The notes under the pieces were generated by a model, which saw only the letters and a program-made list of their open reading frames with translations, was not told where the DNA came from and made no database searches. Below, in pieces: positions 1-64,000 of a DNA stretch of 64,000 bases (the first letter of the stretch is position 1; every line of letters starts with the position of its first letter). Position numbers and translations under genes: made by a program. Where the stretch lies: contig VYCW01000041.1 of NCBI GenBank assembly GCA_009843735.1, positions 456 through 64,455 of the forward strand. The letters run 5' to 3'. Source of the stretch: Acidimicrobiaceae bacterium (lineage in GTDB: Bacteria > Actinomycetota > Acidimicrobiia > Acidimicrobiales > Aldehydirespiratoraceae).

Positions 1-58
1 GCTCTCCCAGCAGACCTGGGGCGCTTTGGCAGCCCTCGCCGACACCGGCGACGGCTAG
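1..58 (+). CDS. 3' end of an upstream gene (partial)
   Basis: The frame beginning at base 2 is open for 18 codons and stops with TAG at 56-58. The residues (ending ALADTGDG) are compatible with the C-terminus of an enzyme, and codon third positions are GC-rich as in the neighbours. The body lies outside the window, so no function can be given. It is also possible that this short stretch is non-coding. Confidence 0.35.
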   Translation, partial: LSQQTWGALAALADTGDG

Positions 59-170
59 ACGGTCCCGGGCAGCGCCTGTCCCGTCATCGCAGGGTCGGCC
101 GGACCGGTTCCGGTCCGGCTGACCGGCCGCACCAGTTTCGCAGGCGTTGTGCGCCTGTAATCCTCTGGCG

Positions 171-2465
171 ATGGTCGTAGCACCGCTAACCGGTCTCCGC
201 GTCCTGCAGCTCAGCGGCGGGATCGAGGTGGCCTACTGCACCAAGATCCTGGCCGACGCGGGCGCCGACGTGGTGTTCGTCGAGCCGGCGGGCGGTCACG
301 AGTTGCGCCATCGCAGCATCACGGGCGCGGACCCGGGTGGGCGCTCGAGTCCGCTGTTCGAGTACCTGCACTGCTCCAAGCGGGGTCTGGAGGATCCCGG
401 CGAGGATCTGCAGACTCTCTACGAACTCAGCGACGTAGTGGTGGCCGACCACCTCAACGACTCGTGGGAGTCGCTGCACGAGCGCTTCCCCCATCTCAGC
501 GCGGTGGTCGTCACACCGTTCGGGATGGAGGGTCCCTGGAGGTCGCGTCCCGCGTCAGACCTCACCTTGCAGGCCGCTTCCGGGGGCATGGCGCCGCGGG
601 GCGCCCCCGGCCGGGCTCCCCTGATGGTGGGTGGGGACCCCAGCTACTGGTTCGCGGGATCGGTGGCGGCCGTGAGCTTGCTCGGAGTGCTCAACCGGAC
701 GCGCTCCACCGGCACCGGCGAGCTGATCGACGTCTCGATGCTGGAGACCACTCACCTCGAGCACGGCATGTACCCGGTGACGTTCCACTCGATGGCGGGC
801 CGGCCGTTCCAGAGCAGCCGCGGCGTGCCGGTCCCCGGCATCGAGCCCACCCGTCCCGGGGGGGTGGGGGTCTTCGTCCTCACCGGCCAGCAGTGGCTCG
901 ACTTCTGCGCGCTGATCGGCAGACCCGAATGGCAGCAGGACGAGTCGCTGTTCATCGCGGTCGAGCGCAGGCTGCGAGCCGAACAGCTCCAGGGCCCCAT
1001 CCGCGACTGGACCCGGGAGCGCACCACCGACGAGATCGTGGAGACCGCTTCGCTGATGAGGATCCCGGTCGCACCGATCGGCTCGGGCGAGACGGTCACG
1101 GGCATCGACCACTTCGTGGCCGAGGAGTGGTTCGTGCGCCATAGCGATGGCTTCGCCCAGCCCCGGCGCCCGTATCGCTTCGGCCGCGAGCCGATCGCTG
1201 CGCCGGTGCCAGCCCGAAGCTTGAGCGGCGCGGAGCATCTCGGCTGGGCGCCGCGGCCCGACCGGCCCCGGACCGGAGGCGCCTCGGGAGACCTTCCCCT
1301 CGAAGGCACACGGGTCGCCGACTTCACCGGCTTCTGGGCGGGACCGATGGCCAGTGCGATCCTCGCCGGGCTGGGGGCCGACGTCATCCACCTGGAGGGC
1401 CCCAAACGCCCCGACGGCATCAGGATGAACACGCTTCGCTCGATGAGCGAGCCGCAGTGGTGGGAGTGGTCGCCGCTGTTCTGCGGAGCCAACACCAACA
1501 AGCGCGGCCTGTGCATCGACCTGTCAACCCCCGAGGGGCACCGGGCGGCGTTGCGGCTGCTGGGCACGTGCGACGTGATGTTCGAGAACTTCAGCCCCCG
1601 TGTGGTGGAGCAACTCGGGCTGGCGCCGGACGCGGTGCTGAGCGCCAATCCGCGGATCGTGATCGTACGGATGCCGGCATTCGGGCTGGAGGGACCGTGG
1701 CGAGACCGGGTGGGGTTCGCCCAGACGATCGAGCAGTCCTGCGGTCTCGCCTTCCTGACCGGCTACGAGGGCGAGGCCCCTCTCATTCCCAACGGCATGT
1801 GCGATCCGCTGGCCGGCGTGCACGGTGCGATCGCAGCCCTGGTGGCGCTGGCCGAGCGGGCCAGCAGCGGTGCCGGGCAGGTGGTGGAGGCGCCCATGGT
1901 CGGTGCCGGTCTGGCGGTGGCCGCTGAACAGGTCGTGGAGTACTCGGCCTTCGGGAACCTGCAACGCTCGATGGGCAACTCGTCGCCCCTGATGTCCCAG
2001 CAGGTCTGGCAAGGCGCGGGAGACGACGAGTGGATCGCCGTCAGCCTGCCCGATGAGCAGGCCGTGCGGGCCGCCCTCGCAGTCTCCGGAGGCGATGACC
2101 TCGCCGACCTGGAGCGCTGGTGCACAGCCCGCCCGGCCGAGGACGCCGCCGAGGTGCTGCTGGAGCAAGGTGTGCCCGCGGCCCGCGTGCAATGGGCTCA
2201 GGAGGTCGTCGACAGCCCGCAGCTCCATCATCGGGGGTTCTTCGAGCAGCTCGACCATCCGCTGTGCGGCCGGCACACCTACATCTCATGGCCTGCCCGT
2301 TTCAGCGCGGGACCGCAGGCGTGGAACCGGGCGGCATCGCCGACTATGGGTCAGCACAACCAGGAGATCCTCGCTGAGCTGGGCTATGACGAAGCCGCCA
2401 TCGACCGCATGCGGAACCAGGGCGTGATCTCCGAGGGTGTGCTCACCGACCAGCACGGCTGGTGA
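171..2465 (+). CDS. Double-domain CaiB/BaiF family CoA-transferase
   Basis: A 764-residue protein made of two tandem CaiB/BaiF (class III CoA-transferase) units. The first covers about residues 4-360 and opens with LTGLRVLQLS...ADAGADVVFVEP; the second covers about 378-745 and opens with GTRVADFTGFWAGP...LGADVIHLEGP. Family members move CoA between acyl-CoA and a free acid, or racemise alpha-methylacyl-CoAs. The motif that carries the catalytic Asp in formyl-CoA transferase (usually D-V-S-M-x-D) reads DVSMLE in unit 1 and EAPMVG in unit 2, so neither unit has Asp at that exact place. Start: ATG 171 is chosen because conservation begins just after it; an in-frame TTG at 147 would add eight residues. 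No clear ribosome binding site is visible. It heads a catabolic block and probably activates or recycles its CoA ester. Confidence 0.85.
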   Translation: MVVAPLTGLRVLQLSGGIEVAYCTKILADAGADVVFVEPAGGHELRHRSITGADPGGRSSPLFEYLHCSKRGLEDPGEDLQTLYELSDVVVADHLNDSWESLHERFPHLSAVVVTPFGMEGPWRSRPASDLTLQAASGGMAPRGAPGRAPLMVGGDPSYWFAGSVAAVSLLGVLNRTRSTGTGELIDVSMLETTHLEHGMYPVTFHSMAGRPFQSSRGVPVPGIEPTRPGGVGVFVLTGQQWLDFCALIGRPEWQQDESLFIAVERRLRAEQLQGPIRDWTRERTTDEIVETASLMRIPVAPIGSGETVTGIDHFVAEEWFVRHSDGFAQPRRPYRFGREPIAAPVPARSLSGAEHLGWAPRPDRPRTGGASGDLPLEGTRVADFTGFWAGPMASAILAGLGADVIHLEGPKRPDGIRMNTLRSMSEPQWWEWSPLFCGANTNKRGLCIDLSTPEGHRAALRLLGTCDVMFENFSPRVVEQLGLAPDAVLSANPRIVIVRMPAFGLEGPWRDRVGFAQTIEQSCGLAFLTGYEGEAPLIPNGMCDPLAGVHGAIAALVALAERASSGAGQVVEAPMVGAGLAVAAEQVVEYSAFGNLQRSMGNSSPLMSQQVWQGAGDDEWIAVSLPDEQAVRAALAVSGGDDLADLERWCTARPAEDAAEVLLEQGVPAARVQWAQEVVDSPQLHHRGFFEQLDHPLCGRHTYISWPARFSAGPQAWNRAASPTMGQHNQEILAELGYDEAAIDRMRNQGVISEGVLTDQHGW

Positions 2466-2512
2466 ACGCCGAACAGTCGAGCCTCGCGGAGGCGGCATCA
2501 CCGGCGATTCAG

Positions 2513-2518
2513 TACACT
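2513..2518 (+). promoter_or_regulatory. Possible -10 element of the acyl-CoA dehydrogenase operon
   Basis: TACACT fits the actinobacterial -10 pattern TANNNT and sits in an AT-rich patch (AGTACACTCAAAATGG) in an otherwise GC-rich stretch, 35 bases before the ATG at 2554. No convincing -35 hexamer is seen. Inference from composition and position only. Confidence 0.3.
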
Positions 2519-2553
2519 CAAAATGGCTGGAGCACCGATTCTGGGGGCCGTCA

Positions 2554-3696
2554 ATGGAGTTCGACTGGACCGAGGAGGACCTGTCCTACCGGTCGGAGCT
2601 TCAGGACTTCCTCGCGGAGGAGCTGCCGGGACGATGGGAGGGCGCCACCGCCGTGCTGGGCTCGGCCGACAATGCCGAGTACTCCCGACGCTTCGCCGGG
2701 CTGCTCGCCGAGAAGGGATGGCTGACACCCCACTGGCCGGCCGAGTGGGGCGGGACGGGAGCCACGCCCTGGATGCTGGCCGTGCTGGGCGAGGAGTTGT
2801 GGTCCCGGGGCGAGCCCCGCGGCCCCCAGTACATGAACGTCAACTGGATCGGCCCGTCGATAATGGCCCACGGCACACCCGAGCAGTGCCAGCGGTACCT
2901 GCCTCCCATCGCGGCCGGGGACGTGATCTGGTGTCAGGGGTTCTCCGAGCCCGAGGCTGGGACCGACCTGGCGTCACTGCGGACCCGGGCCGTGCTCGAC
3001 GGCGACGACTATGTGGTCAACGGATCCAAGATCTGGACCTCCTACGGCGACATCGCCGATCACTGCTACCTGCTGGTGCGCACCGACGCCCAGGCCGAAC
3101 GCCACCGCGGCATCTCCGTCCTGCTCATGGCCATGGACTCCCCCGGCCTGGTAGTGCGTCCCATCCCGGGAATGGTGGGCGAGCACTCCTTCACCGAGCT
3201 GTTCCTCACCGATGTGCGGGTGCCGGTCGCCAACCGGCTCGGGCCGGAGAACGAGGGGTGGAGCGTGGTGCGCGAGGCGCTGTCGTTCGAGCGGGTGGGG
3301 GCGCCCCGCTGGGCCCGGGCCGCTCATGTGCTCGACGAGACTGTTAGGGGGGCGATGGAGCAGGGCCAGTCGATCGATCCGGTGGCCGTCGAAGCCGTGG
3401 GCGTGGCCAAGACCGCCTGCGAGGCGGCCCGCATGCTCTGCTACCGCGTCATCGATGAACGGGCCCGCGACCTCCCACCCTCGCCCCACGCCAACGTGGC
3501 CCGGGTGGCGATGGTGCAAGCCGAGAGGCTGGTGGCCGACGCCTGCGCGGCCCTCCAGGGCAACGAGATCATGCGCTACGGATCCGACTCCGACCTCCAG
3601 ATGCGCAAGTCGCTGGCCGCGGGCGTCGCGGCCGGGACCTACGAGGTGCAGCTCAACCTGGTGTCGCGCCGCCACCTGCGCCTGCCCAAGAACTGA
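2554..3696 (+). CDS. Acyl-CoA dehydrogenase (full-length subunit)
   Basis: 380 residues, normal for the FAD-dependent acyl-CoA dehydrogenase family, which oxidises acyl-CoA to the 2-enoyl ester in the cytoplasm. The FAD/substrate motif WCQGFSEPEAGTDLASLRTRA lies near residue 130, and KIWTSYGDIADH follows. The C-terminal segment AAGTYEVQLNLVSRR aligns with the usual YEGTSEIQ region but has Ala at the place of the classical Glu base, as in family members that use a Glu elsewhere or share a site with a partner. Start: ATG 2554, with GGGGG about seven bases upstream; longer upstream extensions lack conservation. Two bases separate it from the next gene, a short acyl-CoA dehydrogenase, so a heteromeric enzyme like the actinobacterial steroid-side-chain FadE/ChsE pairs is plausible. 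Confidence 0.9.
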   Translation: MEFDWTEEDLSYRSELQDFLAEELPGRWEGATAVLGSADNAEYSRRFAGLLAEKGWLTPHWPAEWGGTGATPWMLAVLGEELWSRGEPRGPQYMNVNWIGPSIMAHGTPEQCQRYLPPIAAGDVIWCQGFSEPEAGTDLASLRTRAVLDGDDYVVNGSKIWTSYGDIADHCYLLVRTDAQAERHRGISVLLMAMDSPGLVVRPIPGMVGEHSFTELFLTDVRVPVANRLGPENEGWSVVREALSFERVGAPRWARAAHVLDETVRGAMEQGQSIDPVAVEAVGVAKTACEAARMLCYRVIDERARDLPPSPHANVARVAMVQAERLVADACAALQGNEIMRYGSDSDLQMRKSLAAGVAAGTYEVQLNLVSRRHLRLPKN

Positions 3697-3698
3697 CC

Positions 3699-4616
3699 AT
3701 GGACTTCACGCTCGACTCCCACCAGGAAGCAGTGCTCGAGGCGGTGGGGACGCTGCTGTCACGCCATGCCGGCCCCGCCCGGCTGCATGACCTAGGCGGC
3801 GACGAACCCGGCTACGACCACGACCTCGACAAGCGGCTGGCCGAGGCGGGCTTCCTGGACATCGCGGAGCCCCGCAGCCCTTCCCGGCTGGACGCCGCCC
3901 TGGTGCTCGAGACGCTCTCGGGCGCTCTCGCGTCATCGGCCGCCGGTTGGCGGCTGCTGGTGCTGCCGACCCTGGACATCGATGTCGAGGGGCCCGTCGC
4001 GGTGGTGGCCGAGAGCCACTCGGGACCGGCCCGCTTCGCGGCCGACGCCGACGCCCTCGTCGTGATCGGCGACGACCGCGTGCGCCTGGTACGACCGGAC
4101 CGCCCCATCCCCAGAGTCCGCTCCCGGCTGGGATGGCCCGTCGGCGACGTGAACGAGCTGCCTGAAGGCGGTCTGATAGACGAGGCGCCGGTGGCCGAGA
4201 CCCTTTCCTGGACGCGTGTCGCGGTGGCCACCGAGATGGTCGGAGCGATGCAGTTCGCCCTCGACATCACCGTCCGGCATGTGAGCGACCGGCGCCAATT
4301 CGACCGGGCGATCGGCTCGTTCCAGGCGGTCCAGCACGGCCTGGCCGAGTGCTCGGTCGCGGTCGAGGGAGCCCGCTGGCTCGCCTTGGAGGCGGCCTTC
4401 ACAGGCTCGGCCAGCACCGCAGCCGCGGCGCTCACCCAGGCATCCGAAGCCTCCAAGCTGATCTTCAGGAGGACCCACCAGTACCACGGCGCCATGGGAT
4501 TCACCAGGGAGTACGACCTGCACCTGGCCACCCTGAGGCTGCTGGCGCTGCGCAGCGAGGCCGAGAGCTTCGGACGGCCGGCGGCCGCCTGCGCTCACGA
4601 GCATTGGGGCATCTGA
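3699..4616 (+). CDS. Short acyl-CoA dehydrogenase-like subunit
   Basis: 305 residues, about 75 fewer than a complete acyl-CoA dehydrogenase. The N-terminal helical part is present (MDFTLDSHQEAVLEAVGTLLSR) and so is the C-terminal four-helix part (RQFDRAIGSFQAVQHGLAECSV, and HQYHGAMGFTREYDLH near the end). The beta-domain is reduced, lacking the usual EPxAGSD flavin-contact motif. Such short subunits form alpha2beta2 heteromers with a full-length partner in actinobacterial CoA catabolism. It starts two bases after the preceding stop and overlaps the next gene by one base, so the three dehydrogenase genes are translated as a unit. Substrate unknown. Confidence 0.8.
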   Translation: MDFTLDSHQEAVLEAVGTLLSRHAGPARLHDLGGDEPGYDHDLDKRLAEAGFLDIAEPRSPSRLDAALVLETLSGALASSAAGWRLLVLPTLDIDVEGPVAVVAESHSGPARFAADADALVVIGDDRVRLVRPDRPIPRVRSRLGWPVGDVNELPEGGLIDEAPVAETLSWTRVAVATEMVGAMQFALDITVRHVSDRRQFDRAIGSFQAVQHGLAECSVAVEGARWLALEAAFTGSASTAAAALTQASEASKLIFRRTHQYHGAMGFTREYDLHLATLRLLALRSEAESFGRPAAACAHEHWGI

Positions 4617-5548
4617 TGAGCCTCGACCTCTCCTACCGCTCCGAGCAGTCCGAACTGGCCCGGTCGGTCGACGGGCTGTGCCGTCGTTGCGGCACCGGCG
4701 CCGGCTTCACCGACTCCGACCCGCTGCCCGAGCAGTACTGGCGCGGCCTGGCCGAGCTCGGGGTGCTCGGGCTGGGCACCGCCGCCGGAGGGGGCGGAGC
4801 GCTGGAGATCGCGGCGGCCATGGAGCAGCTCGGAGCCCATGGCGCACCGGGACCGCTGGTCGGCACCTTCACCGCCGGCGCGCTGCTGGACCCCTCCGAG
4901 ATGGAGCCGATCTCAGACGGGAGCCGGCTTGCCAGCGTCGGACAGCCGCCACTCATGCCGTGGGCCACCGAAGCGGGCGTGTTCGTCGAGATCGACTCCT
5001 CGGAGGCCTGGCTCAGCCGGCCCGTTGGTGCCCCGGAGCCGGTCGATACCACCGCGGGCGAGCCCTGGGGGCGGGCTGAGCTGGAGAGGCTGCGGCCATT
5101 GGGCGACGCGACCGCGGCGATCGCGCTGGGCCAGACCGCGGCCGCGGCCTACCTGGCCGGGGCGGCGCAGAATCTTGTCGAGATCGCCAGCCAGTACGCC
5201 AAGGACAGGGTCCAGTTCAATCGGCCAATCGCCACCTTCCAGGCCATCTCACATCCCCTGGCTTCATGCTCGGTCTCGGTGGCGGCGTCACGGATCATGG
5301 CCCGGGGAGCAGCCTCCGCCATCGACGACGGCGACCCGGACGCGCCGGCAGCCGCGGCGCGAGCCCGGCTCTCCGCGGTCGCATCTGCCACCGCGGCGGC
5401 CTACCAGGCTCACCAGACCTTCGGCGCCATCGGCTTCACCATTGAGGGTCCGGTAGCCCACGTGAGCCTGCGGATCCGGCAGCTGTCGCTGCAGCCCATC
5501 CCCCAGGCGTCGGCTCGCGCCCGCATCCTGGAGAGTCTCGGAATCTGA
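4616..5548 (+). CDS. Short acyl-CoA dehydrogenase-like subunit
   Basis: 310 residues; again short for the family. MSLDLSYRSEQSELARSVDGL is the typical N-terminal helix, and DRVQFNRPIATFQAISHPLASC plus HQTFGAIGFTIEGPVAH form the C-terminal helical domain. The middle beta-domain is abbreviated. The start ATG overlaps the previous stop (ATGA). It is a second candidate heteromer partner for the 2554 gene product or for one of the dehydrogenases at 6433 and 8397. The family is clear from sequence; partner assignment is inference. Confidence 0.8.
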   Translation: MSLDLSYRSEQSELARSVDGLCRRCGTGAGFTDSDPLPEQYWRGLAELGVLGLGTAAGGGGALEIAAAMEQLGAHGAPGPLVGTFTAGALLDPSEMEPISDGSRLASVGQPPLMPWATEAGVFVEIDSSEAWLSRPVGAPEPVDTTAGEPWGRAELERLRPLGDATAAIALGQTAAAAYLAGAAQNLVEIASQYAKDRVQFNRPIATFQAISHPLASCSVSVAASRIMARGAASAIDDGDPDAPAAAARARLSAVASATAAAYQAHQTFGAIGFTIEGPVAHVSLRIRQLSLQPIPQASARARILESLGI

Positions 5549-5579
5549 CCAACCATCCGGCAACGAGAGGAGAACGGCT

Positions 5580-6404
5580 ATGTCCGTCGACCTGACCCAA
5601 CCGATCGAGGGCCTCATCTACGAGCGCCGCGACCACGTGGCCCACATCACGATCAACCGGCCCGAGCGCGGCAACGCTCTGCACGGCTCAATGATCGAAC
5701 CGGTCAAGGCGATCTGGGCCGAGGTGCGCGAGGACCCCTGGATCCGGTGCGCCATCGTCACCGCCGCCGGGAGCCGCCACTTCTGCACCGGAGCCGACAT
5801 GGGAGCGGTGGCGGCCCGGGGCAAGGTCAAGGCGGGCAAGGGCCCGCTGACCGACGAGGTGTTCTGGTCGCCGAGGCAGAACCGGGTATGGAAGCCGGTC
5901 ATCTGTGCGGTCAACGGCACAGTGGCATCCGCCGGGCTGCACTTCGTGGTGGACGCCGACATCGTGGTGTCCTCCAACAAGGCCACCTTCCTGGACACCC
6001 ACGTCAACGTGGGCATGGTCGGCGCGGTGGAGAACATCGGGCTGGCCAAGCGCCTGCCTCTCGGCTCGGCGCTGCGGATGACGTTGTGCGGCAAGTCCTA
6101 CCGCATGTCGGCCGAGCGGGCCTACCAACTCGGGATGGTGGACGAGCTGGCCGAGCCCGATGAGCTGATGAACGTGGCCACCGAGATCGCCCAGCAGATC
6201 TGCGCCAACTCGCCGGCTGCGGTGTCGCTGTCCCAGCAGGCCATCTGGAGCTCCATCGAGATGGGCTACCGCGACAGCCTCGAATACGGCTGGGCGCTGC
6301 TGCGGATGCACTGGGACCACCCCGACATCAAGGAGGGGCCCAAGGCGTTCGTAGAGAAGCGAGCCCCGGTGTGGTACACGGGCGAGGAGGACGAGGAGGA
6401 ATAG
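5580..6404 (+). CDS. Enoyl-CoA hydratase/isomerase (crotonase) family protein
   Basis: 274 residues with the crotonase fold: IYERRDHVAHITINRPERGNAL at the N-terminus, CTGADMG (about residue 72), and oxyanion-hole segment NGTVASAGLHFVVDADIV. The two glutamates that act in classical enoyl-CoA hydratase are not conserved: the loop FLDTHVNVGMVG has His where the first Glu is expected, and SALRMTLCG has Arg where the second lies. The enzyme may therefore catalyse another crotonase reaction (isomerisation, hydrolysis or C-C bond cleavage). A strong ribosome binding site (GAGAGGAG) lies eight bases before ATG 5580. It sits between acyl-CoA dehydrogenases, as expected for a beta-oxidation-like step. 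Confidence 0.85.
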   Translation: MSVDLTQPIEGLIYERRDHVAHITINRPERGNALHGSMIEPVKAIWAEVREDPWIRCAIVTAAGSRHFCTGADMGAVAARGKVKAGKGPLTDEVFWSPRQNRVWKPVICAVNGTVASAGLHFVVDADIVVSSNKATFLDTHVNVGMVGAVENIGLAKRLPLGSALRMTLCGKSYRMSAERAYQLGMVDELAEPDELMNVATEIAQQICANSPAAVSLSQQAIWSSIEMGYRDSLEYGWALLRMHWDHPDIKEGPKAFVEKRAPVWYTGEEDEEE

Positions 6405-6432
6405 CCCTGGCGGCTGGCGGCCGGGCAGGCTC

Positions 6433-7557
6433 GTGAACTTCGATCTCGGCCCTGAGCTGGGAGCGTTCCGGCTGGAGGTGCGGGCCTTCCTCGAGGACTT
6501 CGGGGACATCGGCGCCTTCTTCCATCACGAGGGCTCCTACGACGATGCCACCCGGCGCCTGTACCTGGCTCTGGGCGAGCGCAACTGGCTGGCCCTGGCC
6601 TGGCCCGAGGAGGCAGGAGGCGAGGGCAAGCACCCGCTGTTCGAGTTCGTGCTGTGGGACGAGATGGCCCGCAGCCGGGCGGCCCGGCCACCGCTGGGCT
6701 CCGGGATCGTGGCCAAGACCATCATCCGGGCCGGCACCGACGAGCAGAAGGAGCGCTTCCTGCCCGGCCTGCGAAGCGGTGAGGTCTTCTTCTCGCTGGG
6801 CTACTCCGAGCCCGAAGCCGGCTCCGACCTGGCCGGCCTGCGCACCCGGGCCGTGCGCCAGGGCGACGTCTATCTGGTGACCGGCGAGAAGCGCTGGACC
6901 TCGGGCGGTCATCGGGCCGACTACCTGTGGATGCTGTGCAGGACGGGCACTCAGGAGAGCCGGGGTCGGGGCCTGACCATCCTGATCGTCGACCGGCGCT
7001 CGCCCGGGATCACCGTCTCGCCGCTCACCGCCCTCAGCGGGGAGCGCTTCAACGAGATCTTCTTCGACGAGGTCGAGGTACCGGTCGACAACCGGATCGG
7101 CGACGAGAACGGCGGTTGGCAACTGATCGGCGAGTCGCTGGCCACCGAGCGCCACGTGCAGTTCCAGCCGTCCCGCGTCCGCCGTGACTTCGACGACCTC
7201 GTCGAGTGGCTGTCGGAGCGGGGCCTGACCGGCGACCCGGTGGTCCGGTACCGGCTCAGCGACCTGGCCGTGCGGGTAGCCGAAGTGGAGGCCTTGGCCC
7301 TGGCCATGTGCGAGGCCGTGCAGGACGGGCGGGACGCCGCGGTGGAGGCGGCCGCCAACAAGCTGGCCGGCAGCGAGGTCGCCCAGGAGGTGTCGCGCCT
7401 GGCCGGCGACCTCGGCGTGCCGGACTCGGTGGTGGTGGGATCGCAGATCGAGTACCTCTGGCGCCAGTCCATAAGCGAGACCATCGGCGGCGGCACCTCC
7501 GAGATCATGCGGGGACTTATCGCGGGCCGCGGCCTCGGCCTGCCGCTGAAGGGATAG
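6433..7557 (+). CDS. Acyl-CoA dehydrogenase
   Basis: 374 residues, full-length family member. The motif SLGYSEPEAGSDLAGLRTRA contacts the flavin, KRWTSGGHRADY follows, and the C-terminal IGGGTSEIMRGLIAGRGLGLP is the conserved GTSEI segment (Gly at the classical Glu-base place). GTG 6433 is the start used because conserved sequence (NFDLGPELGAFRLEVRAFL) begins immediately; only a weak ribosome binding site (GGGCAGG) is visible. It lies 28 bases downstream of the crotonase and in the same transcription unit. Likely cytoplasmic acyl-CoA to enoyl-CoA oxidation; the actual substrate cannot be read from sequence. Confidence 0.9.
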   Translation: MNFDLGPELGAFRLEVRAFLEDFGDIGAFFHHEGSYDDATRRLYLALGERNWLALAWPEEAGGEGKHPLFEFVLWDEMARSRAARPPLGSGIVAKTIIRAGTDEQKERFLPGLRSGEVFFSLGYSEPEAGSDLAGLRTRAVRQGDVYLVTGEKRWTSGGHRADYLWMLCRTGTQESRGRGLTILIVDRRSPGITVSPLTALSGERFNEIFFDEVEVPVDNRIGDENGGWQLIGESLATERHVQFQPSRVRRDFDDLVEWLSERGLTGDPVVRYRLSDLAVRVAEVEALALAMCEAVQDGRDAAVEAAANKLAGSEVAQEVSRLAGDLGVPDSVVVGSQIEYLWRQSISETIGGGTSEIMRGLIAGRGLGLPLKG

Positions 7558-7579
7558 ACACGACCGTGGAGGCCAACCG

Positions 7580-8392
7580 TTGAACCACTCATCATCCGAC
7601 CGTGGAATCGAGGACGCAATGGCCGGAGGGCCGGGCGGCTCGGTGGCGGGCCGCGTCGTGATCGTGACCGGAGCGGCGCGCGGCCTCGGCCGTGACTACG
7701 CCCGCATGTTCGCTGCGGAGGGCGCCGCCGTGGTGCTGGCCGACCTGGACCCGCCGGCCGTCGACGACGCCGTCGAGGCGATATCCGCTCAGGTGCCGGA
7801 CGCCCGGCTGACTGCGGTCGCGACCGATGTGACCGACCCCGCCCAGACGGAGGCCATGGCCGCCGCCGCGACCAGTGCCTACGGCCGCATCGACGTGCTG
7901 ATCAACAACGCCGGCATCTGGGGCGATCTGGAGCCCGCGCCTGCCGTGGAGACCGCGCCGGACTACTGGGACCTGGTGATGGCCGTGAACCTGCGGGGCC
8001 CGCTGCTCTGCGCTCAGGCCGTGGTCGGCGCCATGCGGGAGGCCCGCTGGGGACGGATCATCAACATCTCCTCGATGGGCGCGTACATGCCCGCCGGGGT
8101 CTACGGCGTCAGCAAGCTGGGACTGAACCAGCTGACCTTCGCGCTGGCCACCGAACTCGGCCCGAGCGGCATCACCGTCAACGCGGTGGCACCCGGCCCG
8201 ATCGACAACGAGGCCACCCGCTCGCAGGTCCCGCCCAAGGGGATCCAGAAGATGATCGACGGCACCGCCGTCGGGCGGATGGGAACGGCCGCCGACCTCT
8301 TCGGCATGATCCGGTTCCTGGCCACCGAGGAGGCCGGCTGGATCACGGGCCAGACCTTCGGCGTCAACGGCGGATTCAGCAGCCGCCTCTAG
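7580..8392 (+). CDS. Short-chain dehydrogenase/reductase (SDR)
   Basis: 270 residues, classical SDR. Seen: the dinucleotide-binding TGAARGLG, the NNAG motif, a Ser in NISSMGAY, and YGVSK (YxxxK) with the usual spacing, then the PGPID segment after the active site. This suggests an active NAD(P)-dependent alcohol/ketone oxidoreductase, probably oxidising a hydroxyacyl-CoA from the neighbouring hydratase. The start could be TTG 7580 (GGAGG seven bases upstream) or ATG 7619 (GAGG six bases upstream); the conserved fold begins only after the second, so the longer form is not certain. Confidence 0.88.
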   Translation: MNHSSSDRGIEDAMAGGPGGSVAGRVVIVTGAARGLGRDYARMFAAEGAAVVLADLDPPAVDDAVEAISAQVPDARLTAVATDVTDPAQTEAMAAAATSAYGRIDVLINNAGIWGDLEPAPAVETAPDYWDLVMAVNLRGPLLCAQAVVGAMREARWGRIINISSMGAYMPAGVYGVSKLGLNQLTFALATELGPSGITVNAVAPGPIDNEATRSQVPPKGIQKMIDGTAVGRMGTAADLFGMIRFLATEEAGWITGQTFGVNGGFSSRL

Positions 8393-8396
8393 AACA

Positions 8397-9608
8397 GTGC
8401 CCCCCGACGACGACTTCCGCCGGAGAGTGCGGTCGTTCCTGGCCCGTCACGGCCCAGCCGAGGGATGGCTGCGGGACGAGCACGGCCGACCCCCGCCCGA
8501 CGACGCCCCGAACGAAGTGCGGGTCGCCCGGGCCCGGCGGTGCCTGAGCCTGCTGTTCGAAGCGGGTCTCGGCGCGATCTCGTGGCCCCAGCGTTACGGC
8601 GGCCAGGGGTTGAGCAACCGGCAGCAGGTGATCTTCAACGAGGAGGCCACCGGCTACGCGCTGCCGCTGGACATCTTCATCATCGGCGTCGGGATGTGCG
8701 CCCCCACCGTTCTGGCCCACGGCACCGAAGAGCAGCGGACCCGCCACCTGCCGCCCCTGCTGCGCGGCACCGAGATCTGGTGCCAGCTCTTCTCCGAGCC
8801 CCAGGCCGGCTCCGACCTGGCCGGCGTGGGCTGCCGTGCCGAGCCCGACGGCGACGGCTGGTCGGTGTCGGGACAGAAGGTCTGGACCTCGGGGGCCCAC
8901 AACGCCGCCTACGGCATGCTGCTGGCCCGATCCGATCCCAACAGCTCACGCCATGCGGGGATGACCATGTTCATCGTGGACATGTCCCTCCCCGGCATCG
9001 ATATCCGTCCCCTGCGACAGATGAGCGGCGTGTCGAGGTTCAACGAGGTGTTCTTCGACGGCTGCCGCCTGGATCACGACGCGGCGCTCGGAGAGGTGGG
9101 CCAGGGATGGCGAACAGCCATCACGACGCTGATGAACGAGCGGGTCTCGATCGGCACCAGCAACCCGGCCGGCTACGGGCACCCCGCGTCGGTGTTGGCC
9201 GCGGAGGCCCGCCGCCGGGGCCGCATCGACGATCCCGCCATGACCGACAGGATCTCGCAGCTGATCATCCGCGAGCGCATCACCGCCCTGCTGGGCCAGC
9301 GAGTGACCGAGGCGCTGCTCGCCGGGGTGCAGCCCGGTCCGGAAGGGTCGCTGGCGAAGCTCAGCGGCACGCAGGTGTCCAAGGAGTCGGCCTCGCTGGC
9401 CTTGGAGATTCTCGGCTCTGAGGCCGTGGCCTGGGACGCCGCCGACAACCTGGCGGCCTCGTGGGCCACCGTGCAGTGCTCGACGCCGGGGCTGTCGATC
9501 GCGGGCGGAACCGACGAGATCATGCGCAACCTGTTGGCCGAGCGAATCCTCGGCCTCCCGCGGGAGCCCAAGATTACGGCCCGGCACGAGCCTGGAGGGA
9601 ACCAATGA
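8397..9608 (+). CDS. Acyl-CoA dehydrogenase
   Basis: 403 residues, full-length acyl-CoA dehydrogenase. The N-terminal part has the LxxxGLGAISWPQRYGGQGL pattern of long-chain members. Flavin motif WCQLFSEPQAGSDLAGVG, then KVWTSGAHNAAYGMLLARSD; the C-terminal SIAGGTDEIMRNLLAERILGLP is typical. GTG 8397 begins four bases after the SDR stop, and the gene ends in an ATGA overlap with the TPP enzyme, so the operon is tightly coupled. Substrate unknown; one of three full-length dehydrogenases here, suggesting several distinct dehydrogenation steps. Confidence 0.9.
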   Translation: MPPDDDFRRRVRSFLARHGPAEGWLRDEHGRPPPDDAPNEVRVARARRCLSLLFEAGLGAISWPQRYGGQGLSNRQQVIFNEEATGYALPLDIFIIGVGMCAPTVLAHGTEEQRTRHLPPLLRGTEIWCQLFSEPQAGSDLAGVGCRAEPDGDGWSVSGQKVWTSGAHNAAYGMLLARSDPNSSRHAGMTMFIVDMSLPGIDIRPLRQMSGVSRFNEVFFDGCRLDHDAALGEVGQGWRTAITTLMNERVSIGTSNPAGYGHPASVLAAEARRRGRIDDPAMTDRISQLIIRERITALLGQRVTEALLAGVQPGPEGSLAKLSGTQVSKESASLALEILGSEAVAWDAADNLAASWATVQCSTPGLSIAGGTDEIMRNLLAERILGLPREPKITARHEPGGNQ

Positions 9609-11245
9609 CGACCATGACCGGCGGAGAGGCCGCGGTTGCAGCCCTCCAGACCCTCGGCGTCGACACCGTCTTCGGGATCGTGAGCGTGCACAACATCCCG
9701 ATCCTCGACGCCGTCTCGCGGACGCCGGGAATAGAGCTGGTCGGCTGCCGCCACGAGCAGGGCGCCGTCCACGCGGCCGACGGCTTCGCCCGGGCCACCG
9801 GCCGTCTCGGAGTGTGCGTGACCAGCACCGGCCCGGGCGCGGCCAACGCCATGGGCGGGTTGTACGAGGCGAGCTTCGCCTCGTCACCGGTCCTGATGCT
9901 CACCGGTCAGGTAGAGACTTACCAGTACGGCCGGGACCGCAGCGCGCTGCACCAGGCCGACCAGCAGCTGGAAATGCTGAGCACCGTCACCAAGCGCTCC
10001 GACCATGTAGCCGACATCGGTGACATCGCTGGAGCCGTGCTGGTCGCGGCCGCCGAGGCCCTCTCCGGTCGACCGGGACCCACCGCGGTGCAGATCCCGA
10101 TCGACCTGCAGTACGGCCGCGGCGAGGTAGGCGAGCTAGCGGTTATCCCGCCCCGGCTGGAGGCGCCGGAGGCCGCCTTGGTGGACACCGCGGCGACTCT
10201 GCTGGACGACGCAGCCCGGCCGCTGATCATCGCCGGTGGCGGCGTGGTGCGGGCGGGCGCCGGCGGGCAGTTGACGTCTCTGGCGGAGCGCCTGGCCGCA
10301 CCGGTGCTCACCACCGTGGAGGGCCGCGGCTCGATCTCCGAGGACCACCGGCTGTGCCTGGGCCCCAACACCGACCTCACGGCCATGGACCCGGTGATCG
10401 CCGGCGCCGACGTCGTGCTGGCAGTGGGGACCCGCTTCCAGCAGAACAACAACATCCACAAGTGGCTGACCATCCCCGGCCGGCTGGTGCACCTCGACGC
10501 CGACGCCGCCATGATCGGTCGGATCCATCCCGCCGAGGTCGGGCTGGTCGGCGACGCCTGCCTCGGCCTGGAGGCGCTGCTGGCCGCCGTGGCCGCGCAG
10601 GCCCGCGACGAAACGTGGGCCGAGGACTGCGGCCGGATCCGGGACGAGGCCGTGGCCGCCGGTCGGGAGTCCCTCGGCCCCGACCTGCTCGCGATCATGG
10701 ACGCCATGGACGAGATCCTTCCTGCCGGCGCGATCGTGGCCAAGGACGCCACCGTCTCCGCCTACCAGTGGGGCAACCGTCTCCTCCCCGTCCGCCGGGC
10801 CCGCAGCGCCATGCGTCCGGTGTCGATGGCCATCGGGCCCGGCGTTCCACTCGCCATCGGAGCCGCGGTCGGCTCGGGACAGCCCACGGTGGTCATCCAG
10901 GGCGACGGCGGGCTCATGCTGAGCCTCGGAGAGCTCGCCGCTGCGGTGCAGCAGGACCTGCCGCTGGTTGTGTGCGTCTTCAACGACCGGGGCTACGGGA
11001 TCCTGCGGTTCATCCAGGACTTGGTGGTCGAGGGCCGCCGGACCGGCGTCGACCTGGCCACACCCCGGTTCGCGCCGCTGGCCGAGGCGATGGGGATGCG
11101 CTCGGCCGAGGTCACCGACCCCGACGAGTTCGCCCGGGTCTTCGCCGAAGCGATCTCAGCCGGAGGCCCGTGGCTGCTCGACATCGACCTCACGGCCATG
11201 ACCCCCCTGACCATCCTCCCCCAGCGCCGTCCCGAGCGGGAGTAA
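9605..11245 (+). CDS. Thiamine-pyrophosphate-dependent lyase/decarboxylase (acetolactate-synthase-like)
   Basis: 546 residues in the three-domain layout of the acetolactate synthase/oxalyl-CoA decarboxylase/2-hydroxyacyl-CoA lyase superfamily. The activating Glu is E51 in CRHEQGAVHAADGFAR; the central domain carries GGGVVRAGA; the C-terminal TPP/Mg motif GDG...N runs from about residue 433 to 462 (QGDGGLM to FNDRGYG). Acetolactate synthase itself is unlikely because no small regulatory subunit or branched-chain amino-acid gene is near. The flanking acyl-CoA dehydrogenases, CoA-transferase and aldehyde dehydrogenase favour a 2-hydroxyacyl-CoA lyase-type reaction giving an aldehyde and formyl-CoA; this is inference. 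The start ATG overlaps the previous stop. Confidence 0.85.
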   Translation: MTTMTGGEAAVAALQTLGVDTVFGIVSVHNIPILDAVSRTPGIELVGCRHEQGAVHAADGFARATGRLGVCVTSTGPGAANAMGGLYEASFASSPVLMLTGQVETYQYGRDRSALHQADQQLEMLSTVTKRSDHVADIGDIAGAVLVAAAEALSGRPGPTAVQIPIDLQYGRGEVGELAVIPPRLEAPEAALVDTAATLLDDAARPLIIAGGGVVRAGAGGQLTSLAERLAAPVLTTVEGRGSISEDHRLCLGPNTDLTAMDPVIAGADVVLAVGTRFQQNNNIHKWLTIPGRLVHLDADAAMIGRIHPAEVGLVGDACLGLEALLAAVAAQARDETWAEDCGRIRDEAVAAGRESLGPDLLAIMDAMDEILPAGAIVAKDATVSAYQWGNRLLPVRRARSAMRPVSMAIGPGVPLAIGAAVGSGQPTVVIQGDGGLMLSLGELAAAVQQDLPLVVCVFNDRGYGILRFIQDLVVEGRRTGVDLATPRFAPLAEAMGMRSAEVTDPDEFARVFAEAISAGGPWLLDIDLTAMTPLTILPQRRPERE

Positions 11246-11265
11246 GGGGCCGAGTCTGCCGGGTG

Positions 11266-11865
11266 CTACTGGATCAGGCGGGAGTAGGCGTCAAGGGCCG
11301 GGCCGGCCGTGGTCGCGTCGGCCTCGATGCCGAGACTCTGCAGCGTCCGGGCGACGCAGACATAGAACGAGGTGGTGAGGATCAACTCGATGCACTCGCC
11401 CGCCGAGAAGAACTCCCGCAGCCTGCCGACTGCGCCCGGCGAGGCGCCGCCATCGAGGATGATCTCACCGGCACAGGCCAGCGCAGCCCGCTCGGCCGCG
11501 GAGAACTCCGGCGAACTCTCCCACTCGCCGAGCGCTTCGAGTTGGGCTTCGGTCACGCCGAACCGGATCGCGGCCGGCCAGTGGGCCTGCCACTCGAACG
11601 ACGAGCGGGTCAGCAACGCCGTCCGCATGATGAGGAGCTCCCGCAGTCCCCGATCAGTCTCGGGCTCCGAACGCAGAGGCCATGCCATCTGCACCCAGGC
11701 GTCCAGCATGGCCGGAGCGTTCCCGAGCATCCGGTACAGCAGCGGCACCTCGCGACCCCGGTCACGGAACCCGTCGAACACTCTGTTGAGCGCTGGATGG
11801 TCGATGTCGGCGTCCACGGGTTCGATCGGCGCCACCGCGGCTCCGTCACCCTCGGGCGGGGTCAT
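11266..11865 (-). CDS. Carboxymuconolactone decarboxylase (CMD/AhpD-like) family protein
   Basis: 199 residues. The segment RELLIMRTALLTRSSFEWQAHW matches the CMD-family helix with the EWxxH signature; the peroxidatic CxxC of true AhpD is absent. Many such proteins sit in degradative operons and their reactions are mostly unknown. ATG 11865 is used; the open frame runs further upstream but into the divergent SDR gene and without conserved residues. It converges with the TPP enzyme (20 bases between stops) and diverges from the SDR at 11901. Confidence 0.8.
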   Translation of the reverse strand: MTPPEGDGAAVAPIEPVDADIDHPALNRVFDGFRDRGREVPLLYRMLGNAPAMLDAWVQMAWPLRSEPETDRGLRELLIMRTALLTRSSFEWQAHWPAAIRFGVTEAQLEALGEWESSPEFSAAERAALACAGEIILDGGASPGAVGRLREFFSAGECIELILTTSFYVCVARTLQSLGIEADATTAGPALDAYSRLIQ

Positions 11866-11888
11866 GGGCCAGTATTTAGCACACTGAT

Positions 11889-11894
11889 TAGGAT
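11889..11894 (+). promoter_or_regulatory. Possible -10 element for a leaderless SDR/ALDH/CaiB transcript
   Basis: TAGGAT (TANNNT) lies six bases before ATG 11901, the distance expected if transcription starts at the A of the start codon. The 35-base divergent gap (11866-11900) has room for little else. Inference from spacing; no -35 box is evident. Confidence 0.3.
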
Positions 11895-11900
11895 GGCGGC

Positions 11901-12611
11901 ATGAGCCTGGAGGGCAGGTCGGTCCTGATTCTCGGGGGGACGTCGGGGATGGGGCTGGAGACGGCTCTGGCGGCCCGCCGGGCCGGAGCCGACATCGCCA
12001 TCGTGGGACGCGACCCGGCCAAGGCCGAAAACGCCCGCCGGGCAATCGGCGAGGGCACGGTCTGCGGGGTGCTCGACGCTCGCGACACGGGCGCCCTGGC
12101 CACCTTCGCCGGCGGGCTCGACGCCATCGACCATGTGGTCTCGTTCACCGGTGACCAGCCCGCCGCCCCTCTCGCCGAGGCCGACCACGACATGTTCACC
12201 TCGGCGTTCGAGGCCCGGGTCTGGGCCGCCCGCAACGCTTGCGCCATTGCGGCACCGCTGATGCCGCCGGACGGCTCTTTCGTGTTCTGCTCGGGCCTGT
12301 CGGCGTCGAGGCCACGGCCCGGCCGTTCCGCCGGGGCGGTGGCCACCGCCGCGCTCGAGTCGTTCTGCCGAGCCATGGCCGTCGAGCTGGCGCCCCTGCG
12401 GGTCAACGCGATCTGCCCGGGTGCCTTCGGTACCGACGTCCTCCGGCGAGCCCTGGGCAGCGAGGCGACCATGGAGCGCTTGGCCTCAGCCATCCCGCTG
12501 GGCCGCATCGGTGATCCTGCCGAGATCGCTCACGCCGTCATGTTCCTGCTGACCAACACCTACACCACCGGCACGACGCTCCGGGTCGACGGCGGCTTCG
12601 CCCTCACATGA
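11901..12611 (+). CDS. SDR-family protein with altered active site
   Basis: 236 residues. The cofactor loop is intact (LGGTSGMG), and the C-terminal region (RVNAICPGAFGTDV, then TTGTTLRVDGGFALT) is typical of the family. The expected YxxxK pair is missing: the aligned stretch RSAGAVATAALESF has no Tyr or Lys, while the preceding FCSGLSAS keeps a Ser. The protein may bind NAD(P) without classical dehydrogenase chemistry, or use other residues. It overlaps the aldehyde dehydrogenase by four bases (ATGA), so the two are co-translated. Confidence 0.8.
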   Translation: MSLEGRSVLILGGTSGMGLETALAARRAGADIAIVGRDPAKAENARRAIGEGTVCGVLDARDTGALATFAGGLDAIDHVVSFTGDQPAAPLAEADHDMFTSAFEARVWAARNACAIAAPLMPPDGSFVFCSGLSASRPRPGRSAGAVATAALESFCRAMAVELAPLRVNAICPGAFGTDVLRRALGSEATMERLASAIPLGRIGDPAEIAHAVMFLLTNTYTTGTTLRVDGGFALT

Positions 12612-14092
12612 CCATGGCAGCCTCCGGACACGACCTCCTGAAGACGGTTCCCAGCGGGGATCTCCTCATCGGTGGTGAGCGGGTCCACGACACCACCGCC
12701 GGCGCCCGCGAGCAGCTCGATCCCTCCACCGGCGGCCGGCTGGCCACCGTGTCGCTGGCAGGGCCTTCCGAGATCGACACGGCCGTTCAGTCCGCCCGGG
12801 ACGCCCAGGAGGAGTGGCTCGGTCTGTCCCCGGCCCAGCGCCGGGACGTGATCCTGCGGTTCGCGCAGCTTCTGGACGACTGCCATGAGGAGATGTCGAT
12901 CCTGCGGTCCCTTGAGCTGGGCGCCCCCTTGAAGAAGCGGCGGGGAGCCAACATGGCCGTGGAGTACATGCGCTACTTCGCGGGCTGGGTCGACAAGCTC
13001 GAGGGCTCCACCATCCCGGTGCACCCGGGCCTAGCGCTGGACTACACGGTGCCTGAGCCCTACGGAACGGTCGCGGCCATCACCCCATGGAACGGGGGCG
13101 TCGTTTCGGCCGCCATGAAGGCCATCCCGGCTCTGGTGGCCGGCAACACCGTGGTGGTCAAGCCCGCGGAGTTGGCCGTGCTGTCGCTGCTGCGCTTCGG
13201 GGAGCTGGGCCTGGCTGCGGGCCTGCCGCCGGGAGCCTTGAACATCGTGCCCGGAGCGGCCGACGCGGGCCAGGCCCTGGTCACCCATCCCGGCGTCGAC
13301 AAGATCAGCTTCACCGGCGGGGGCGCCACCGCCCGCGAGGTGCTGCGGGGCGCGGCGACCAACCTCACGCCGGTCATCCTGGAACTGGGGGGCAAGTCGG
13401 CCAGCATCGTCTTCGAGGACGCCGACATCGACACCGCAGTCGCCACCACCGTCGGCCTGGCCCTAGCCACCATGAGCGGCCAGGGCTGCGTGCTGCCGAC
13501 CCGGCTGGTCGCCCAGGACACGGTCTACGACGCGGTGGAGCAACGGGTCGTGGAGGCCGCTTCGTCGCTGGTGGTGGGCCGCGCCTTCGACGAGGGCGTG
13601 CAGATCGGACCGGTGATCACCGAGGCGGCCTGCGAGCACATCATCGGCGAAGTGGAGGCGGCCGTGTCCCGGGGCGACGGACGCCTGCTAACCGGGGGCG
13701 CACGGCTGGGAGGCGATCTGGCCGACGGGTTCTTCGTGGAGCCGACCGTGTTCGGGAGCGTCGACAACTCCTCGCCCATCGCCCGCACCGAGATCTTCGG
13801 CCCGGTGCTGAGCCTGATCCGCTTCGGAGACGAGGCCGAGGCCCTGAGCATCGCCAACGACAGCCCCTACGGCCTCGGTGGCCTGGTGTTCACCCGCGAC
13901 GTCGCCCGGGCCCACCGGGTGGCCGGCCGGCTGCAGGCCGGGTCGGTCGGCGTCAACGCCTTTGCCCCGATGCCGGCCAGCGCTCCGTTCGGAGGCGTCA
14001 AGCAGAGCGGCTACGGGCGCGAGGGCGGGCTGGCCGGCGTGGAGGAGTTCCTGAGGCCCAAGAACGTCTACGTGGACCTGAGCGGACCGTGA
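12608..14092 (+). CDS. NAD(P)-dependent aldehyde dehydrogenase
   Basis: 494 residues, normal ALDH length. Seen: TPWNGGVVSAAMKAIPALVAGNTVVVKPAE (cofactor and structural core; positions about 160-190), FTGGG, the general base Glu259 in LELGGKS, and the nucleophile Cys294 in SGQGC. C-terminal PFGGVKQSGYGREGG is typical. It would oxidise an aldehyde to an acid, or to a CoA ester if acylating; the sequence does not decide. Co-translation with the upstream SDR and position after the TPP enzyme fit oxidation of an aldehyde released by that lyase (inference). Confidence 0.92.
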   Translation: MTMAASGHDLLKTVPSGDLLIGGERVHDTTAGAREQLDPSTGGRLATVSLAGPSEIDTAVQSARDAQEEWLGLSPAQRRDVILRFAQLLDDCHEEMSILRSLELGAPLKKRRGANMAVEYMRYFAGWVDKLEGSTIPVHPGLALDYTVPEPYGTVAAITPWNGGVVSAAMKAIPALVAGNTVVVKPAELAVLSLLRFGELGLAAGLPPGALNIVPGAADAGQALVTHPGVDKISFTGGGATAREVLRGAATNLTPVILELGGKSASIVFEDADIDTAVATTVGLALATMSGQGCVLPTRLVAQDTVYDAVEQRVVEAASSLVVGRAFDEGVQIGPVITEAACEHIIGEVEAAVSRGDGRLLTGGARLGGDLADGFFVEPTVFGSVDNSSPIARTEIFGPVLSLIRFGDEAEALSIANDSPYGLGGLVFTRDVARAHRVAGRLQAGSVGVNAFAPMPASAPFGGVKQSGYGREGGLAGVEEFLRPKNVYVDLSGP

Positions 14093-14113
14093 GCACCACA
14101 GGAGCGGCGGGCG

Positions 14114-15361
14114 GTGAGTGATCTGCTGAGCGGCGTGCGGGTGCTCGAGTCCGCGGTGCTGCTCAACGGCGACACTCTGGGCATGCTGCTCGGCGACCTG
14201 GGGGCCGACGTGATCAAGGTCGAGACCCCGCCGGCGGGCGACTATCTGCGCGACATCCTGGGGCAGATCGAGCCGCGGCACAGCCCGGCCCACCTGCAGG
14301 CCAACAAGAACAAGCGCAGCATCGCGCTCGACCTCGGCAACGATGGGGGTCGGGAGGTGCTGTGGGATCTCCTCGAGGGCGCCGATGTGTTCGTTGACGG
14401 CTTCACCGCGGGGGCCTCCGACCGTCTCGGCATCGGCTACGAGCAGCAGCGCAGCCGCAAGCCCGACATCGTCTACTGCCAGTACACCGGCTTCGGCTCG
14501 GTCGGCCCCTACGCTCGGATGCCCACCCACGGCCAGATGATGAACGCCGGCGCGGCCGCGGTGACGCTCACCACCGCCGACGATGGCTTCGTGCGACCGG
14601 CCGAGAACCGCGAGCTCATGTGGGGCACCTCCATCGGAGGCGACGGCACCGCGGCCGGCGCCGTGCATGCCGCGCTCCGTGTGGCTGCCGCGCTGTACCG
14701 GCGCCAGGTCACCGGCGAGGGCTGCTTCCTGGACGTGTCCGCAGCCGACGCGGTGGTCGCCCAAGGCTGGATCGGCGCGGTCTACGGCCTCAACTACGAC
14801 CGGATCACCGACCACACCGGTCTCAAGGACCCCGGCGCGGAGCCGCTGACCGGAGCCAAGTACCAGTACTACCGGACATCCGACGAGCGGTTCGTGCTGT
14901 TCTGCTGCATAGAGCCGAAGTTCTGGGAGCGCTTCTGCCGGCTCGTGGGACGCGACGACCTCATCGGCACGCAGCTGGAGCAGGGCCCCGTCGACTTCGC
15001 CCGGGACGCCGACGAGCTGCGCCGTGAGCTTCAGGCCGTCTTCGAGACGCGGACCCAGCGCGAGTGGGTGGACATGGCCATCCGCGAGCGGGTTCCGATC
15101 GGCCCGGCCCACCAGGGGGTGGCCAGCCTCAGGGACGACCCCCAGATGGCAGCCCGCCAGATCATGGTCGAGGGCCACCATCCGATCGCCGGATCCTTCA
15201 CCTATGTCGGCGAACCGGCGATCGTCGATGAGCAGCCCTACGCCGTGCCCCGTCCCGCTCCCGCGTTCGGCGCCCACACCACCGAGATCCTCACCGAGAT
15301 CGGCTACGACGAGTCCCGCATCGCGGAGCTGTTCGCCGAGGGCATCGTCGCCGGCGACTGA
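14114..15361 (+). CDS. CaiB/BaiF family CoA-transferase
   Basis: 415 residues, single-domain class III CoA-transferase. Opens with LLSGVRVLESAVLLNGDTLGMLLGDLGADVIKVETP. The segment FLDVSAADAVVAQ places an Asp at the position of the catalytic Asp of formyl-CoA transferase, unlike the double-domain protein at 171. GTG 14114 follows a GGAG ribosome binding site by about nine bases. Probably moves CoA between an acyl-CoA of this pathway and a free carboxylic acid; formyl-CoA from the nearby TPP enzyme is one possible donor (speculative). Confidence 0.9.
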   Translation: MSDLLSGVRVLESAVLLNGDTLGMLLGDLGADVIKVETPPAGDYLRDILGQIEPRHSPAHLQANKNKRSIALDLGNDGGREVLWDLLEGADVFVDGFTAGASDRLGIGYEQQRSRKPDIVYCQYTGFGSVGPYARMPTHGQMMNAGAAAVTLTTADDGFVRPAENRELMWGTSIGGDGTAAGAVHAALRVAAALYRRQVTGEGCFLDVSAADAVVAQGWIGAVYGLNYDRITDHTGLKDPGAEPLTGAKYQYYRTSDERFVLFCCIEPKFWERFCRLVGRDDLIGTQLEQGPVDFARDADELRRELQAVFETRTQREWVDMAIRERVPIGPAHQGVASLRDDPQMAARQIMVEGHHPIAGSFTYVGEPAIVDEQPYAVPRPAPAFGAHTTEILTEIGYDESRIAELFAEGIVAGD

Positions 15362-15389
15362 CCGCGCCGGCCGCCGCCCGAGGCGGGGT

Positions 15390-16802
15390 TCAGTCCAGCA
15401 CTGCGGCCGAGCCGCCCCGCCGGGCGTCCGCCGCCGCCTCCAGGCGGCCTTGGTGCCATCCCACCACCTGCGCGGCCCCGAACCCCTCCGGGCCGGGAGA
15501 GCGGGACAGCGCCGCCGGATGGGTCCCGGCGAGCTCATGACCACCTTCCAGGGCCAGATCGCCTCCGAAGCACACTTTGAAGCGGGGCCGGTCGACCGCC
15601 GCCCGGGGTCCCAGCCCCTCCAGGAGCATGCGGACGATGAGCTGGACCTGGGCCTGGGGCTGCATGATCCCGCCGGCCACGCCCAGCACGCAGCCGAGGC
15701 GGCCGTCGCGAGTCACCAGCCCGGGGATGGTGGTGTGGGGCGGCTTCGCTCCCGGCTGCGGCTCCAGGCTCAGCATCCGCAGGGTGGTGGCCCGGTTGTG
15801 GATGGGCCCGCCGATCTCGTCCACGCCCAAGTGCGCGCCGAAATCGCCGAACACGGAGGTGATAAGCGACACCGCCTGGCCGTGGTGGTCAACCACGGCC
15901 AGGAAGGTCGTGTCGCCGGTGGCCCGCTTCGGCCGGCCCCCGACCACGATGGCGGCCGGGTCGAATCCAGCCGCCCGCATCCCTTCGGAGGTCGCCGCCA
16001 GCACGGCCTCCCAGCCGACGGGAGTCACCGGTTCCAGATGCTCCAGCGCGCCTAGCACGCTCGGTCCCTGCGTCGGTAGCGGCATCTGCCACACCGTGTG
16101 CCCCGCGAAGTCGACCGCGCCGGGCTCCACCGCCATCGTCCGGTGCCGGGCCATGTCAGCCTCCGACAGGAAGCCCCCGTCGCTGCGAACCCGCTCCACG
16201 ATGGCCGCTCCGATCGGGCCGCCGAGCACGGCCCGGCCGCCTTCGGACGCGATCACGTCGAGGCATTCGGCAAGCCGCGGGTTGCGGACCAGCGATCCCT
16301 CGGCCACCGGTGTGCCCTCGGGAACGTAGAGCGGGCCCAGCACGGGGTCGGATGCCAACGACGCCCCACTGCGGGCCGCGGTGGAGGCAAGGGTTGGACG
16401 CACCTCGAAGCCGGAGGCCGCGTACCTCCGGGCCGGCCCGACCGCGTCGGCCAGGCTGATGGTGCCGTGCCCGGCCAGCGCCGTTTCCAGCAGCGCCACC
16501 GCGCCCGGCGGGGTGACCGAGGCACCGCCCCGGGCCGGCACCGCGTCGTGGCCCGAGCGCCGCAACCCCTCGGTGGTCAACTCCAACGGGACGGCGCCGG
16601 AGCCGTCGAGGGCGGCCGGTGCTCCCCGGCCGTCGTGCACGAACATGAACCCGTCCCCGCCGACGCCACAGGACTGGGGCTCGACGACGTACAGCACGAA
16701 GCAGGCGGTCACCGCCGCGTCCACGGCGTTGCCGCCGTCGGAGAGCACCTCGACGGCCGCCCCCGTCGCCCGAGGATCGGAGGTGGCCACCGCCGCGGTC
16801 AC
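15390..16802 (-). CDS. Gamma-glutamyltransferase family (Ntn hydrolase)
   Basis: 470 residues, somewhat shorter than secreted GGT (about 550-580). The N-terminal GNAVDAAVTACFVLYVVEPQSCGVGGDGFMFV is diagnostic. The autoprocessing/catalytic Thr is expected in the GDTTFLAVVDHHGQAVSLI segment near residue 295, where TT is present. No signal peptide is evident, unlike periplasmic GGT, so it may be a cytoplasmic amidase or gamma-glutamyl hydrolase. GTG 16802 has a GAGAGGA ribosome binding site about nine bases upstream. It is followed on the same strand by no other gene; the CoA-transferase converges on it. Confidence 0.85.
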   Translation of the reverse strand: MTAAVATSDPRATGAAVEVLSDGGNAVDAAVTACFVLYVVEPQSCGVGGDGFMFVHDGRGAPAALDGSGAVPLELTTEGLRRSGHDAVPARGGASVTPPGAVALLETALAGHGTISLADAVGPARRYAASGFEVRPTLASTAARSGASLASDPVLGPLYVPEGTPVAEGSLVRNPRLAECLDVIASEGGRAVLGGPIGAAIVERVRSDGGFLSEADMARHRTMAVEPGAVDFAGHTVWQMPLPTQGPSVLGALEHLEPVTPVGWEAVLAATSEGMRAAGFDPAAIVVGGRPKRATGDTTFLAVVDHHGQAVSLITSVFGDFGAHLGVDEIGGPIHNRATTLRMLSLEPQPGAKPPHTTIPGLVTRDGRLGCVLGVAGGIMQPQAQVQLIVRMLLEGLGPRAAVDRPRFKVCFGGDLALEGGHELAGTHPAALSRSPGPEGFGAAQVVGWHQGRLEAAADARRGGSAAVLD

Positions 16803-16824
16803 CGGCGCGATCCTCTCAGCGACA

Positions 16825-16899
16825 GGTTTCGGTGGTCGTCACAGCCGCAGGTCTCGGCGGCGGTCACGGCTGCAGGTCTCGGCGGCGGTCACAGCCGCA
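16825..16899. repeat. Three tandem 25-bp repeats at the 3' end of the amidohydrolase gene
   Basis: Three contiguous 25-bp units (16825-16849, 16850-16874, 16875-16899) differ at only a few positions. The last unit contains the final codons and TGA of the amidohydrolase gene read on the minus strand; the other two repeat that end downstream, between it and the GGT gene start. Reads as slippage or unequal-exchange duplication of a gene 3' end. Confidence 0.85.
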
Positions 16900-18043
16900 G
16901 GTACCGCTCGGCGTTGGTGGACATCAGCTTGGTCATGACATCACGCCCGAGACGGTCCTCCCACTCCAGCGCGATGTCGGGCGAGCGGGGGAACTCAGCC
17001 TGGTTGTGCGGATAGTCCGACGAGAACATCAGCACGCCGTCGCCGAGGATCTCGTTGATGCTCGCGGCCAGGGCGGCGCCCTCGTAGAGCTCGATGCCGC
17101 AGTAGATGTGACCCGCCCGGGCGTACTCCACCGGCGTCATCTTGCGCTCGGGCAGCGCGTTGGCCATGTAGTCGGCCTGGCCCTGCAGCCGGATTAGCCA
17201 GGCGGGAAGCCAGCCTGCGCTGCACTCGGAGAAGCCGATTCGCAGCCGCGGGAAGCGGTCGAACATGCCGCTGAGGGTCATGTAGCCGAGCAGCCGGGCC
17301 GCGCCCCAGGGATGGGCTGCCGCCCGAGCCACCACCACGTTGCCCCAGATGTCGCGGTATCCGGGGAAGTAGGGGGGCTCGTAGAAGAACGAGTGGTGCA
17401 GCAGGGGCAGGTCGTGCTCGTCGAGCGCGGCCCAGATCGGGTCGAGCTCCGGGTCGTCGACCGGCACCTCCTCGGGGAGGATGGCGCTGGCGGCACCGAC
17501 CCACGGCTCAGGGCCGAGCCTGGCCACAATCTCGGCTGAGGCCTGCGGGTCACGGGCCGGCAGCAGGATGGTGGCCTTGAGCCGGTCGGTGTCGACCGAG
17601 CAGTACTCGGCCACGTAGCGGTGATAGGCGCCGTAGAGCTCGGTGGCCAGCTCCGCGTCGAGGGCGGTAGCCGCGTTGGCGAACGTGCCGGGAATGATGA
17701 CATGGACGTCGACCCCCTCGATGTCCATGTCAGAAAGCCTTCCGGTGCTGTTGAGGTTGCTCACGTCGGGTGCTGGAGGCGTCTTGAAGGTCTTGCTCAC
17801 GCTCTTCTTCAGAGGGCTCTCGCCGCCCTTGGTGGCCTTCTCGCCCCCATGGGGGGTACCCAGCGCCCGGTCGTACTTCATTGGGCTGATGCTCAAGTAG
17901 TGACCGCCCAGCGTGACGGGCTGCTTGTACTGGTCGAGTTCGCCCCAGCGCTCCCTCAGCCGCGGCGAGGCGTAGATCTCAAGCGTCTCCAGGTTGGGAC
18001 CGACGTGGGTGTCGGTGTCGATGATCCGGTAGCCGTTCTTCAC
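16889..18043 (-). CDS. Amidohydrolase_2 family metal-dependent hydrolase/decarboxylase
   Basis: 384 residues, TIM-barrel amidohydrolase of the ACMSD/gamma-resorcylate decarboxylase group. The N-terminus has IDTDTHV, where the usual DxHxH pair is altered to DTDTH. FSSDYPHNQAEFPRS near the C-terminus carries the conserved DxPH. The same family recurs at 19438. Reaction likely hydrolysis or decarboxylation of an aromatic or cyclic acid; not determinable here. GTG 18043 has a clear ribosome binding site (GAGAGGAAG). The three final codons lie inside a tandem repeat. Confidence 0.85.
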   Translation of the reverse strand: MKNGYRIIDTDTHVGPNLETLEIYASPRLRERWGELDQYKQPVTLGGHYLSISPMKYDRALGTPHGGEKATKGGESPLKKSVSKTFKTPPAPDVSNLNSTGRLSDMDIEGVDVHVIIPGTFANAATALDAELATELYGAYHRYVAEYCSVDTDRLKATILLPARDPQASAEIVARLGPEPWVGAASAILPEEVPVDDPELDPIWAALDEHDLPLLHHSFFYEPPYFPGYRDIWGNVVVARAAAHPWGAARLLGYMTLSGMFDRFPRLRIGFSECSAGWLPAWLIRLQGQADYMANALPERKMTPVEYARAGHIYCGIELYEGAALAASINEILGDGVLMFSSDYPHNQAEFPRSPDIALEWEDRLGRDVMTKLMSTNAERYLRL

Positions 18044-18084
18044 CGGGCTTCCTCTCCGTTTCGGGAGCCAGCGACTCGATATAG

Positions 18085-18092
18085 AGTATACT
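18085..18092. promoter_or_regulatory. Palindromic AGTATACT between divergent genes; -10 candidate on both strands
   Basis: AGTATACT is self-complementary, so TATACT can be read as a consensus -10 hexamer on both strands, toward the amidohydrolase (start 18043) and toward the HbpS-like gene (start 18165). It lies in the only AT-rich patch of the 121-base intergenic region. A repressor site overlapping both promoters is also possible. Confidence 0.4.
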
Positions 18093-18164
18093 AATTGCGT
18101 TGACGGGGGGTCGGGCCGGGACTAGCGTCCGGCCCGTTCCGTTCGCCCAATCCGGAGGGCCCTG

Positions 18165-18617
18165 ATGGAGAACGTTGTTCGGGTCCAGCACCATGTGACC
18201 TACGAGGCGGCGGCCGAGTCCCTCGCCGCCGGCATAGCCAAGGCCCGCGAGCTGGGCGTGCGGGCCGGCATAGTCGTGGTCGACTCCTTCGGCGAGATCG
18301 TCGCCGCGGCCAAGCTCGACGGGGCCAATCCCAAGGCTTGGCGGGGCGGCCTGGGCAAGGCCCTGTTCGCCTCGGGCCTCGGCGTTCCCACCGAGGACTT
18401 CATCGAGAAGCGCCTCAAGTCCGACGACGTGCTGTACCGGGCCCTGTCGTCCAATCCCGACACCTTCATCGTGCCCGGGGGGTTTCCCCTGCGGTACGAC
18501 GGCAAGCCGGTCGGCGGGGTGGGCGTCAGCGGCGGGCACTACACCGACGACTCGAAGGTGGCCAAGGCTGTCGCCGACCGCTACGCGGAACTGGTGGCCG
18601 AAGCCGGGGGAGGGTGA
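18165..18617 (+). CDS. GlcG/HbpS family (DUF336) protein
   Basis: 150 residues, the family's usual size. The pattern ESLAAGIAKARELGVRAGIVVVDSFGEIVAAAKLDGA and the closing GGVGVSGGHYTDDSKVAKAVADRY match GlcG/HbpS proteins, which bind small ligands (heme in HbpS; glycolate-linked in GlcG) and often accompany catabolic genes. ATG 18165 lies after GGAGGG. It overlaps the RidA gene by four bases (GTGA), so the two work together. Confidence 0.85.
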   Translation: MENVVRVQHHVTYEAAAESLAAGIAKARELGVRAGIVVVDSFGEIVAAAKLDGANPKAWRGGLGKALFASGLGVPTEDFIEKRLKSDDVLYRALSSNPDTFIVPGGFPLRYDGKPVGGVGVSGGHYTDDSKVAKAVADRYAELVAEAGGG

Positions 18618-19108
18618 CCGTGGCCGAGGACTCCTTGCCCGACTGGGACGAGCGGGCCGCCGCCGCCGGCATCGTCATCCCGGAGCCTCTGCCGTCCCAG
18701 CCGCTGTTCCCGGGGGCGGTTGTCGACGGATCGACCGCCTACACCTCGGGGATCGTGGCCGTGGAAGGCCCTCCATGGAAGATGGTCTACGCCGGCTCGG
18801 TCGGCGACGACATCAGCGTCGAGGACGCCCAGAAGTCAGCGGCCCTGGCCATGGTCTGCACCCTCGCCAACCTCAAGGGTGCGCTGGGCGGCAGCCTCAA
18901 CCGGCTCGACCGGTTCGTGAAGCTGATGGGCTTCGTGCGCTGCCGCGCCGACTTCATGCAGGCACCGAACGTCATCAACGGCGCCTCAGAAGTGCTGCTC
19001 AACATCTTCGGCCAGGACCGCTTGCCGGCCCGCTCAGCCATCGGAGTCGCCGCCCTGCCAGGCGGGGCCAGCGTCGAGATCGACGCGGTGGTGCGCCTGC
19101 GTTCGTAA
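18614..19108 (+). CDS. RidA/YjgF family protein
   Basis: 164 residues with the RidA fold: LFPGAVVDGSTAYTSGIVAVEG at the start, LANLKGALGGSLNRLDRFVKLMGFV in the middle, and the closing PARSAIGVAALPGGASVEIDAVVRL, where Arg of the P-A-R-S segment is the residue that binds the substrate carboxylate in imine deaminases. Such proteins hydrolyse reactive enamine/imine intermediates or act in specific catabolic steps. The GTG start overlaps the stop of the HbpS-like gene; upstream open frame is a shadow of that gene. Confidence 0.88.
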   Translation: MTVAEDSLPDWDERAAAAGIVIPEPLPSQPLFPGAVVDGSTAYTSGIVAVEGPPWKMVYAGSVGDDISVEDAQKSAALAMVCTLANLKGALGGSLNRLDRFVKLMGFVRCRADFMQAPNVINGASEVLLNIFGQDRLPARSAIGVAALPGGASVEIDAVVRLRS

Positions 19109-19117
19109 GGTGCCCGG

Positions 19118-19312
19118 CTAGTCGTCTACGACGATGGCTCGCTCGGGGCAGCCGATCTCAGCTCGTCGCACCGCATCCTGGTGGTGTTCGGGGACCTCTT
19201 CGGACTCGACGTAGGAGTGGCCGTCCTCCTCGCGGAGCTTGAAGACCTCAGGAGCGGCCATGGCACACAAGGTGTGGCCCTGGCAGACATCGTCCAACAC
19301 CCTGACCCTCAT
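19118..19312 (-). CDS. Small ferredoxin of the actinobacterial P450-partner type
   Basis: 64 residues, typical size. Cluster ligands appear as CQGHTLC followed at the C-terminus by GCPERAI, giving three cysteines and a His at the place of the second ligand, characteristic of [3Fe-4S]-type ferredoxins (or His-variant [4Fe-4S]) that feed electrons to cytochromes P450 or Rieske oxygenases. No P450 is adjacent; candidates in the window are the P450 at 38925 and the Rieske oxygenase at 62641. ATG 19312 diverges from the amidohydrolase at 19438 and the gene converges with RidA. Confidence 0.88.
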   Translation of the reverse strand: MRVRVLDDVCQGHTLCAMAAPEVFKLREEDGHSYVESEEVPEHHQDAVRRAEIGCPERAIVVDD

Positions 19313-19370
19313 AGCGGCTCCTCGTCACGCCCGGCCGGCAGGCCGCAAGCGAGACCGACCGGTAATTCAG

Positions 19371-19376
19371 TATGCT
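19371..19376 (+). promoter_or_regulatory. Possible -10 element before the second amidohydrolase
   Basis: TATGCT within TTCAGTATGCTATATG lies 62 bases before ATG 19438 in the 125-base gap divergent from the ferredoxin gene. It resembles the AGTACACT and AGTATACT patches upstream of genes at 2554 and 18165. No -35 is obvious. Confidence 0.35.
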
Positions 19377-19437
19377 ATATGAGCGTCACCCGATGTCGTT
19401 CGCGCCAGCGCCACGACCCGACACGACAGGGACACCA

Positions 19438-20619
19438 ATGACGGCGACAACGACGGCGCCCGCACCGACCCGACTGGACTACGACCTGTTCAGCGTCGAT
19501 GACCACATCATCGAGCCCCCCGGAGTCTGGGTCGACCGGCTCCCCGCGAAGCATCAGGACGCCTGCCCCCGGGTGGTGACCCGCGACGACGGCACCGAAG
19601 CCTGGCAGTACGAGGGCGAGCAGCTGGCCACCATGGGGCTGAACGCGGTGGCGGGAAAGCCCCACAAGGACTTCGCCATGGACCCCGCCAGCTACTCCGA
19701 CATGATCGAAGGCTGCTACAACCCGCGGGTCCGGGCTGCGGACCTGCTGCGCGACGGGGTCCGGGGCAGCGTGTGCTTCCCGACGTTCCCCCGCTTCGCG
19801 GGCCAGCGCTTCCTCACAGCCAAGGACAAGGAACTGGCCGACCTGTGCGTCCGCGCCTACAACGACTGGATGCTCGAGGAATGGTGCGACGCGGTTCCCG
19901 GCATGTACGTGCCGATGATGATCGGGCAATTGTGGGACCCGCAGCTGATGGCTGCGGAGGTGCGGCGATGCGCGGCGTTGGGCGTACGGGCCGTCACCTT
20001 CCCCGAGAGCATGGCCCCCTTCGGGGAACCGTCGTTCCATACCACCCACTGGGACCCGGTGTGGGACGCGGTCACCGAGGCCGACATGGTGATCTGCATA
20101 CACATCGGCACCAGCGGCCGCACCCACATGCCGTCCGAGGACGCCTCATTCTCGGTGGCGGTGGCGCTCGGCCCGGTCAACGCCCAGATCACCTTCATGG
20201 ATCTGCTGCTGTGCGGGATACCCCAGCGCTTCCCCACCATCAAGATCGCCCTGTCTGAGGGTGGGATCGGCTGGGTCCCGTTCGCCCTCGAACGCGTCGA
20301 CCGCACCTGGGAGCGCCACCGCTACTGGGCGAAGCTGGACGACACCCCGCCCTCGGAGCTGTTCCGCCGCAATTTCTGGGTGTGCTTCATCGACGAGGCC
20401 GCCGGCATCGAGGCCCGCCACCACATCGGCGTGGACAAGATCATGTGGGAGTGCGACTACCCGCACGCCGACACGCCCTGGCCCCACAGCCAGCAGGACG
20501 TGCACCGGTCCCTGTCGGGCGTCCCGGCTGACGAGGTGGCCGCCATGACCCACGGCAACGCCGAGAAGCTGTTCCGCTGGTCTCAGCGCCCCGATGTCGC
20601 TTCGGTTCTGAGCAACTAG
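19438..20619 (+). CDS. Amidohydrolase_2 family metal-dependent hydrolase
   Basis: 393 residues. DLFSVDDHIIEPPGVW is the N-terminal metal-site strand (DDHIIEP variant of DxHxH), and VDKIMWECDYPHADTPWPHS is the C-terminal D-Y-P-H metal-ligand segment. Members act on cyclic or aromatic carboxylates. ATG 19438 is preferred: AGGGA lies seven bases upstream and conservation begins soon after; an in-frame ATG at 19372 would overlap the likely promoter. The gene runs into the GntR regulator with overlapping TAG/GTG, suggesting shared expression. Confidence 0.88.
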   Translation: MTATTTAPAPTRLDYDLFSVDDHIIEPPGVWVDRLPAKHQDACPRVVTRDDGTEAWQYEGEQLATMGLNAVAGKPHKDFAMDPASYSDMIEGCYNPRVRAADLLRDGVRGSVCFPTFPRFAGQRFLTAKDKELADLCVRAYNDWMLEEWCDAVPGMYVPMMIGQLWDPQLMAAEVRRCAALGVRAVTFPESMAPFGEPSFHTTHWDPVWDAVTEADMVICIHIGTSGRTHMPSEDASFSVAVALGPVNAQITFMDLLLCGIPQRFPTIKIALSEGGIGWVPFALERVDRTWERHRYWAKLDDTPPSELFRRNFWVCFIDEAAGIEARHHIGVDKIMWECDYPHADTPWPHSQQDVHRSLSGVPADEVAAMTHGNAEKLFRWSQRPDVASVLSN

Positions 20620-21335
20620 TGCCCAACCACCGGCTCCCGACTACACCGGGACGCAAGCTCGGAGAGGTCCTCGCCGAGACCATCGAGAATGAGATCATCG
20701 CGGCCGGCTGGAAGGTCGGCGACGTCGTCGGATCGGAGTCCGAGCTGTGCGAGCGCTACGGCGTGAGCCGGGCCGTCTTCCGGGAGGCCATACGGATCGT
20801 GGGCCATCACGGCGTGGCCGAGATGCGCCGCGGGCCGGGCGGCGGCCTGGTGGTGCTGGCGCCGAGCGTGGACGCCGCGGTCCGCACCGTGTCGCTGAAC
20901 CTCGAGTTCCTCGACATCAACGCGGCCCAGATCAACGACGCTCGCCTCGCCCTCGAGTTGAGCTGCGTCCAGAGCGCCATCGAGAACCTCGACGCCGACG
21001 GCGAGCGCCGGATCAAGGAGTTCCTCGACACCGAGATCGAGCGGATCGTCATGGGGCGGGAGGCCGGGCGGGCCAGCGACGACTACGCCAGCAACGACTT
21101 CCACCTGCTGCTAGCCGAGCTGACCGGCAACCCGGCCATGGAGCTGTTCGTGCAGATACTGAGCCGGGTGACGAGCCGTCACTCCACCAGGGCGGTCTCC
21201 CTGGAGGACACCGCCAAGGAGGTCCACGGGGCGCACGCTCGCATCGCCGAGGCGATCCTGGACCGGGACATCCCGACCGCGCAGCGGCGCCTGCACCGGC
21301 ACCTCGACCTGGTCGTGGAGTACCTGAACCCCTGA
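20619..21335 (+). CDS. GntR-family transcriptional regulator, FadR/FCD subfamily
   Basis: 238 residues. The winged helix covers about residues 8-75 (SESELCERYGVSRAVFREAIRIVGHHGVAEMRRGPGGG), and the alpha-helical FCD effector domain about 85-225, with metal/ligand residues in SNDFHLLLAELTGNP and later His residues (EVHGAHARI, RLHRHLDLV). FCD regulators sense carboxylic acids or acyl-CoA and usually repress neighbouring catabolic genes. Its GTG overlaps the stop of the amidohydrolase, making that gene and the divergent patches at 18085 and 19371 candidate targets (inference). Confidence 0.9.
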   Translation: MPNHRLPTTPGRKLGEVLAETIENEIIAAGWKVGDVVGSESELCERYGVSRAVFREAIRIVGHHGVAEMRRGPGGGLVVLAPSVDAAVRTVSLNLEFLDINAAQINDARLALELSCVQSAIENLDADGERRIKEFLDTEIERIVMGREAGRASDDYASNDFHLLLAELTGNPAMELFVQILSRVTSRHSTRAVSLEDTAKEVHGAHARIAEAILDRDIPTAQRRLHRHLDLVVEYLNP

Positions 21336-21342
21336 ACTACTG

Positions 21343-21366
21343 CGTCCGGGAGCTCGTTCACGGACG
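21343..21366. terminator. Possible hairpin between convergent genes
   Basis: CGTCCG (21343-21348) can pair with CGGACG (21361-21366) around a 12-base loop, in the 40-base gap between the GntR gene and the convergent substrate-binding lipoprotein gene. No U-tract follows on either strand, so it is at best a weak, bidirectional terminator. Confidence 0.25.
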
Positions 21367-21375
21367 GCCCCCGGA

Positions 21376-22869
21376 TTAGCCGCTGAAGTCGACCATGTCG
21401 GTGCGTGCCGTCCAGCACAGGCAGTCGGCGCTCCACTCGACGGTGCGGAACTGCTGCACGCCCGCGTGGTTACCGGGCCCGAAGGTTAGGTCGCCCCAAG
21501 CGGCCAGCGGGAACCCCTGGAGGCTCTCGAGCGACGCCACCAGCGATTCGCGGGTGAGGTCGTCGCCGGCCCCTTGCAGGCCTGCCAGCAGCACCGACAT
21601 CAGGTCGCAGGTGTAGAGGATCTGGGCCCACTCGGCGGTCTCGGGTGACGACCGGGCTATGTCGATGCCCGAGAAACGCTCGTAGTTCGACACGCACGCC
21701 TCGGCCTCGGCGTTGACGGGCAGGCCCGCGGCGATCTCGCCCACCCGGCTGACGGTCATGGCCAGCGTCCCGTCGTACTGCTCCTGGGGCAGTGACCCGG
21801 AAGCGACATCGCCGATGTGGCTGGCCCACTCCATGCTGCGGTACGCCGGCCGGTAGTTCTGGGACTCCGCGAAATGCATGAAGTTCGACACGCTGCTGGT
21901 GCCCACGAGGAGCACAGCCGTGTCGACGCCCGCGGCCAGGAAACGCTCCACCGAGATCTGGTCCTGGGGGCTGCCGATCCCCTCGCCGTCGGAGGCGACC
22001 TCGACCGCGATCGAGTGACCGGCCGCGGCCATGGCCTCCTTGAAGGCGTCGACGGCCTCCTCGGAGCGGGTGTCCCAGAAGATGCCCACGGTGGCGCCGT
22101 CGAAGAGTCCCTCGCCGTCGGCCCACTGGACATAGGCCCGCAGGACGTCGGCCTCGCTCGGCCGGATGGTGAACAGGCGCGGCGCCCGGTCGTAGACGCT
22201 GGGCGAGGCGCCCATCAGGTCGATGGTCGGGATGTCGAACCGGCTTGCCAGGCACTCCGCCCCGACCGTGAAGTCCCGCCCCGAGACGACCGCGAACACG
22301 TCGTCGTCCTGGGCGAAGCCGGTGCAAACGCCGAGCTTGTCGCTTGTGTTGATGATGGCGTACTTGCGGAACACCAGCTCGATGTCGGTGCCGTTGACCG
22401 GCAGCAGGCCGTCCCGCCGCCATCCGTCGAGGACCGCGGCGGCCTGCTGCTCCGGGTCGCCGATGCTGAACTTCTTGTTGAGGGTGGCGAACGCTGACAC
22501 GTCGGGATAGGCCAGACCGACCGTGATGGTCCGCTCGACAACGGCCGGAGCCGGCTCGGGCTCGTCCTCGGCCACCGCCGTCTCGCCTTCAGCCTCCTCA
22601 GGCTCCGCCGCGGGCGCTTCATCCTCGTCGGAGCGGGTCGCCTCCTCCGTCGCGGCCTGAGCCTCGGACTGTTCGTCATCGACCGGAGCCGCTTCGTCCT
22701 GACTGCCAGGCGCCGAAGTGACGGCCGCAGCCGTTTCCGTGGCCGGCACCGCCCCCGAGCTGTCCCCGTCGCCATCACCGCAGGCCGCGGCCAGCATCGC
22801 AGCGGCGACGAGGCAGGCGGCCAGGCTCACCGGCTTCCCTGTTCCCCACCTGATCGAACTCCTGGCCAT
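21376..22869 (-). CDS. Branched-chain-amino-acid-type ABC substrate-binding lipoprotein
   Basis: 497 residues. A lipoprotein signal peptide ends at LAAAC (Cys30). About residues 35-105 are a low-complexity Ala/Glu/Asp/Pro linker, expected to span the cell wall. The rest is a type-I periplasmic-binding fold of the LivJ/urea-amide group (TITVGLAYPDVSAFATLN; later GATVGIFWDTRSEEAVDAFKEAM). It would capture a small ligand outside the membrane. No permease or ATPase is near, so it either serves a distant transporter or acts as a sensor. Two-domain length is complete. Confidence 0.88.
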   Translation of the reverse strand: MARSSIRWGTGKPVSLAACLVAAAMLAAACGDGDGDSSGAVPATETAAAVTSAPGSQDEAAPVDDEQSEAQAATEEATRSDEDEAPAAEPEEAEGETAVAEDEPEPAPAVVERTITVGLAYPDVSAFATLNKKFSIGDPEQQAAAVLDGWRRDGLLPVNGTDIELVFRKYAIINTSDKLGVCTGFAQDDDVFAVVSGRDFTVGAECLASRFDIPTIDLMGASPSVYDRAPRLFTIRPSEADVLRAYVQWADGEGLFDGATVGIFWDTRSEEAVDAFKEAMAAAGHSIAVEVASDGEGIGSPQDQISVERFLAAGVDTAVLLVGTSSVSNFMHFAESQNYRPAYRSMEWASHIGDVASGSLPQEQYDGTLAMTVSRVGEIAAGLPVNAEAEACVSNYERFSGIDIARSSPETAEWAQILYTCDLMSVLLAGLQGAGDDLTRESLVASLESLQGFPLAAWGDLTFGPGNHAGVQQFRTVEWSADCLCWTARTDMVDFSG

Positions 22870-22896
22870 AAGCCCCTGAACCCTAGTTTGTGAGGC

Positions 22897-24045
22897 CTAG
22901 CTCTCTGACTCCGGTGGTCCGACCGTAGGCCGGTGGTAGACGTGGGAGCGGCGGCGGCTGCGGGTGAACACGATCTGCCAGAGCTGCAGGGCCCGGGCCC
23001 GGAACGACCCGGCCGAGCTGAGCAGGTAGTAGTCCCACGTTCGGCGGAAGCGCCCGTCGTAGGCGGGCAGATCGTCCCAGGCCGCGGTCACGTTGCGGTG
23101 CCAGGCCATGAGCGTGCGGTCGTAGTAGGGGCCGAAATTGTGCACGTCCTCGATCACCCAGTTCTTCTCGGTGACCGACGAGATCTGGGCCAGCGACGGA
23201 ACGACCCCTCCGGGAAATATGTACTTGTCGAACCATGGGTCGGTGTGGTTCTTCGACACCAGCGAGCCGATGGTGTGGTGCAGCATCATCCCGTCCTCGG
23301 CCAGGAGGTCGTCGCACCGCCGGAAGAACGTCCTCAGGTTGCGGGGACCGACGTGCTCCATCATCCCGATCGACACGATGCGGTCGAAGCGACCCGCCAC
23401 GTCGCGGTAGTCGCACTTGCGGATGTCGACGGGCAGGCCGGCGCAGATCTGGCGGGCCAGCCGGGCCTGCTCATGCGCCGGCGTCACACCGGTGACCAGC
23501 GCGCCGTGCTCGGCCGCCGCGTGCCGGGCGAAGCCGCCCCAGCCGCAGCCGATGTCGAGCAGCCTCATGCCAGGCTCAAGGTGCAGCTTGCGGCAGATCA
23601 GCTCCAGCTTGTGCTCCTGGGCCTCGTCGAGGTCGGCGGCACGGTGCCAGTAGCCGCACGAGTAGATCATGCGCTTGTCGAGCATTCGCTCGTACAGGTC
23701 GTTGCCGATGTCGTAGTGGGCCCGTGCGTTGCGGCGGGCCCGCCGCACCGTCTGGCGGTTGCGGGCCTGGGCCTTGAGGATGCGCAGCGCGAGTGCGGGC
23801 CTGGGCCGGATCAGCGACTGCAGATCGAGGGTCTGCACCTCCGCGATGAACTCGTCCAGTTGGTTGGCGTCCCACCAGCCCTCCTGGTACGACTCGCCCA
23901 GCCCGAGCTCGCGGTCGGCCAGCACCCGGGCCCAGAAGCGGTCGTCGTGCACGGCGATGTCGCGGGGCCGGTCACCGCCGACCTCGATCCCGGCCGTGCG
24001 CAGTATCTCGAATCCCAGGTCTCTGGCTTCGTCGATGTCGGCCAC
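22897..24045 (-). CDS. Cyclopropane-fatty-acyl-phospholipid synthase-like SAM methyltransferase
   Basis: 382 residues, same length as bacterial CFA synthase. N-terminal lipid-binding part (GESYQEGWWDANQLDEFI), then YDIGNDLYERMLDKRMIYSCGYW, the SAM motif LLDIGCGWGGFARHAA (about 162-176), and the C-terminal HNFGPYYDRTLMAWHRN, all close to CFA synthase. It would methylenate an unsaturated membrane lipid acyl chain using S-adenosylmethionine. GTG 24045 is preceded by AAGGAG. It lies 64 bases after the acyl-CoA ligase stop, possibly in the same transcript. Confidence 0.9.
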   Translation of the reverse strand: MADIDEARDLGFEILRTAGIEVGGDRPRDIAVHDDRFWARVLADRELGLGESYQEGWWDANQLDEFIAEVQTLDLQSLIRPRPALALRILKAQARNRQTVRRARRNARAHYDIGNDLYERMLDKRMIYSCGYWHRAADLDEAQEHKLELICRKLHLEPGMRLLDIGCGWGGFARHAAAEHGALVTGVTPAHEQARLARQICAGLPVDIRKCDYRDVAGRFDRIVSIGMMEHVGPRNLRTFFRRCDDLLAEDGMMLHHTIGSLVSKNHTDPWFDKYIFPGGVVPSLAQISSVTEKNWVIEDVHNFGPYYDRTLMAWHRNVTAAWDDLPAYDGRFRRTWDYYLLSSAGSFRARALQLWQIVFTRSRRRSHVYHRPTVGPPESES

Positions 24046-24108
24046 CGCGTGTCACGTCTCCTTAACCGGATCGTCCAAGAAGGACGGTACTTGGTGCAGG
24101 ACGGTCAC

Positions 24109-25680
24109 CTAGCCGAACCCGGCGAGGTCGAGGACGGTCGGACCTTCGGTGTGGCGGAGTTGGTGCTTGTTGACCTTGTGGGTGGCGGTCTTGGGGAGCT
24201 CTTCGAGGATCTCCAGGTAGCGGGGGCGGCAGAAGTCGGGGAGGGTGACTTCACAGTGGCGTTTCAGGGCGTCCGGGTCGATGATCCGGCCGGGCTCGGC
24301 GATCACCACCAGCTTGACCTCCTCCTCGCCCAGGTCCGAGGGGACTCCGACCGCGGCGCACTCGGCGACCGCCTCGAAGGCGCACACCGCTTGCTCGACC
24401 TCGGTGGAGGAGATCATCTCGCCCCGGCGGCGGATGGCGTCGGCGACCCGGTCGACCCAGCGGATGTAGCCATCGTCCTCGATGGTGGCCAGGTCTCCGG
24501 TGTGGAACCACGAGTTCCTGAACGCGGCCTCCGTGGCCTCAGGCTGGCGGTGGTATCCGGTCATCATCACGCCAGGGACCCGGGGCCGGGCCACCAGCTC
24601 GCCGACGGTGCCAGGGGGCACCTCGTTGTCGTTGGCGTCCACCACAGCCACCTCGTACTGGGGAACCGGACGGCCCGAGGCCCGGTACCGCATCGGGTCG
24701 TCGGGGCTGGTGGTGGCGAAGTGGCCGGTCTCGGTCATGGCGAACCCGGTCACCAACCTCAGCCCGAACCGCTCCTCGAAGTCGGCCCGGCGGTCCATCG
24801 GGATTCCGGCCGCGCCGTGCATCATGCGAACGTTGTGGTCCCGGTCAGCGGGGCCGGGCTCCTGGCGAAGCAGGATCGACGACACCGCCCCGACCACACC
24901 GACCTCGGTGGCGCCCGCGGCCCGCACCTGGTCCCAGAACGTGCTGGCCGAGAAGCGCGACACCAGGGCGGCACGGCCGTCAACCACCAGCGCGGTCCCC
25001 AGCGTCGAGAAGCGGGCGTTGACGTGGTACAGCGGCAGCGCCGAGAACATCACGTCATCGGGGGTGAGACCCCACTGCTCGATCTTGATGCGGGCCTGCT
25101 CGATGGGGAACGCCTGGGGCAGCACCGCGCCCTTGGCCGGCCCGGTGGTGCCCGAGGTGTAGATGATGTTCATCGGATCGCCCGGCGCGGGCGGCCGGAA
25201 TGGCGGCGGCTCGAGATCGGAGCGTCGCAGCTCCTCGTAGTCGAGGACTGACACTCCGGCCGGCGGCTGCCCCCCGCCCCGCAGCACCACCGTCTGCACC
25301 CTGGGTGCCGACGGCAACTGCTCGTCCACCCGGTCCGACAGGGAGCCGTCGACGATCAGCATCCCCGCGCCGGAGTGATCCAGCACATGGGCGAGCTGCT
25401 GCCCCCGCAGGCCTGCGTTCACCGGGCATTCGACCGCACCGAGCCGCAGCAGGGCCAGCATGGTGACTACCGCCTCCGGGTGGTTGGGCGACATGTGGCA
25501 GACCACATCGCCCGCGCCCACCCCGGCTGCGACCAGACCGCCCGCCAGCCTCTCAGCCGCGTCCATCAGCTCGACCCAGGTCCAGAGCCCGCCATCGAAG
25601 TCGAGCACTACCCGGTCGGGATGCTCCTGGGTCCGGGCCACACATAACGACCACAGATCCGTGTGCCAAGAGCGGGTCAC
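24109..25680 (-). CDS. AMP-forming acyl-CoA ligase
   Basis: 523 residues, ANL superfamily. P-loop IIYTSGTTGPAKGA (about 169-182), aromatic/ATP motif MTETGHF, DxxxxxDGYIRWVDR, and the closing PKTATHKVNKHQL, whose Lys is the adenylation lysine. Activates a carboxylic acid to acyl-AMP and then the CoA thioester; closest in style to CaiC/FadD-like ligases. GTG 25680 overlaps the duplicated tail of the DUF35 gene (see repeat 25677-25740), so a stop/start overlap is retained. It probably supplies the CoA ester for the thiolase/DUF35 pair upstream. Confidence 0.92.
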   Translation of the reverse strand: MTRSWHTDLWSLCVARTQEHPDRVVLDFDGGLWTWVELMDAAERLAGGLVAAGVGAGDVVCHMSPNHPEAVVTMLALLRLGAVECPVNAGLRGQQLAHVLDHSGAGMLIVDGSLSDRVDEQLPSAPRVQTVVLRGGGQPPAGVSVLDYEELRRSDLEPPPFRPPAPGDPMNIIYTSGTTGPAKGAVLPQAFPIEQARIKIEQWGLTPDDVMFSALPLYHVNARFSTLGTALVVDGRAALVSRFSASTFWDQVRAAGATEVGVVGAVSSILLRQEPGPADRDHNVRMMHGAAGIPMDRRADFEERFGLRLVTGFAMTETGHFATTSPDDPMRYRASGRPVPQYEVAVVDANDNEVPPGTVGELVARPRVPGVMMTGYHRQPEATEAAFRNSWFHTGDLATIEDDGYIRWVDRVADAIRRRGEMISSTEVEQAVCAFEAVAECAAVGVPSDLGEEEVKLVVIAEPGRIIDPDALKRHCEVTLPDFCRPRYLEILEELPKTATHKVNKHQLRHTEGPTVLDLAGFG

Positions 25681-25740
25681 GGCTTCACGACCCGGAACTT
25701 GGGGAGGGTCACGGCTTCACGACCCGGAACTTGGGGAGGG
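25677..25740. repeat. Perfect 32-bp tandem duplication at a gene 3' end
   Basis: Two identical 32-bp units (25677-25708 and 25709-25740). The second holds the last codons and TGA of the DUF35 gene on the minus strand; the first repeats them and supplies the GTG of the acyl-CoA ligase. Before duplication the two genes would have had a GTGA overlap, which both copies preserve. Being perfect, the duplication is recent or maintained. Confidence 0.92.
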
Positions 25741-26122
25741 TCACGCCCTCGGAGCGGTCCTCGAAGGTGGCCTCGACCCGGTCGCCGATCGCCAGCCGCG
25801 CCAGGTCGGGCTCGACGAGGTTGACCAGGAGCCGGGGGCCCTCGTCCAGCTCTATCACCGCCACGACGTAGGGCACGTCATCGGCCCAGGTGTCGTCGTA
25901 GAAGGCCACGTGGACCTCGGTGAACGTCCACACCGCTCCCCCGCCGCCCACCGCCCGCCAGGAAAGCTCGCGGCTCCAACAGCCGGGACAGAGCTCACGG
26001 GGAGGGAAGAACACCAGACCGCAGGCATCGCATCGGGGCAGCACGAGTTCGTGCCGGGCGGCCGCCTCCCAGTACGGCGCGGCGGCTGTGTCGGTGAGAT
26101 CGGGGCGGGGCTTGCCGGTCAC
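25709..26122 (-). CDS. Zn-ribbon OB-fold (DUF35) protein, partner of the thiolase-like protein
   Basis: 137 residues. A rubredoxin-like zinc ribbon uses C31, C34, C45 and C48 (CDACGLVFFPPRELCPGCW); an OB-fold follows (TFTEVHVAFYDD...PYVVAVIELDEGPRLLVNLV). DUF35 proteins form complexes with thiolase-fold enzymes; in steroid catabolism ChsH2's DUF35 domain with Ltp2 makes an aldolase. GTG 26122 overlaps the thiolase stop (GTGA), so the two are co-translated. The upstream extension of the open frame overlaps the thiolase and is rejected. Confidence 0.9.
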   Translation of the reverse strand: MTGKPRPDLTDTAAAPYWEAAARHELVLPRCDACGLVFFPPRELCPGCWSRELSWRAVGGGGAVWTFTEVHVAFYDDTWADDVPYVVAVIELDEGPRLLVNLVEPDLARLAIGDRVEATFEDRSEGVTLPKFRVVKP

Positions 26123-27279
26123 TGGCCTCGTCCCAGCACCATCGTCGAGAAGGTGGAGAACACCCCGCCGTTGCCGTGGGCCACCACCACCTCGGCGCCG
26201 TCCACCTGGCGGCGACCGGCCGAGCCCTGAAGCTGGCGTACCGCGTCGAGCAGGTGGAACACGCCGCCCGCATGGCCGTGCGAGAGCATCCCGCCGTGGA
26301 GGTTGACCGGGCAGGCCGAGCCCAGCGCCAGCGCACCCGACTCGGCGTAGGGCCCGCCCTCGCCCTCGCCGCAAAGGCCCAGGGCCTCCACCCCGGCCAC
26401 CACGCTGAAGGTGCAGGCGTCATGTATGTAGACAGCGTCGGCATCCGCCACGGTCAGGCCGGCCCGCTCGAAGGCCCGCCTCGCCGCCGACGGCCCGCCC
26501 AACTCGTGCAGGTCGGGGGCCTGTGAGGGAATGTGGTGGGTGGCCGCCGAGCCGTAGCCGAGGATCCGGGCGTAGGGCGTGCCCAGGCTGCGGGCCCGGT
26601 CGATGGAGGTCACCACGAAGGCGCCGCCCGCGTCGGAGATCAGCGAGCAATCGAGCCGCCGCAGCGGCGACGAGATCATGGGCGACGCCTGGTGGTCGTC
26701 CAGGGTGATCGGCTCGCGCTTGTGGGCGTTGTCGTTGAGGGAGGCGTGATGGCGGGAGGTCACCGCCACCGCGCCGAACTGCTCGCTGGTGGTGCCGTAG
26801 AGGTGCATGTGACGCTGGGCGAACAGGGCGTATCCGCTGATCATGGCGATCTGGCCGTAAGGCGCCTCGAAGTCCTCGCCGCCGGTGAGCGTGCCCGGCG
26901 CCCGGCCCCGGCCCGAGCGGCGGATCGAGATGCCGTTCTCGCCGTAGGTGCACAGCGCCGCAGTGCACATGTCGGCATCGATGGCCGCAGCCACGTTGAG
27001 CAGCGCGGCGTGGTGGGTGCCGGGACCGCCGACGTCGGCGACCACGGCCAGCTCGGGCCGCAGACCCAGGTGCTCGGCCACCCGGGCCGCGTGCAGCATC
27101 ATCGCCTGGGAGTAGCCCGAGAACGAGAACACGCCGTCGATGTCGTGCTTGGTCAGGCCGGCGTCGGCCACCGCGGCCACGCCTGCTTCGGCCTGGAGGC
27201 TGATGGCGCTGCGGCCGGGCAACTTGCCGATAGCCGTCTCCGCCACCCCGACGATGGCGATGCCGTCGAGCACGCTCAC
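26119..27279 (-). CDS. Thiolase-fold protein of the Ltp/SCP-x-like group lacking the nucleophilic Cys
   Basis: 386 residues. Thiolase-superfamily features: DGIAIVGVAETAIGKLPG at the start, NLHGGMLSHGHAGGVFHLLDAVRQL (His loop) and closing VVVAHGNGGVFSTFSTMVLGRG. At the place of the first catalytic Cys the sequence is VADVGGPGTHHAALL, and the C-terminal CxG is replaced by HGNGG, so classical beta-ketothiolase chemistry is unlikely. This is the pattern of Ltp2-type retro-aldolases, which need a DUF35 partner; that partner is encoded directly downstream. GTG 27279 overlaps the stop of the HyuA-type gene; the longer frame upstream has no conserved residues. Confidence 0.88.
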   Translation of the reverse strand: MSVLDGIAIVGVAETAIGKLPGRSAISLQAEAGVAAVADAGLTKHDIDGVFSFSGYSQAMMLHAARVAEHLGLRPELAVVADVGGPGTHHAALLNVAAAIDADMCTAALCTYGENGISIRRSGRGRAPGTLTGGEDFEAPYGQIAMISGYALFAQRHMHLYGTTSEQFGAVAVTSRHHASLNDNAHKREPITLDDHQASPMISSPLRRLDCSLISDAGGAFVVTSIDRARSLGTPYARILGYGSAATHHIPSQAPDLHELGGPSAARRAFERAGLTVADADAVYIHDACTFSVVAGVEALGLCGEGEGGPYAESGALALGSACPVNLHGGMLSHGHAGGVFHLLDAVRQLQGSAGRRQVDGAEVVVAHGNGGVFSTFSTMVLGRGQ

Positions 27280-29300
27280 GCCGAGCGCTCCCACAGCAGG
27301 CTGTCGGCGTCGGTCCGGCGGCATGACCAGCGGGGCGGGATTGCGTGGACATTCCCCGCGCATTCGATGAGCGCGGGACCTTGCACCACCTCCTCTGCGG
27401 TCAGGTCGTCCAGATCGACCAGCCGCGTTGACAGGAAATCCTCGGGCCAGCCCACGTTGCGCTCGCGGGCCCGCTCATCCCCCTGTCGAGGTACGCCGGC
27501 AGGTCGATCGCCGCCGCGCCGCAGGCCTGCGTGATCGGCGGATGACCAAGCTCCGTTCCCGGTATGGCGGCCGGCTGCGATCCGGTCCAAGACCTCGGCG
27601 GGTACCTCCGGCGGCAGGGAGAGCGTCTCAACGGCCACCGCGACGACTGGTCGTGCCGCCCCGTCGGCATGGTCGGCTGCCGCGAGTACCTGCGACGCGG
27701 CCTCGGCGAGGTCCCCGTCAACGGTCACTTCGACCGTCTGCGCGGCGCCGCTGTCATCGACCAGTTCGACATCGACGGGGGCCGCCGCGACCGGCAGCCG
27801 CTCGGCCTGGAGGTCCAGCCGGGCTCGGGCCAGCAGACGGGCCAGGACCGTGGTCGCCTCCTCGCCGGGCTCCATGCTGGCCTCGTAGCGTTGCCTGGCG
27901 AGGCTGTCGACCAGGCCGCGGGCGCTGTAGACGCTGCTATGGGCGAACGACCGGACCCGGCCGATTCCCGCCGATTCGGCCACCCCGCCGGCGTGGAGCG
28001 GGCCTGCACCGCCGAAGGCGTACAGCGTGGCGTCGGCCGCGTCGACGCCAGCGTCGGCGAGGACCGACTTCAGCGCGGCCGCCGCCTTGGCGTGGGCCGC
28101 GGCCCGGACCATGAGCGCGGCGTCCACCGGCTCACCACCGGCCAAGGGCGCGATGGCGTCGCACGCCGGCTCGACATCGAGCACGATGTCGCCGGGCAGC
28201 ACCTGACCCTCGTCCAGGAAGCACAGCGTCACGTCGGCGTCGGTGAGAGTCGGCCGGACGCCGCCCCGGCCGAACGCCGCCGGCCCCGGCACCGCTCCTG
28301 CGCTGTCGGGCCCCACCGTCACCACCCCCGAGGAGTCGACGGAGGCGATCGACGATCCGCCCAGGCCGACGGACACGATGCCGGCCACCGGCAGCGCGAC
28401 CCGCACACCCCGGATCTCGGGCGTTGGATCGACTTCGAAGGCTCCGTCGACCACCAGGCCGATGTCGAGGGTGGTGCCGCCCATGTCGAAGGCCACCGCG
28501 GCCGCGTCGCCGTAGCGACCGGCCTGGGCCGCGGCGAGTCCCAGCCCCGCCGCGGGTCCGGAGCTGTAGGTGCTGACCGCGGCGGTCCGGGCTGTGCGGC
28601 TGCACGTGCCGTCGGAGCGGGCGGCCAGCAGCGGCACGGTCAGCCCGTAGTGCTGGAGGATCCCCTCGGTGCGGTACAGGAGCTTGGCCATGGGCCGGCT
28701 CAGATAGGCGTTGAGCACCGCTGTGCTGGTGCGGACCGCGTCGTCGGAGGTGCCGGCCGTCTCCCATCCCATCGTCAGGGGCATCGAGCGCAGGTAGTGG
28801 GCCGGGTAGCGGTCTCGCACCAGTTCCCGCAGACGGGTCTCGTCCTCGCGGCGCTCAGCGCGCAGGCTGACCACCGTCTGGCGCACACCACGTTGAACGA
28901 GATCGCGGCACATCCTGAGCACCTCTTCGACCGCGGAGGCAGGGCTCACGCCCACTACGTGGTCGGGATCGACGAACACGCCGAGCGCGGGGGCGGGGTC
29001 CGACGGTCCGTACAGCGACTTCTCCGCCCCGGCCTCGACGAGCAGCCCCACGGTGTCGCCGGTGCCGGTGACGACGGCGTTGGTGCCGATGGTGGTGGCC
29101 AGCCGGAACAGGCCGACGTCGGCCAGGAAGTCCTCCAGAGAGGTGTCGAACGTGGCTGCGCCCCCGGCCAGGCACGCCATCACCGAGCGGGTCAAGTCGA
29201 AGTGCGTGGTGGGGACCTTGACCGACGCGGCCAGCTCCCCGTTGGAGAACACCCCGTCGGTGAAGGTGCCGCCCATGTCGATGCCGACCGAGTAGGTCAC
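27276..29300 (-). CDS. Hydantoinase A/oxoprolinase-type ATPase subunit (acetone/acetophenone carboxylase-like)
   Basis: 674 residues (about 70 kDa). The ASKHA-type ATP-binding motifs are clear: GIDMGGTFTDGVF at the N-terminus, TTIGTNAVV, FDMGGTTLDIGLV, and YAFGGAGPLHA. This family hydrolyses or transfers phosphate from ATP in hydantoinases, 5-oxoprolinase and the acetone/acetophenone carboxylases. GTGA overlaps link it to genes on both sides. Near the C-terminus (about 27430-27545) the reading frame becomes Arg/Gly-rich (GLRRGGDRPAGVPRQGDERA), while an adjacent frame reads GAAAIDLPAYLDRG, more like the family; two compensating frameshifts are possible there. It is shorter than the second HyuA-type subunit at 32235. 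Confidence 0.88.
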   Translation of the reverse strand: MTYSVGIDMGGTFTDGVFSNGELAASVKVPTTHFDLTRSVMACLAGGAATFDTSLEDFLADVGLFRLATTIGTNAVVTGTGDTVGLLVEAGAEKSLYGPSDPAPALGVFVDPDHVVGVSPASAVEEVLRMCRDLVQRGVRQTVVSLRAERREDETRLRELVRDRYPAHYLRSMPLTMGWETAGTSDDAVRTSTAVLNAYLSRPMAKLLYRTEGILQHYGLTVPLLAARSDGTCSRTARTAAVSTYSSGPAAGLGLAAAQAGRYGDAAAVAFDMGGTTLDIGLVVDGAFEVDPTPEIRGVRVALPVAGIVSVGLGGSSIASVDSSGVVTVGPDSAGAVPGPAAFGRGGVRPTLTDADVTLCFLDEGQVLPGDIVLDVEPACDAIAPLAGGEPVDAALMVRAAAHAKAAAALKSVLADAGVDAADATLYAFGGAGPLHAGGVAESAGIGRVRSFAHSSVYSARGLVDSLARQRYEASMEPGEEATTVLARLLARARLDLQAERLPVAAAPVDVELVDDSGAAQTVEVTVDGDLAEAASQVLAAADHADGAARPVVAVAVETLSLPPEVPAEVLDRIAAGRHTGNGAWSSADHAGLRRGGDRPAGVPRQGDERARERNVGWPEDFLSTRLVDLDDLTAEEVVQGPALIECAGNVHAIPPRWSCRRTDADSLLWERSA

Positions 29301-30055
29301 GGCCGGGCCACCACCTGTGCCAGCGCACGGGCTGCCTGTCGCACCAGGCCGGGCGAGACGCTCCCGGCGAGCGGGGCGGTGACGACTTCCTCAGGCTCAC
29401 CGGCGGCGCGGATGCGGTCCAGCCCGCGCTCCAGTGCCGCGGCCGAGTCGAAGGCCTCGGCCGTGAGGTAGCCCAGCCCCGGCGAGCAGCCCATCTCAGA
29501 GACCCAGCGGTCGTAGCCCAACGACTCCACATCGTCGAGACCACTCGCGACGAGCACCAGGTCGATGCGCAGATGTGCGGCCGCGTTGAGGAGGGGGCGA
29601 TGAGCCTCGGCCGCGGCTTGGTCGCCGGCCCACGAAGCCGCCGCTTCCTCCACCACAGCGGCTCGCCGCACCCCGCAGACGCCCAGCGACCGGATCCTGT
29701 CCACCGCGGCGTCCGAGGCGTCATCGAGAAGATCTTGAACGTCCCGGTCCGCCGAACTACATGCAAGATTCCCACCTCTGCGGTGGTTTTTTGACAGAAG
29801 TTCGTCGGACAGCGGTCCCGGCACCACTCCGAGCACAGGAAGGGCTCCGGGGGTTGCCACCAGTCCGGCCGCCACCGAGTCGGGATCCCGGGCCTCGTCA
29901 GGTCGCGGCGGGCCGCAGAACGCCAGTCCCAGCGCCCTCGACCCCTCGTCGATGCAGCGGACCTGGCCGTCGATGCCGTCGGGCCAGGCGCGGCCCAGCG
30001 CGGCGGCGCACAATGCGCCGGGCACCAGCGCCGTCAACAGGGTCATCGGTGCCAT
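29297..30055 (-). CDS. Uncharacterised subunit of the carboxylase-like operon
   Basis: 252 residues (about 26 kDa), not recognised as a named family. It has no signal peptide or membrane segment; the first part (LVPGALCAAALGR...IDEGSRALGLAFCGPP) and middle (DLVLVASGLDDVESLGYDRWV) look like an alpha/beta fold, and the end (SVSPGLVRQAARALAQVV) is helical. It overlaps the HyuB-type gene by 13 bases and the HyuA-type gene by four, so it is made in step with them. Acetophenone carboxylase also has a fifth small subunit (about 34 kDa) beside its four core subunits, so an accessory subunit is the best guess, by position only. Confidence 0.6.
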   Translation of the reverse strand: MAPMTLLTALVPGALCAAALGRAWPDGIDGQVRCIDEGSRALGLAFCGPPRPDEARDPDSVAAGLVATPGALPVLGVVPGPLSDELLSKNHRRGGNLACSSADRDVQDLLDDASDAAVDRIRSLGVCGVRRAAVVEEAAASWAGDQAAAEAHRPLLNAAAHLRIDLVLVASGLDDVESLGYDRWVSEMGCSPGLGYLTAEAFDSAAALERGLDRIRAAGEPEEVVTAPLAGSVSPGLVRQAARALAQVVARP

Positions 30056-32238
30056 GCCCCGCCGTCCGGAGGCGGCTCGGTCGGGTACTCGCGGTCGTCG
30101 ACCACCTGCACCGGCGCCGGGAACTCCCCGTAGTGGCGCAACGCCTCGGGCGGGGGCCGGCGCTGGGACCAGTCGGCCACGAAGTCGTCGTAGGGCCGTC
30201 CCTGCCGTCTGCGTTCGGCCCGGATCTCGGCCCGGCGGGCCTCGGTGGCCTCGTCGTCGACCCGGTCCCCGCTCGTAGCCAGCACCACGCCGTAGAGCCG
30301 GGCAGCCAGCTCCGGTGAGGTGATCCCGTCGGCGATGTCACCGAGCACCGCTTCCGGGTCGCGCTCCAGCACGTCGCCGTAGCCGCCGCCGCAGCCCCGG
30401 GCCAGCACCACCACGTCGCCGTCGCTCACCGTCTCACCCTCGGAGTTGGTGTGCCCGAAGGCGTAGTCGCCCGAGATGCGGCGCCCGTCGGCCAGCTCCC
30501 GCACGCTCATGGGCAGGTCATCGGCCCCGGCCACCATCAGCTCCTTGGCGTCGGAGCCCCGGATGATGATGCGGGGCTGGGCGGCGCCCGAGTAGCCCCC
30601 GAACAGCCCGTAGTTCTTGGTGAACCGGCTGCCGGTGCCCACAGAGTTGGTGCCCAGCTGCGGCGTGCCGTGGATCACGAAGCAGTCGGTGAGGCCCACC
30701 CCGCCCCGGTACCGGCCCAGCCCGCACACGTCCTGGTCGAAGCGGTTACGGAACAGGTACACCCACGGGAACTTGCGCTCCTGCTCCTCGGGTCCGGGGC
30801 AGTCCACCACCATGGCCCAGAAGAACCCGGCGCTGTGCTCGCCGTCGAGGTCGAAGCGGGCGCCCTGGCCGGTGGCGTTGCCGTTGGCCGGCCCGCCGGC
30901 GATCGGGTTGCCGTACTGGCCGGTGCCCCCGAACTGGATCAGCAGCAGGTTCTCGGCGAAGGGGGCGGCCACCCCGGTGCGGTGGGGGCTGTCGTGCAGC
31001 ATGCGCATGGCGGCCAGCAGCAGGCCCTGCACCACCACCCGGCCGGTGTGGCTGCCCGAGCCGGTGCCCGCGTCGCGGCTGGGGGCGTTGACGATGCTGG
31101 GCGGAGCGGTGAGCTTGATCGGATCGAACAGGCCGATCGACCAGCGCAGCCCCCGGAACACGGTCGGGAACAGCGCGGCGGCCGAGGCGGCCCGGGCCAG
31201 GTGCCAGCGCAAGTGGAACGGCCCGATGCCGGGCTCGGGCGAGGCCCCGGCCATGTCGACGATCAGCTCGTCGCCCTGCTTGTGGAGTTCGACCGGCAAC
31301 CGGATGAGGCCGTCCTCGATGCCGATGGTGTCGAGGAACACGACCGATCGGTACACACCGTCGTTGAAGCCGGCGATGCGACGGCGGGCCAGCTCGGCCG
31401 AGGTCTTGATCGACCGCCGGAGCCCGGCCGCCACAAACGGGGCTCCCCTGCGCTCCACCTCCCGCAGTAGCTGCTGGCGCAGCCGCACGCACACCGCCAG
31501 GCGGGCCTTCATGTCGAGGGAGTTCTGCCGGGGTGTGCGCACCGAGTTCAGCAGGAACTCGAGGTGGTCGGTGTGGAACCGGAAGTCGGTGCCCACCCGC
31601 AGCGGGGTGATGTGCAGGCCCTCCTCGTAGCGGGTGCCGATCTCGGGCGACCAGCCGCCGGGAGAGCGCGACCCTGTCTCGCCCTGATGACCGCCGCAGG
31701 CCACCCAGGCCAGAAGCTCGCCGCCGGCGAACACCGGCATCATCAGGAAGTGGTCGTAGGTGTGCACCCCGCCGGCGTCGGGGTCGTTGAAGAAGAAGAT
31801 GTCGCCGTCGGCCAGCCCGACGGTGGGGTCGTCGACGTAGTGCTTGAGCACGTACTTGACCGGCCCGTAGTGCAGCAGGGCGTGCAGGATCACCCCGGTG
31901 GACATGCCGGCCAGGTCGCCCCTGGCGGTGAAGATGCCCACGCCGAGGTCACCGGCCTGGAGCATCTCGGCCATGCTCAGGTACTTGCAGACGTCACGGC
32001 CGTCGTCGATGATCGAGTCGAGCTTGTGCAGGAAGATCTCGAGGTCTACAGGGTCGAGGCTGCCCTCTCCGGCCAGCTCCCGCTCGGTGGGCTCCTCCAG
32101 CACCTCGCGGTGGAGGACCTCGGGGTCGAGGCCCGGGCCGGGCTTCATGAGCGGGCGACCGAAGCGGGCGATGCGCTCGTCGAGGTCCATGCCGGCCACG
32201 TCCAGCAGCCGGGCACCGGTCGTCGGGGTGGTGGTCAC
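30043..32238 (-). CDS. Hydantoinase B-type subunit (acetone carboxylase alpha-like)
   Basis: 731 residues (about 80 kDa), HyuB family. Diagnostic segments: DPVDLEIFLHKLDSIIDDG, FFFNDPDAGGVHTYDHFLMMPVF, ACGGHQGETGSRSPGGWSPE (metal-site region), and near the end RGCGGGYGDVLERDPEAVLGD. HyuB subunits carry the catalytic metal site in hydantoinases and in acetone/acetophenone carboxylases, where the substrate enol phosphate is carboxylated. GTG 32238 overlaps the stop of the upstream HyuA-type gene. Long unbroken frame; no frameshift evident. Substrate may be a ketone, hydantoin or lactam. Confidence 0.9.
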   Translation of the reverse strand: MTTTPTTGARLLDVAGMDLDERIARFGRPLMKPGPGLDPEVLHREVLEEPTERELAGEGSLDPVDLEIFLHKLDSIIDDGRDVCKYLSMAEMLQAGDLGVGIFTARGDLAGMSTGVILHALLHYGPVKYVLKHYVDDPTVGLADGDIFFFNDPDAGGVHTYDHFLMMPVFAGGELLAWVACGGHQGETGSRSPGGWSPEIGTRYEEGLHITPLRVGTDFRFHTDHLEFLLNSVRTPRQNSLDMKARLAVCVRLRQQLLREVERRGAPFVAAGLRRSIKTSAELARRRIAGFNDGVYRSVVFLDTIGIEDGLIRLPVELHKQGDELIVDMAGASPEPGIGPFHLRWHLARAASAAALFPTVFRGLRWSIGLFDPIKLTAPPSIVNAPSRDAGTGSGSHTGRVVVQGLLLAAMRMLHDSPHRTGVAAPFAENLLLIQFGGTGQYGNPIAGGPANGNATGQGARFDLDGEHSAGFFWAMVVDCPGPEEQERKFPWVYLFRNRFDQDVCGLGRYRGGVGLTDCFVIHGTPQLGTNSVGTGSRFTKNYGLFGGYSGAAQPRIIIRGSDAKELMVAGADDLPMSVRELADGRRISGDYAFGHTNSEGETVSDGDVVVLARGCGGGYGDVLERDPEAVLGDIADGITSPELAARLYGVVLATSGDRVDDEATEARRAEIRAERRRQGRPYDDFVADWSQRRPPPEALRHYGEFPAPVQVVDDREYPTEPPPDGGAWHR

Positions 32239-34412
32239 GGACCGGCCTCCGCGGCAGTGAGCCAGCCGGTGCGCTGCTCGTCAAGGGCGTAGCGCCAGCC
32301 TGGGGGCACCGCCACCACGGTGTCGACGTCCTCCACAAGCGCGGGGCCATCGGCCGCGAACCCGTCGGGCAGGCTGGACCGGTCGTGGACAGGAGTGTCG
32401 ATGGCGCCGACTCCAGGCCAGCAGACCTCACGGGCAGTGTGGCCGGGTGAGTCTCCGTTGCTCGAGGCTGCGCCCACGGGCCGGGGCCGAGCCTCCAGCC
32501 AGTAGCCGGAAGTGCCGGCCACCAGCCGGAACAGCTGGACCAGGATCCCTCCGTACGGGTGGATGGACCCTGCACCGTAGGCGGCCGCGAACACCTCGTT
32601 GAAGGCGTCGCAAACGGCCACCACGTCTTCGGGGCTCTCCAACATCAGCCGGGGCGACTCGAGCCGGACGGTGTGGTGCTGGCCCCCGTAGTTCATGTCC
32701 AGCTCGAGCCGCAACGTCACCGAGTCCATGCCGAAGCCCTCCTCGGCCATGTCCCGCTCGGCCAACGCGATCAAGCCTCGAACGACCTCGTTGAAGGCGT
32801 CGGCCTCGTCGGTGTGGTCATCGCCGTCGAAGAGTTGGACCATCCGGGTGCGCTCGTAGGTCTGCATCACGGGCATGGTGGCCACGCCGTAGGCGTTGAA
32901 CTCGCTGCCGTGGGGGAAGGTGGCCACGGTGTGCACGTCGGCGTACCCGGCCACCGCGGCGGCGTGCACCGGTCCGGCCCCGCCGAAGGCGAACATCGTG
33001 AAGTCGCGGGGATCGTGGCCCTCGAGGGCGGTCTGGCGGTAGATCTCCTGACCCATCACCCCGTCGATCAGGCGTCGCACCCGCACGGCCGCCTCGACCA
33101 TGTCGATGCCGAGCGGATCGGCAATGCGACGCGCCAGGGCTCGCTCGGCGCGGCGGCGGCTGAGCGGCATGGCCCCGCCCAGGAACCGGCCGGGGTCGAT
33201 GAAGCCCAGCACCACGTCGGCGTCGGTGACGGTGGGCTCAGTCCCGCCCTGTGAGTAGCAGGCCGGCCCGGGCATGGAGCCGGCGCTGCGGGGCCCCACC
33301 CTCAGCTCGCCCGTGTCGGTGAGGTGGGCGATCGAGCCGCCCCCCGCGCCGATGGAGTAGTTGGCGATAACCGGCAGGTGCACCCGCCAGCGGTCGATCA
33401 CCGGGTCGAACTCGTAGTTGCGGTCCTGGCCGTCGATCACCAGGCCCACATCGAAGCTGGTGCCGCCCATGTCGGCGGTGATCACCCGGTCGAGGCCGTA
33501 GTCGCGGGCCATGACCGCCGCGCCCGCCAGGCCGGCCACCGGCCCGCTGCCCAGCAGGTGCAGGGCGGTGGTGCGGCTGGGCGAGGCCACCCCGCCGATG
33601 TTGCGGGCCACCAGCAGCGGCTTGCGGCATCCCAGGGCCCGCAGCCGGTCACCCAGGTCGATGACGTGCTCCTCGGTGTCGGGGGCCAGGAAGGCGCTGA
33701 GGATGGTGGTGATGCTGCGGCGGTACTCGTCGAGGCGGGGGGCCACCTCCGACGACAGCAGCACCGGGCAGCGGCCCAGCACCGAGTCGGGGTACTCCCG
33801 GCGCACGATCTCGGCCACCTGCTGCTCATGGGTGGGGTTCATGAACGACCAGGCCAGGCACACCGCAATGGCTCGCACGCCCTGGCGCACCAGGTGGTCG
33901 ACCGCGGCCAGCACGTCGTCGGTCCGCAGCGGCATGAGCACTTCGCCGAAGCAGTCGATGCGCTCCCTTACCCCGACCCGCAGCGCCCGGGGCACCAGGT
34001 CGTCGGGCCGCTGGGCCCGGGTGCGGTCGATCTGCACCTCCAGGGGCATGCCGTCGGCCCACGAGCGGGAGCGGGCCACGTGGACGGTGTCCTCCTGGCC
34101 GGCCGTGGTAATGAGCCCCACCTTGGGGCCGGTGCGCTCGATCAGGGCGTTGGTGCCCACGGTGGTGGAGTACTTGACCGCGTCGGCCGCGGCGAACGCG
34201 TCGATCGGGTTGCAGCCGAGCCGCCGGGCGGCCTCGCCGATGGCCTCGATCATCCCATCGGACAGGTCGGCGTGGGTGGTCAGCGACTTGCCGGTGGCCT
34301 GGCGCCCATTCAGCACCACGAAGGCGTCGGTGAACGTCCCCCCGATGTCCACATCGAGCAGGCTCGGCCCGGAGCCGGCCCGGCCCGCGTCCGGTGATTC
34401 AGCCGACGGCAT
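32235..34412 (-). CDS. Hydantoinase A-type ATPase subunit (acetone carboxylase beta-like)
   Basis: 725 residues (about 78 kDa). ATP-site motifs: LLDVDIGGTFTDAFVV near the N-terminus, STTVGTNALIERTG, TADMGGTSFDVGLVIDG and MFAFGGAGPVHAAAVAGYADV. A second, longer HyuA-type protein besides the one at 27276; the presence of two non-identical HyuA subunits with one HyuB subunit and a small zinc protein is the composition of acetophenone carboxylase rather than of two-subunit hydantoinases. It overlaps the small zinc-protein gene by 14 bases and the HyuB-type gene by four. Confidence 0.9.
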   Translation of the reverse strand: MPSAESPDAGRAGSGPSLLDVDIGGTFTDAFVVLNGRQATGKSLTTHADLSDGMIEAIGEAARRLGCNPIDAFAAADAVKYSTTVGTNALIERTGPKVGLITTAGQEDTVHVARSRSWADGMPLEVQIDRTRAQRPDDLVPRALRVGVRERIDCFGEVLMPLRTDDVLAAVDHLVRQGVRAIAVCLAWSFMNPTHEQQVAEIVRREYPDSVLGRCPVLLSSEVAPRLDEYRRSITTILSAFLAPDTEEHVIDLGDRLRALGCRKPLLVARNIGGVASPSRTTALHLLGSGPVAGLAGAAVMARDYGLDRVITADMGGTSFDVGLVIDGQDRNYEFDPVIDRWRVHLPVIANYSIGAGGGSIAHLTDTGELRVGPRSAGSMPGPACYSQGGTEPTVTDADVVLGFIDPGRFLGGAMPLSRRRAERALARRIADPLGIDMVEAAVRVRRLIDGVMGQEIYRQTALEGHDPRDFTMFAFGGAGPVHAAAVAGYADVHTVATFPHGSEFNAYGVATMPVMQTYERTRMVQLFDGDDHTDEADAFNEVVRGLIALAERDMAEEGFGMDSVTLRLELDMNYGGQHHTVRLESPRLMLESPEDVVAVCDAFNEVFAAAYGAGSIHPYGGILVQLFRLVAGTSGYWLEARPRPVGAASSNGDSPGHTAREVCWPGVGAIDTPVHDRSSLPDGFAADGPALVEDVDTVVAVPPGWRYALDEQRTGWLTAAEAGP

Positions 34413-34734
34413 CGAGGTCGAGCTCTATGTCGTGGGTAATCGGGTGGCCTGGTGGCAGGTACTCCACGTCGAACATCACCGCGCAGCGGGGGCAGTAGAA
34501 CTCCACGATCCGGCACCAGTCGGGGTGGGGACTGAACCCGAACTCGGTGGGAGGATCGAACGGGATGTGGATCTCCCGCGGGTCCCGGTCGTAGACCAGG
34601 CAGCCCTCCTTGTAGTTGCGCTCCGCCGGACCGAGGTCGTGACCGCACCGGTTGCACACCCAGCGCCGGGAGGCCGTGTCGAGGTCGAGCGCCTCGGTTA
34701 TGCGCCGCCGCGCTGCGCCGGAGTCCGTGGCCAC
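34399..34734 (-). CDS. Small zinc-binding subunit, acetone carboxylase gamma-like
   Basis: 111 residues (about 13 kDa). Six cysteines, C27, C30, C45, C74, C81 and C84, include two CxxC knuckles (CNRCGH and CPRC) that suggest a zinc site, as in the gamma subunit of acetone carboxylase and the 15-kDa subunit of acetophenone carboxylase. It is the first gene of the operon. GTG 34734 follows GGGGGAGGA by about nine bases, an excellent ribosome binding site. Confident as a small Zn subunit of this complex type; the exact substrate is open. Confidence 0.85.
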   Translation of the reverse strand: MATDSGAARRRITEALDLDTASRRWVCNRCGHDLGPAERNYKEGCLVYDRDPREIHIPFDPPTEFGFSPHPDWCRIVEFYCPRCAVMFDVEYLPPGHPITHDIELDLDAVG

Positions 34735-34768
34735 GCAGCGATCCTCCCCCGCCGCCTCTAGTGACCGG

Positions 34769-34774
34769 ATTGTA
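34769..34774 (-). promoter_or_regulatory. -10 candidate for the carboxylase-like operon
   Basis: Read on the minus strand, TACAAT (within GGTATACAATCCGG) matches the -10 consensus and lies 34 bases before GTG 34734. The GTATAC palindrome overlaps it. No clear -35. Confidence 0.4.
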
Positions 34775-34889
34775 TACCGCTGCCTCTAGGTGGTCCTAGA
34801 ACGCCTCTTGCGGCCGTCGTTCGGCGAGGGCCACCCGAGGGCACGCAGCCGAGCGCGGCTCATGCGGCGTGCCCAGGGGGAGAGAAGGG

Positions 34890-34949
34890 GAGTTGAAGTC
34901 CCGTCCACTGCGACCGGAGAAGGCGAGTTGAAGTCCCGCCCGCTACGGA
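34890..34949. repeat. Imperfect 35-bp tandem repeat at the 3' end of the Cache-like gene
   Basis: GAGTTGAAGTCCCG begins at 34890 and again at 34925, a 35-bp period; about 25 bases match well. The second copy runs into the end of the Cache-like gene (stop 34943-34945 on the minus strand), so the copy downstream repeats a gene terminus. A GC-rich hairpin (arms CCCGTCCG and CGGGCGGG, loop TAG) overlaps the stop codon and could act as a terminator, although no T-run follows. Confidence 0.6.
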
Positions 34950-35458
34950 CGGGCCCAGGACGAGAAGATCAGACCGTCGCGAACGACCGCCCAGGTGGTG
35001 CGCGGACCGGTCGCATCCTCGAATTGGACCCAGCCCCCCGCCGACCCCACCGCGGCCATCGCTTCCTCCACGGTGCGGCCGTCCTCCACATGGCTGGGCG
35101 GCCCCAGCGGGGGACCGCCCACCAGATCGGGGGCGTTGCTGTGGGCGAGGATCACCCGGGCCTCCGGGTCGTAGATGACGACAAACCACTCGCCCCGCAC
35201 AGTGTCGGGGTTGCTGTAGCGGTCGACGGTCCGCTCCAGGCCATGGGTGTCGTGGTAGTGGACGGCCTCAGCGATCAGCCCCTGGTAGTGGCGGCGGTCG
35301 GCGTAGTCCGTCTCGCCGTAGGTGTAGGGGTCGGTGGGGTCGTCGTCCCCGGCAACCAACACCACAAGGTTCGTCACCGCCAACAGAGCAAGCACCGCCA
35401 GAGCCACAATGACAGCAGTCGACTTGCCCTTCGGGGGGTCGGTCGTTGGTGAGTTCAC
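34943..35458 (-). CDS. Membrane-anchored Cache-like sensor-domain protein
   Basis: 171 residues. One membrane segment at about residues 14-36 (AVIVALAVLALLAVTNLVVLVAG) precedes an extracytoplasmic domain whose pattern (EAVHYHDTHGLERTVDRYSNPDTVRGEWFVVIYDPEARVILAHS, positions about 63-106) resembles a single Cache ligand-binding domain. No kinase, cyclase or methyl-accepting domain follows, so it is a stand-alone sensor-like module. GTG 35458 is chosen because GGAGG lies eight bases upstream; an upstream in-frame GTG at 35497 lacks a site. No partner is evident nearby. Confidence 0.7.
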   Translation of the reverse strand: MNSPTTDPPKGKSTAVIVALAVLALLAVTNLVVLVAGDDDPTDPYTYGETDYADRRHYQGLIAEAVHYHDTHGLERTVDRYSNPDTVRGEWFVVIYDPEARVILAHSNAPDLVGGPPLGPPSHVEDGRTVEEAMAAVGSAGGWVQFEDATGPRTTWAVVRDGLIFSSWARP

Positions 35459-35567
35459 CGCTGGTACCTCCGTCGCTGGTCGGTGAATACACGACACTCA
35501 GGCATTGCCGTCTGTGCCGGCATGAGATCAATGTCCGGCCGCCCCGGCGCCCTTTCAACCGGCCGGA

Positions 35568-35581
35568 GTGACGATCGTCAC
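35568..35581. promoter_or_regulatory. Perfect 14-bp palindrome GTGACGATCGTCAC
   Basis: A self-complementary 14-mer in the 35459-35782 region, about 110 bases upstream of the Cache-like gene and about 200 upstream of the release-factor gene. It could be a dimer-binding operator. The rest of that region holds the DUF1761 remnant and otherwise nothing recognisable. Confidence 0.35.
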
Positions 35582-35629
35582 CGCAGAGCGCCGACCTCAG
35601 TACCGGAAGTCAAGCCGCGGCGACCGGGG

Positions 35630-35776
35630 CTATGTCCAGACGCTGAGCAGGATGCCGATCACGCTGTAAGAGATGAGCGGGTAGCCGCTGTTGATGGCGA
35701 ACAGCTTGAGGCTGCGGCCCTCGAACGCGTAGTTGATGGCATTGGAGGTGAAGATGAAGCCGACCGCAGCCACACT
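35630..35776 (-). pseudogene. 3' remnant of a DUF1761-type membrane protein gene
   Basis: The minus strand encodes about 48 residues (AVGFIFTSNAINYAFEGRSL then LFAINSGYPLISYSVIGILLSVW to a TAG) that match the C-terminal part of DUF1761 membrane proteins, which are normally about 130-140 residues. The N-terminal two thirds are missing: upstream of 35776 the sequence is the 5' end of the release-factor gene on the other strand. Most simply a truncated relic left by a rearrangement. Confidence 0.55.
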
Positions 35777-35782
35777 GGAGAC

Positions 35783-37390
<1,608 letters not shown>

Positions 37391-37434
37391 AGTCCGCCGA
37401 CGGAGGCCAGCTCGCAGGCGGATAGCGTCCGGTT

Positions 37435-38928
37435 GTGGCTGATCGGCCCAACATCCTGCTGATCGTCTCCGACGAGGAGCGCCGCAACGACTGGCTCGAG
37501 GGTGTGGTGGAGCTGCCGGCCCATGAGCGGCTGCGGGGCGACGGGCTGAGCTTCGACCGCTACTTCACCCACGCCTCGCCGTGCTCGCCGTCGAGGGCCA
37601 GCCTCTACACCGGCCGCTACCTGGCCGAGCACGGCGTGGTCGACAACGTCGCCTTCCCCACCCACACCGCCCTCGACCCCGCCATCCCCACCATCGGCAG
37701 CCTGCTGGCCGAGCGCGGCTACCGGTCGAGCTACCTGGGCAAGTGGCACCTCGGCCACGGCGAGACGCCCGACATGGAAGCCCACGGCTACCTCGACTGG
37801 GAGGGTAACGACGTCCACTTCATGGGCAGCGCCTACACCGGCCGCTACTTCGACCCGATCATCGTCGACCAAGCCATCGACTGGCTTCAGAACCGGGCTG
37901 GCGAGAACGCGAACGGTCAGCCGTGGTTCCTGACCGTGGCGCTGGTCAACCCGCACGACATCATGTGGTTCCCAGCCGACCACCCGAGCTACCAGGCCGA
38001 GCACCCCAAGTTCGCCCGGTTCTTCAACGCGGTGGTGGAGATGCGCCTCGGTGACCTGCCGGTGACCCCGCCGCCGGAGGACTACCCCCGGCTGTTCGAC
38101 CGGCTGCCCGACAACTTCGCCGACGACCTTCACACCAAGCCCGAGGTGCAGCGGGCCTGGCGCCACGTGCGCAACCGGGAGCACGTGGTCGGACGCATCG
38201 AGGCCGACGACCACGACACCTGGCTGCGGGGCCTCGACTACTACGCCTGGCTGCACATCGAGCTGGAGCGCAGCCTGAGCCGCCTGCTCGACGCCCTGGA
38301 CGCTCTCGGCCTCTACGACGACACGGTGATCGCCTACACGTCCGACCACGGCGACGCCTGCGGGTCCCACGGCCTGCGGGCCAAACTGCCCTGCGTGTAC
38401 GACGAGGTGATGGGGGTTCCACTGATCGTGAAGGGTCCGGGCGTGCCGGCCGGGGCCCGTACCGGGGCGCTGGCCACCCATGTGGATCTGGCGGCCACCA
38501 TCGCCGCGCTGGGCGGCGTCGACCCCGCCGACACGCCCACCCTGTCGGGCCGGGATCTGACCCCGGTGCTGGCCGACCCGGACGCGTCGGTGCGCGACTA
38601 CGTGCTGTTCTCACAGGACTCGGCCCAGTCCGACCTGATCCGCAACACCCGCTACGCGGTGCGCGGCTTCTACGACGGCGAGACCAAGTACGCCCGCTAC
38701 TACGGCGTGGGCGGCGGCATCCAGCGCGACGGAACCGCCGACACCGACGGCAAGCTCTTCGATGTGGACGCCGACTTCGACGACCAGGACCACGAGTGGT
38801 ACGAGACCGCCGAGGACCCCCATGAGCTGGTCAACCTGGCCAACGACCGGGGCCGGCGCAACGAGCTGCGCGAGCTGTTCCGCCGTCTGCTGGACTATGA
38901 GGCCGAGGAGCTGACGCTGACGCCATGA
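37435..38928 (+). CDS. Sulfatase (type I, formylglycine-dependent)
   Basis: 497 residues. N-terminal PNILLIVSDEERRNDW gives metal-ligand acids; the modification motif C-S-P-S-R is at 50-54 (Cys50 becomes formylglycine). AYTSDHGDACGSHG contains the later D-H metal ligands, and LGKWHLGH carries the conserved Lys/His. No signal peptide is seen, so a cytoplasmic sulfatase or phosphonate-type hydrolase is likely. The substrate (organic sulfate ester) is unknown. An ATGA overlap couples it to the P450 gene. A formylglycine-generating enzyme is not in this window. Confidence 0.9.
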   Translation: MADRPNILLIVSDEERRNDWLEGVVELPAHERLRGDGLSFDRYFTHASPCSPSRASLYTGRYLAEHGVVDNVAFPTHTALDPAIPTIGSLLAERGYRSSYLGKWHLGHGETPDMEAHGYLDWEGNDVHFMGSAYTGRYFDPIIVDQAIDWLQNRAGENANGQPWFLTVALVNPHDIMWFPADHPSYQAEHPKFARFFNAVVEMRLGDLPVTPPPEDYPRLFDRLPDNFADDLHTKPEVQRAWRHVRNREHVVGRIEADDHDTWLRGLDYYAWLHIELERSLSRLLDALDALGLYDDTVIAYTSDHGDACGSHGLRAKLPCVYDEVMGVPLIVKGPGVPAGARTGALATHVDLAATIAALGGVDPADTPTLSGRDLTPVLADPDASVRDYVLFSQDSAQSDLIRNTRYAVRGFYDGETKYARYYGVGGGIQRDGTADTDGKLFDVDADFDDQDHEWYETAEDPHELVNLANDRGRRNELRELFRRLLDYEAEELTLTP

Positions 38929-40220
38929 CCTACACCATCCCTTCTACCGATCCCTCGACCAACCGGAGCGCCGACTCCGGCGCTGATCCGCACGAGGAAC
39001 CCAAGCCCCGGGCGCCGGTGGCCGACTGGACCACCGACTTCGACCATGTCGACCCCGGTTACGCGGCCCGGGCCCCCGAGATCTGGGACGAGCTTCGCGA
39101 AGAGTGCCCGGTGGCCCACAGCGACCGTTACGGCGGGACCTGGCTGCCGGTGCGCCACGAAGACGTCTGCGCCATCGCCAAAGACACCGACACCTTCAGC
39201 TCCAACGGCGTGGTGGTGCACGACGGCCGGCCCGACATCCCTCCCCCGGTGGGGTTCGCCCCGCCGATCACCAGCGACCCGCCGTTCCACCGGATCGCCC
39301 GGGAGTTCCTGCTGCCGGCCTTCGCCCCCAAGCCCATAGAGGCCAAGCGCGAGTCCACCCGCGAGACCTGCCGGGAGCTGCTTGACGACCTGTTGGCCGA
39401 CATGGAGGCGGGCCGCACCGACATCGTGGACGCCGCTCTGGGCTACACCCAGCACATACCCGTGCGGGTGATCGCCGACATGCTGGGCGTGCCCCGCTCC
39501 GACGGTGACCAGTTCCGGGTGTTCATCCACCGGATCATGGAACAGCCCGGAACCGAGCTGAAGGTCGAGTACGAGGACTCCATCGACTTCTACCTCGACA
39601 CGCTGATCGCGGACCGGGCTGAGCGGCCCCAGGACGACCTGATCAGCCACATGACCCACGCCACCATCGAGGGCCACCGCTTGGAGCACGAGCACGTTCG
39701 GGGCACCTGCGCGCTGCTGATCGTCGCCGGGGTGGACACCACCTGGTCGGCGATCGGCGCCTCGCTGTGGCACATGGCCCAGCACCCCGAGGACCGCCGC
39801 CGCTGGGTCGAGGATCCCGAGGTGCGGCCCTTCGCGGTGGAGGAGTTTCTGCGCTTCTACGCGCCGGTGACCATGGCCCGGCTGTTGGCCAAGGACGCCG
39901 AGTTCGCGGGCCAGTCGATGCGGGCCAACGACTGGGTGCTGCTGCCGTTCCCGGCCGCTAACCGCGACCCCGAGGCCTTCGAGGACGCCGGCACGTTCGT
40001 GATCGACCGCATGCGCAACCGCCATGTCGCCTTCGGACTGGGCATCCACCGCTGCCTGGGGTCGAACCTGGCCCGCATGGAGCTGACCGTGGCATTGGAG
40101 GAGTGGATGGCCCGGGTCCCGGACTTCGAGTTGGCTGACCCGACCGGCGTGAGGTGGTCGACCGGCCAGATACGCGGCCCCCGGGAACTGCCGGTGCGGA
40201 TCCTCAACGGCACGACCTGA
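38925..40220 (+). CDS. Cytochrome P450
   Basis: 431 residues, soluble bacterial type. I-helix AGVDTTWSAIG (oxygen activation Thr pair), ExxR in EEFLRF, and heme-binding FGLGIHRCLGSNLARMEL with Cys377. Closest in style to actinobacterial CYP families that hydroxylate terpenes, steroids or fatty acids, but substrate cannot be assigned. Electrons could come from the small ferredoxin at 19118. Start overlaps the sulfatase stop, so oxidation and desulfation may be consecutive steps on one compound (inference). Confidence 0.93.
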   Translation: MTYTIPSTDPSTNRSADSGADPHEEPKPRAPVADWTTDFDHVDPGYAARAPEIWDELREECPVAHSDRYGGTWLPVRHEDVCAIAKDTDTFSSNGVVVHDGRPDIPPPVGFAPPITSDPPFHRIAREFLLPAFAPKPIEAKRESTRETCRELLDDLLADMEAGRTDIVDAALGYTQHIPVRVIADMLGVPRSDGDQFRVFIHRIMEQPGTELKVEYEDSIDFYLDTLIADRAERPQDDLISHMTHATIEGHRLEHEHVRGTCALLIVAGVDTTWSAIGASLWHMAQHPEDRRRWVEDPEVRPFAVEEFLRFYAPVTMARLLAKDAEFAGQSMRANDWVLLPFPAANRDPEAFEDAGTFVIDRMRNRHVAFGLGIHRCLGSNLARMELTVALEEWMARVPDFELADPTGVRWSTGQIRGPRELPVRILNGTT

Positions 40221-40233
40221 CTCCGTAGCGCCC

Positions 40234-41265
40234 GTGAGAATTCACAAGTTCCAGAGTGTCGACGCGTTCGTAGCGCTGGACCTGGCCGGGGCCGAGGCCG
40301 CGTCGGGGCCGGTGCGCTGGGCCCGCAAGATCCTCCAGGGCGGGGCCAAGGACCTGGCCCGCTCCCAGACCTACACCTACGCCGCGCTGCAGATGCGCCG
40401 CAGCGGCGCTTCCGCGGGCATCAACGCCGAGGCGCCGGGACGGTCCGAGGCTGTCGCCGCGTTCGTGGCCGAGTCCGCGGCCCTCGTGGCTGAGGGCACC
40501 TACCTTCCCGACGCAGCCAAGGGCGTGAGCGACCAGGATCTGACTCCGCTGCGCGACGGCGATCCCCGCAACGCCGACCGCCTGGACGCCGTCGGGGCGC
40601 AATGCGACGGACTCTCGGCAGCCGCCGCGGCCGACGCCGCAGCGGGCCTCGACGGACGCACTGCGGTCATCGAGGGGTTCTCGGCGAGCGGCCCTGCGCT
40701 GGCGAAAGCGGTGGTGCAGCGAGGCGGCCGCATCGTGGGCTTGGCCACCGCCGAGGGATCGCTGGCTTCCATCGACGGCTTCGACCCGGCGGCTCTGGTC
40801 GACGCCTGGGCCGAGCACGGCGACAAGGCGCTGGGCGCGCTGGCCGGCAGCGACGACGGGTTGGGCAAGCCGGGAGCGCTGTGGGGCATCGGGGCCGACA
40901 TCGTGTTCGCTGGCTCGAAGATGGGGATCGTCAACCACGGCGTGGCCGAGGGTCTCGGCTGCCAGGCCCTGGTGCCCAGCGGGCGGCTGGCGTTCACGTC
41001 CAAGGCGCTGGCGGTGTGCCGGCGGGGCGACGTGACCGCGGTGCCCGACTTCGTGGCCCTGGCCGGATCATCCATCGCCGCTTGGAGCAGCCCCGGCACT
41101 AGTGACGACGAGGTCCATGCCGAGATCACCGGCGCCGTCGCCGCTCTGATGGCCGACGCCCTCACCTCCGACGATGGCCCCTTCCTGGGCGCCTGCTACG
41201 CCGCGGAGGCGTTCCTGTCGACGTGGCAGGACGAGCTGCCCTTCGGCCGCCCCCTCGCCTCCTGA
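40234..41265 (+). CDS. Glutamate/leucine dehydrogenase-like Rossmann protein
   Basis: 343 residues. The layout recalls Glu/Leu/Phe/Val dehydrogenases: an N-terminal part with SQTYTYAALQMRRSGASAGI, where the family normally has M-T-x-K-x-A...GGAKGGI, then a nucleotide-binding segment LDGRTAVIEGFSASGPALAKAVVQRGGRIVGLA (about 140-172). The lysines expected in the first motif are absent, so amino-acid dehydrogenase activity is doubtful. It follows the P450 by 13 bases and probably belongs to the same transcript. Function unknown. Confidence 0.5.
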   Translation: MRIHKFQSVDAFVALDLAGAEAASGPVRWARKILQGGAKDLARSQTYTYAALQMRRSGASAGINAEAPGRSEAVAAFVAESAALVAEGTYLPDAAKGVSDQDLTPLRDGDPRNADRLDAVGAQCDGLSAAAAADAAAGLDGRTAVIEGFSASGPALAKAVVQRGGRIVGLATAEGSLASIDGFDPAALVDAWAEHGDKALGALAGSDDGLGKPGALWGIGADIVFAGSKMGIVNHGVAEGLGCQALVPSGRLAFTSKALAVCRRGDVTAVPDFVALAGSSIAAWSSPGTSDDEVHAEITGAVAALMADALTSDDGPFLGACYAAEAFLSTWQDELPFGRPLAS

Positions 41266-41336
41266 GAACCCGGCGCTCGACCGCAACCATCCGCTCAAGA
41301 CTCAAGAGGTCGAGCCCCTAGCGATATCTTGAAGTC

Positions 41337-42914
41337 GTGGCGCTGACGTGGCGGCCGGTGAGGCGCTCGTGGTTCATGGCGGTGCCACCGCTCATCGTCG
41401 CTCTGCCGTTCTCGGGATTCTCGCTGCAGTACGACGAGGTGAAGCTCTTCGTCAGCACCGCCAACAGCATCCGGGGCAATCCCCTGCGGGCCGCAGAGCA
41501 TTCGCTCCGGGACATCGACCGATTCCTCGACCTTGGAACGTTCCGCCCCTTGGGGCGCTTCCTGGAGAACGGCGTTTACTCGGCGATGTTCGAGACGTCG
41601 GAGGCCACGGGCCTGGCGCCCCATGCGCTGCAAGGCGTGATCCGGCTGGTGATGGTGGCTGCGTTGGCACACGCCGCCGTCCGGGTGGTGGCAGCGCTGA
41701 TGCGTTCGGCCGGTGTCCGATCCGACCACCCCGCCCTGCTCGTCTATCCGATGGTTCTGGCCATCACTCTCGTGGCCAACGGCAGCGTGAGCCCGCTGGT
41801 GCTGTTCCCGTTGCTGTTCACCGGCTCGGCTGTGTTCGTGCTCGCGGTGGTGCTGGTAGTTGCCCGAGACCGGGATATGCAACCCCGGCGTCTCCACCGG
41901 TACGAGCCCGGCGTCATGGCGCTTCTCGGTGCAGCGGCCGCGATGACCTACGACCTCGTGTACGTGGCCCCGATCCTTGCGGCCGTCTTCATCGTGTCAC
42001 GGGCCACCGCGGCGCGGATGACGGTCTCGGAGATGCTCCGCCTCGCCGCGGCTAGGCGCTGGATGTACCTCAGCCTCGGATTCCTGGTGGTGTTCGTGCC
42101 CGCCCGCATCGTGATCGCCGTCCGTTGCAGCCAGGCAGCCTGCTACGAGGCGACCAACGTCAGCCTGTCCGTCGACGCTCTCGAGTTGGTGCCCGGTCGG
42201 CTGCTCACCGGGGCGCCGCCGGCCGGTTGGCATCACAACTCGGACCTGGGCCAGGCCAGCATGCAGTTCGATCTGGTCGCCCTGGCGGCCAACGCCCTGA
42301 TGGCCCTCCTGCTGCTGGCCGCGGTGGCCTGGATTGCCTTGGTCGCCGGCAGGACCGCCCAATGGCCCGACCACGACGAGGCGTCCGATGGCGGCCCGCC
42401 CCGCTGGGGGCGCCTCGGCATGGCGCTGCTGATGGTCGGCGCAGCCGCCGCGGTGCTGGCCGCGATCCTGATCAGCCTGGCGAGATTCAACCAGCAGCGG
42501 GGCCTCAGCGTGGGTCAGCCTTGGCGCGACACCGTTCTCGTGCAGTTTGGCTGGTCGCTGCTGATCTTCGCGGGCGCGGTGCTGGTTGTTCGCTGGTTCC
42601 GGTCCCGCGGAGCCCGACGGACTGCATTTGAGGCAATCGTCGCCCTCCTGGGCACGTGCCTCGTCGTGACCCTCTTCTTCAACTGGCGGCTGGCCACCGT
42701 CGAGGGACGCACCCCGCGCTCGACAGTCACCAAACAGATGCTCATCGCCGCTACCAGCAACGACGCCACCGATCAGGGCAACACCTACCGCTGCGAGTTG
42801 ATCGAGACCTTCGAGGAGTTGGCCTTCTCGATGGAGGGGCTACTGGATGAGATGATGCTCGACCGCTACGGCATGGCGTTCTGCGATCCCGAACGGACGC
42901 CGGGCCGCGAATGA
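41337..42914 (+). CDS. Polytopic membrane protein of unknown function
   Basis: 525 residues with roughly nine or ten hydrophobic segments (for example about 13-27, 100-122, 137-160, 163-178, 200-222, 238-260, 320-345, 362-385, 400-420, 432-450), and a hydrophilic C-terminal tail of about 70 residues with two cysteines (RCELIE, FCDPER). An early acidic motif (LQYDEVKLF, about 31-39) recalls GT-C glycosyltransferase-type proteins, where a loop Asp is catalytic, but this is weak. GTG 41337. It precedes the tRNA gene and does not obviously belong to a pathway. Confidence 0.6.
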   Translation: MALTWRPVRRSWFMAVPPLIVALPFSGFSLQYDEVKLFVSTANSIRGNPLRAAEHSLRDIDRFLDLGTFRPLGRFLENGVYSAMFETSEATGLAPHALQGVIRLVMVAALAHAAVRVVAALMRSAGVRSDHPALLVYPMVLAITLVANGSVSPLVLFPLLFTGSAVFVLAVVLVVARDRDMQPRRLHRYEPGVMALLGAAAAMTYDLVYVAPILAAVFIVSRATAARMTVSEMLRLAAARRWMYLSLGFLVVFVPARIVIAVRCSQAACYEATNVSLSVDALELVPGRLLTGAPPAGWHHNSDLGQASMQFDLVALAANALMALLLLAAVAWIALVAGRTAQWPDHDEASDGGPPRWGRLGMALLMVGAAAAVLAAILISLARFNQQRGLSVGQPWRDTVLVQFGWSLLIFAGAVLVVRWFRSRGARRTAFEAIVALLGTCLVVTLFFNWRLATVEGRTPRSTVTKQMLIAATSNDATDQGNTYRCELIETFEELAFSMEGLLDEMMLDRYGMAFCDPERTPGRE

Positions 42915-42958
42915 GCCCCCTAGTCTCGGATAGCCTCCTCGGCATCCAATACCAGCCC

Positions 42959-43032
42959 GGGGCTGTAGCTCAGTTGGCTAGAGCACCTGCTTTGCAAGCA
43001 GGGGGTCGTCGGTTCGAGTCCGATCAGCTCCA
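42959..43032 (+). tRNA. tRNA-Ala, anticodon TGC
   Basis: A 74-base cloverleaf can be folded in full: acceptor stem 7 bp (one G-T pair), D-arm GCTC...GAGC, anticodon stem CCTGC/GCAGG with loop TTTGCAA (anticodon TGC), five-base variable loop, and T-arm GTCGG-TTCGAGT-CCGAT. Discriminator base is A; the CCA end is not encoded (ACT follows). A normal elongator tRNA that reads GCN alanine codons. Confidence 0.97.
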
Positions 43033-43084
43033 CTCGCCGAGGCCGCACGGCAAGGGGTTGCCGCAACCATGAAGGCGTGATCCA

Positions 43085-43930
43085 GTGACTCGAATCGGTC
43101 TGGCTCAGATCCTCAGCCGCCCCGGGACGACCGAGGCCAACCGGAAGGCCAGCGTCGATGCGGCCGCCTCCCTGTTCGAGCAGGGAGCGGACATCGTCCT
43201 GCTTCCCGAGATGGCGGTGCCGTGGTACAGCACCGACCGTGACGCGCTCGCGCCGCTGGCCGAAGCCCTCGACGGCCCGACTGTCACCGACTGGCAGGCC
43301 GAGGCCGCCCGCCACGGCGGGCTCGTCGTCGGGGGTCTCTGCGAACGATCGGGCGATGACGTCTACAACACCGCGGTCGCCGTCGGCCCCGACGGCGTGA
43401 TCGCCCACTACCGGAAGCTGCACCTCTTCGACGTCGAGAAGCACTGCTTCGCGCCGGGCGATGTCGGGTTGAGCGTCACTGAGACGGCCTGGGGAACCAT
43501 CGGGCTGTGCATCTGCTACGACCTGCGCTTCGTGGAGGTCGTGCGGGTGCTGGCGCTGCGTGGTGCCGATCTGATCTGCGTCCCCACCGCCTGGGTGCGC
43601 GGCTTCGACCGGCGCCAGTACGCCGAGGGCGAGCTGATCCCCCACGCCGAGGGCGCGCTGGTTCAGGCCAACCTCAGCCAGGTGTTCATCGCTTGCGCGT
43701 CCCAGGTCGGAGCCGGTGACGGTGTGGAATGCCTGGGTTCCTCGGTCATGGCCGACCCCTACGGCGGCGTGGCCGCCGGTCCGCTGTCAACCGTCCGCGA
43801 GCAACTCGAGGTCACCGACATCGACCTGTCCGAAGCCAGGCGGGCCCAAGCACGCAGCGAGCTCATCAAGCCGCGCTCCGACCGCCGCACCGACGTCTAC
43901 GGCGTCTGGCACGAGGGCGAGCCGCTCTAG
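43085..43930 (+). CDS. Carbon-nitrogen hydrolase (nitrilase superfamily amidase)
   Basis: 281 residues with the full catalytic triad: Glu42 (LLPEMAVPWYS), Lys111 (YRKLHLFD) and Cys144 (LCICYDLRF). Such enzymes cleave amide or nitrile C-N bonds in the cytoplasm; sequence style is near aliphatic amidase/N-carbamoylase-like members, but the substrate is not evident. GTG 43085 starts the conserved region. It stands alone downstream of the tRNA and converges with the minus-strand operon at 43952. Confidence 0.9.
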   Translation: MTRIGLAQILSRPGTTEANRKASVDAAASLFEQGADIVLLPEMAVPWYSTDRDALAPLAEALDGPTVTDWQAEAARHGGLVVGGLCERSGDDVYNTAVAVGPDGVIAHYRKLHLFDVEKHCFAPGDVGLSVTETAWGTIGLCICYDLRFVEVVRVLALRGADLICVPTAWVRGFDRRQYAEGELIPHAEGALVQANLSQVFIACASQVGAGDGVECLGSSVMADPYGGVAAGPLSTVREQLEVTDIDLSEARRAQARSELIKPRSDRRTDVYGVWHEGEPL

Positions 43931-43951
43931 AGGCCAAGCGGGTGTTCGCCG

Positions 43952-44425
43952 TCAGGCGATGCTCAAGCCTGACAGAACGCGGTTGAATTCGGGCACCAGC
44001 ACCCCACGGCGGGAGTGCGACCCGATCACTACGTAGAGGCAGAACGCCCGCGCGCCCACATGGAAAAAATGTTGCAGGCCGGCATGACCCGGTACAGCCA
44101 CGTTCAGCTGGTCCGAGCCGAAGTCGTCGGGGGTGAGGCGGCCCGGCACGCCCTCCGCCGCGAAGAGCATGGTCCCGACCGAGGCTGCACCGAACTCGAC
44201 CAGCGCGGCGAAGATCCCGTTGCGGCCCATGGTCTCGACCGCTCCAGCTCCGTAGTCGTCCCGCTCGGCGGGCAGTGAGAAGTTGGCCGCGTGCAGCACC
44301 ACCAGCGGCGCGGGCAACGGGTCCACGGTCTCGTCCAGCGTCGAAGGGTCCGGCTGGGTGGACAGCTCAGCCTCCCAGCCCGCCGGAACATCGATGCTCA
44401 CCCCGTGAGCGGCCAGTGTGGTCAT
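43952..44425 (-). CDS. Conserved-looking hypothetical protein at the end of the Mau-like operon
   Basis: 157 residues, no signal peptide or membrane segment, not recognised. It begins with MTTLAAHGVSIDVPAGWEAEL, a start common in small proteins of unknown function in actinomycetes, and has a repeated hydrophobic pattern consistent with a compact beta-rich domain. ATG 44425 lies 21 bases downstream of the membrane-protein stop, so it probably belongs to the same transcript as the MauE/MauD-like genes. No catalytic motif is visible. Confidence 0.6.
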   Translation of the reverse strand: MTTLAAHGVSIDVPAGWEAELSTQPDPSTLDETVDPLPAPLVVLHAANFSLPAERDDYGAGAVETMGRNGIFAALVEFGAASVGTMLFAAEGVPGRLTPDDFGSDQLNVAVPGHAGLQHFFHVGARAFCLYVVIGSHSRRGVLVPEFNRVLSGLSIA

Positions 44426-44446
44426 GTCAGGTCACCGATCGTCCGG

Positions 44447-45034
44447 TCACAGCGCCAGCAGGCTCGCGGCCGCCGCGCAGCCGAGCCCGGCCGCGGCTCC
44501 CGCTCCCAGGTGGCGGGCCCGGTCGGCGTGGAGGTCGAGACGGCGGTGCAGCCGTCGCAGATCGTCGGTGGTGCGCACGCCGCTGCTCAGAGCCATGCTC
44601 CCGGCCCGGGCCACCCCGAACGCGGCTCCGATCAGCAGGCCCGCGGTGGTGTCGCCCGCCAGCAGCGCGGCCAGCATGAACAGCGGCACCAGCGCGGTGT
44701 TGACCACCGTTGCCACCGCGGCGCCGAGTTGCAGGCCGAAACCGGCCCCGTAGACCCACGGCCGGTAGGCGACGAGCCAGTCCTCGTTGACCTGACGGCG
44801 GCCCGGCAAACGTCGACCCGACATATCCCAGACCGCGGCCACCGCGCACGCCCCGGCCAGAACAACAAGCCGAGCGCCGTCGCTGAGGGAGCCAGCCAGA
44901 GACTGCCCGGCAGCGCCCAGCGCGACGCCGACGACCGCTCCCCCGACCACCGCTCCGAGAGACAGCCAACCCACCGTCAGCCACCATCGGTTGCCCCGGG
45001 CCCGCTCACCGAGCGGGCTGATGCTCGTCAGCAT
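44447..45034 (-). CDS. Membrane protein of the Mau-like operon
   Basis: 195 residues with about five hydrophobic segments (near 18-42, 51-69, 92-112, 116-138 and 175-195). The central loop has GRRLPGRRQVNEDWLVAYRPWVYG. No cysteine pair is present within the membrane, so it is not an obvious CcdA/DsbD electron carrier. ATG 45034 is preferred over the in-frame TTG at 45040 because GAGG lies eight bases upstream. Its position after the TlpA-like gene suggests a role in export, folding or assembly of the cysteine-rich protein, by context only. Confidence 0.65.
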   Translation of the reverse strand: MLTSISPLGERARGNRWWLTVGWLSLGAVVGGAVVGVALGAAGQSLAGSLSDGARLVVLAGACAVAAVWDMSGRRLPGRRQVNEDWLVAYRPWVYGAGFGLQLGAAVATVVNTALVPLFMLAALLAGDTTAGLLIGAAFGVARAGSMALSSGVRTTDDLRRLHRRLDLHADRARHLGAGAAAGLGCAAAASLLAL

Positions 45035-45114
45035 CGACAATCCTCAAGGCGACCATGCCGACCGCGCCCCGGCAGCCAGCGCCGCCATCGCTCCGATGGC
45101 CGCAACCGCAGTCA

Positions 45115-45903
45115 TCACTCGACCCGGCGGTCGCTCGAGTCGGCGCCGTTGCCGTGAACCGGAGCGGATCCTCCGGGGTAGAGACTCGGATGGCCAGGGC
45201 CCACGCCGGCAGATCGGAGAGCGTCGTCGGCCCGCCGGGCCCGGCTCCGGCCGGAGCGGCCCGCCGGCGGCCTCACCCGCCCCCGGGTGCTGCGGGCCAG
45301 ATCGGCGTCGTCCAGTGCCTCCTGCAACAGCTCGCGCAGTTGCTCCCAGCCCAGGGCGCTGCCCGCTCCGACGATCCGTCCGTCGACACCGTCGACAAGC
45401 GCGAAGTACGGCGAGCCCGGAACGTCGTAGTCCTGCCACGCGGCCGACGACAGCACGGCCTTCACGCCGGGCGGGACCAGCTCCGCCAGCGCTGACTCCG
45501 AGTCGTGGGCGGGGTCCTGGCCGACGATCACCAGGCGGGTGCCGTCCCCGGGCAGGTCGACTCCCGGCTCGGCGAACGCCTCCCAGAATCGCTTGCAGGT
45601 GCGGCACCCCGACGACAGGAACGCCAGCAGGGTGTGGTGCGGCACGCCGGTGACCGCAACCTTGGTGGGACCGCCCGCCGGCACGGTGCCGGCAATGTCG
45701 CGGGCCGTCTGATGCCCGCCTGGAGCCGCTTCGGTGGCGCGGTCCGGGACCGAGCCGGGCGGCAGATCGGATGCCTGGTCGTCGAGGCTGATCCCGGCCC
45801 GGTCGAGGGCCCGCAGGATCTCAGCGTGGGTCCTGAGCAGCCCGAACACGATCAGGGCGAGCACACCGACCGCGACGGCCAGCAGAACGACCACCACCGT
45901 CAT
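45115..45903 (-). CDS. MauD/TlpA-like membrane-anchored thioredoxin-fold protein
   Basis: 262 residues. An N-terminal membrane anchor (about 2-22) is followed by an extracytoplasmic thioredoxin-like domain with active-site SSGCRTCKRFW (CxxC near residue 100) and the cis-Pro strand DVPGSPYFALVDG. MauD-family proteins handle disulfides during maturation of the cysteine-rich methylamine dehydrogenase light chain; the gene upstream encodes just such a protein. The C-terminal 60 residues are Arg/Pro/Gly-rich and look unstructured. The start ATG overlaps the previous stop (ATGA). Confidence 0.85.
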   Translation of the reverse strand: MTVVVVLLAVAVGVLALIVFGLLRTHAEILRALDRAGISLDDQASDLPPGSVPDRATEAAPGGHQTARDIAGTVPAGGPTKVAVTGVPHHTLLAFLSSGCRTCKRFWEAFAEPGVDLPGDGTRLVIVGQDPAHDSESALAELVPPGVKAVLSSAAWQDYDVPGSPYFALVDGVDGRIVGAGSALGWEQLRELLQEALDDADLARSTRGRVRPPAGRSGRSRARRADDALRSAGVGPGHPSLYPGGSAPVHGNGADSSDRRVE

Positions 45904-47162
45904 CGGGCGACCGTCGGGTTGTCGGGCGTCGGAGCATCCTGCGGTGGCGTCTCCTGCGGTGGCGTCTCCTGCGGCGGGGTCTCCTGCAGCGGGGTCTCCG
46001 GCTCCTTCGGCGAGGGGTCCACGGTCCGGAGGTGGTAGCGGTGAAGCAGCAACGCGACGTCGGCGCGGCTGGCCGGCAGGTCAGCTCCGAAGCGGCCGAG
46101 GTCGGTCCACCAGACGATGTCCTTCTCGAGCCCCCAGGCCAGCGCGCCGCGGAACCACGCGTCCACACCCACATCGGAGAAGGCGATCCGGGCCTCAGCC
46201 CCGGGCTTACCAGCCAAGGCATGCAGGAACACGATCGATTGCGCCCGGCTCACATTGCTCAAGGGATCGAACTTGCGGGGCCCACGTCCGGCGGTGATCC
46301 CGTTCTGCACCATCCACGCCACCGCGTCGGCGTAGTACGCACCCGGGTCCACATCGTCGAATCCGTCGCTGTGCAGCGCAGGAGGCTTGCCCTCGTAGAG
46401 CCAGAGGAAGGTGGCGAATTGGGCCCGAGTCACCAGCTCGTCGGGACCGAACAGGTCGTCGGTGAAGCCGGCCGCAATGCCCTCGCTCGCCATCCACTCG
46501 ACAGCGCTGGCGTAGAGCGCCTTGGGGGGAATGTCGGTGAAGCCGTCGTGCAGGCAGGGTCGGTCGTGCCAGCGAGTGCTCTGGCTGTACAGCACCGGGG
46601 AGCTCGCGCAGGCCGGGTCCCACTTCCACGGGGGCACACAGGTGACGATGCGGCAATGGAGCGGACCCACACAAAGGTCCTGGTTGCACTGGCCGTAGCG
46701 GAAGCGGGTGCACTCCGACTTGCGGGTGTCGCAGCCGCCGTGGCACTTGCACACCGCCGATGTGCACGACCGGGCGCAGAGGCCGCCCGAGGAGCACCGG
46801 CAGCCCTCGTCGCAGGTGAAGTTGCAGTCGAGGTAGTAGCGGGGCTGGGGGCCGTTCAGGTCACAGAATCCCGAGCCGTCGGCCCTCCACCAGCCGGCGA
46901 CGATGGTCCCCGGCGGGCAGAGGTTCTCGCCGGTGATCTTGCAGCAAAACTCGCTCCAGTTGTCGCAGCACAGCGCTCCGGGACGGCACTCCCAGCCCTT
47001 GCACTGGATGATGGCGGCCTCGGCGGTGGTGGGCCGGATGGCGTAAGCGACCGGAGCGACCGCGACCGCGGTGGCGGCCATGGCCGACTTGCGCAGAAAG
47101 CCCCGGCGCCCGGCCCGGCGGTCCACCACCCGCGAGACCCGCTCGACCAGCGTGCGGCTCAC
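45900..47162 (-). CDS. Tat-exported MauA-like cysteine-rich protein with three SLH domains
   Basis: 420 residues. A twin-arginine signal (RRGFLRKSAMAATAVAVAP, from residue 19) precedes a segment (54-203) with 24 cysteines. Around C82, CPPGTIVAGWWRADGSGFC resembles the part of methylamine dehydrogenase light chain (MauA) that holds the first tryptophan of the TTQ cofactor; W91/W92 and W179/W181 are candidate partners, but no heavy chain is encoded. Three SLH domains follow (about 208-258, 268-318, 328-378), which should tether it to cell-wall polymer, then the QETPP tail. GTG 47162 overlaps the MauE-like stop, with GGGAG upstream. A wall-bound redox or disulfide-rich structural protein are both possible. 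Confidence 0.78.
   Translation of the reverse strand: MSRTLVERVSRVVDRRAGRRGFLRKSAMAATAVAVAPVAYAIRPTTAEAAIIQCKGWECRPGALCCDNWSEFCCKITGENLCPPGTIVAGWWRADGSGFCDLNGPQPRYYLDCNFTCDEGCRCSSGGLCARSCTSAVCKCHGGCDTRKSECTRFRYGQCNQDLCVGPLHCRIVTCVPPWKWDPACASSPVLYSQSTRWHDRPCLHDGFTDIPPKALYASAVEWMASEGIAAGFTDDLFGPDELVTRAQFATFLWLYEGKPPALHSDGFDDVDPGAYYADAVAWMVQNGITAGRGPRKFDPLSNVSRAQSIVFLHALAGKPGAEARIAFSDVGVDAWFRGALAWGLEKDIVWWTDLGRFGADLPASRADVALLLHRYHLRTVDPSPKEPETPLQETPPQETPPQETPPQDAPTPDNPTVAR
45937..45996. repeat. Four 15-bp tandem repeats encoding a Gln-Glu-Thr-Pro-Pro tail
   Basis: Units at 45937, 45952, 45967 and 45982 (consensus TCCTGCGGTGGCGTC on the plus strand) encode repeated QETPP in the C-terminal tail of the SLH protein. 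Repeat number is likely to vary between strains; a flexible, wall-spanning tail is the probable result. Confidence 0.85.
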
Positions 47163-47755
47163 GGTCTCCCGCTCCCGTTGTGAGACGCCGCCCCGACGGT
47201 GGTCGGCGGGGGCAGGGAGCGGAACAGGCCCCCCGCACCGGGGCCGGACGACCGGGCGGCCAGCGCCTCGGGCAGGGCTGTGAACGACACCAGGACGAGT
47301 CCGGCCAGCAGCACGATCACCACGGCCAACGCGACGCCGGTGGCGGGGCTCTCCCCCGCCGCCTGCACCAGCGCCGGAACGGGCGGGGAGGCTGAGCCGG
47401 CGGCGATGAACGACATCGCAGAAAGCGTCAGGTTGCCTGCGACATGGATCAGCGACGGCGGGGCGTCGAGGCGGCCGAAGCACCCGCAGGAGTCGGCGCC
47501 CGCGAGGACAGCTCGCAACACGATCAGGGCGAACGCCCCGTACAGCAGCCCCACGGTCCAGACCGCCAGGCCACCGGCGATCAGAGCGGCTGTCCCCGCG
47601 GCAGCCTCCACCGCGCCGATGAGCCGCACCACGGCGGGCCGGGTCCTCAAGCCGACCAGTCCGGAGAAGCCGTCCGCGGGACGGATCAGCTTGGCCGCGC
47701 CGGCGACCACCAGCAGCAGCGCGGCCGACGCGTGGAGCGCGGACACGACAGACAC
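47159..47755 (-). CDS. MauE/DoxX-like membrane protein
   Basis: 198 residues with four or five membrane segments (about 3-20, 42-60, 63-85, 100-118, 135-157). The motif GADSCGCFGRLD (about residue 87-98) is typical of MauE, which with MauD is needed to make disulfides in methylamine dehydrogenase light chain. GTG 47755 is used as start; the open frame continues upstream into the dioxygenase gene without conservation. Overlaps the MauA-like gene by four bases, so it is co-translated with its presumed substrate. Confidence 0.85.
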   Translation of the reverse strand: MSVVSALHASAALLLVVAGAAKLIRPADGFSGLVGLRTRPAVVRLIGAVEAAAGTAALIAGGLAVWTVGLLYGAFALIVLRAVLAGADSCGCFGRLDAPPSLIHVAGNLTLSAMSFIAAGSASPPVPALVQAAGESPATGVALAVVIVLLAGLVLVSFTALPEALAARSSGPGAGGLFRSLPPPTTVGAASHNGSGRP

Positions 47756-47819
47756 AAGCGGCGATGCTAACGGCCCCGACCCGCACGGGACCAGCCGTCG
47801 AACCGGCTGAACTGCCGCG

Positions 47820-48659
47820 CTATATGCCGGGGGTCCGGTAGCCGTCGGACCGCCACAGGATCGGGAAGTGGTTCTCGTCCATCTCGTCGTCGGTGAGCCT
47901 CGCGTAGCGGGAGTAGATCGGCCCGTTGCCCTCACCAAAGCCGGCCCGGTCGAAGCGGGCCTCGCTGCTGGCGCAATGCAGCACGAGGGACCGGCGGTGC
48001 CGGCCGGAGCGGTTGGGGCCCGAGCCGTGCCACGCCCACCCGTGGTGGAACGCCCCGCCGCCCGCGCCCACCTCCACCGCCGCGATGTCGAGCTCGACAC
48101 CCAGACTCTGCGCCGCGGCCTCCACGGGGGCCCGGAAGTCGTCGGGGGCGTGGAACTGGCCCATCACATCGGCGCCGGCGGGCCAGCGGTGCGATCCCCT
48201 GGCCAGTTCCATGGTTCCGCCGGCCGCGGTGGTGTCATCGAGGGCGATCCAACACGAGAACATCTCCGTGGGCGTGTACCAGGCCAGGTAGGCGTTGTCG
48301 CGGTGGAATCCCAGCGAGCGGGCGCCGGGCGGCTTCCAGATCACGTTGTCCTGGGCGATCCGGGCGCCTGGCCAGCCGGCCAGCCGGGCCACGGCCTCGC
48401 CGAGGCGAACGTCGAGCACCACCGATGCGATCAGCCGGTCGGCCTTCCAGCCGTTGCAGATCTGGCGGGCGAGAGTCGGATCGCTGGTGCCCTCCTGCCA
48501 GTTGACCTCGTCGGGAGCGGTGCCGGTTTCGAAGTCGCCCCGGAACAGCCGTTCGAACCGTTCCTTCAGCGGATCGATCAGCTCGGTATCGATCAGCGAA
48601 TCGACCGTGACGAAGCCGTCGGCCTGGAAGGCGGCCACATCGGTACCGGAGAGCATCAT
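47820..48659 (-). CDS. Phytanoyl-CoA dioxygenase family Fe(II)/2-oxoglutarate oxygenase
   Basis: 279 residues. Facial-triad residues are visible: HxD in GFHRDNAYLAW and the distal His in HHGWAWHGSGPNRSGRHRRSL (with Arg for 2-oxoglutarate). Family members hydroxylate fatty acyl-CoAs or natural products and can halogenate or modify peptides. It is divergent from the RiPP precursor (83 bases between starts) and 64 bases upstream of the MauE-like gene, so it might belong to either neighbour. Start: TTG 48665 and ATGs 48659/48656 are in frame; ATG 48659 is reported, but the ribosome site is ambiguous. Confidence 0.88.
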   Translation of the reverse strand: MMLSGTDVAAFQADGFVTVDSLIDTELIDPLKERFERLFRGDFETGTAPDEVNWQEGTSDPTLARQICNGWKADRLIASVVLDVRLGEAVARLAGWPGARIAQDNVIWKPPGARSLGFHRDNAYLAWYTPTEMFSCWIALDDTTAAGGTMELARGSHRWPAGADVMGQFHAPDDFRAPVEAAAQSLGVELDIAAVEVGAGGGAFHHGWAWHGSGPNRSGRHRRSLVLHCASSEARFDRAGFGEGNGPIYSRYARLTDDEMDENHFPILWRSDGYRTPGI

Positions 48660-48694
48660 CTCCAAGCTAGAGGCCGAGGACCCCGGTCGGCGAC

Positions 48695-48700
48695 TAGGCT
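48695..48700 (+). promoter_or_regulatory. Possible -10 element for the RiPP precursor
   Basis: TAGGCT (TANNNT) lies 42 bases before the precursor ATG, giving a predicted start of transcription near 48706. An 18-codon open frame starting ATG 48705 would then be leaderless and would end inside the precursor gene. Weak evidence, no -35 box. Confidence 0.35.
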
Positions 48701-48742
48701 GATCATGTCTGATTCGTTCGCAGAAGAAGGAGAGGGTGAATT

Positions 48743-49018
48743 ATGGCAACTAGGACGATGAGCGAGATGAAGGCCCACATCACGGCCAAGGCCGTGGCGG
48801 ACGAGAGCTTTCGGGAGAACCTGATCGCCGACCCCAGGGCCGTGATCTCGGCCGAACTCGGCATCTCCATCCCGGAGGCCTTCAACATTCAGGTGCACGA
48901 GGACAACGACACCACCGCGCACTTGACCCTGCCGCCATCCGACCGGCTCACCGAGGCAGAGCTGGAGCGGGCTGCCGGCGGTGTCGATGTCAACTGGGAC
49001 ACCGTCAACATCTCATGA
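48743..49018 (+). CDS. NHLP-type RiPP precursor peptide
   Basis: 91 residues. The first 78 resemble nitrile-hydratase-alpha-like leader peptides: AKAVADESFRENLIADPRAV and AELGISIPEAFNIQVHEDND, then LTLPPSDRLTEAELERAAGG. The Gly-Gly at 79-80 is the expected cleavage site of the C39 peptidase encoded nearby. Only 11 residues follow (VDVNWDTVNIS), a very short core with Asp, Asn, Trp, Thr and Ser but no Cys, so it is not a lanthipeptide or Cys-derived azole. A strong ribosome site (AAGGAGAGG) precedes ATG 48743. The gene's stop overlaps that of the FAD oxidase on the other strand by six bases. Confidence 0.92.
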   Translation: MATRTMSEMKAHITAKAVADESFRENLIADPRAVISAELGISIPEAFNIQVHEDNDTTAHLTLPPSDRLTEAELERAAGGVDVNWDTVNIS

Positions 49019-50401
49019 CAGGGGCATCCCGCCGGGGTTGAGGATCCCGCGGGGGTCGAACTCCCGCTTCCATTCCACCATCCGCGGCCACCGGTCCCCG
49101 TAGTGGTCCTGCCATCGGGGGCGGTCGAAGTCCAGCCAGCCGGAGAGGTAGCGCTTGCCTCCGGCCGCGATGATGCGGCGGCTCTCGGCGGCCAGTACGG
49201 GCAGCACCTCATCGAGTTCTTCCGGCGGCGTCTCGATCAGGATGCCGTAGCCCATGATCATCTCGCCGGGCGGGTGCATGAATAGGGGGGACGTGAAGTG
49301 CTCGCAGAGGAAGGGGCCCAGCATTATCCGCGCCGTTCGCGCCACCGGGGCGGGAAGCTGGTCGGCCATCTCGGTGATGAAGCTCGGAAAGGCGCCCCAC
49401 GGCAGCACGCCCTCGGTGCACGGATGAGCCTGGCTCCAGTCGTCGAACCAGTTGATCCCGCCGGAGCCGGTCCCGGTGCCTGAGCCCAGCTGGGCCTCGT
49501 CGCCGAGCCGGCCGTACGACATGGAGCTGTTCTCGGCGCGGGTGACGAACGGCAGCGTGGAATAGTCCCGGAAGCCCGACAGCCGGGTGAAGCTGAGATC
49601 ATCGAGCAACTCGTCCTGGTCGGGCGGGACGTCGTCCCATTCCACTCCCAGGTAGACGGCAAAGACCCGGTAGGCGAACAGCTCGCCGGACAACACCTGC
49701 CACGGATCGCGGGCAACCGGCAGGCACCAGCCGTCGATGTACTGGAAGCGCTCGGTTCCGGAGATCAGCTCCAGGTCTCGCATCAGCACACGGATGTCCT
49801 CGTAGAGGAGGCTGTAGGTTCGCACCCTGGGCAACACTCTGCGCAATCGCATGCGGGCCTCGACGATGGCTCCGAACTGCCCCAGCCCGCAGCGGACGCA
49901 ATCGAACAGGCTGGCATGGCTCTCCGGCGAGCACCGCACGAGGCGGCCGTCGCCGGTCACAACCTCCAGTTCGGTCACGTTGTCGGTCTGAAGACCGTAG
50001 CGGTGGGAGGTGATGCTCAGGCCGGCCGTCGACAGGGTGCCGCCCACCGTCACACTCAGGTGGGTGGTGAGTGCCGGAGGTAGGAAGCCCTCGGCGTAGA
50101 CGCGGTGCACCAAGTCACGCCATCGCACACCGCCCTGCACGCGAATCTCGTCGCCCTCGATGTCGCCGATCCGGTCGAGTCCCTTCATGTCGACCAGAAC
50201 GCCGCCGTCGCTCAGAGACTGACCGCTCTGTGAATGGCCGCCGCCCCGGAAGGTCACCGGCATGCCTTCCCGGCTGCAGGCGCGGATGATCTCCGCCACG
50301 TCCTGCACCGAATGGGGGCGGGCGACGGCGCGGGGCCTCTTCATGAAGACCCGGCCAAAATCGCGGCTGGCCTCCTCCAGAGCCTCCTCGCCGGTCTCCA
50401 T
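49013..50401 (-). CDS. FAD-linked oxidase, cytokinin-dehydrogenase/BBE-like
   Basis: 462 residues. The PCMH-type FAD domain has VTFRGGGHSQSGQSLSDGGVLVDM, where His56 is placed for covalent 8-alpha FAD linkage, and CGLGQFGAIVEARMRLRR, as in cytokinin dehydrogenases; the C-terminus REFDPRGILNPG closes the substrate cap. Such flavoenzymes oxidise amines, alcohols or C-C bonds of small molecules or peptides. In a RiPP locus it is a likely tailoring oxidase of the precursor. ATG 50401 is chosen; sequence upstream is in the neighbouring gene. No signal peptide. Confidence 0.88.
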   Translation of the reverse strand: METGEEALEEASRDFGRVFMKRPRAVARPHSVQDVAEIIRACSREGMPVTFRGGGHSQSGQSLSDGGVLVDMKGLDRIGDIEGDEIRVQGGVRWRDLVHRVYAEGFLPPALTTHLSVTVGGTLSTAGLSITSHRYGLQTDNVTELEVVTGDGRLVRCSPESHASLFDCVRCGLGQFGAIVEARMRLRRVLPRVRTYSLLYEDIRVLMRDLELISGTERFQYIDGWCLPVARDPWQVLSGELFAYRVFAVYLGVEWDDVPPDQDELLDDLSFTRLSGFRDYSTLPFVTRAENSSMSYGRLGDEAQLGSGTGTGSGGINWFDDWSQAHPCTEGVLPWGAFPSFITEMADQLPAPVARTARIMLGPFLCEHFTSPLFMHPPGEMIMGYGILIETPPEELDEVLPVLAAESRRIIAAGGKRYLSGWLDFDRPRWQDHYGDRWPRMVEWKREFDPRGILNPGGMPLS

Positions 50402-50411
50402 ACCGAGTCGA

Positions 50412-51467
50412 TCAGTGCTTTCCACTCGACGTTCGCTGCACGTCCATGGCGGCATACCCCTTGACGCCGATTGCGCCCCCGTCGATGACCAGCTTGATGT
50501 GGTTGACGACCTGGCGGACCCGGTACACGGCATCGGCGCCGAAGAAGGTCTCGATGCGGGGCCACTCGCCCAGTGCTCCAGCCTTGGCCTGAAGGCACCA
50601 CCGCTTCGAGATCAGCCGCTCCATGAGCGTCCGCCACCCGACGGGGTCGGTCCGGTGCAGCTCGCCGGGGCGGAACAGTTCCAGGCCGAGGCGCGGAGAC
50701 ACGCCCTGGGAGGTCAGGTCGATGCTGAGGCCCGTTCGTGGCCTGACCAGCCCCTCCAGGTCCGACAGCGCGGAGGCCGCCAGCGACGGATCCCCGCACC
50801 ACCGGAGTCGCTCCAGGACCCCGGCGATGTCGGCCTGGCCGATCCCGTGGACTATCAGCCGGACCGCCCGCAGCGCCCTTGATGGCATCACACCGGCCTG
50901 CAGGACCAGCCCGGAGCCCTCGACAGCCGCGCACACCCGTTCGACCTGGCGGGCGTCAACCGCGCCCGGTTCCCAGCCGGCCGCCGACTCCAGCGCGGCC
51001 ACAAGCGCGGCCGGGTCGTCATGGAGCATCGCCCCCTGCCGGTCGGCGGTGCCCGAGGTCACTATGAAGACGCCCGGCGAGCCGTGCTCTCCGGGCGGAT
51101 GCGCAGCCAGGTCGTATTCCAGAATCACTCCCGCTCCGGTCCGGGAGAGCAACGAATGCGGGTCGCGGCCGTGCTTCCTCAGGAAGCGCCCCAGGTCCGG
51201 CCCCGCCAGCCCCGCCGCGACCTCGTCCGCCTGCCGCTCGTAGAAGGCGGCCAGTCTGGAGCCGGGCACCAGCAGCACCGAGAAGTCCGCGGCGGGTCTC
51301 GGATCGCACAGATCCATCTCGAAGCCGAAGCGGGTGTCGATGGCGTAGAAAGGCAGGCGCTTCGCCAGGGCCTGGACCCTCTCCCAGCCGGAGCCGTCGA
51401 TCAGCGGGTCCGGCAGCAGGACCCGCATCTCCTCCAGCAGGTCGCCGAGCGAGGAGTACGCCCCCAT
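50412..51467 (-). CDS. Unrecognised 351-residue protein in the RiPP locus
   Basis: 351 residues, soluble, no signal or membrane segment, and not matched to a family by eye. Features: SRTGAGVILEYDL (about 108-120), a central GLSIDLTSQGVSPRLGLELF (about 245-264), and a C-terminal VRQVVNHIKLVIDGGAIGVKGYAAM, with H-x-K-L-V and K-x-Y spacing that recalls C-terminal strands of some peptide-modifying enzymes. It is ten bases upstream of the FAD oxidase and transcribed with it. Position between precursor and exporters makes it a candidate modification or leader-recognition enzyme; function is unknown. Confidence 0.75.
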   Translation of the reverse strand: MGAYSSLGDLLEEMRVLLPDPLIDGSGWERVQALAKRLPFYAIDTRFGFEMDLCDPRPAADFSVLLVPGSRLAAFYERQADEVAAGLAGPDLGRFLRKHGRDPHSLLSRTGAGVILEYDLAAHPPGEHGSPGVFIVTSGTADRQGAMLHDDPAALVAALESAAGWEPGAVDARQVERVCAAVEGSGLVLQAGVMPSRALRAVRLIVHGIGQADIAGVLERLRWCGDPSLAASALSDLEGLVRPRTGLSIDLTSQGVSPRLGLELFRPGELHRTDPVGWRTLMERLISKRWCLQAKAGALGEWPRIETFFGADAVYRVRQVVNHIKLVIDGGAIGVKGYAAMDVQRTSSGKH

Positions 51468-51547
51468 TCACCGTCAGCGCCCGAGGCTTCGAGTCCCCGA
51501 TGAAGGCTCGACCCCGGCATTAGATCCCACACATCGACAGTACCAAC

Positions 51548-51787
51548 ATGCAGAAAATCTCACAGCAACCCCCTGCAAGTGTCATCATGGGCTCGTTGTT
51601 CCGTGACCGAATGTTCCGCGAGCGCGCGCTGCAGCGCCGGGCCCGACAGGAGCCGCTGGACGACCGGCTACAGGTCAGCGCGCCCCATGAATGGCTGATC
51701 GTCGCCGGACTTGTGGCGATGCTCCTAGTGCTGGCGGCCTTCGCCGTGTTCGGGGGCATGGATCTGCCGCAGCCCGCGAGCGGCTGA
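51548..51787 (+). CDS. Truncated NHLM secretion (HlyD-type) protein
   Basis: 79 residues. Sequence about 18-62 (LFRDRMFRERALQRRARQEP, then APHEWLIVAGLVAMLLVLAAF) matches the cytoplasmic start and membrane segment of NHLM bacteriocin-system secretion proteins, which are normally 300-400 residues and extend into a periplasmic hairpin. Here the frame ends nine residues after the membrane segment, and the TGATG with the exporter gene leaves no room for the rest. The stop is translationally coupled to the next gene, implying a retained function. Alternatively a decayed gene. ATG 51548; ATG 51587 is an alternative start. Confidence 0.75.
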   Translation: MQKISQQPPASVIMGSLFRDRMFRERALQRRARQEPLDDRLQVSAPHEWLIVAGLVAMLLVLAAFAVFGGMDLPQPASG

Positions 51788-53985
51788 TGCGGCTGCTCTC
51801 GCTGGCCGGCCCGGCCCGGAGGCGCCGGGCCCGCACGCCGCTCATGCTCCAGCAGGAGGAGACCGAGTGCGGCGCGGTCGCCCTGGGCATCGTGCTGGCC
51901 CACTTCGGGCGCTGGGCCCGGATGGAGGAGCTGCGGGAGGCGTGCGCAGTCAACCGGGACGGCTGCGACGCCGCCGACATCAGCCGGGCCGCCCGGCAGT
52001 ACGGGCTCGAGCCCCAGGGATGGCGCAAGGAGCCGGAGCAGCTCCGGGATATGGAGATGCCGCTCATCGTCTTCTGGGAGTTCAACCACTTCCTCGTGCT
52101 GGAGGGTTTCCGCGGAACGGGCTACGTGGTGAACGACCCGGCCAACGGCCACCGCCTGATCGACGGCGAGGAGTTCGATGAGGGCTTCACCGGCGTCGTC
52201 CTGAGCTTCCGGCGCGGCGCCGGCTTCCGTCCGGGCGGCGCCCGGCCCGGGGTATTGACCCGTCTCTGGCCGTGGCTCCGGGAGGTCACCGGGCCCCTGC
52301 TCTTCGCGCTGTGCTGCGGGCTGCTGCTGTCGCTCCCCCTCCTCGCCCTGCCGCTGCTGCTGAGCCTCTTCGTGGACCAGGTGCTGAGCGGGGAGGACAG
52401 GGGCTGGGCCGCGGCCATCGTCGGCGGGTTGGCGGCGTCGGGCGCGCTGGTGTACCTGCTCACCTGGCTCCGGCAGCGCTGTCTCAGGCTGCTGGCGATC
52501 CGGCTGTCGGTCGACCATGCCGACCGCTTCGTCAGGCGCCTCCTGCGCCTTCAGATGCGATTCTTCAGCCAACGCTTCTCCGGTGACCTGGCCGCCCGCG
52601 TCCAGTTGATCGACGAGATCGCCGTGGTGGCGACCACCCAGTTCGTCGGAGTCGCCATAGAGCTGATCGCCGGCGCCGTCTTCCTAGCGGCCATGTTCTT
52701 CTACGACGCCGCGCTGGCCGCCGTAGTCGCCGCCCTGGGCCTGATCAGCGCGGCGACGATGCGCCTGATCACCCGGTCCCGCGTCGGCGACAACCGCCGC
52801 CTGCAGCGCGAGCAGGGCAAGCTCCAGGGCATCGGCATGTACGGGCTGAGCAGCATCGAGACCATCCAGTCGGTGTCAGGCGAGAAGGACTTCTTCGGCC
52901 AATGGACCGGCTACCAGGCACGGGAGCTGCTGGCCCGGCAGAGCTTCGCCGAGCGGGGGCATGTGATCGCCTCGCTGCCGCAACTGTTCCTCGTCCTCAG
53001 CAACGCCGCGGTCCTGGGCATCGGCGGTTGGCGGGTGATGCAGGGCGACATGACCCTGGGCGTGTTGATGGGCTTCTATGTCCTGGCCGCGAACTTCCTT
53101 CTGCCCATCGGGCGCCTAGTCCAGTTCTCGGACCTGTTCCAGATCCTCGAAGCCAACCTTCAGCGCCTCGAGGACGTGCTGCACGCGCCCGAGGACAGGC
53201 TCTTCCAACAGGGCCCCGACCAGACCACCCGCCGGGACGGGGGCCTCCACCGGCAGCTGCGCCTCGGCGGCCATCTCGAGCTGCGCACCGTGAGGTTCGG
53301 CTACAAGGCGAACCGCGAGCCGCTGCTCGACGACTTCAGCCTTACCATCGAGCCCGGCCAGCGAGTTGCCGTCGTCGGCCCCACCGGGTCGGGGAAGTCC
53401 ACGCTGGCGCTCCTGGTAGCGGGCATCCACCAGCCGTGGTCCGGCGAGATCCTGCTGGACGGCCACCCCCGGGCCGACGTGCCCCGGGCCCTGATGACCA
53501 ACTCCGTCTCGATGGTCGACCAGCGCATCTTCCTGTTCGCGGCCTCGGTCCGCGAGAACCTCACCATGTGGAACCCGGAGATCCCCGACCAGTCAGTGGT
53601 GACGGCCGCGAAGGATGCCGCCATCCACGAGGAGATCCTGGCCAGGGCCTACGGCTACGACTCGATGGTCGACGAGGGCGGGCGCAACTTCAGCGGCGGC
53701 CAGAGACAGCGGCTTGAGATCGCCCGCGCTCTGGTCGGCGATCCGTCGCTTCTCATTCTCGACGAGGCCACCAGCGCGCTGGACCCGGCGACCGAGCAGC
53801 GGATCGACGAGTCGCTGCGCCGGCGGGGCTGCAGCTGCCTCATCGTGGCCCACCGGCTGAGCACGATACGGGACTGCGACCTGATCGTTGTGCTGGACAA
53901 GGGAACCGAGGTGCAGCGCGGCACCCACCAGGAGCTGATGGCCGATCCCGAAGGCCTCTACCGCCGGCTGATGGAGGTGAAGTGA
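51787..53985 (+). CDS. NHLM-type peptidase/ABC exporter (C39 peptidase fused)
   Basis: 732 residues. The C39 peptidase domain has QQEETECG with Cys28, His101 (NHFLVLEG) and Asp117, a complete triad that cuts after Gly-Gly leaders. A six-helix membrane domain spans about 165-450. The ATPase has Walker A GPTGSGKS (about 530), signature FSGGQRQRLEIARA (about 635) and Walker B LLILDEAT (about 658). It would remove the leader and export the mature peptide. ATG 51787 overlaps the stop of the stub gene, and the end overlaps the second exporter. Strong match to the NHLM peptidase-transporter family. Confidence 0.95.
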   Translation: MRLLSLAGPARRRRARTPLMLQQEETECGAVALGIVLAHFGRWARMEELREACAVNRDGCDAADISRAARQYGLEPQGWRKEPEQLRDMEMPLIVFWEFNHFLVLEGFRGTGYVVNDPANGHRLIDGEEFDEGFTGVVLSFRRGAGFRPGGARPGVLTRLWPWLREVTGPLLFALCCGLLLSLPLLALPLLLSLFVDQVLSGEDRGWAAAIVGGLAASGALVYLLTWLRQRCLRLLAIRLSVDHADRFVRRLLRLQMRFFSQRFSGDLAARVQLIDEIAVVATTQFVGVAIELIAGAVFLAAMFFYDAALAAVVAALGLISAATMRLITRSRVGDNRRLQREQGKLQGIGMYGLSSIETIQSVSGEKDFFGQWTGYQARELLARQSFAERGHVIASLPQLFLVLSNAAVLGIGGWRVMQGDMTLGVLMGFYVLAANFLLPIGRLVQFSDLFQILEANLQRLEDVLHAPEDRLFQQGPDQTTRRDGGLHRQLRLGGHLELRTVRFGYKANREPLLDDFSLTIEPGQRVAVVGPTGSGKSTLALLVAGIHQPWSGEILLDGHPRADVPRALMTNSVSMVDQRIFLFAASVRENLTMWNPEIPDQSVVTAAKDAAIHEEILARAYGYDSMVDEGGRNFSGGQRQRLEIARALVGDPSLLILDEATSALDPATEQRIDESLRRRGCSCLIVAHRLSTIRDCDLIVVLDKGTEVQRGTHQELMADPEGLYRRLMEVK

Positions 53986-56921
53986 GCACGGCCGGCCAGA
54001 AGACGCCGGACACGCCTCGGGCGGATCCGCTCCGGGAGCTGGCGCTGGCCAGCGGCGACCGGTTCGCCGGCGGCGGCAACCGTCCCATCCGGCTCTCGGA
54101 CCCGGATGCACTGTGGTTCGTCGTCCGCGGCTCGGTGGACGTGTTCGCCACCCAGCTCACCGATGGCGGGCTTCCGACGGACTTCAAGCACATGCTGCGG
54201 GCCGGCCCGGGGCGGTTGATCTTCCCCCTGATGGAGGAGGAGGGCTCGAGCGTGCTGGTGGCCAAGGGGCTGCCCGAGTCCGAGCTGCGGCGGATCTCGC
54301 TCGCGGACCTCACCGGCGTAGTGCTCCACGCCCAGATTGCCGAGCAGGTGGACGCCTGGGTCGGCGAGCTGTCCGAGTCCATCGTCCGGGATGTCACCTA
54401 CCGCCCGCGCGTCGACCAGAGCCTCGTGCCGGGCGTCACCGATGAGGCTGCCCACGGTACGGCGACCTCAGCGCAGCACGGCGTGGTGTGGGCATCCAGC
54501 CCCGAGGGCGACATCCAGTACCTGGGTACCGAGGATCTGGACCAGTCCGGCTCTGGTCTGGTCCCCATCACCCCAGCAAGCTGGATCGTCCAGAGCCGGA
54601 CGGCCCCGGTGATGGGCGTCAGCACCGCGGACCTGAGCCTCGACGGGCGGCTGGCCGGCGTGTTGATGGAGTTCAACCGTCTGGCGATGAGGGCCGACCG
54701 GACCAACCGCACCCTGCTACTGGCCGACGTGTCCAATCTGCAGACCGCAAGCGCCCGGCACCGCCAGAGGAGCGAGGAGCAGGCTCGCCGGGACCTCTTC
54801 ACCGTGCTGGTCGGGGACCCCCTCCCAACTGCGGAAGGCCCGGTGCTGTTGCGCGCCCTCAAACGGATCGGTCGCCATGAGGGCATCGGTTTCCAGGCCC
54901 CGGCGCGGCCGCGGCGACGCGATTCCGGCAGCGGAGACGGGGAGGCGACACTGGAGGAAATTCTCGATGCTTCGGGCATACGCGCCCGGCGCATCGCCCT
55001 CAGGGACCGCCATCGCTGGTGGCTCGGCGACAGCGGGGCAATGCTCGCCTCGCGCCGCCAAGACGGCGCGCCGGTGGCCCTCATCCCCGGGCGCCTCGGG
55101 CGCTACCGGATGTTCGATCCCCAGTCGGGCAGTTCCATGCCCGTCAACTTCCGGCGTGCCGCCACCCTGGGCCCGCTCGCCCATTTCTTCTACCGCCCGT
55201 TCCCTGACGGCCATTCGAGCAACGCCGCCCTGCTGCGGGCGATGGCCTTCAACCGCGCCCACCGGGACCTGGCCCGCTTGGTGGGGGCGGGAGTCCTGGC
55301 CGGACTGGCCATGCTGGCGCCGGCCGTGCTGCTGGGCGTGGCCGTGAGCCGGGTGCTGCCTGCCGGGGACGGGCGGACGCTGGCGATGGTGGCGCTCGCC
55401 CTGGCGCTGGTGGGCGTGACCCTCGCGCTGTTGGAGATGCTGAAGGGGACCGCCCTGATGCGGCTGGAGGGCCGCGCCGCGGCACGGATCGGCGCGGCGC
55501 TCTGGGACCGCCTGCTGGCGCTGCCCCCGTCCTTCTTCCGGCGTTTCACCGTCGGCGATCTGGGAAGCCGCGCCATGGGGTTCCAGCGGCTGCGGGACCA
55601 GGTGGCGGGCGTGGTCGCCGGGTCCGTGCTGTCGCTGGTGTTCCTTCTCCCGACCTTCGCCCTGCTGCTCTACTACGACCCCGTGCTGGGCGGCGCCGCC
55701 CTCGCAATGGGCGCGATCTCGCTGGGCGTGACCCTCTGGCTCGGCCTGCGGCAGCTGCCGCACCATCGGCGGCTCCTGGCCGCCATGCGCCGGCTGACGG
55801 CGGTGCTGCTCCAGCAGATAAGCGGCGTGGCCAAACTGCGGGTCAGCGGAGCGGAGGGCTCGGCCTACGCGGTGTGGGCCGCCAACTATCGGGAACAGAA
55901 GCAGACCGAGATGCGGCTGGGGGCGCTCAACGAGCACCTGATCGCATTCACCTCCGCGGCCCCCCTCCTGGCTGTGGCCGGCTTGCTCGCAGTCGCCGCG
56001 CCCCGCAGCGAGCAGGGGCTGCCGGTCGCGAGCTTCCTGGCGACATACGCCGCCTTCATGGTCTTCTACGGCGCGGTGGCCCAGGTCGGCTTCTCCTTCT
56101 CGGCCGTCGCCGCCATCCTGCCCGCCGTTGAACAGGCCGATCCCATCCTCTCCGAGCGCCCCCGGAGGGTGCTCGCCGATGCGGCGGCCCTGGAGTTGCA
56201 GGGCGAGCTGCGCATCGACCAGGTGACGTTCCGGTACGCCGAGGACGGCCCCCTGATCCTCCAGGACGTGTCTCTCCAGGCCCGTCCCGGCGAGTTCATC
56301 GCGGTCGTCGGGGAGTCGGGCTCCGGCAAGAGCACCCTGCTGCGCCTGGCGCTGGGCCTGGAGACACCGCAGTCGGGCGCGGTCTACTACGACAACCACG
56401 ACCTGGAGCGGCTGAACCGCCAGACGGTGCGCGACGGGGTGGGCACCGTGGTGCAGGACGCCTCTCTCCGCCCGCAGACCGTGCTGGACAACATCATCGG
56501 GACCGGCGACGACCTGACGCTGGAGGACGCCTGGCGGGCCGCCCGGCTGGCCTCAGTGGACCAGGACATTCTGGATATGCCGATGGGTATGTACACCGTG
56601 ACCGCCGAGGGCTCGTCGGCACTGTCCGGCGGGCAGGTGCAGCGAATCATGCTGGCCGCCGCCCTGGTCAGGAGTCCCAGCATGCTTGTCCTGGACGAGG
56701 CCACCAACTGGCTCGACAACGCGACCCAGTCCAAGGTGATGCAGGAGATAGAGAAGCTCTCGGTAACACGCATAGTGAGCGCCCACCGCCTGTCCACCAT
56801 CCGCCGAGCCGACAGGATCTACGTGCTCCAGAAGGGCCGGGTGGTCCAGCAGGGCAGCTTCGACGAACTAATGGCGCAGGAGGGCGCGTTCCAGGACATG
56901 GCCCGCCGGCAGATGGCCTGA
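53982..56921 (+). CDS. NHLM-type ABC exporter, second subunit
   Basis: 979 residues, the family's usual length. The N-terminal 420 residues are a soluble region lacking a C39 Cys/His pair; its start (LWFVVRGSVDVFATQL) resembles a cyclic-nucleotide-binding fold. The membrane domain spans about 425-715 and the ATPase has Walker A GESGSGKSTLL (about 775), signature LSGGQVQRIMLAAA (about 881) and Walker B MLVLDEATNWLD (about 903). In NHLM systems this protein accompanies the peptidase-ABC protein, probably as a heterodimer. GTG 53982 overlaps the upstream stop (GTGA). Ends 3 bases before the convergent amidohydrolase. Confidence 0.95.
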   Translation: MSTAGQKTPDTPRADPLRELALASGDRFAGGGNRPIRLSDPDALWFVVRGSVDVFATQLTDGGLPTDFKHMLRAGPGRLIFPLMEEEGSSVLVAKGLPESELRRISLADLTGVVLHAQIAEQVDAWVGELSESIVRDVTYRPRVDQSLVPGVTDEAAHGTATSAQHGVVWASSPEGDIQYLGTEDLDQSGSGLVPITPASWIVQSRTAPVMGVSTADLSLDGRLAGVLMEFNRLAMRADRTNRTLLLADVSNLQTASARHRQRSEEQARRDLFTVLVGDPLPTAEGPVLLRALKRIGRHEGIGFQAPARPRRRDSGSGDGEATLEEILDASGIRARRIALRDRHRWWLGDSGAMLASRRQDGAPVALIPGRLGRYRMFDPQSGSSMPVNFRRAATLGPLAHFFYRPFPDGHSSNAALLRAMAFNRAHRDLARLVGAGVLAGLAMLAPAVLLGVAVSRVLPAGDGRTLAMVALALALVGVTLALLEMLKGTALMRLEGRAAARIGAALWDRLLALPPSFFRRFTVGDLGSRAMGFQRLRDQVAGVVAGSVLSLVFLLPTFALLLYYDPVLGGAALAMGAISLGVTLWLGLRQLPHHRRLLAAMRRLTAVLLQQISGVAKLRVSGAEGSAYAVWAANYREQKQTEMRLGALNEHLIAFTSAAPLLAVAGLLAVAAPRSEQGLPVASFLATYAAFMVFYGAVAQVGFSFSAVAAILPAVEQADPILSERPRRVLADAAALELQGELRIDQVTFRYAEDGPLILQDVSLQARPGEFIAVVGESGSGKSTLLRLALGLETPQSGAVYYDNHDLERLNRQTVRDGVGTVVQDASLRPQTVLDNIIGTGDDLTLEDAWRAARLASVDQDILDMPMGMYTVTAEGSSALSGGQVQRIMLAAALVRSPSMLVLDEATNWLDNATQSKVMQEIEKLSVTRIVSAHRLSTIRRADRIYVLQKGRVVQQGSFDELMAQEGAFQDMARRQMA

Positions 56922-56924
56922 CCG

Positions 56925-58343
56925 CTACTCGCTGCGGGTAGTAGCCGACAGTTCCTCGAGTTCGTCGAGCAGTTCCCGCTCGCCGTCCGAGGTGAAGTCC
57001 CGTACGTCGGGCTGCTCGCCGGCGCCTCCGTTGAACACCAGGTCGTAGGTGATGTCGGCCGGGGAAATGTGCTGGGCGGGGTTGTAGGGCCGGCGCTGGG
57101 CCAGGACCTCGTCGTCGAAAACCTGCACCTCGCCCCGCAGGATCACCGTCTCGATGCGCCGCTTGTCGTACAGCACCCGGATGTCGGCCAGCGGGTCGCC
57201 GTCGACGATGATGATGTCGGCTCCCTTGCCGGGGGCCAGCGATCCGACGTTGGCGTCCTCGCCCAGCACGATCGCGCAGTCGTGGGTGGCCGCCTTGATG
57301 GCCTCAAGAGCGGTCATGCCCGCGTAGCGCACCAGCAGCTCGAGCTCGCGGGCGTGCCACTCGCCGTAGGGGGTGCACGCGAAGCCGGTGTCGGTGCCGA
57401 CGATCAGGGTGACACCGGCCTCGCGGGCCTTGTTCAGCGACTCGGCGGTGGCGTCCAGCACCCGCGAGTAGATGCTGCGCTTGCGGGCCGGCACCCCGGC
57501 AACCTCACCGAACTCGCTGAGGTTGCCCAGCAGCAGCAAGGCGGGACACAGCGGGATCCTCGACTCGGCCAGCCGCTCGATGGTGTCGTCGCGCAAAGCG
57601 TTGCCGTGCATGATCCAGTCCAGTCCGGCCGCCACCGCCGCATCGACGTTGTTGGAGCCCCTCGCGTGCATGGTGATGCGCTTGCTGAGCCGGTGGGCGG
57701 CATCGGACATCGCCTTGATCTCATCACGCGAGAACGCCTCGTAGTCGCCCAGGGGGCTGTCGCCGATCTTGATGAGGTCCACGCCGTTCTTGACCTGGTG
57801 ACGTACCTCGGTGACCATCTCGTCGGCGGTGTTGACCACCTTGCCGATGCTGGAGTCGGGCACTCCCACCGACGACGGGTACCAGTCGCTGATGCCGTTG
57901 CTGGTGGACAGGAACCGCCCCGCGGTGGTCATGCGGGGGCCCTGAATCAGGCCCTCGGCGATGCCCTCGCGGATGCCGACGCCGATGAAGTAGCTACCTC
58001 CGGGATCGGAGATCCCCGTCACCCCGGCCCTCAGGACCTTGGTCACGTTCCACGCCGACCGCAGGGTGCGCAGCTCGTGGCTGGTGTAGAGGTCCTGCTC
58101 CTCCTGCATCCGGGCCTCGCCGAAGGACGTGTGGCAATGGGCGTCGATCAGGCCCGGCATGACCGTCTTGCCGGTCGCGTCGATGCGGGTCACGGGCTCG
58201 CCCCTAGGGACCTGCTCGTCGCCGACATCGACCCCCACCGCGACGATCTCGTCGTCCTTCACCAGGACCGAGCAATCGGCGACGGGTTGCGCTCCCGTCC
58301 CGTCGATCACCGACCCCCCGCTGATCAGGATCCAAGCCGCCAC
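56925..58343 (-). CDS. Imidazolonepropionase-like amidohydrolase
   Basis: 472 residues, amidohydrolase superfamily with bound metal. DAHCHTSFGEAR carries the HxH, then a Lys-containing DLIKIGDSPLGDY, His in RITMHARGSNN and IMHGNALR, and the Asp in VGTDTGFACTPYG. Similar to metal-dependent prolidases and isoaspartyl or organophosphate-degrading members. The C-terminal beta domain is complete. GTG 58343 has GGGGAGG five bases upstream. It is divergent from the LLM gene at 58446, sharing a 102-base regulatory region. Confidence 0.88.
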   Translation of the reverse strand: MAAWILISGGSVIDGTGAQPVADCSVLVKDDEIVAVGVDVGDEQVPRGEPVTRIDATGKTVMPGLIDAHCHTSFGEARMQEEQDLYTSHELRTLRSAWNVTKVLRAGVTGISDPGGSYFIGVGIREGIAEGLIQGPRMTTAGRFLSTSNGISDWYPSSVGVPDSSIGKVVNTADEMVTEVRHQVKNGVDLIKIGDSPLGDYEAFSRDEIKAMSDAAHRLSKRITMHARGSNNVDAAVAAGLDWIMHGNALRDDTIERLAESRIPLCPALLLLGNLSEFGEVAGVPARKRSIYSRVLDATAESLNKAREAGVTLIVGTDTGFACTPYGEWHARELELLVRYAGMTALEAIKAATHDCAIVLGEDANVGSLAPGKGADIIIVDGDPLADIRVLYDKRRIETVILRGEVQVFDDEVLAQRRPYNPAQHISPADITYDLVFNGGAGEQPDVRDFTSDGERELLDELEELSATTRSE

Positions 58344-58395
58344 CGCTGCCTCCCCTATCGCTCACCGGACTCTCCGGAGCATTATCGCGTCAAAT

Positions 58396-58408
58396 GTCTG
58401 ACTATTGT
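58396..58408 (+). promoter_or_regulatory. Promoter element GTCTGACTATTGT before the first LLM gene
   Basis: TATTGT (58403-58408) fits a -10 box 38 bases before GTG 58446. The preceding GTCTGA matches the promoter-palindrome at 63801, where the spacing to TATTGT is one base longer. CAA and TTG at the ends (58391 and 58405) echo a diverged palindrome. Confidence 0.4.
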
Positions 58409-58445
58409 TCACCGGGCCGCGGCACGATGACGGAAGGAGCGGCTA

Positions 58446-59474
58446 GTGGCGCCTGTGGGCGACATCAAGATCGGCCTGTTCCTCACCAATCAGCATCCGG
58501 TCGGCGCCGACCTGGTGGCGGGGATGGACGATCAGCTCCGGATGGTTCGAGCGGTCCGAGACCGCGGCTGGGACTCGATCTGGGCCGGGCAGCACTACCT
58601 GCCCGACGGCATGGCCATGCCGCAGAGCGTGCCGTTCGTGAGCCGCATCACCGCCGAGTGCGGGCCCATGGAGGTCGGGATCGGGATACTGCTGCTGGCG
58701 CTCCACAACCCGCTTGACGTGGCCGAGACGTGGGCCTCGGTCGACGTCCTGTGCGGTGGGCGGCTCACGTTCGGTGTGGGGCTGGGCTACCGCGAGGTGG
58801 AGTACCGCGGCTTCGGGCTCGATCCGAAGTCCAAGGTGAGACGGTTCGAGGCCAACCTCGACCTGGTCAAGCGACTCTGGACAGAAGACAACGTCGACTC
58901 CGATCTCGACTGGTGCCGCCTGGAGTCGGTGACCCTCAACATCAAGCCCGTCCAGAAGCCCCGACCGCCGATCTGGATCGCGGCCAACGCCCATGCCGCG
59001 GTGGAGCGGGCCGCCCGCATGGGCGACGCCTGGATGATCAACCCCCACGCCACCACCGAGACCATCGCCGAACAGGCGGCCCTGTTCCGGGCCACCCGCC
59101 GCAACGAGGGCCTGCCCCCGGCCACCACCACGCCGGCGATGCGGGAGATCTACTGCGCCCCGACCCGGGCCCTGGCGGTGGAGCGGGCCGCCCCCTACCT
59201 GCTGAAGAAGTACCGGCACTACGCCGACTGGGGCCAGCACAAGGCCCTGCCCGGCGACGAGGATTTTCGGGCCGGGTTCGACGAGCTGTCCAGGGGCCGG
59301 TTCATCGTCGGCACGCCCGACGACTGCCTCGAGAAGCTGCTCCCGTGGCGTGACGAGCTCGGCGTGGACCACTTCATTTTCCGCACCGACTGGGTGGGCA
59401 TGCCCGCAGACACCGCCCTACAGTCCATCGACTTGCTCGACCGCGAGGTGGTCCCCGTGCTGCGAGCGACCTGA
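58446..59474 (+). CDS. LLM-class flavin-dependent oxidoreductase
   Basis: 342 residues of the luciferase-like monooxygenase fold (MEVGIGILLLALHNPLDVAE and GGRLTFGVGLGYREVEYRGFG, with the N-terminal IGLFLTNQHP). Such enzymes use FMN or F420 to oxidise or reduce a substrate; F420-type is common in actinomycetes, but the cofactor is not decided by the sequence. GTG 58446 has GGAAGGAG at ideal spacing. First of three LLM genes in tandem with a RidA gene, so they likely make up one degradative pathway. Confidence 0.9.
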   Translation: MAPVGDIKIGLFLTNQHPVGADLVAGMDDQLRMVRAVRDRGWDSIWAGQHYLPDGMAMPQSVPFVSRITAECGPMEVGIGILLLALHNPLDVAETWASVDVLCGGRLTFGVGLGYREVEYRGFGLDPKSKVRRFEANLDLVKRLWTEDNVDSDLDWCRLESVTLNIKPVQKPRPPIWIAANAHAAVERAARMGDAWMINPHATTETIAEQAALFRATRRNEGLPPATTTPAMREIYCAPTRALAVERAAPYLLKKYRHYADWGQHKALPGDEDFRAGFDELSRGRFIVGTPDDCLEKLLPWRDELGVDHFIFRTDWVGMPADTALQSIDLLDREVVPVLRAT

Positions 59475-59540
59475 GTTCTGCGCAGCCGCCCCAACCATCG
59501 ACGACGCCATCCAGGACGACCCTGCAAAGGAGAACAGCAA

Positions 59541-59990
59541 ATGGTGGACAAGACCATCATCAACCCCAACATCGGCGCCGGCTGGAGCGCGCTTGCGACC
59601 TCCGATGTGGGCGAACTCGTCCACTCCGGGGGCGTGGTAGTGGAGGCCGGCGACCTCACGTTCGTGTACCTGTCGGGCCGCACCGCCACCGACGGCGATA
59701 GCGACGTCGTCGTGGGCGTGGGCGACATCAAGGAGCAGACCCGCCAGGTCATCCGCAACCTGCTGTCAGCCCTCGAGCCGCTGGGCGGCACCATCGACGA
59801 CATTGTCCGGGTGCGGGTCTACATGACCCCCCCGTTCACGAAGGAGAAGTTCGGCCAGATCCACGACGCCCGGGCGGAGTTCTTCAACAAGGACCACTAC
59901 CCGGCCAGCACGCTTGTGGTGGTCCACGGGCTGGCCCGGCCCGACGCCTTGATCGAGATCGACGCCGACGCGGTGATTTCCAAGAAGTAG
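59541..59990 (+). CDS. RidA/YjgF family protein
   Basis: 149 residues. VVVEAGDLTFVYLSGRTATDGD and IKEQTRQVIRNLLSALEPLGGTIDDIVRVRVYM define the family; the closing YPASTLVVVHGLARPDALIEIDADAV lacks the Arg of active 2-aminoacrylate deaminases (Ser/Thr instead), so it is probably a pathway-specific variant. AAGGAG precedes ATG 59541 by about eight bases. Between two LLM genes; likely acts on a product of theirs. Confidence 0.88.
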   Translation: MVDKTIINPNIGAGWSALATSDVGELVHSGGVVVEAGDLTFVYLSGRTATDGDSDVVVGVGDIKEQTRQVIRNLLSALEPLGGTIDDIVRVRVYMTPPFTKEKFGQIHDARAEFFNKDHYPASTLVVVHGLARPDALIEIDADAVISKK

Positions 59991-60029
59991 CACCGGCAAC
60001 AGTTCCGGCGCCCGAAGCGCGGCCCAAGA

Positions 60030-61064
60030 ATGAAGATCGCACTCAACGTCCTCCAGCAGGGACCCGTATCCGGCGGGCCCGAGTGGTGGAAGCTGTGCGA
60101 CGACGCCAGGGTGGACGTGATCGGACTGCCCGACTCGCCCGCACTGGTCCGCGAGCTGTACGTGGTGGCTGCGCTCTGCGCCCAGCAGACCTCGCGAGCG
60201 CGGATCATGACCTCGGTCACCAACCCCCTGTCGCGGGATCCGTCGGTGACCGCGGCCTCCCTCCTGTCGCTGGAGGAGATCGCCCCCGGCCGGATCGCCT
60301 GCGGCATCGGCACCGGCGACAGCGCCCTGTGGGGGGTGGGGCTGCGCCCGGCCACGGTGGCCCAGTTGCGGGACTACATCGTCGCCGTGAAGGCCCTGCT
60401 GAGGGGCGAGGAGGCCGACTACCAGGGTCGCAGGTTCCGCATGCAGTGGACGGACATGCCGGTCCCCGCCGAGATCCCGGTGATCGTCCCGGTCTCGGGC
60501 CCGAAGGTCCTGCGCATGGCCTGCGAGGTGTCCGACGGGATGCTGCTGTCGATGGGCTTCGGAGCCCACAACGTGGACTACGTCCTGAGCCTCGTCGACG
60601 AGGGCTGCGCGGCCGCGGGCCGCGATCCGGGCGAGTTGGAGCTGTGGTGGAACTCCGAGATCGTCTTCGGCGACAGCGTCGAAGAAGCCCTCGGCCGGGG
60701 CATGGGCGTCGGCACTGAGTGGCTGACCATGGGGACGCTGAAGGGCAAGCAGATCCCCGAGCACCTCAGAGCGGCCCTGGTGCAGTTCAACGAGGACACC
60801 CACAACCTCGGCTCGGAATACCAGGACGAGAACCGCGAGCAGGCGTTGATCGCGCGGGCCCAGGAGCTGGGACTGTACGAGTGGCTGCTGGCTAGAGCGC
60901 CCGGACTGTGGGGCACGCCGGCCGACGTGGCCGCCAGGCTGCGGGAGCTCGAGTCGCAGGGCATGGACCGGTGGATGTTCTATGTGGGCCGCAGCGAGAG
61001 CGACCGCATGAACCAGCTGCGACTCATCTGCGAGGGCGTCATGCCCCTGCTGGACCTTGGCTGA
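60030..61064 (+). CDS. LLM-class flavin-dependent oxidoreductase
   Basis: 344 residues. Luciferase-like fold: LSLEEIAPGRIACGIGTGDSALWGVGLRPA gives the family's GRxxxGxGxG element, and VPVSGPKVLRMACEVSDGML is typical of methylenetetrahydromethanopterin-reductase-like members that use F420. ATG 60030. It overlaps the following LLM gene by eight bases. Substrate unknown. Confidence 0.88.
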   Translation: MKIALNVLQQGPVSGGPEWWKLCDDARVDVIGLPDSPALVRELYVVAALCAQQTSRARIMTSVTNPLSRDPSVTAASLLSLEEIAPGRIACGIGTGDSALWGVGLRPATVAQLRDYIVAVKALLRGEEADYQGRRFRMQWTDMPVPAEIPVIVPVSGPKVLRMACEVSDGMLLSMGFGAHNVDYVLSLVDEGCAAAGRDPGELELWWNSEIVFGDSVEEALGRGMGVGTEWLTMGTLKGKQIPEHLRAALVQFNEDTHNLGSEYQDENREQALIARAQELGLYEWLLARAPGLWGTPADVAARLRELESQGMDRWMFYVGRSESDRMNQLRLICEGVMPLLDLG

Positions 61065-62136
61065 CACAGGCCGCGATACGCCGCGGCCGCGTCTGGGCGT
61101 GGCCCTGGCGTGCGGTCCCTCCGATGCGGTGGCCCTTGCCGTGGAGGCGGAGCGGGCCGGGTTCGACAGCGTCTGGACCACCGAGTTCAGCTGGCGCTCG
61201 GCCACCGCGCCGATGGCCGCCATCGCCACCGCCACCGATCGGGTCGCCGTCGGCTCGGCCATCGCCTACGCGCTGGGGCGGAGCCCGGCGATCCTGGCCG
61301 CCGAGGCCCGCGACATCGACGAGCTCAGCGACGGGCGCCTCATCCTGGGACTCGGCAGCGCGCAGCCCGCCCGGATCCGCAGATGGCTCGGCACCGATCC
61401 GACTGACATTCCCGCCCGTGTCACCGAGGTGATCGAATCGGTGCGTGCGCTGTGGAATCTGGGCGAGGATCCGGTGAGCTACTACGGACGCCATGTGCGG
61501 GTGGACATCGAGGCCACTTCGGGCGCGTACCCTCCCCGCCGCCGGGACGTCCCGATATTGCTGGCGGCCGTGAACCGCAGGATGCTCCGGGTGGCCGGCG
61601 CGGTCGCCGATGGACTCATCGCGCACCCGATTGTCGACGGTTCCGCCCTGCGCGAGCTCGTGCGGCCCACGCTGGACGCGGCCGCCGGCTCGGCCGGACG
61701 CACGACCGCTCCGCTAGTGGCGGCCATGGTGATCGTCGTGGTCGACGGCGACGAGGAGCGGGCCCGGCGGAATGCGGCCTCACAGATCGCGTTCTACGCG
61801 CAGCACCCCGCCTACGAGCCGCTGATGGCCCACTACGGCTTCGTCGGGGCCTCCGCCTCGATCCGCGACGCGGCCAGCCGCGGCGACTGGGACGCCGCGG
61901 TGGCGGCCGTGCCCGATCCGATGATCGACCGCCTGTCGGTGGCCGGGCCCGCAGGCCTGGTCAAGGCCCGGATCAACGCCCGGATGGAGGCATCCGGCTG
62001 CGACACGCTGATCCTGCACACGCCGTCGATGCTGATGTCGGATCCCCACGCGAGGGCCTCCGGCGACCCGTCGTCGACCTACCGCCAGCACGCGTCCCGG
62101 CTGATCGACGCCTTCGCGGTCAGTCCTCGTCGATAG
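61057..62136 (+). CDS. LLM-class flavin-dependent oxidoreductase
   Basis: 359 residues. Opens LGVALACGPSDAVALAVEAERAGFDSVWTTEF, then LSDGRLILGLGSAQPARIRRWLG, as in F420-dependent glucose-6-phosphate-dehydrogenase-like and related oxidoreductases. TTG 61057 overlaps the previous stop region and is the only start near the conserved region. The last 17 bases overlap the MaoC gene on the opposite strand. Third LLM enzyme in the cluster. Confidence 0.88.
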   Translation: MADTGRDTPRPRLGVALACGPSDAVALAVEAERAGFDSVWTTEFSWRSATAPMAAIATATDRVAVGSAIAYALGRSPAILAAEARDIDELSDGRLILGLGSAQPARIRRWLGTDPTDIPARVTEVIESVRALWNLGEDPVSYYGRHVRVDIEATSGAYPPRRRDVPILLAAVNRRMLRVAGAVADGLIAHPIVDGSALRELVRPTLDAAAGSAGRTTAPLVAAMVIVVVDGDEERARRNAASQIAFYAQHPAYEPLMAHYGFVGASASIRDAASRGDWDAAVAAVPDPMIDRLSVAGPAGLVKARINARMEASGCDTLILHTPSMLMSDPHARASGDPSSTYRQHASRLIDAFAVSPRR

Positions 62137-62644
62137 TGAGCGGTCGGGCCGCCTCCGGGAACATCCCAACGTCGTGTGAGCAGCCGCGCCTGTAGATGAG
62201 GGCGCTGCGTACGTAGCTGAGGCACTCATCGCCGTCCTGGTTGAGGCCGCGGGTGCGCACGGTGACGATGCCGGCGTGGGGACGGGACGCGGACTCGCGC
62301 ACCGCGAGCACGATGCTCTCGGCATAGAGCGTGTCGCCCACGAACACGGGGTGGGTGAAGCGCACCTCGTCGAAGCCGAGGTTGGCCATGGCCTGCTGGC
62401 TCACGTCGGACACCGACTGGCCCAGCACCAGCGCCAGCGTCAGCCCCGAGTTGACCAGCAGCTTCCCGAACTCGGACCGCTCGGCGTAGTGGCTGTTGAA
62501 GTGCATCATGTTGGTGTTGCAGGTCAGCAAGGTGAACCAGGTGTTGTCAGCCTCGCTGATGGTGCGCCCCAGCGGATGCCGGTAGACGTCGCCCACCTCG
62601 AAGTCCTCGAAGTGGCGGCCCTCCCAGCCCGGCTTCACCGTCAC
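62120..62644 (-). CDS. MaoC-like (R)-specific hydratase/dehydratase
   Basis: 174 residues, hot-dog fold. FEDFEVGDVYRHPLGRTISEADNTWF opens it; the catalytic loop TNMMHFNSHYAERSEFG supplies Asn/Asp-like and His residues, and LLVNSGLTLALVLG follows, as in MaoC dehydratases such as mesaconyl-CoA hydratase. It would add or remove water from an acyl-CoA. GTG 62644 overlaps the Rieske stop (GTGA), so both are co-translated and probably serve one oxidation pathway. Confidence 0.88.
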   Translation of the reverse strand: MTVKPGWEGRHFEDFEVGDVYRHPLGRTISEADNTWFTLLTCNTNMMHFNSHYAERSEFGKLLVNSGLTLALVLGQSVSDVSQQAMANLGFDEVRFTHPVFVGDTLYAESIVLAVRESASRPHAGIVTVRTRGLNQDGDECLSYVRSALIYRRGCSHDVGMFPEAARPLTIDED

Positions 62645-63756
62645 CGCGCCACCCCGGCGAGCTCCGAGCCTTTCGGCGACCCGGCGTCGGGGTCCAGCAC
62701 CGAGCCCACCATCTCCAGCAGGCGGCGCTGGAACACCGTCACCCGCAGCTCGGCGTCGTGGCGGGGCCCGGGCCGGTAAAAGGCCGACTGCACGCCGCGC
62801 TGCATCCTCTCGCACACGTCGAAGTCCTCGCGCTGGACCCGCGACAGCAACTCGGTTCCGGCCCGCACGTCCGCGTCCGGGTCATGCGAGAGGCTGAGGA
62901 CCCGGGCCCGCGTGGTCGTGGGGCTCGTCGGGGTCCACCACATGATGGTGGCCCCGCCAGTGGGGAAGCCGATCACGTGGAGGTTTGGGAACACGTAGCA
63001 GCCCAGCGAGCCCTGGGCGGCCTTGCCCTCCAGGCCGGGGCGGGCTTCGGCCGGCAGCTCCGACTCCTGCCAGGGAACGGCGGCCACCGCGGTGGTGTCC
63101 CCGGCGGATTCGCTGAGGCCCTCGAGATCCACCAGCGCGGCGATCGATCCCTCGTGAACTATGGAGAGGTGGTAGTCGCAGATGGCGTTGTCCATCACCA
63201 GCTTCCAGTTGGCCGCGATCGGATCGTCGAGCGACGCGCCGAGTCCCATGCCGGCAATGTCGTGGCCGCTCAGCAACTCGGGAATGTCCTCGAGGTAGTC
63301 GAGCAGTTCGGGAGCGTCTCCGCTGACGTTGACGAAGACCAGCCCCTCCCAGGTGTCGAGACGCAGCTCAGTGAGCCCCAGCTGCGACGGGTCAAGCGGC
63401 GTGGCGAACAGGTTCCGGCGAGGGATGCCGGTGAGCCGGCCGTCCAGCTCGAAGGTCCAGCCGTGGTACGGGCACACAATGCGCCGCCCGCAGTTGCCCT
63501 GGCCGTCCACCAGCAGGCTCGCCCGGTGCGGGCAGACGTTGGCGAAGGCCCGCAGATCGCCGTCGCTGCCGCGCAGCACCACAACCGGCTCCGAGCCGAT
63601 CGTCTCCGACACGAAATCACCGGGCTCCGGCAGCCAACGCTCGTGAGCCACGAACATCCAGCTGCCACCGAATACCCACTCCATCTCGGCCTCGTAGAAG
63701 GCCGGGGACCGGTACACCTCCGGGTCCATCAGGCCGGTCGGGCCTACTTCGAACAC
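62641..63756 (-). CDS. Rieske non-heme iron oxygenase, alpha subunit
   Basis: 371 residues. The Rieske [2Fe-2S] ligands are C75, H77 (CPHRASLL) and C95, H98 (CPYHGW). The mononuclear iron site follows (DNAICDYHLSIVHEG: two His, bridging Asp), so it should activate O2 to hydroxylate or demethylate a substrate. No beta subunit or reductase is adjacent; electrons would have to come from a ferredoxin and reductase elsewhere. Resembles single-component-type alpha-only oxygenases for amines and aromatic acids. GTG 63756, with weak ribosome site. Confidence 0.9.
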   Translation of the reverse strand: MFEVGPTGLMDPEVYRSPAFYEAEMEWVFGGSWMFVAHERWLPEPGDFVSETIGSEPVVVLRGSDGDLRAFANVCPHRASLLVDGQGNCGRRIVCPYHGWTFELDGRLTGIPRRNLFATPLDPSQLGLTELRLDTWEGLVFVNVSGDAPELLDYLEDIPELLSGHDIAGMGLGASLDDPIAANWKLVMDNAICDYHLSIVHEGSIAALVDLEGLSESAGDTTAVAAVPWQESELPAEARPGLEGKAAQGSLGCYVFPNLHVIGFPTGGATIMWWTPTSPTTTRARVLSLSHDPDADVRAGTELLSRVQREDFDVCERMQRGVQSAFYRPGPRHDAELRVTVFQRRLLEMVGSVLDPDAGSPKGSELAGVAR

Positions 63757-63800
63757 GCCTTGCAGGGTAGGAAGCCGGCCGGCTGCCCGTCAAACGCCGG

Positions 63801-63820
63801 CAATACGTCTGATGTATTGT
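63801..63820. promoter_or_regulatory. 19-bp operator-like palindrome overlapping a -10 element
   Basis: CAATAC and GTATTG are perfect inverted arms around seven bases (63801-63819; nine-base arms with one mismatch). TATTGT (63815-63820) serves as a -10 for the plus-strand gene at 63859. Placed between divergent genes, this is a good candidate repressor/activator site of TetR or GntR type. Confidence 0.55.
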
Positions 63821-63858
63821 CGGCCGAGCCCGTCCTGTGCCTACCAACGGAGGCAGCC

Positions 63859-64000
63859 ATGACCGCACGGACCGCCCTGGAGCTGGTCGACGAGATCAAC
63901 GAGATCGTCGAGGCCCGCCACATCAAGGAACATCCGCTAGTTGAGGAGATCCGTTCCGGGAGGGCGTCGCGGGCCGCCATCGCCGGATTCCTGAGGAACT
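63859..64000 (+). CDS. Heme-oxygenase/TenA-like fold protein, 5' part
   Basis: Open from ATG 63859 to the window edge (47 codons). The start MTARTALELVDEINEIVEAR followed by HPLVEEIRSGRASRAAIAGF resembles PqqC/TenA-type iron-containing redox enzymes with a heme-oxygenase fold. GGAGG six bases upstream supports the start. The catalytic residues lie beyond the window, so the function cannot be decided. Divergent from the Rieske oxygenase gene. Confidence 0.65.
   Translation, partial: MTARTALELVDEINEIVEARHIKEHPLVEEIRSGRASRAAIAGFLRN

Follow-up and report, generated by a model that had tools for sequence, protein, structure and literature searches.

What does a proteusin locus make when its tailoring genes are not those usually found with NHLP leaders, and what might be the role of the 351-residue protein that it encodes? 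The question arose from a sequence-only reading of the window (the whole stretch of DNA analysed, 64,000 nucleotides), which described an NHLP/NHLM RiPP locus and proposed a candidate new RiPP class. Proteusin clusters are among the RiPP clusters widely shared in sponge microbiomes (PMC9426513), and few of their products are known. Once a gene travelling with such clusters can be given a fold and a probable reaction, there is a testable mass shift by which to look for these products.

Genes of the locus

All the genes named in that reading were found where it had placed them (Table 1). The cluster itself is a six-gene NHLP (proteusin) RiPP locus, predicted to produce a short peptide, tailor it and export it, and the NHLP/NHLM identity is borne out by the curated models TIGR03793, TIGR03796 and TIGR03797, each of which scores above its cut-off. 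The two NHLM ABC exporters had been correctly recognized, with the C39 peptidase belonging to ABC1 (TIGR03796) and ABC2 matching TIGR03797. The longest ABC1 frame begins upstream, but translation probably starts at ATG 51787, which shares bases with the stop codon before it (TGATG). An HlyD adaptor stub within the locus was overlooked in the reading. Across 49 aa it shares 69% identity with the HlyD frame in the same-genus locus L022, and is matched weakly by TIGR03794 (E 0.045; 12.6 bits vs a cut-off of 156.2); full-length HlyD (297-303 aa) is encoded in the related loci L021 and L024. The HlyD adaptor is an accessory of the export system and not of the precursor family. The divergent Fe/2OG oxygenase is a real PhyH gene but lies outside the conserved set, and was left out of the cluster because no related locus carries a counterpart.

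Table 1. Coordinates of the locus features in the window
Feature	Position	Strand	Evidence
PhyH oxygenase (left out of the cluster)	47820-48665	-	Pfam E 5e-23
NHLP (proteusin) precursor, 91 aa	48743-49018	+	TIGR03793 69.3 bits (cut-off 50.9), E 1.9e-19
Predicted core peptide VDVNWDTVNIS (11 residues)	48983-49015	+	After double glycine
FAD-linked oxidase, VAO/cytokinin-dehydrogenase type	49013-50407	-	FAD_binding_4 E 8e-37, Cytokin-bind E 3e-9
351-aa predicted ABBA-fold (PT-barrel) prenyltransferase homologue	50412-51467	-	AlphaFold2 model, Foldseek and VIA structure matches
Truncated NHLM HlyD adaptor, 79 aa (cytoplasmic tail and TM helix only)	51548-51787	+	HlyD frame of L022
NHLM ABC1 (C39 peptidase, permease, ATPase)	51787-53985	+	TIGR03796 898 bits (cut-off 853), Peptidase_C39 E 3.5e-30
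NHLM ABC2 permease/ATPase partner	53982-56921	+	TIGR03797 720 bits (cut-off 709)

The tailoring set is, as had been claimed, unlike the usual NHLP ones. No LanM, YcaO or rSAM gene is present among the locus ORFs and their family matches, and no YcaO is encoded in the whole source genome (a MAG ~85% complete), by which a YcaO acting in trans is rejected. No Trp halogenase lies near the locus, the single weak PF04820 match of the source genome being on another contig. The second NHLP match of this genome (C20) is a nitrile hydratase alpha subunit, adjoining a beta-like subunit.

The precursor gene, with a Shine-Dalgarno-like AAGGAG upstream, encodes an 80-residue leader that contains an L(X)4L motif (RLTEAEL) and ends in ERAAGG, followed by the predicted core, which lacks Cys. 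L69, L74 and G80 are invariant in an alignment with 8 homologues. The core is identical in the Latescibacterota locus L021, with 6 synonymous and 0 nonsynonymous changes in 11 codons, whereas the leaders differ by 17 synonymous and 28 nonsynonymous changes in 77 codons; the core is under purifying selection. Trp or Tyr is present in 11/11 cores of the group of loci to which the window belongs (group A, below) vs 0 in 843 leader residues; the lack of Trp and Tyr in the leaders is not independent evidence, since these are related by descent.

Predicted fold of the 351-residue protein

The 351-residue protein has no sequence match in Pfam, NCBIfam or the PDB, and searches of these with the protein and its alignment returned chance matches only. 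No Pfam family at all matches it at E<=10, prenyltransferase models included (e.g. PF11991 and PF11468, to which a match is not strictly required), and the sole Pfam match among 11 homologues is CBM26 (E 0.08). Comparison of the family with four bacterial DMATS proteins by hhalign gave a non-significant E of 0.44, with only the last-strand KxY stretch aligned. An ABBA fold was suspected from the HxK...KxY motif ahead of structure prediction.

The AlphaFold2 model of the protein (pLDDT 89.2, pTM 0.89) and a second AlphaFold model, from the other end of the family (28% identity, pLDDT 84), display the same barrel. Both align from end to end with ABBA/DMATS aromatic prenyltransferases in Foldseek (E 1e-5 and 5e-7) and in VIA (Z 17.2 and 17.6), and their high-ranking PDB structure matches are prenyltransferases without exception. 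For the window protein, the VIA Z is 17.2 for MpnD and 16.9 for CymD, and the Foldseek probability is 1.00 for DMATS1, IptA, NphB, AmbP1 and CloQ. Its assignment as a cryptic ABBA-fold prenyltransferase homologue, with a predicted barrel of repeated alpha-beta-beta-alpha units, is well supported by these models. The protein shares the PT-barrel, a full-length structural match and the last-strand KxY with the DMATS/indole prenyltransferases and NphB/CloQ (MpnD, CymD, PriB, IptA, NphB), but differs in having no significant sequence similarity to them, in the loss of the strand-4 lysine and in its RiPP-precursor genetic context. For the diphosphate-binding basic residues and the Tyr shield of such barrels the picture is mixed. 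The lost residue is the diphosphate-binding lysine (K119 of NphB, KxY of DMATS), replaced by PG in the 351-residue family, and on strand 8 only group A has Arg at position 259 (R259), the register against NphB being assigned by eye for both. The polar strand residues E50, D61, R203, H323, K325, K336 and Y338 are invariant in 19/19 homologues, as would be expected of an active site inside the barrel. Pipelines built on sequence models would overlook this enzyme family.

Related loci and known proteusins

In the loci read, strong homologues of the 351-residue protein have NHLP and NHLM genes as neighbours in four bacterial groups: Acidimicrobiia, Latescibacterota, SAR202 and Gemmatimonadota. Among the 397 order genomes surveyed, each of the 7 with a strong homologue also has an adjacent NHLP gene, and NHLP scores above cut-off in just one further genome (Fisher p 3e-14). 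In one Latescibacterota order, such a homologue is present in 11 of 16 genomes, in most cases within an srp-type cluster that has an LCCCW core, YcaO and a brominase gene, and a halogenase gene lies alongside in 5/5 srp-type genomes checked. A weak homologue in genome G295 (locus L020, E 5e-4) was treated as chance because it is not beside an NHLM set, and the NHLP of G253, on a 9-kb contig, was rejected, since nothing homologous to the remaining cluster proteins is encoded in the 2.3 kb around it.

Homologues occur in all three cluster types (groups A, B and C), whatever the core sequence. Groups B and C carry YcaO, while group A, including the window, does not. The group B cores (LCCGG, LCCCG, LSCCL and LSCSG) contain no aromatic residue (no Trp, Tyr or His), and the 351-residue homologue is present with them.

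The srp proteusin clusters (SrpE/SrpC/SrpI) come from sponge microbiomes (PMC10858898, PMC10286304), and resemble the window in having NHLM exporters and an NHLP precursor with the L(X)4L motif and a very short core. The homologues in srp-type loci with the LCCCW core, YcaO and halogenase gene are 28-30% identical to the window protein. The YcaO, halogenase and Cys-rich core of srp clusters are all missing from the window, which instead encodes a cytokinin-dehydrogenase-like flavoenzyme; it is a YcaO-free, halogenase-free relative. The suggestion of a new RiPP class is only partly supported: the tailoring set is unusual, but the distant 351-residue homologues sit in srp-type clusters with YcaO, a known synthetase that is consistent in groups B and C, though not in the window's group A. 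Because of these distant homologues, and because the protein is a cryptic ABBA homologue by its models, the locus is classed as a new branch of proteusin chemistry and not as an unrelated class.

A precedent is MppC of the mpp cluster, a leader-dependent lanthipeptide ABBA prenyltransferase that acts on Trp, with a Nif11-type leader containing L(X)4L (PMC12715784). Both systems combine an ABBA-type fold, predicted for the window protein, with a core Trp and a leader that is long, structured and equipped with L(X)4L; however, MppC works with a Nif11-type leader and after lanthionine ring formation, whereas in the window the leader is of the NHLP type, the core is linear and Cys-free, and the protein is Pfam-invisible. 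Polytheonamides, landornamides, nostatin A and the MprE peptides share the NHLP leader with the window, but are tailored by an epimerase, LanM, YcaO or methyltransferase. The nostatin A paper does not mention a prenyl modification, and the literature searched, whose coverage excludes the original 2021 JACS srp paper, contains no report of prenylated NHLP peptides.

Proposed biosynthesis and alternatives

The locus probably makes a prenylated peptide, because the predicted fold of the 351-residue protein is that of prenyl-attaching enzymes. The pathway is inferred in its catalysis and order of steps, in the acceptor residue and the prenyl donor, in what the oxidase does and in its biological function. 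In it, the precursor's leader, folded and nitrile-hydratase-like, would offer L(X)4L as the recognition motif, and the prenyltransferase, guided by this leader, would transfer an isoprenoid group onto the core, whose single Trp is the most likely site. The flavoenzyme would then oxidise the modified residue (dehydrogenation or oxidative cyclisation), the C39 domain of ABC1 would cut after Gly-Gly, and ABC1/ABC2 would export the short linear peptide. The combination of leader-guided prenylation of a core aromatic residue, flavoenzyme oxidation and C39/NHLM cleavage and export is, taken jointly, rather likely.

The occurrence of the family with all three cluster types, even with aromatic-free cores, could also mean that the protein has kept the ABBA fold and is a prenyltransferase no more, serving the flavoenzyme, YcaO or brominase as a partner or scaffold that binds leader or core, or through some other chemistry. 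Its missing strand-4 lysine and variable R259 point the same way, while the residues invariant in all 19 homologues look like those of a working active site, and we consider this loss of function unlikely. Somewhat less likely still is an active prenyltransferase whose acceptor is not the core Trp or Tyr, e.g. Ser/Thr/Asn side chains, Cys or an azoline (group B), the new N-terminus that cleavage gives the core, or a small molecule. The absence of aromatic residues from group B cores means that the acceptor must differ at least there, but Trp or Tyr is found in every group A core and in the srp core LCCCW. The truncated HlyD and the lack of YcaO in the source genome would also suit a decaying srp cluster whose YcaO and brominase are gone and which yields no noteworthy product. 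This is very improbable: every other frame is intact, the core is unchanged across phyla but for synonymous substitutions, the HlyD stub recurs in the otherwise intact loci L027, L028 and L030, and a Latescibacterota genome encodes an ABC1 with 80.6% identity to this one, which means that the cluster is mobile and is being maintained.

We judge as evenly balanced the broader proposal that one lineage of proteusins, spread over several phyla of sponge-associated bacteria, is prenylated and is defined by a previously unrecognised prenyltransferase family that sequence models do not see. The srp type would belong to this lineage, with a product both prenylated and brominated, and the YcaO-free branch of the window would yield a linear 11-mer, oxidised as well as prenylated and identical in sequence across phyla. 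If the reaction proposed for the 351-residue protein is right, prenylation would join proteusin chemistry, and an NHLP-leader-guided prenyltransferase would be of use for lipidating peptides.

In L021 and L022 the oxidase gene adjoins the 351-residue gene; in L023/L024 a methyltransferase takes the place of the flavoenzyme. None was found in L026 either, and the flavoenzyme is thus not an obligatory member of the set. The window enzyme (start TTG 50407 or ATG 50401) resembles cytokinin dehydrogenase/VAO flavoenzymes in its FAD_binding_4 domain, GGGHS FAD motif and cytokinin-dehydrogenase C-terminal motif, and its best PDB match is a cytokinin oxidase (E 3.6e-49). The Asp of the plant cytokinin dehydrogenase WTDYL motif, which is catalytic in those enzymes, aligns with Thr in the window flavoenzyme.

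Organization of the cluster and its adaptor stub

The window cluster is a proteusin cluster, a kind already known, and its apparently new element is the 351-aa protein, of predicted prenyltransferase fold. The precursor with a nitrile-hydratase-like leader (NHLP) and its NHLM exporters, recognized by motif in the sequence-only reading, are confirmed by the family models (see table). The genes form two divergent units, one with the 351-aa and FAD genes and the other with the stub, ABC1 and ABC2, while the precursor reads toward the FAD gene and overlaps its frame by six bases. The PhyH oxygenase, which the same reading had included, is a real gene, but none of the related loci carries PhyH, and it is therefore probably a chance neighbour. 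A Cys-rich protein encoded upstream of the cluster (45900-47200, - strand) has a twin-arginine-like signal, together with repeats that resemble S-layer homology domains.

Features of the window cluster
Feature	Position	Strand	Remarks
Six-gene cluster	48743-56921	both	
NHLP precursor, 91 aa		+	TIGR03793 over curated cut-off
FAD-linked oxidase		-	six-gene region
351-aa protein		-	six-gene region
79-aa stub	51548-51787	+	HlyD adaptor remnant: N-terminal tail and membrane helix
NHLM ABC1		+	TIGR03796 over curated cut-off
NHLM ABC2		+	TIGR03797 over curated cut-off

Over 49 aa the stub shares 69% identity with the HlyD frame of L022, a locus from the same genus. The NHLM HlyD adaptor is shortened repeatedly (window, L022, L025, L027, L028, L029 and L030; lengths 303, 297, about 259, 180, about 69 and 64 aa), keeping only the cytoplasmic tail and transmembrane helix, and sometimes the last residues. 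Because the shortening extends to Gemmatimonadota, what the exporter requires may be the membrane stub.

Predicted fold of the 351-aa protein

The 351-aa protein has no match in Pfam or NCBIfam, and only chance matches among PDB sequences. When homologues collected from the window's order, a genome collection and a Latescibacterota order are aligned, several polar residues are invariant. Among these is a HxK...KxY motif near the C terminus, from which an ABBA/DMATS-type prenyltransferase was suspected ahead of any structure model. In the confident AlphaFold2 model (pLDDT 89.2, pTM 0.89), strand pairs alternate with helix pairs; all Foldseek matches in the PDB with E < 0.001 are aromatic prenyltransferases (probability 1.00, from E 1e-5), and in VIA-align MpnD scores Z 17.2 across 300 residues and CymD scores 16.9. 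A second model, built for a group B homologue that shares 28% identity with the window protein, matches PriB at E 5e-7 and MpnD at Z 17.6. Since both models match aromatic prenyltransferases, they argue strongly for an ABBA/DMATS aromatic prenyltransferase fold, although both are predictions drawn from one family alignment.

With the register against NphB set by eye, R203, K325, K336 and Y338 fall at the diphosphate-holding places of ABBA enzymes, but the strand-4 lysine is absent and R259 is conserved in group A only (also by eye). Comparison with bacterial DMATS proteins by hhalign is not significant, the sole stretch aligned being the last-strand KxY. Prenyl transfer is the putative activity. 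Literature text searches, whose reach did not extend to the 2021 paper on srp (proteusin clusters of sponge microbiomes), returned no report of a prenyltransferase-fold enzyme in NHLP clusters; that paper may note the gene under another name.

Three kinds of locus

Homologues sit with NHLP and NHLM transporter genes at every locus of groups A, B and C, within the stretch read (which at L045 and L048 does not reach ABC1). In the window's order, all 7 genomes with a strong homologue also have NHLP, which exceeds the cut-off in just one more genome (n = 397).

Group A comprises the window and L021-L026 (L013-L015 are the same places) and lacks YcaO. Its cores, the residues after the leader's Gly-Gly, are VDVNWDTVNIS, VDVNWDTVNMS, GWRDELEDAYNSQ, GQYLWE, IDYEPNIS, IDYDPNIS, VDVYPV, HHYGWQH and (G)VEMYRF. 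The partner enzymes differ: the suggested co-occurrence of precursor, oxidase and 351-aa protein holds in the window, L021 and L022, and fails in L023 and L024, which have a methyltransferase. In L021 only, an additional 652-aa NAD/FAD-binding protein (12601-14559, weak Pyr_redox_2) separates the flavoenzyme from three NHLP precursors. In L023, a divergent third NHLP-like protein (8914-9273), ending in EFPSNDQRQDSENLSNWLSSIG and with no clear Gly-Gly, adjoins two ordinary precursors. In L026 (SAR202 bin22), the prenyltransferase homologue (9920-11054) is split over two frames by decay or assembly error, as is ABC1; the precursors are still there.

Group B (L027-L031, overlapped by L016-L019) has YcaO and the flavoenzyme, with cores LCCGG, LCCCG, LSCCL and LSCSG. 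Group C (Latescibacterota L043-L050) has YcaO and the core LCCCW, the known core of SrpE (PMC10858898), and a Trp-halogenase gene adjoins the cluster in 5/5 genomes checked, from which we infer that these are srp clusters. In a 437-aa protein of L043 (5755-7068) and its equivalents in L044-L050, an N-terminal NHLP/nitrile-hydratase-like domain is followed by a region similar to the repeats of squalene-hopene cyclase (PF13243, up to E 2e-6), making a fusion of a leader-like domain with a possible terpene-cyclase-like toroid. These clusters further encode a protein of about 800 aa that begins with a fatty-acid-desaturase domain (L043 7115-9550 and equivalents).

Proposed pathway, core conservation and probable transfer

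Alongside the established precursor, exporters, predicted fold, co-occurrence and core conservation, we infer a scheme of prenylation, oxidation, cleavage and export. The prenyltransferase would recognize the folded NHLP leader, L(X)4L included, and then prenylate an aromatic residue of the core; the flavoenzyme would next oxidize the prenylated product, and C39 would cut after GG for export of the peptide by ABC1/ABC2. In such leader reading the 351-aa protein would resemble the prenyltransferase MppC, which reads a Nif11-type leader, L(X)4L included (PMC12715784), whereas the window leader is NHLP; SrpI reads NHLP leaders (PMC10858898). The closest PDB matches of the flavoenzyme are cytokinin dehydrogenases (E 4e-49), although plant enzymes have Asp in WTDYL where the window enzyme has Thr. 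Cannabinoid synthases offer a parallel, by analogy only, for oxidative change of a prenylated aromatic. The main difficulty is the lack of any aromatic residue in the cores of group B, where either the acceptor must be something other than a core aromatic, or the role of the 351-aa protein must be other than transfer.

At least one Trp or Tyr occurs in each of the 11/11 group A cores, compared with none in 843 leader residues; the leaders share ancestry, and a p-value for this contrast does not count as independent evidence. The core VDVNWDTVNIS is the same in the window and L021 with 6/11 codons changed (6 synonymous, 0 nonsynonymous), compared with 17 synonymous and 28 nonsynonymous changes among 77 comparable leader codons (Fisher p 0.006). 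NHLP cores are frequently hypervariable (PMC2887384), and conservation despite this argues that the exact core peptide matters. The window ABC1 shares 80.6% identity with its counterpart in Latescibacterota L021, but 75-78% with the ABC1 of a same-genus genome, which points to cluster transfer between phyla. The names of the MAGs behind several homologous contigs (Palauibacter rhopaloidicola; SAR202 bin22) suggest marine sponges, and the MPMM, RHO and SB bins are presumably from sponges.
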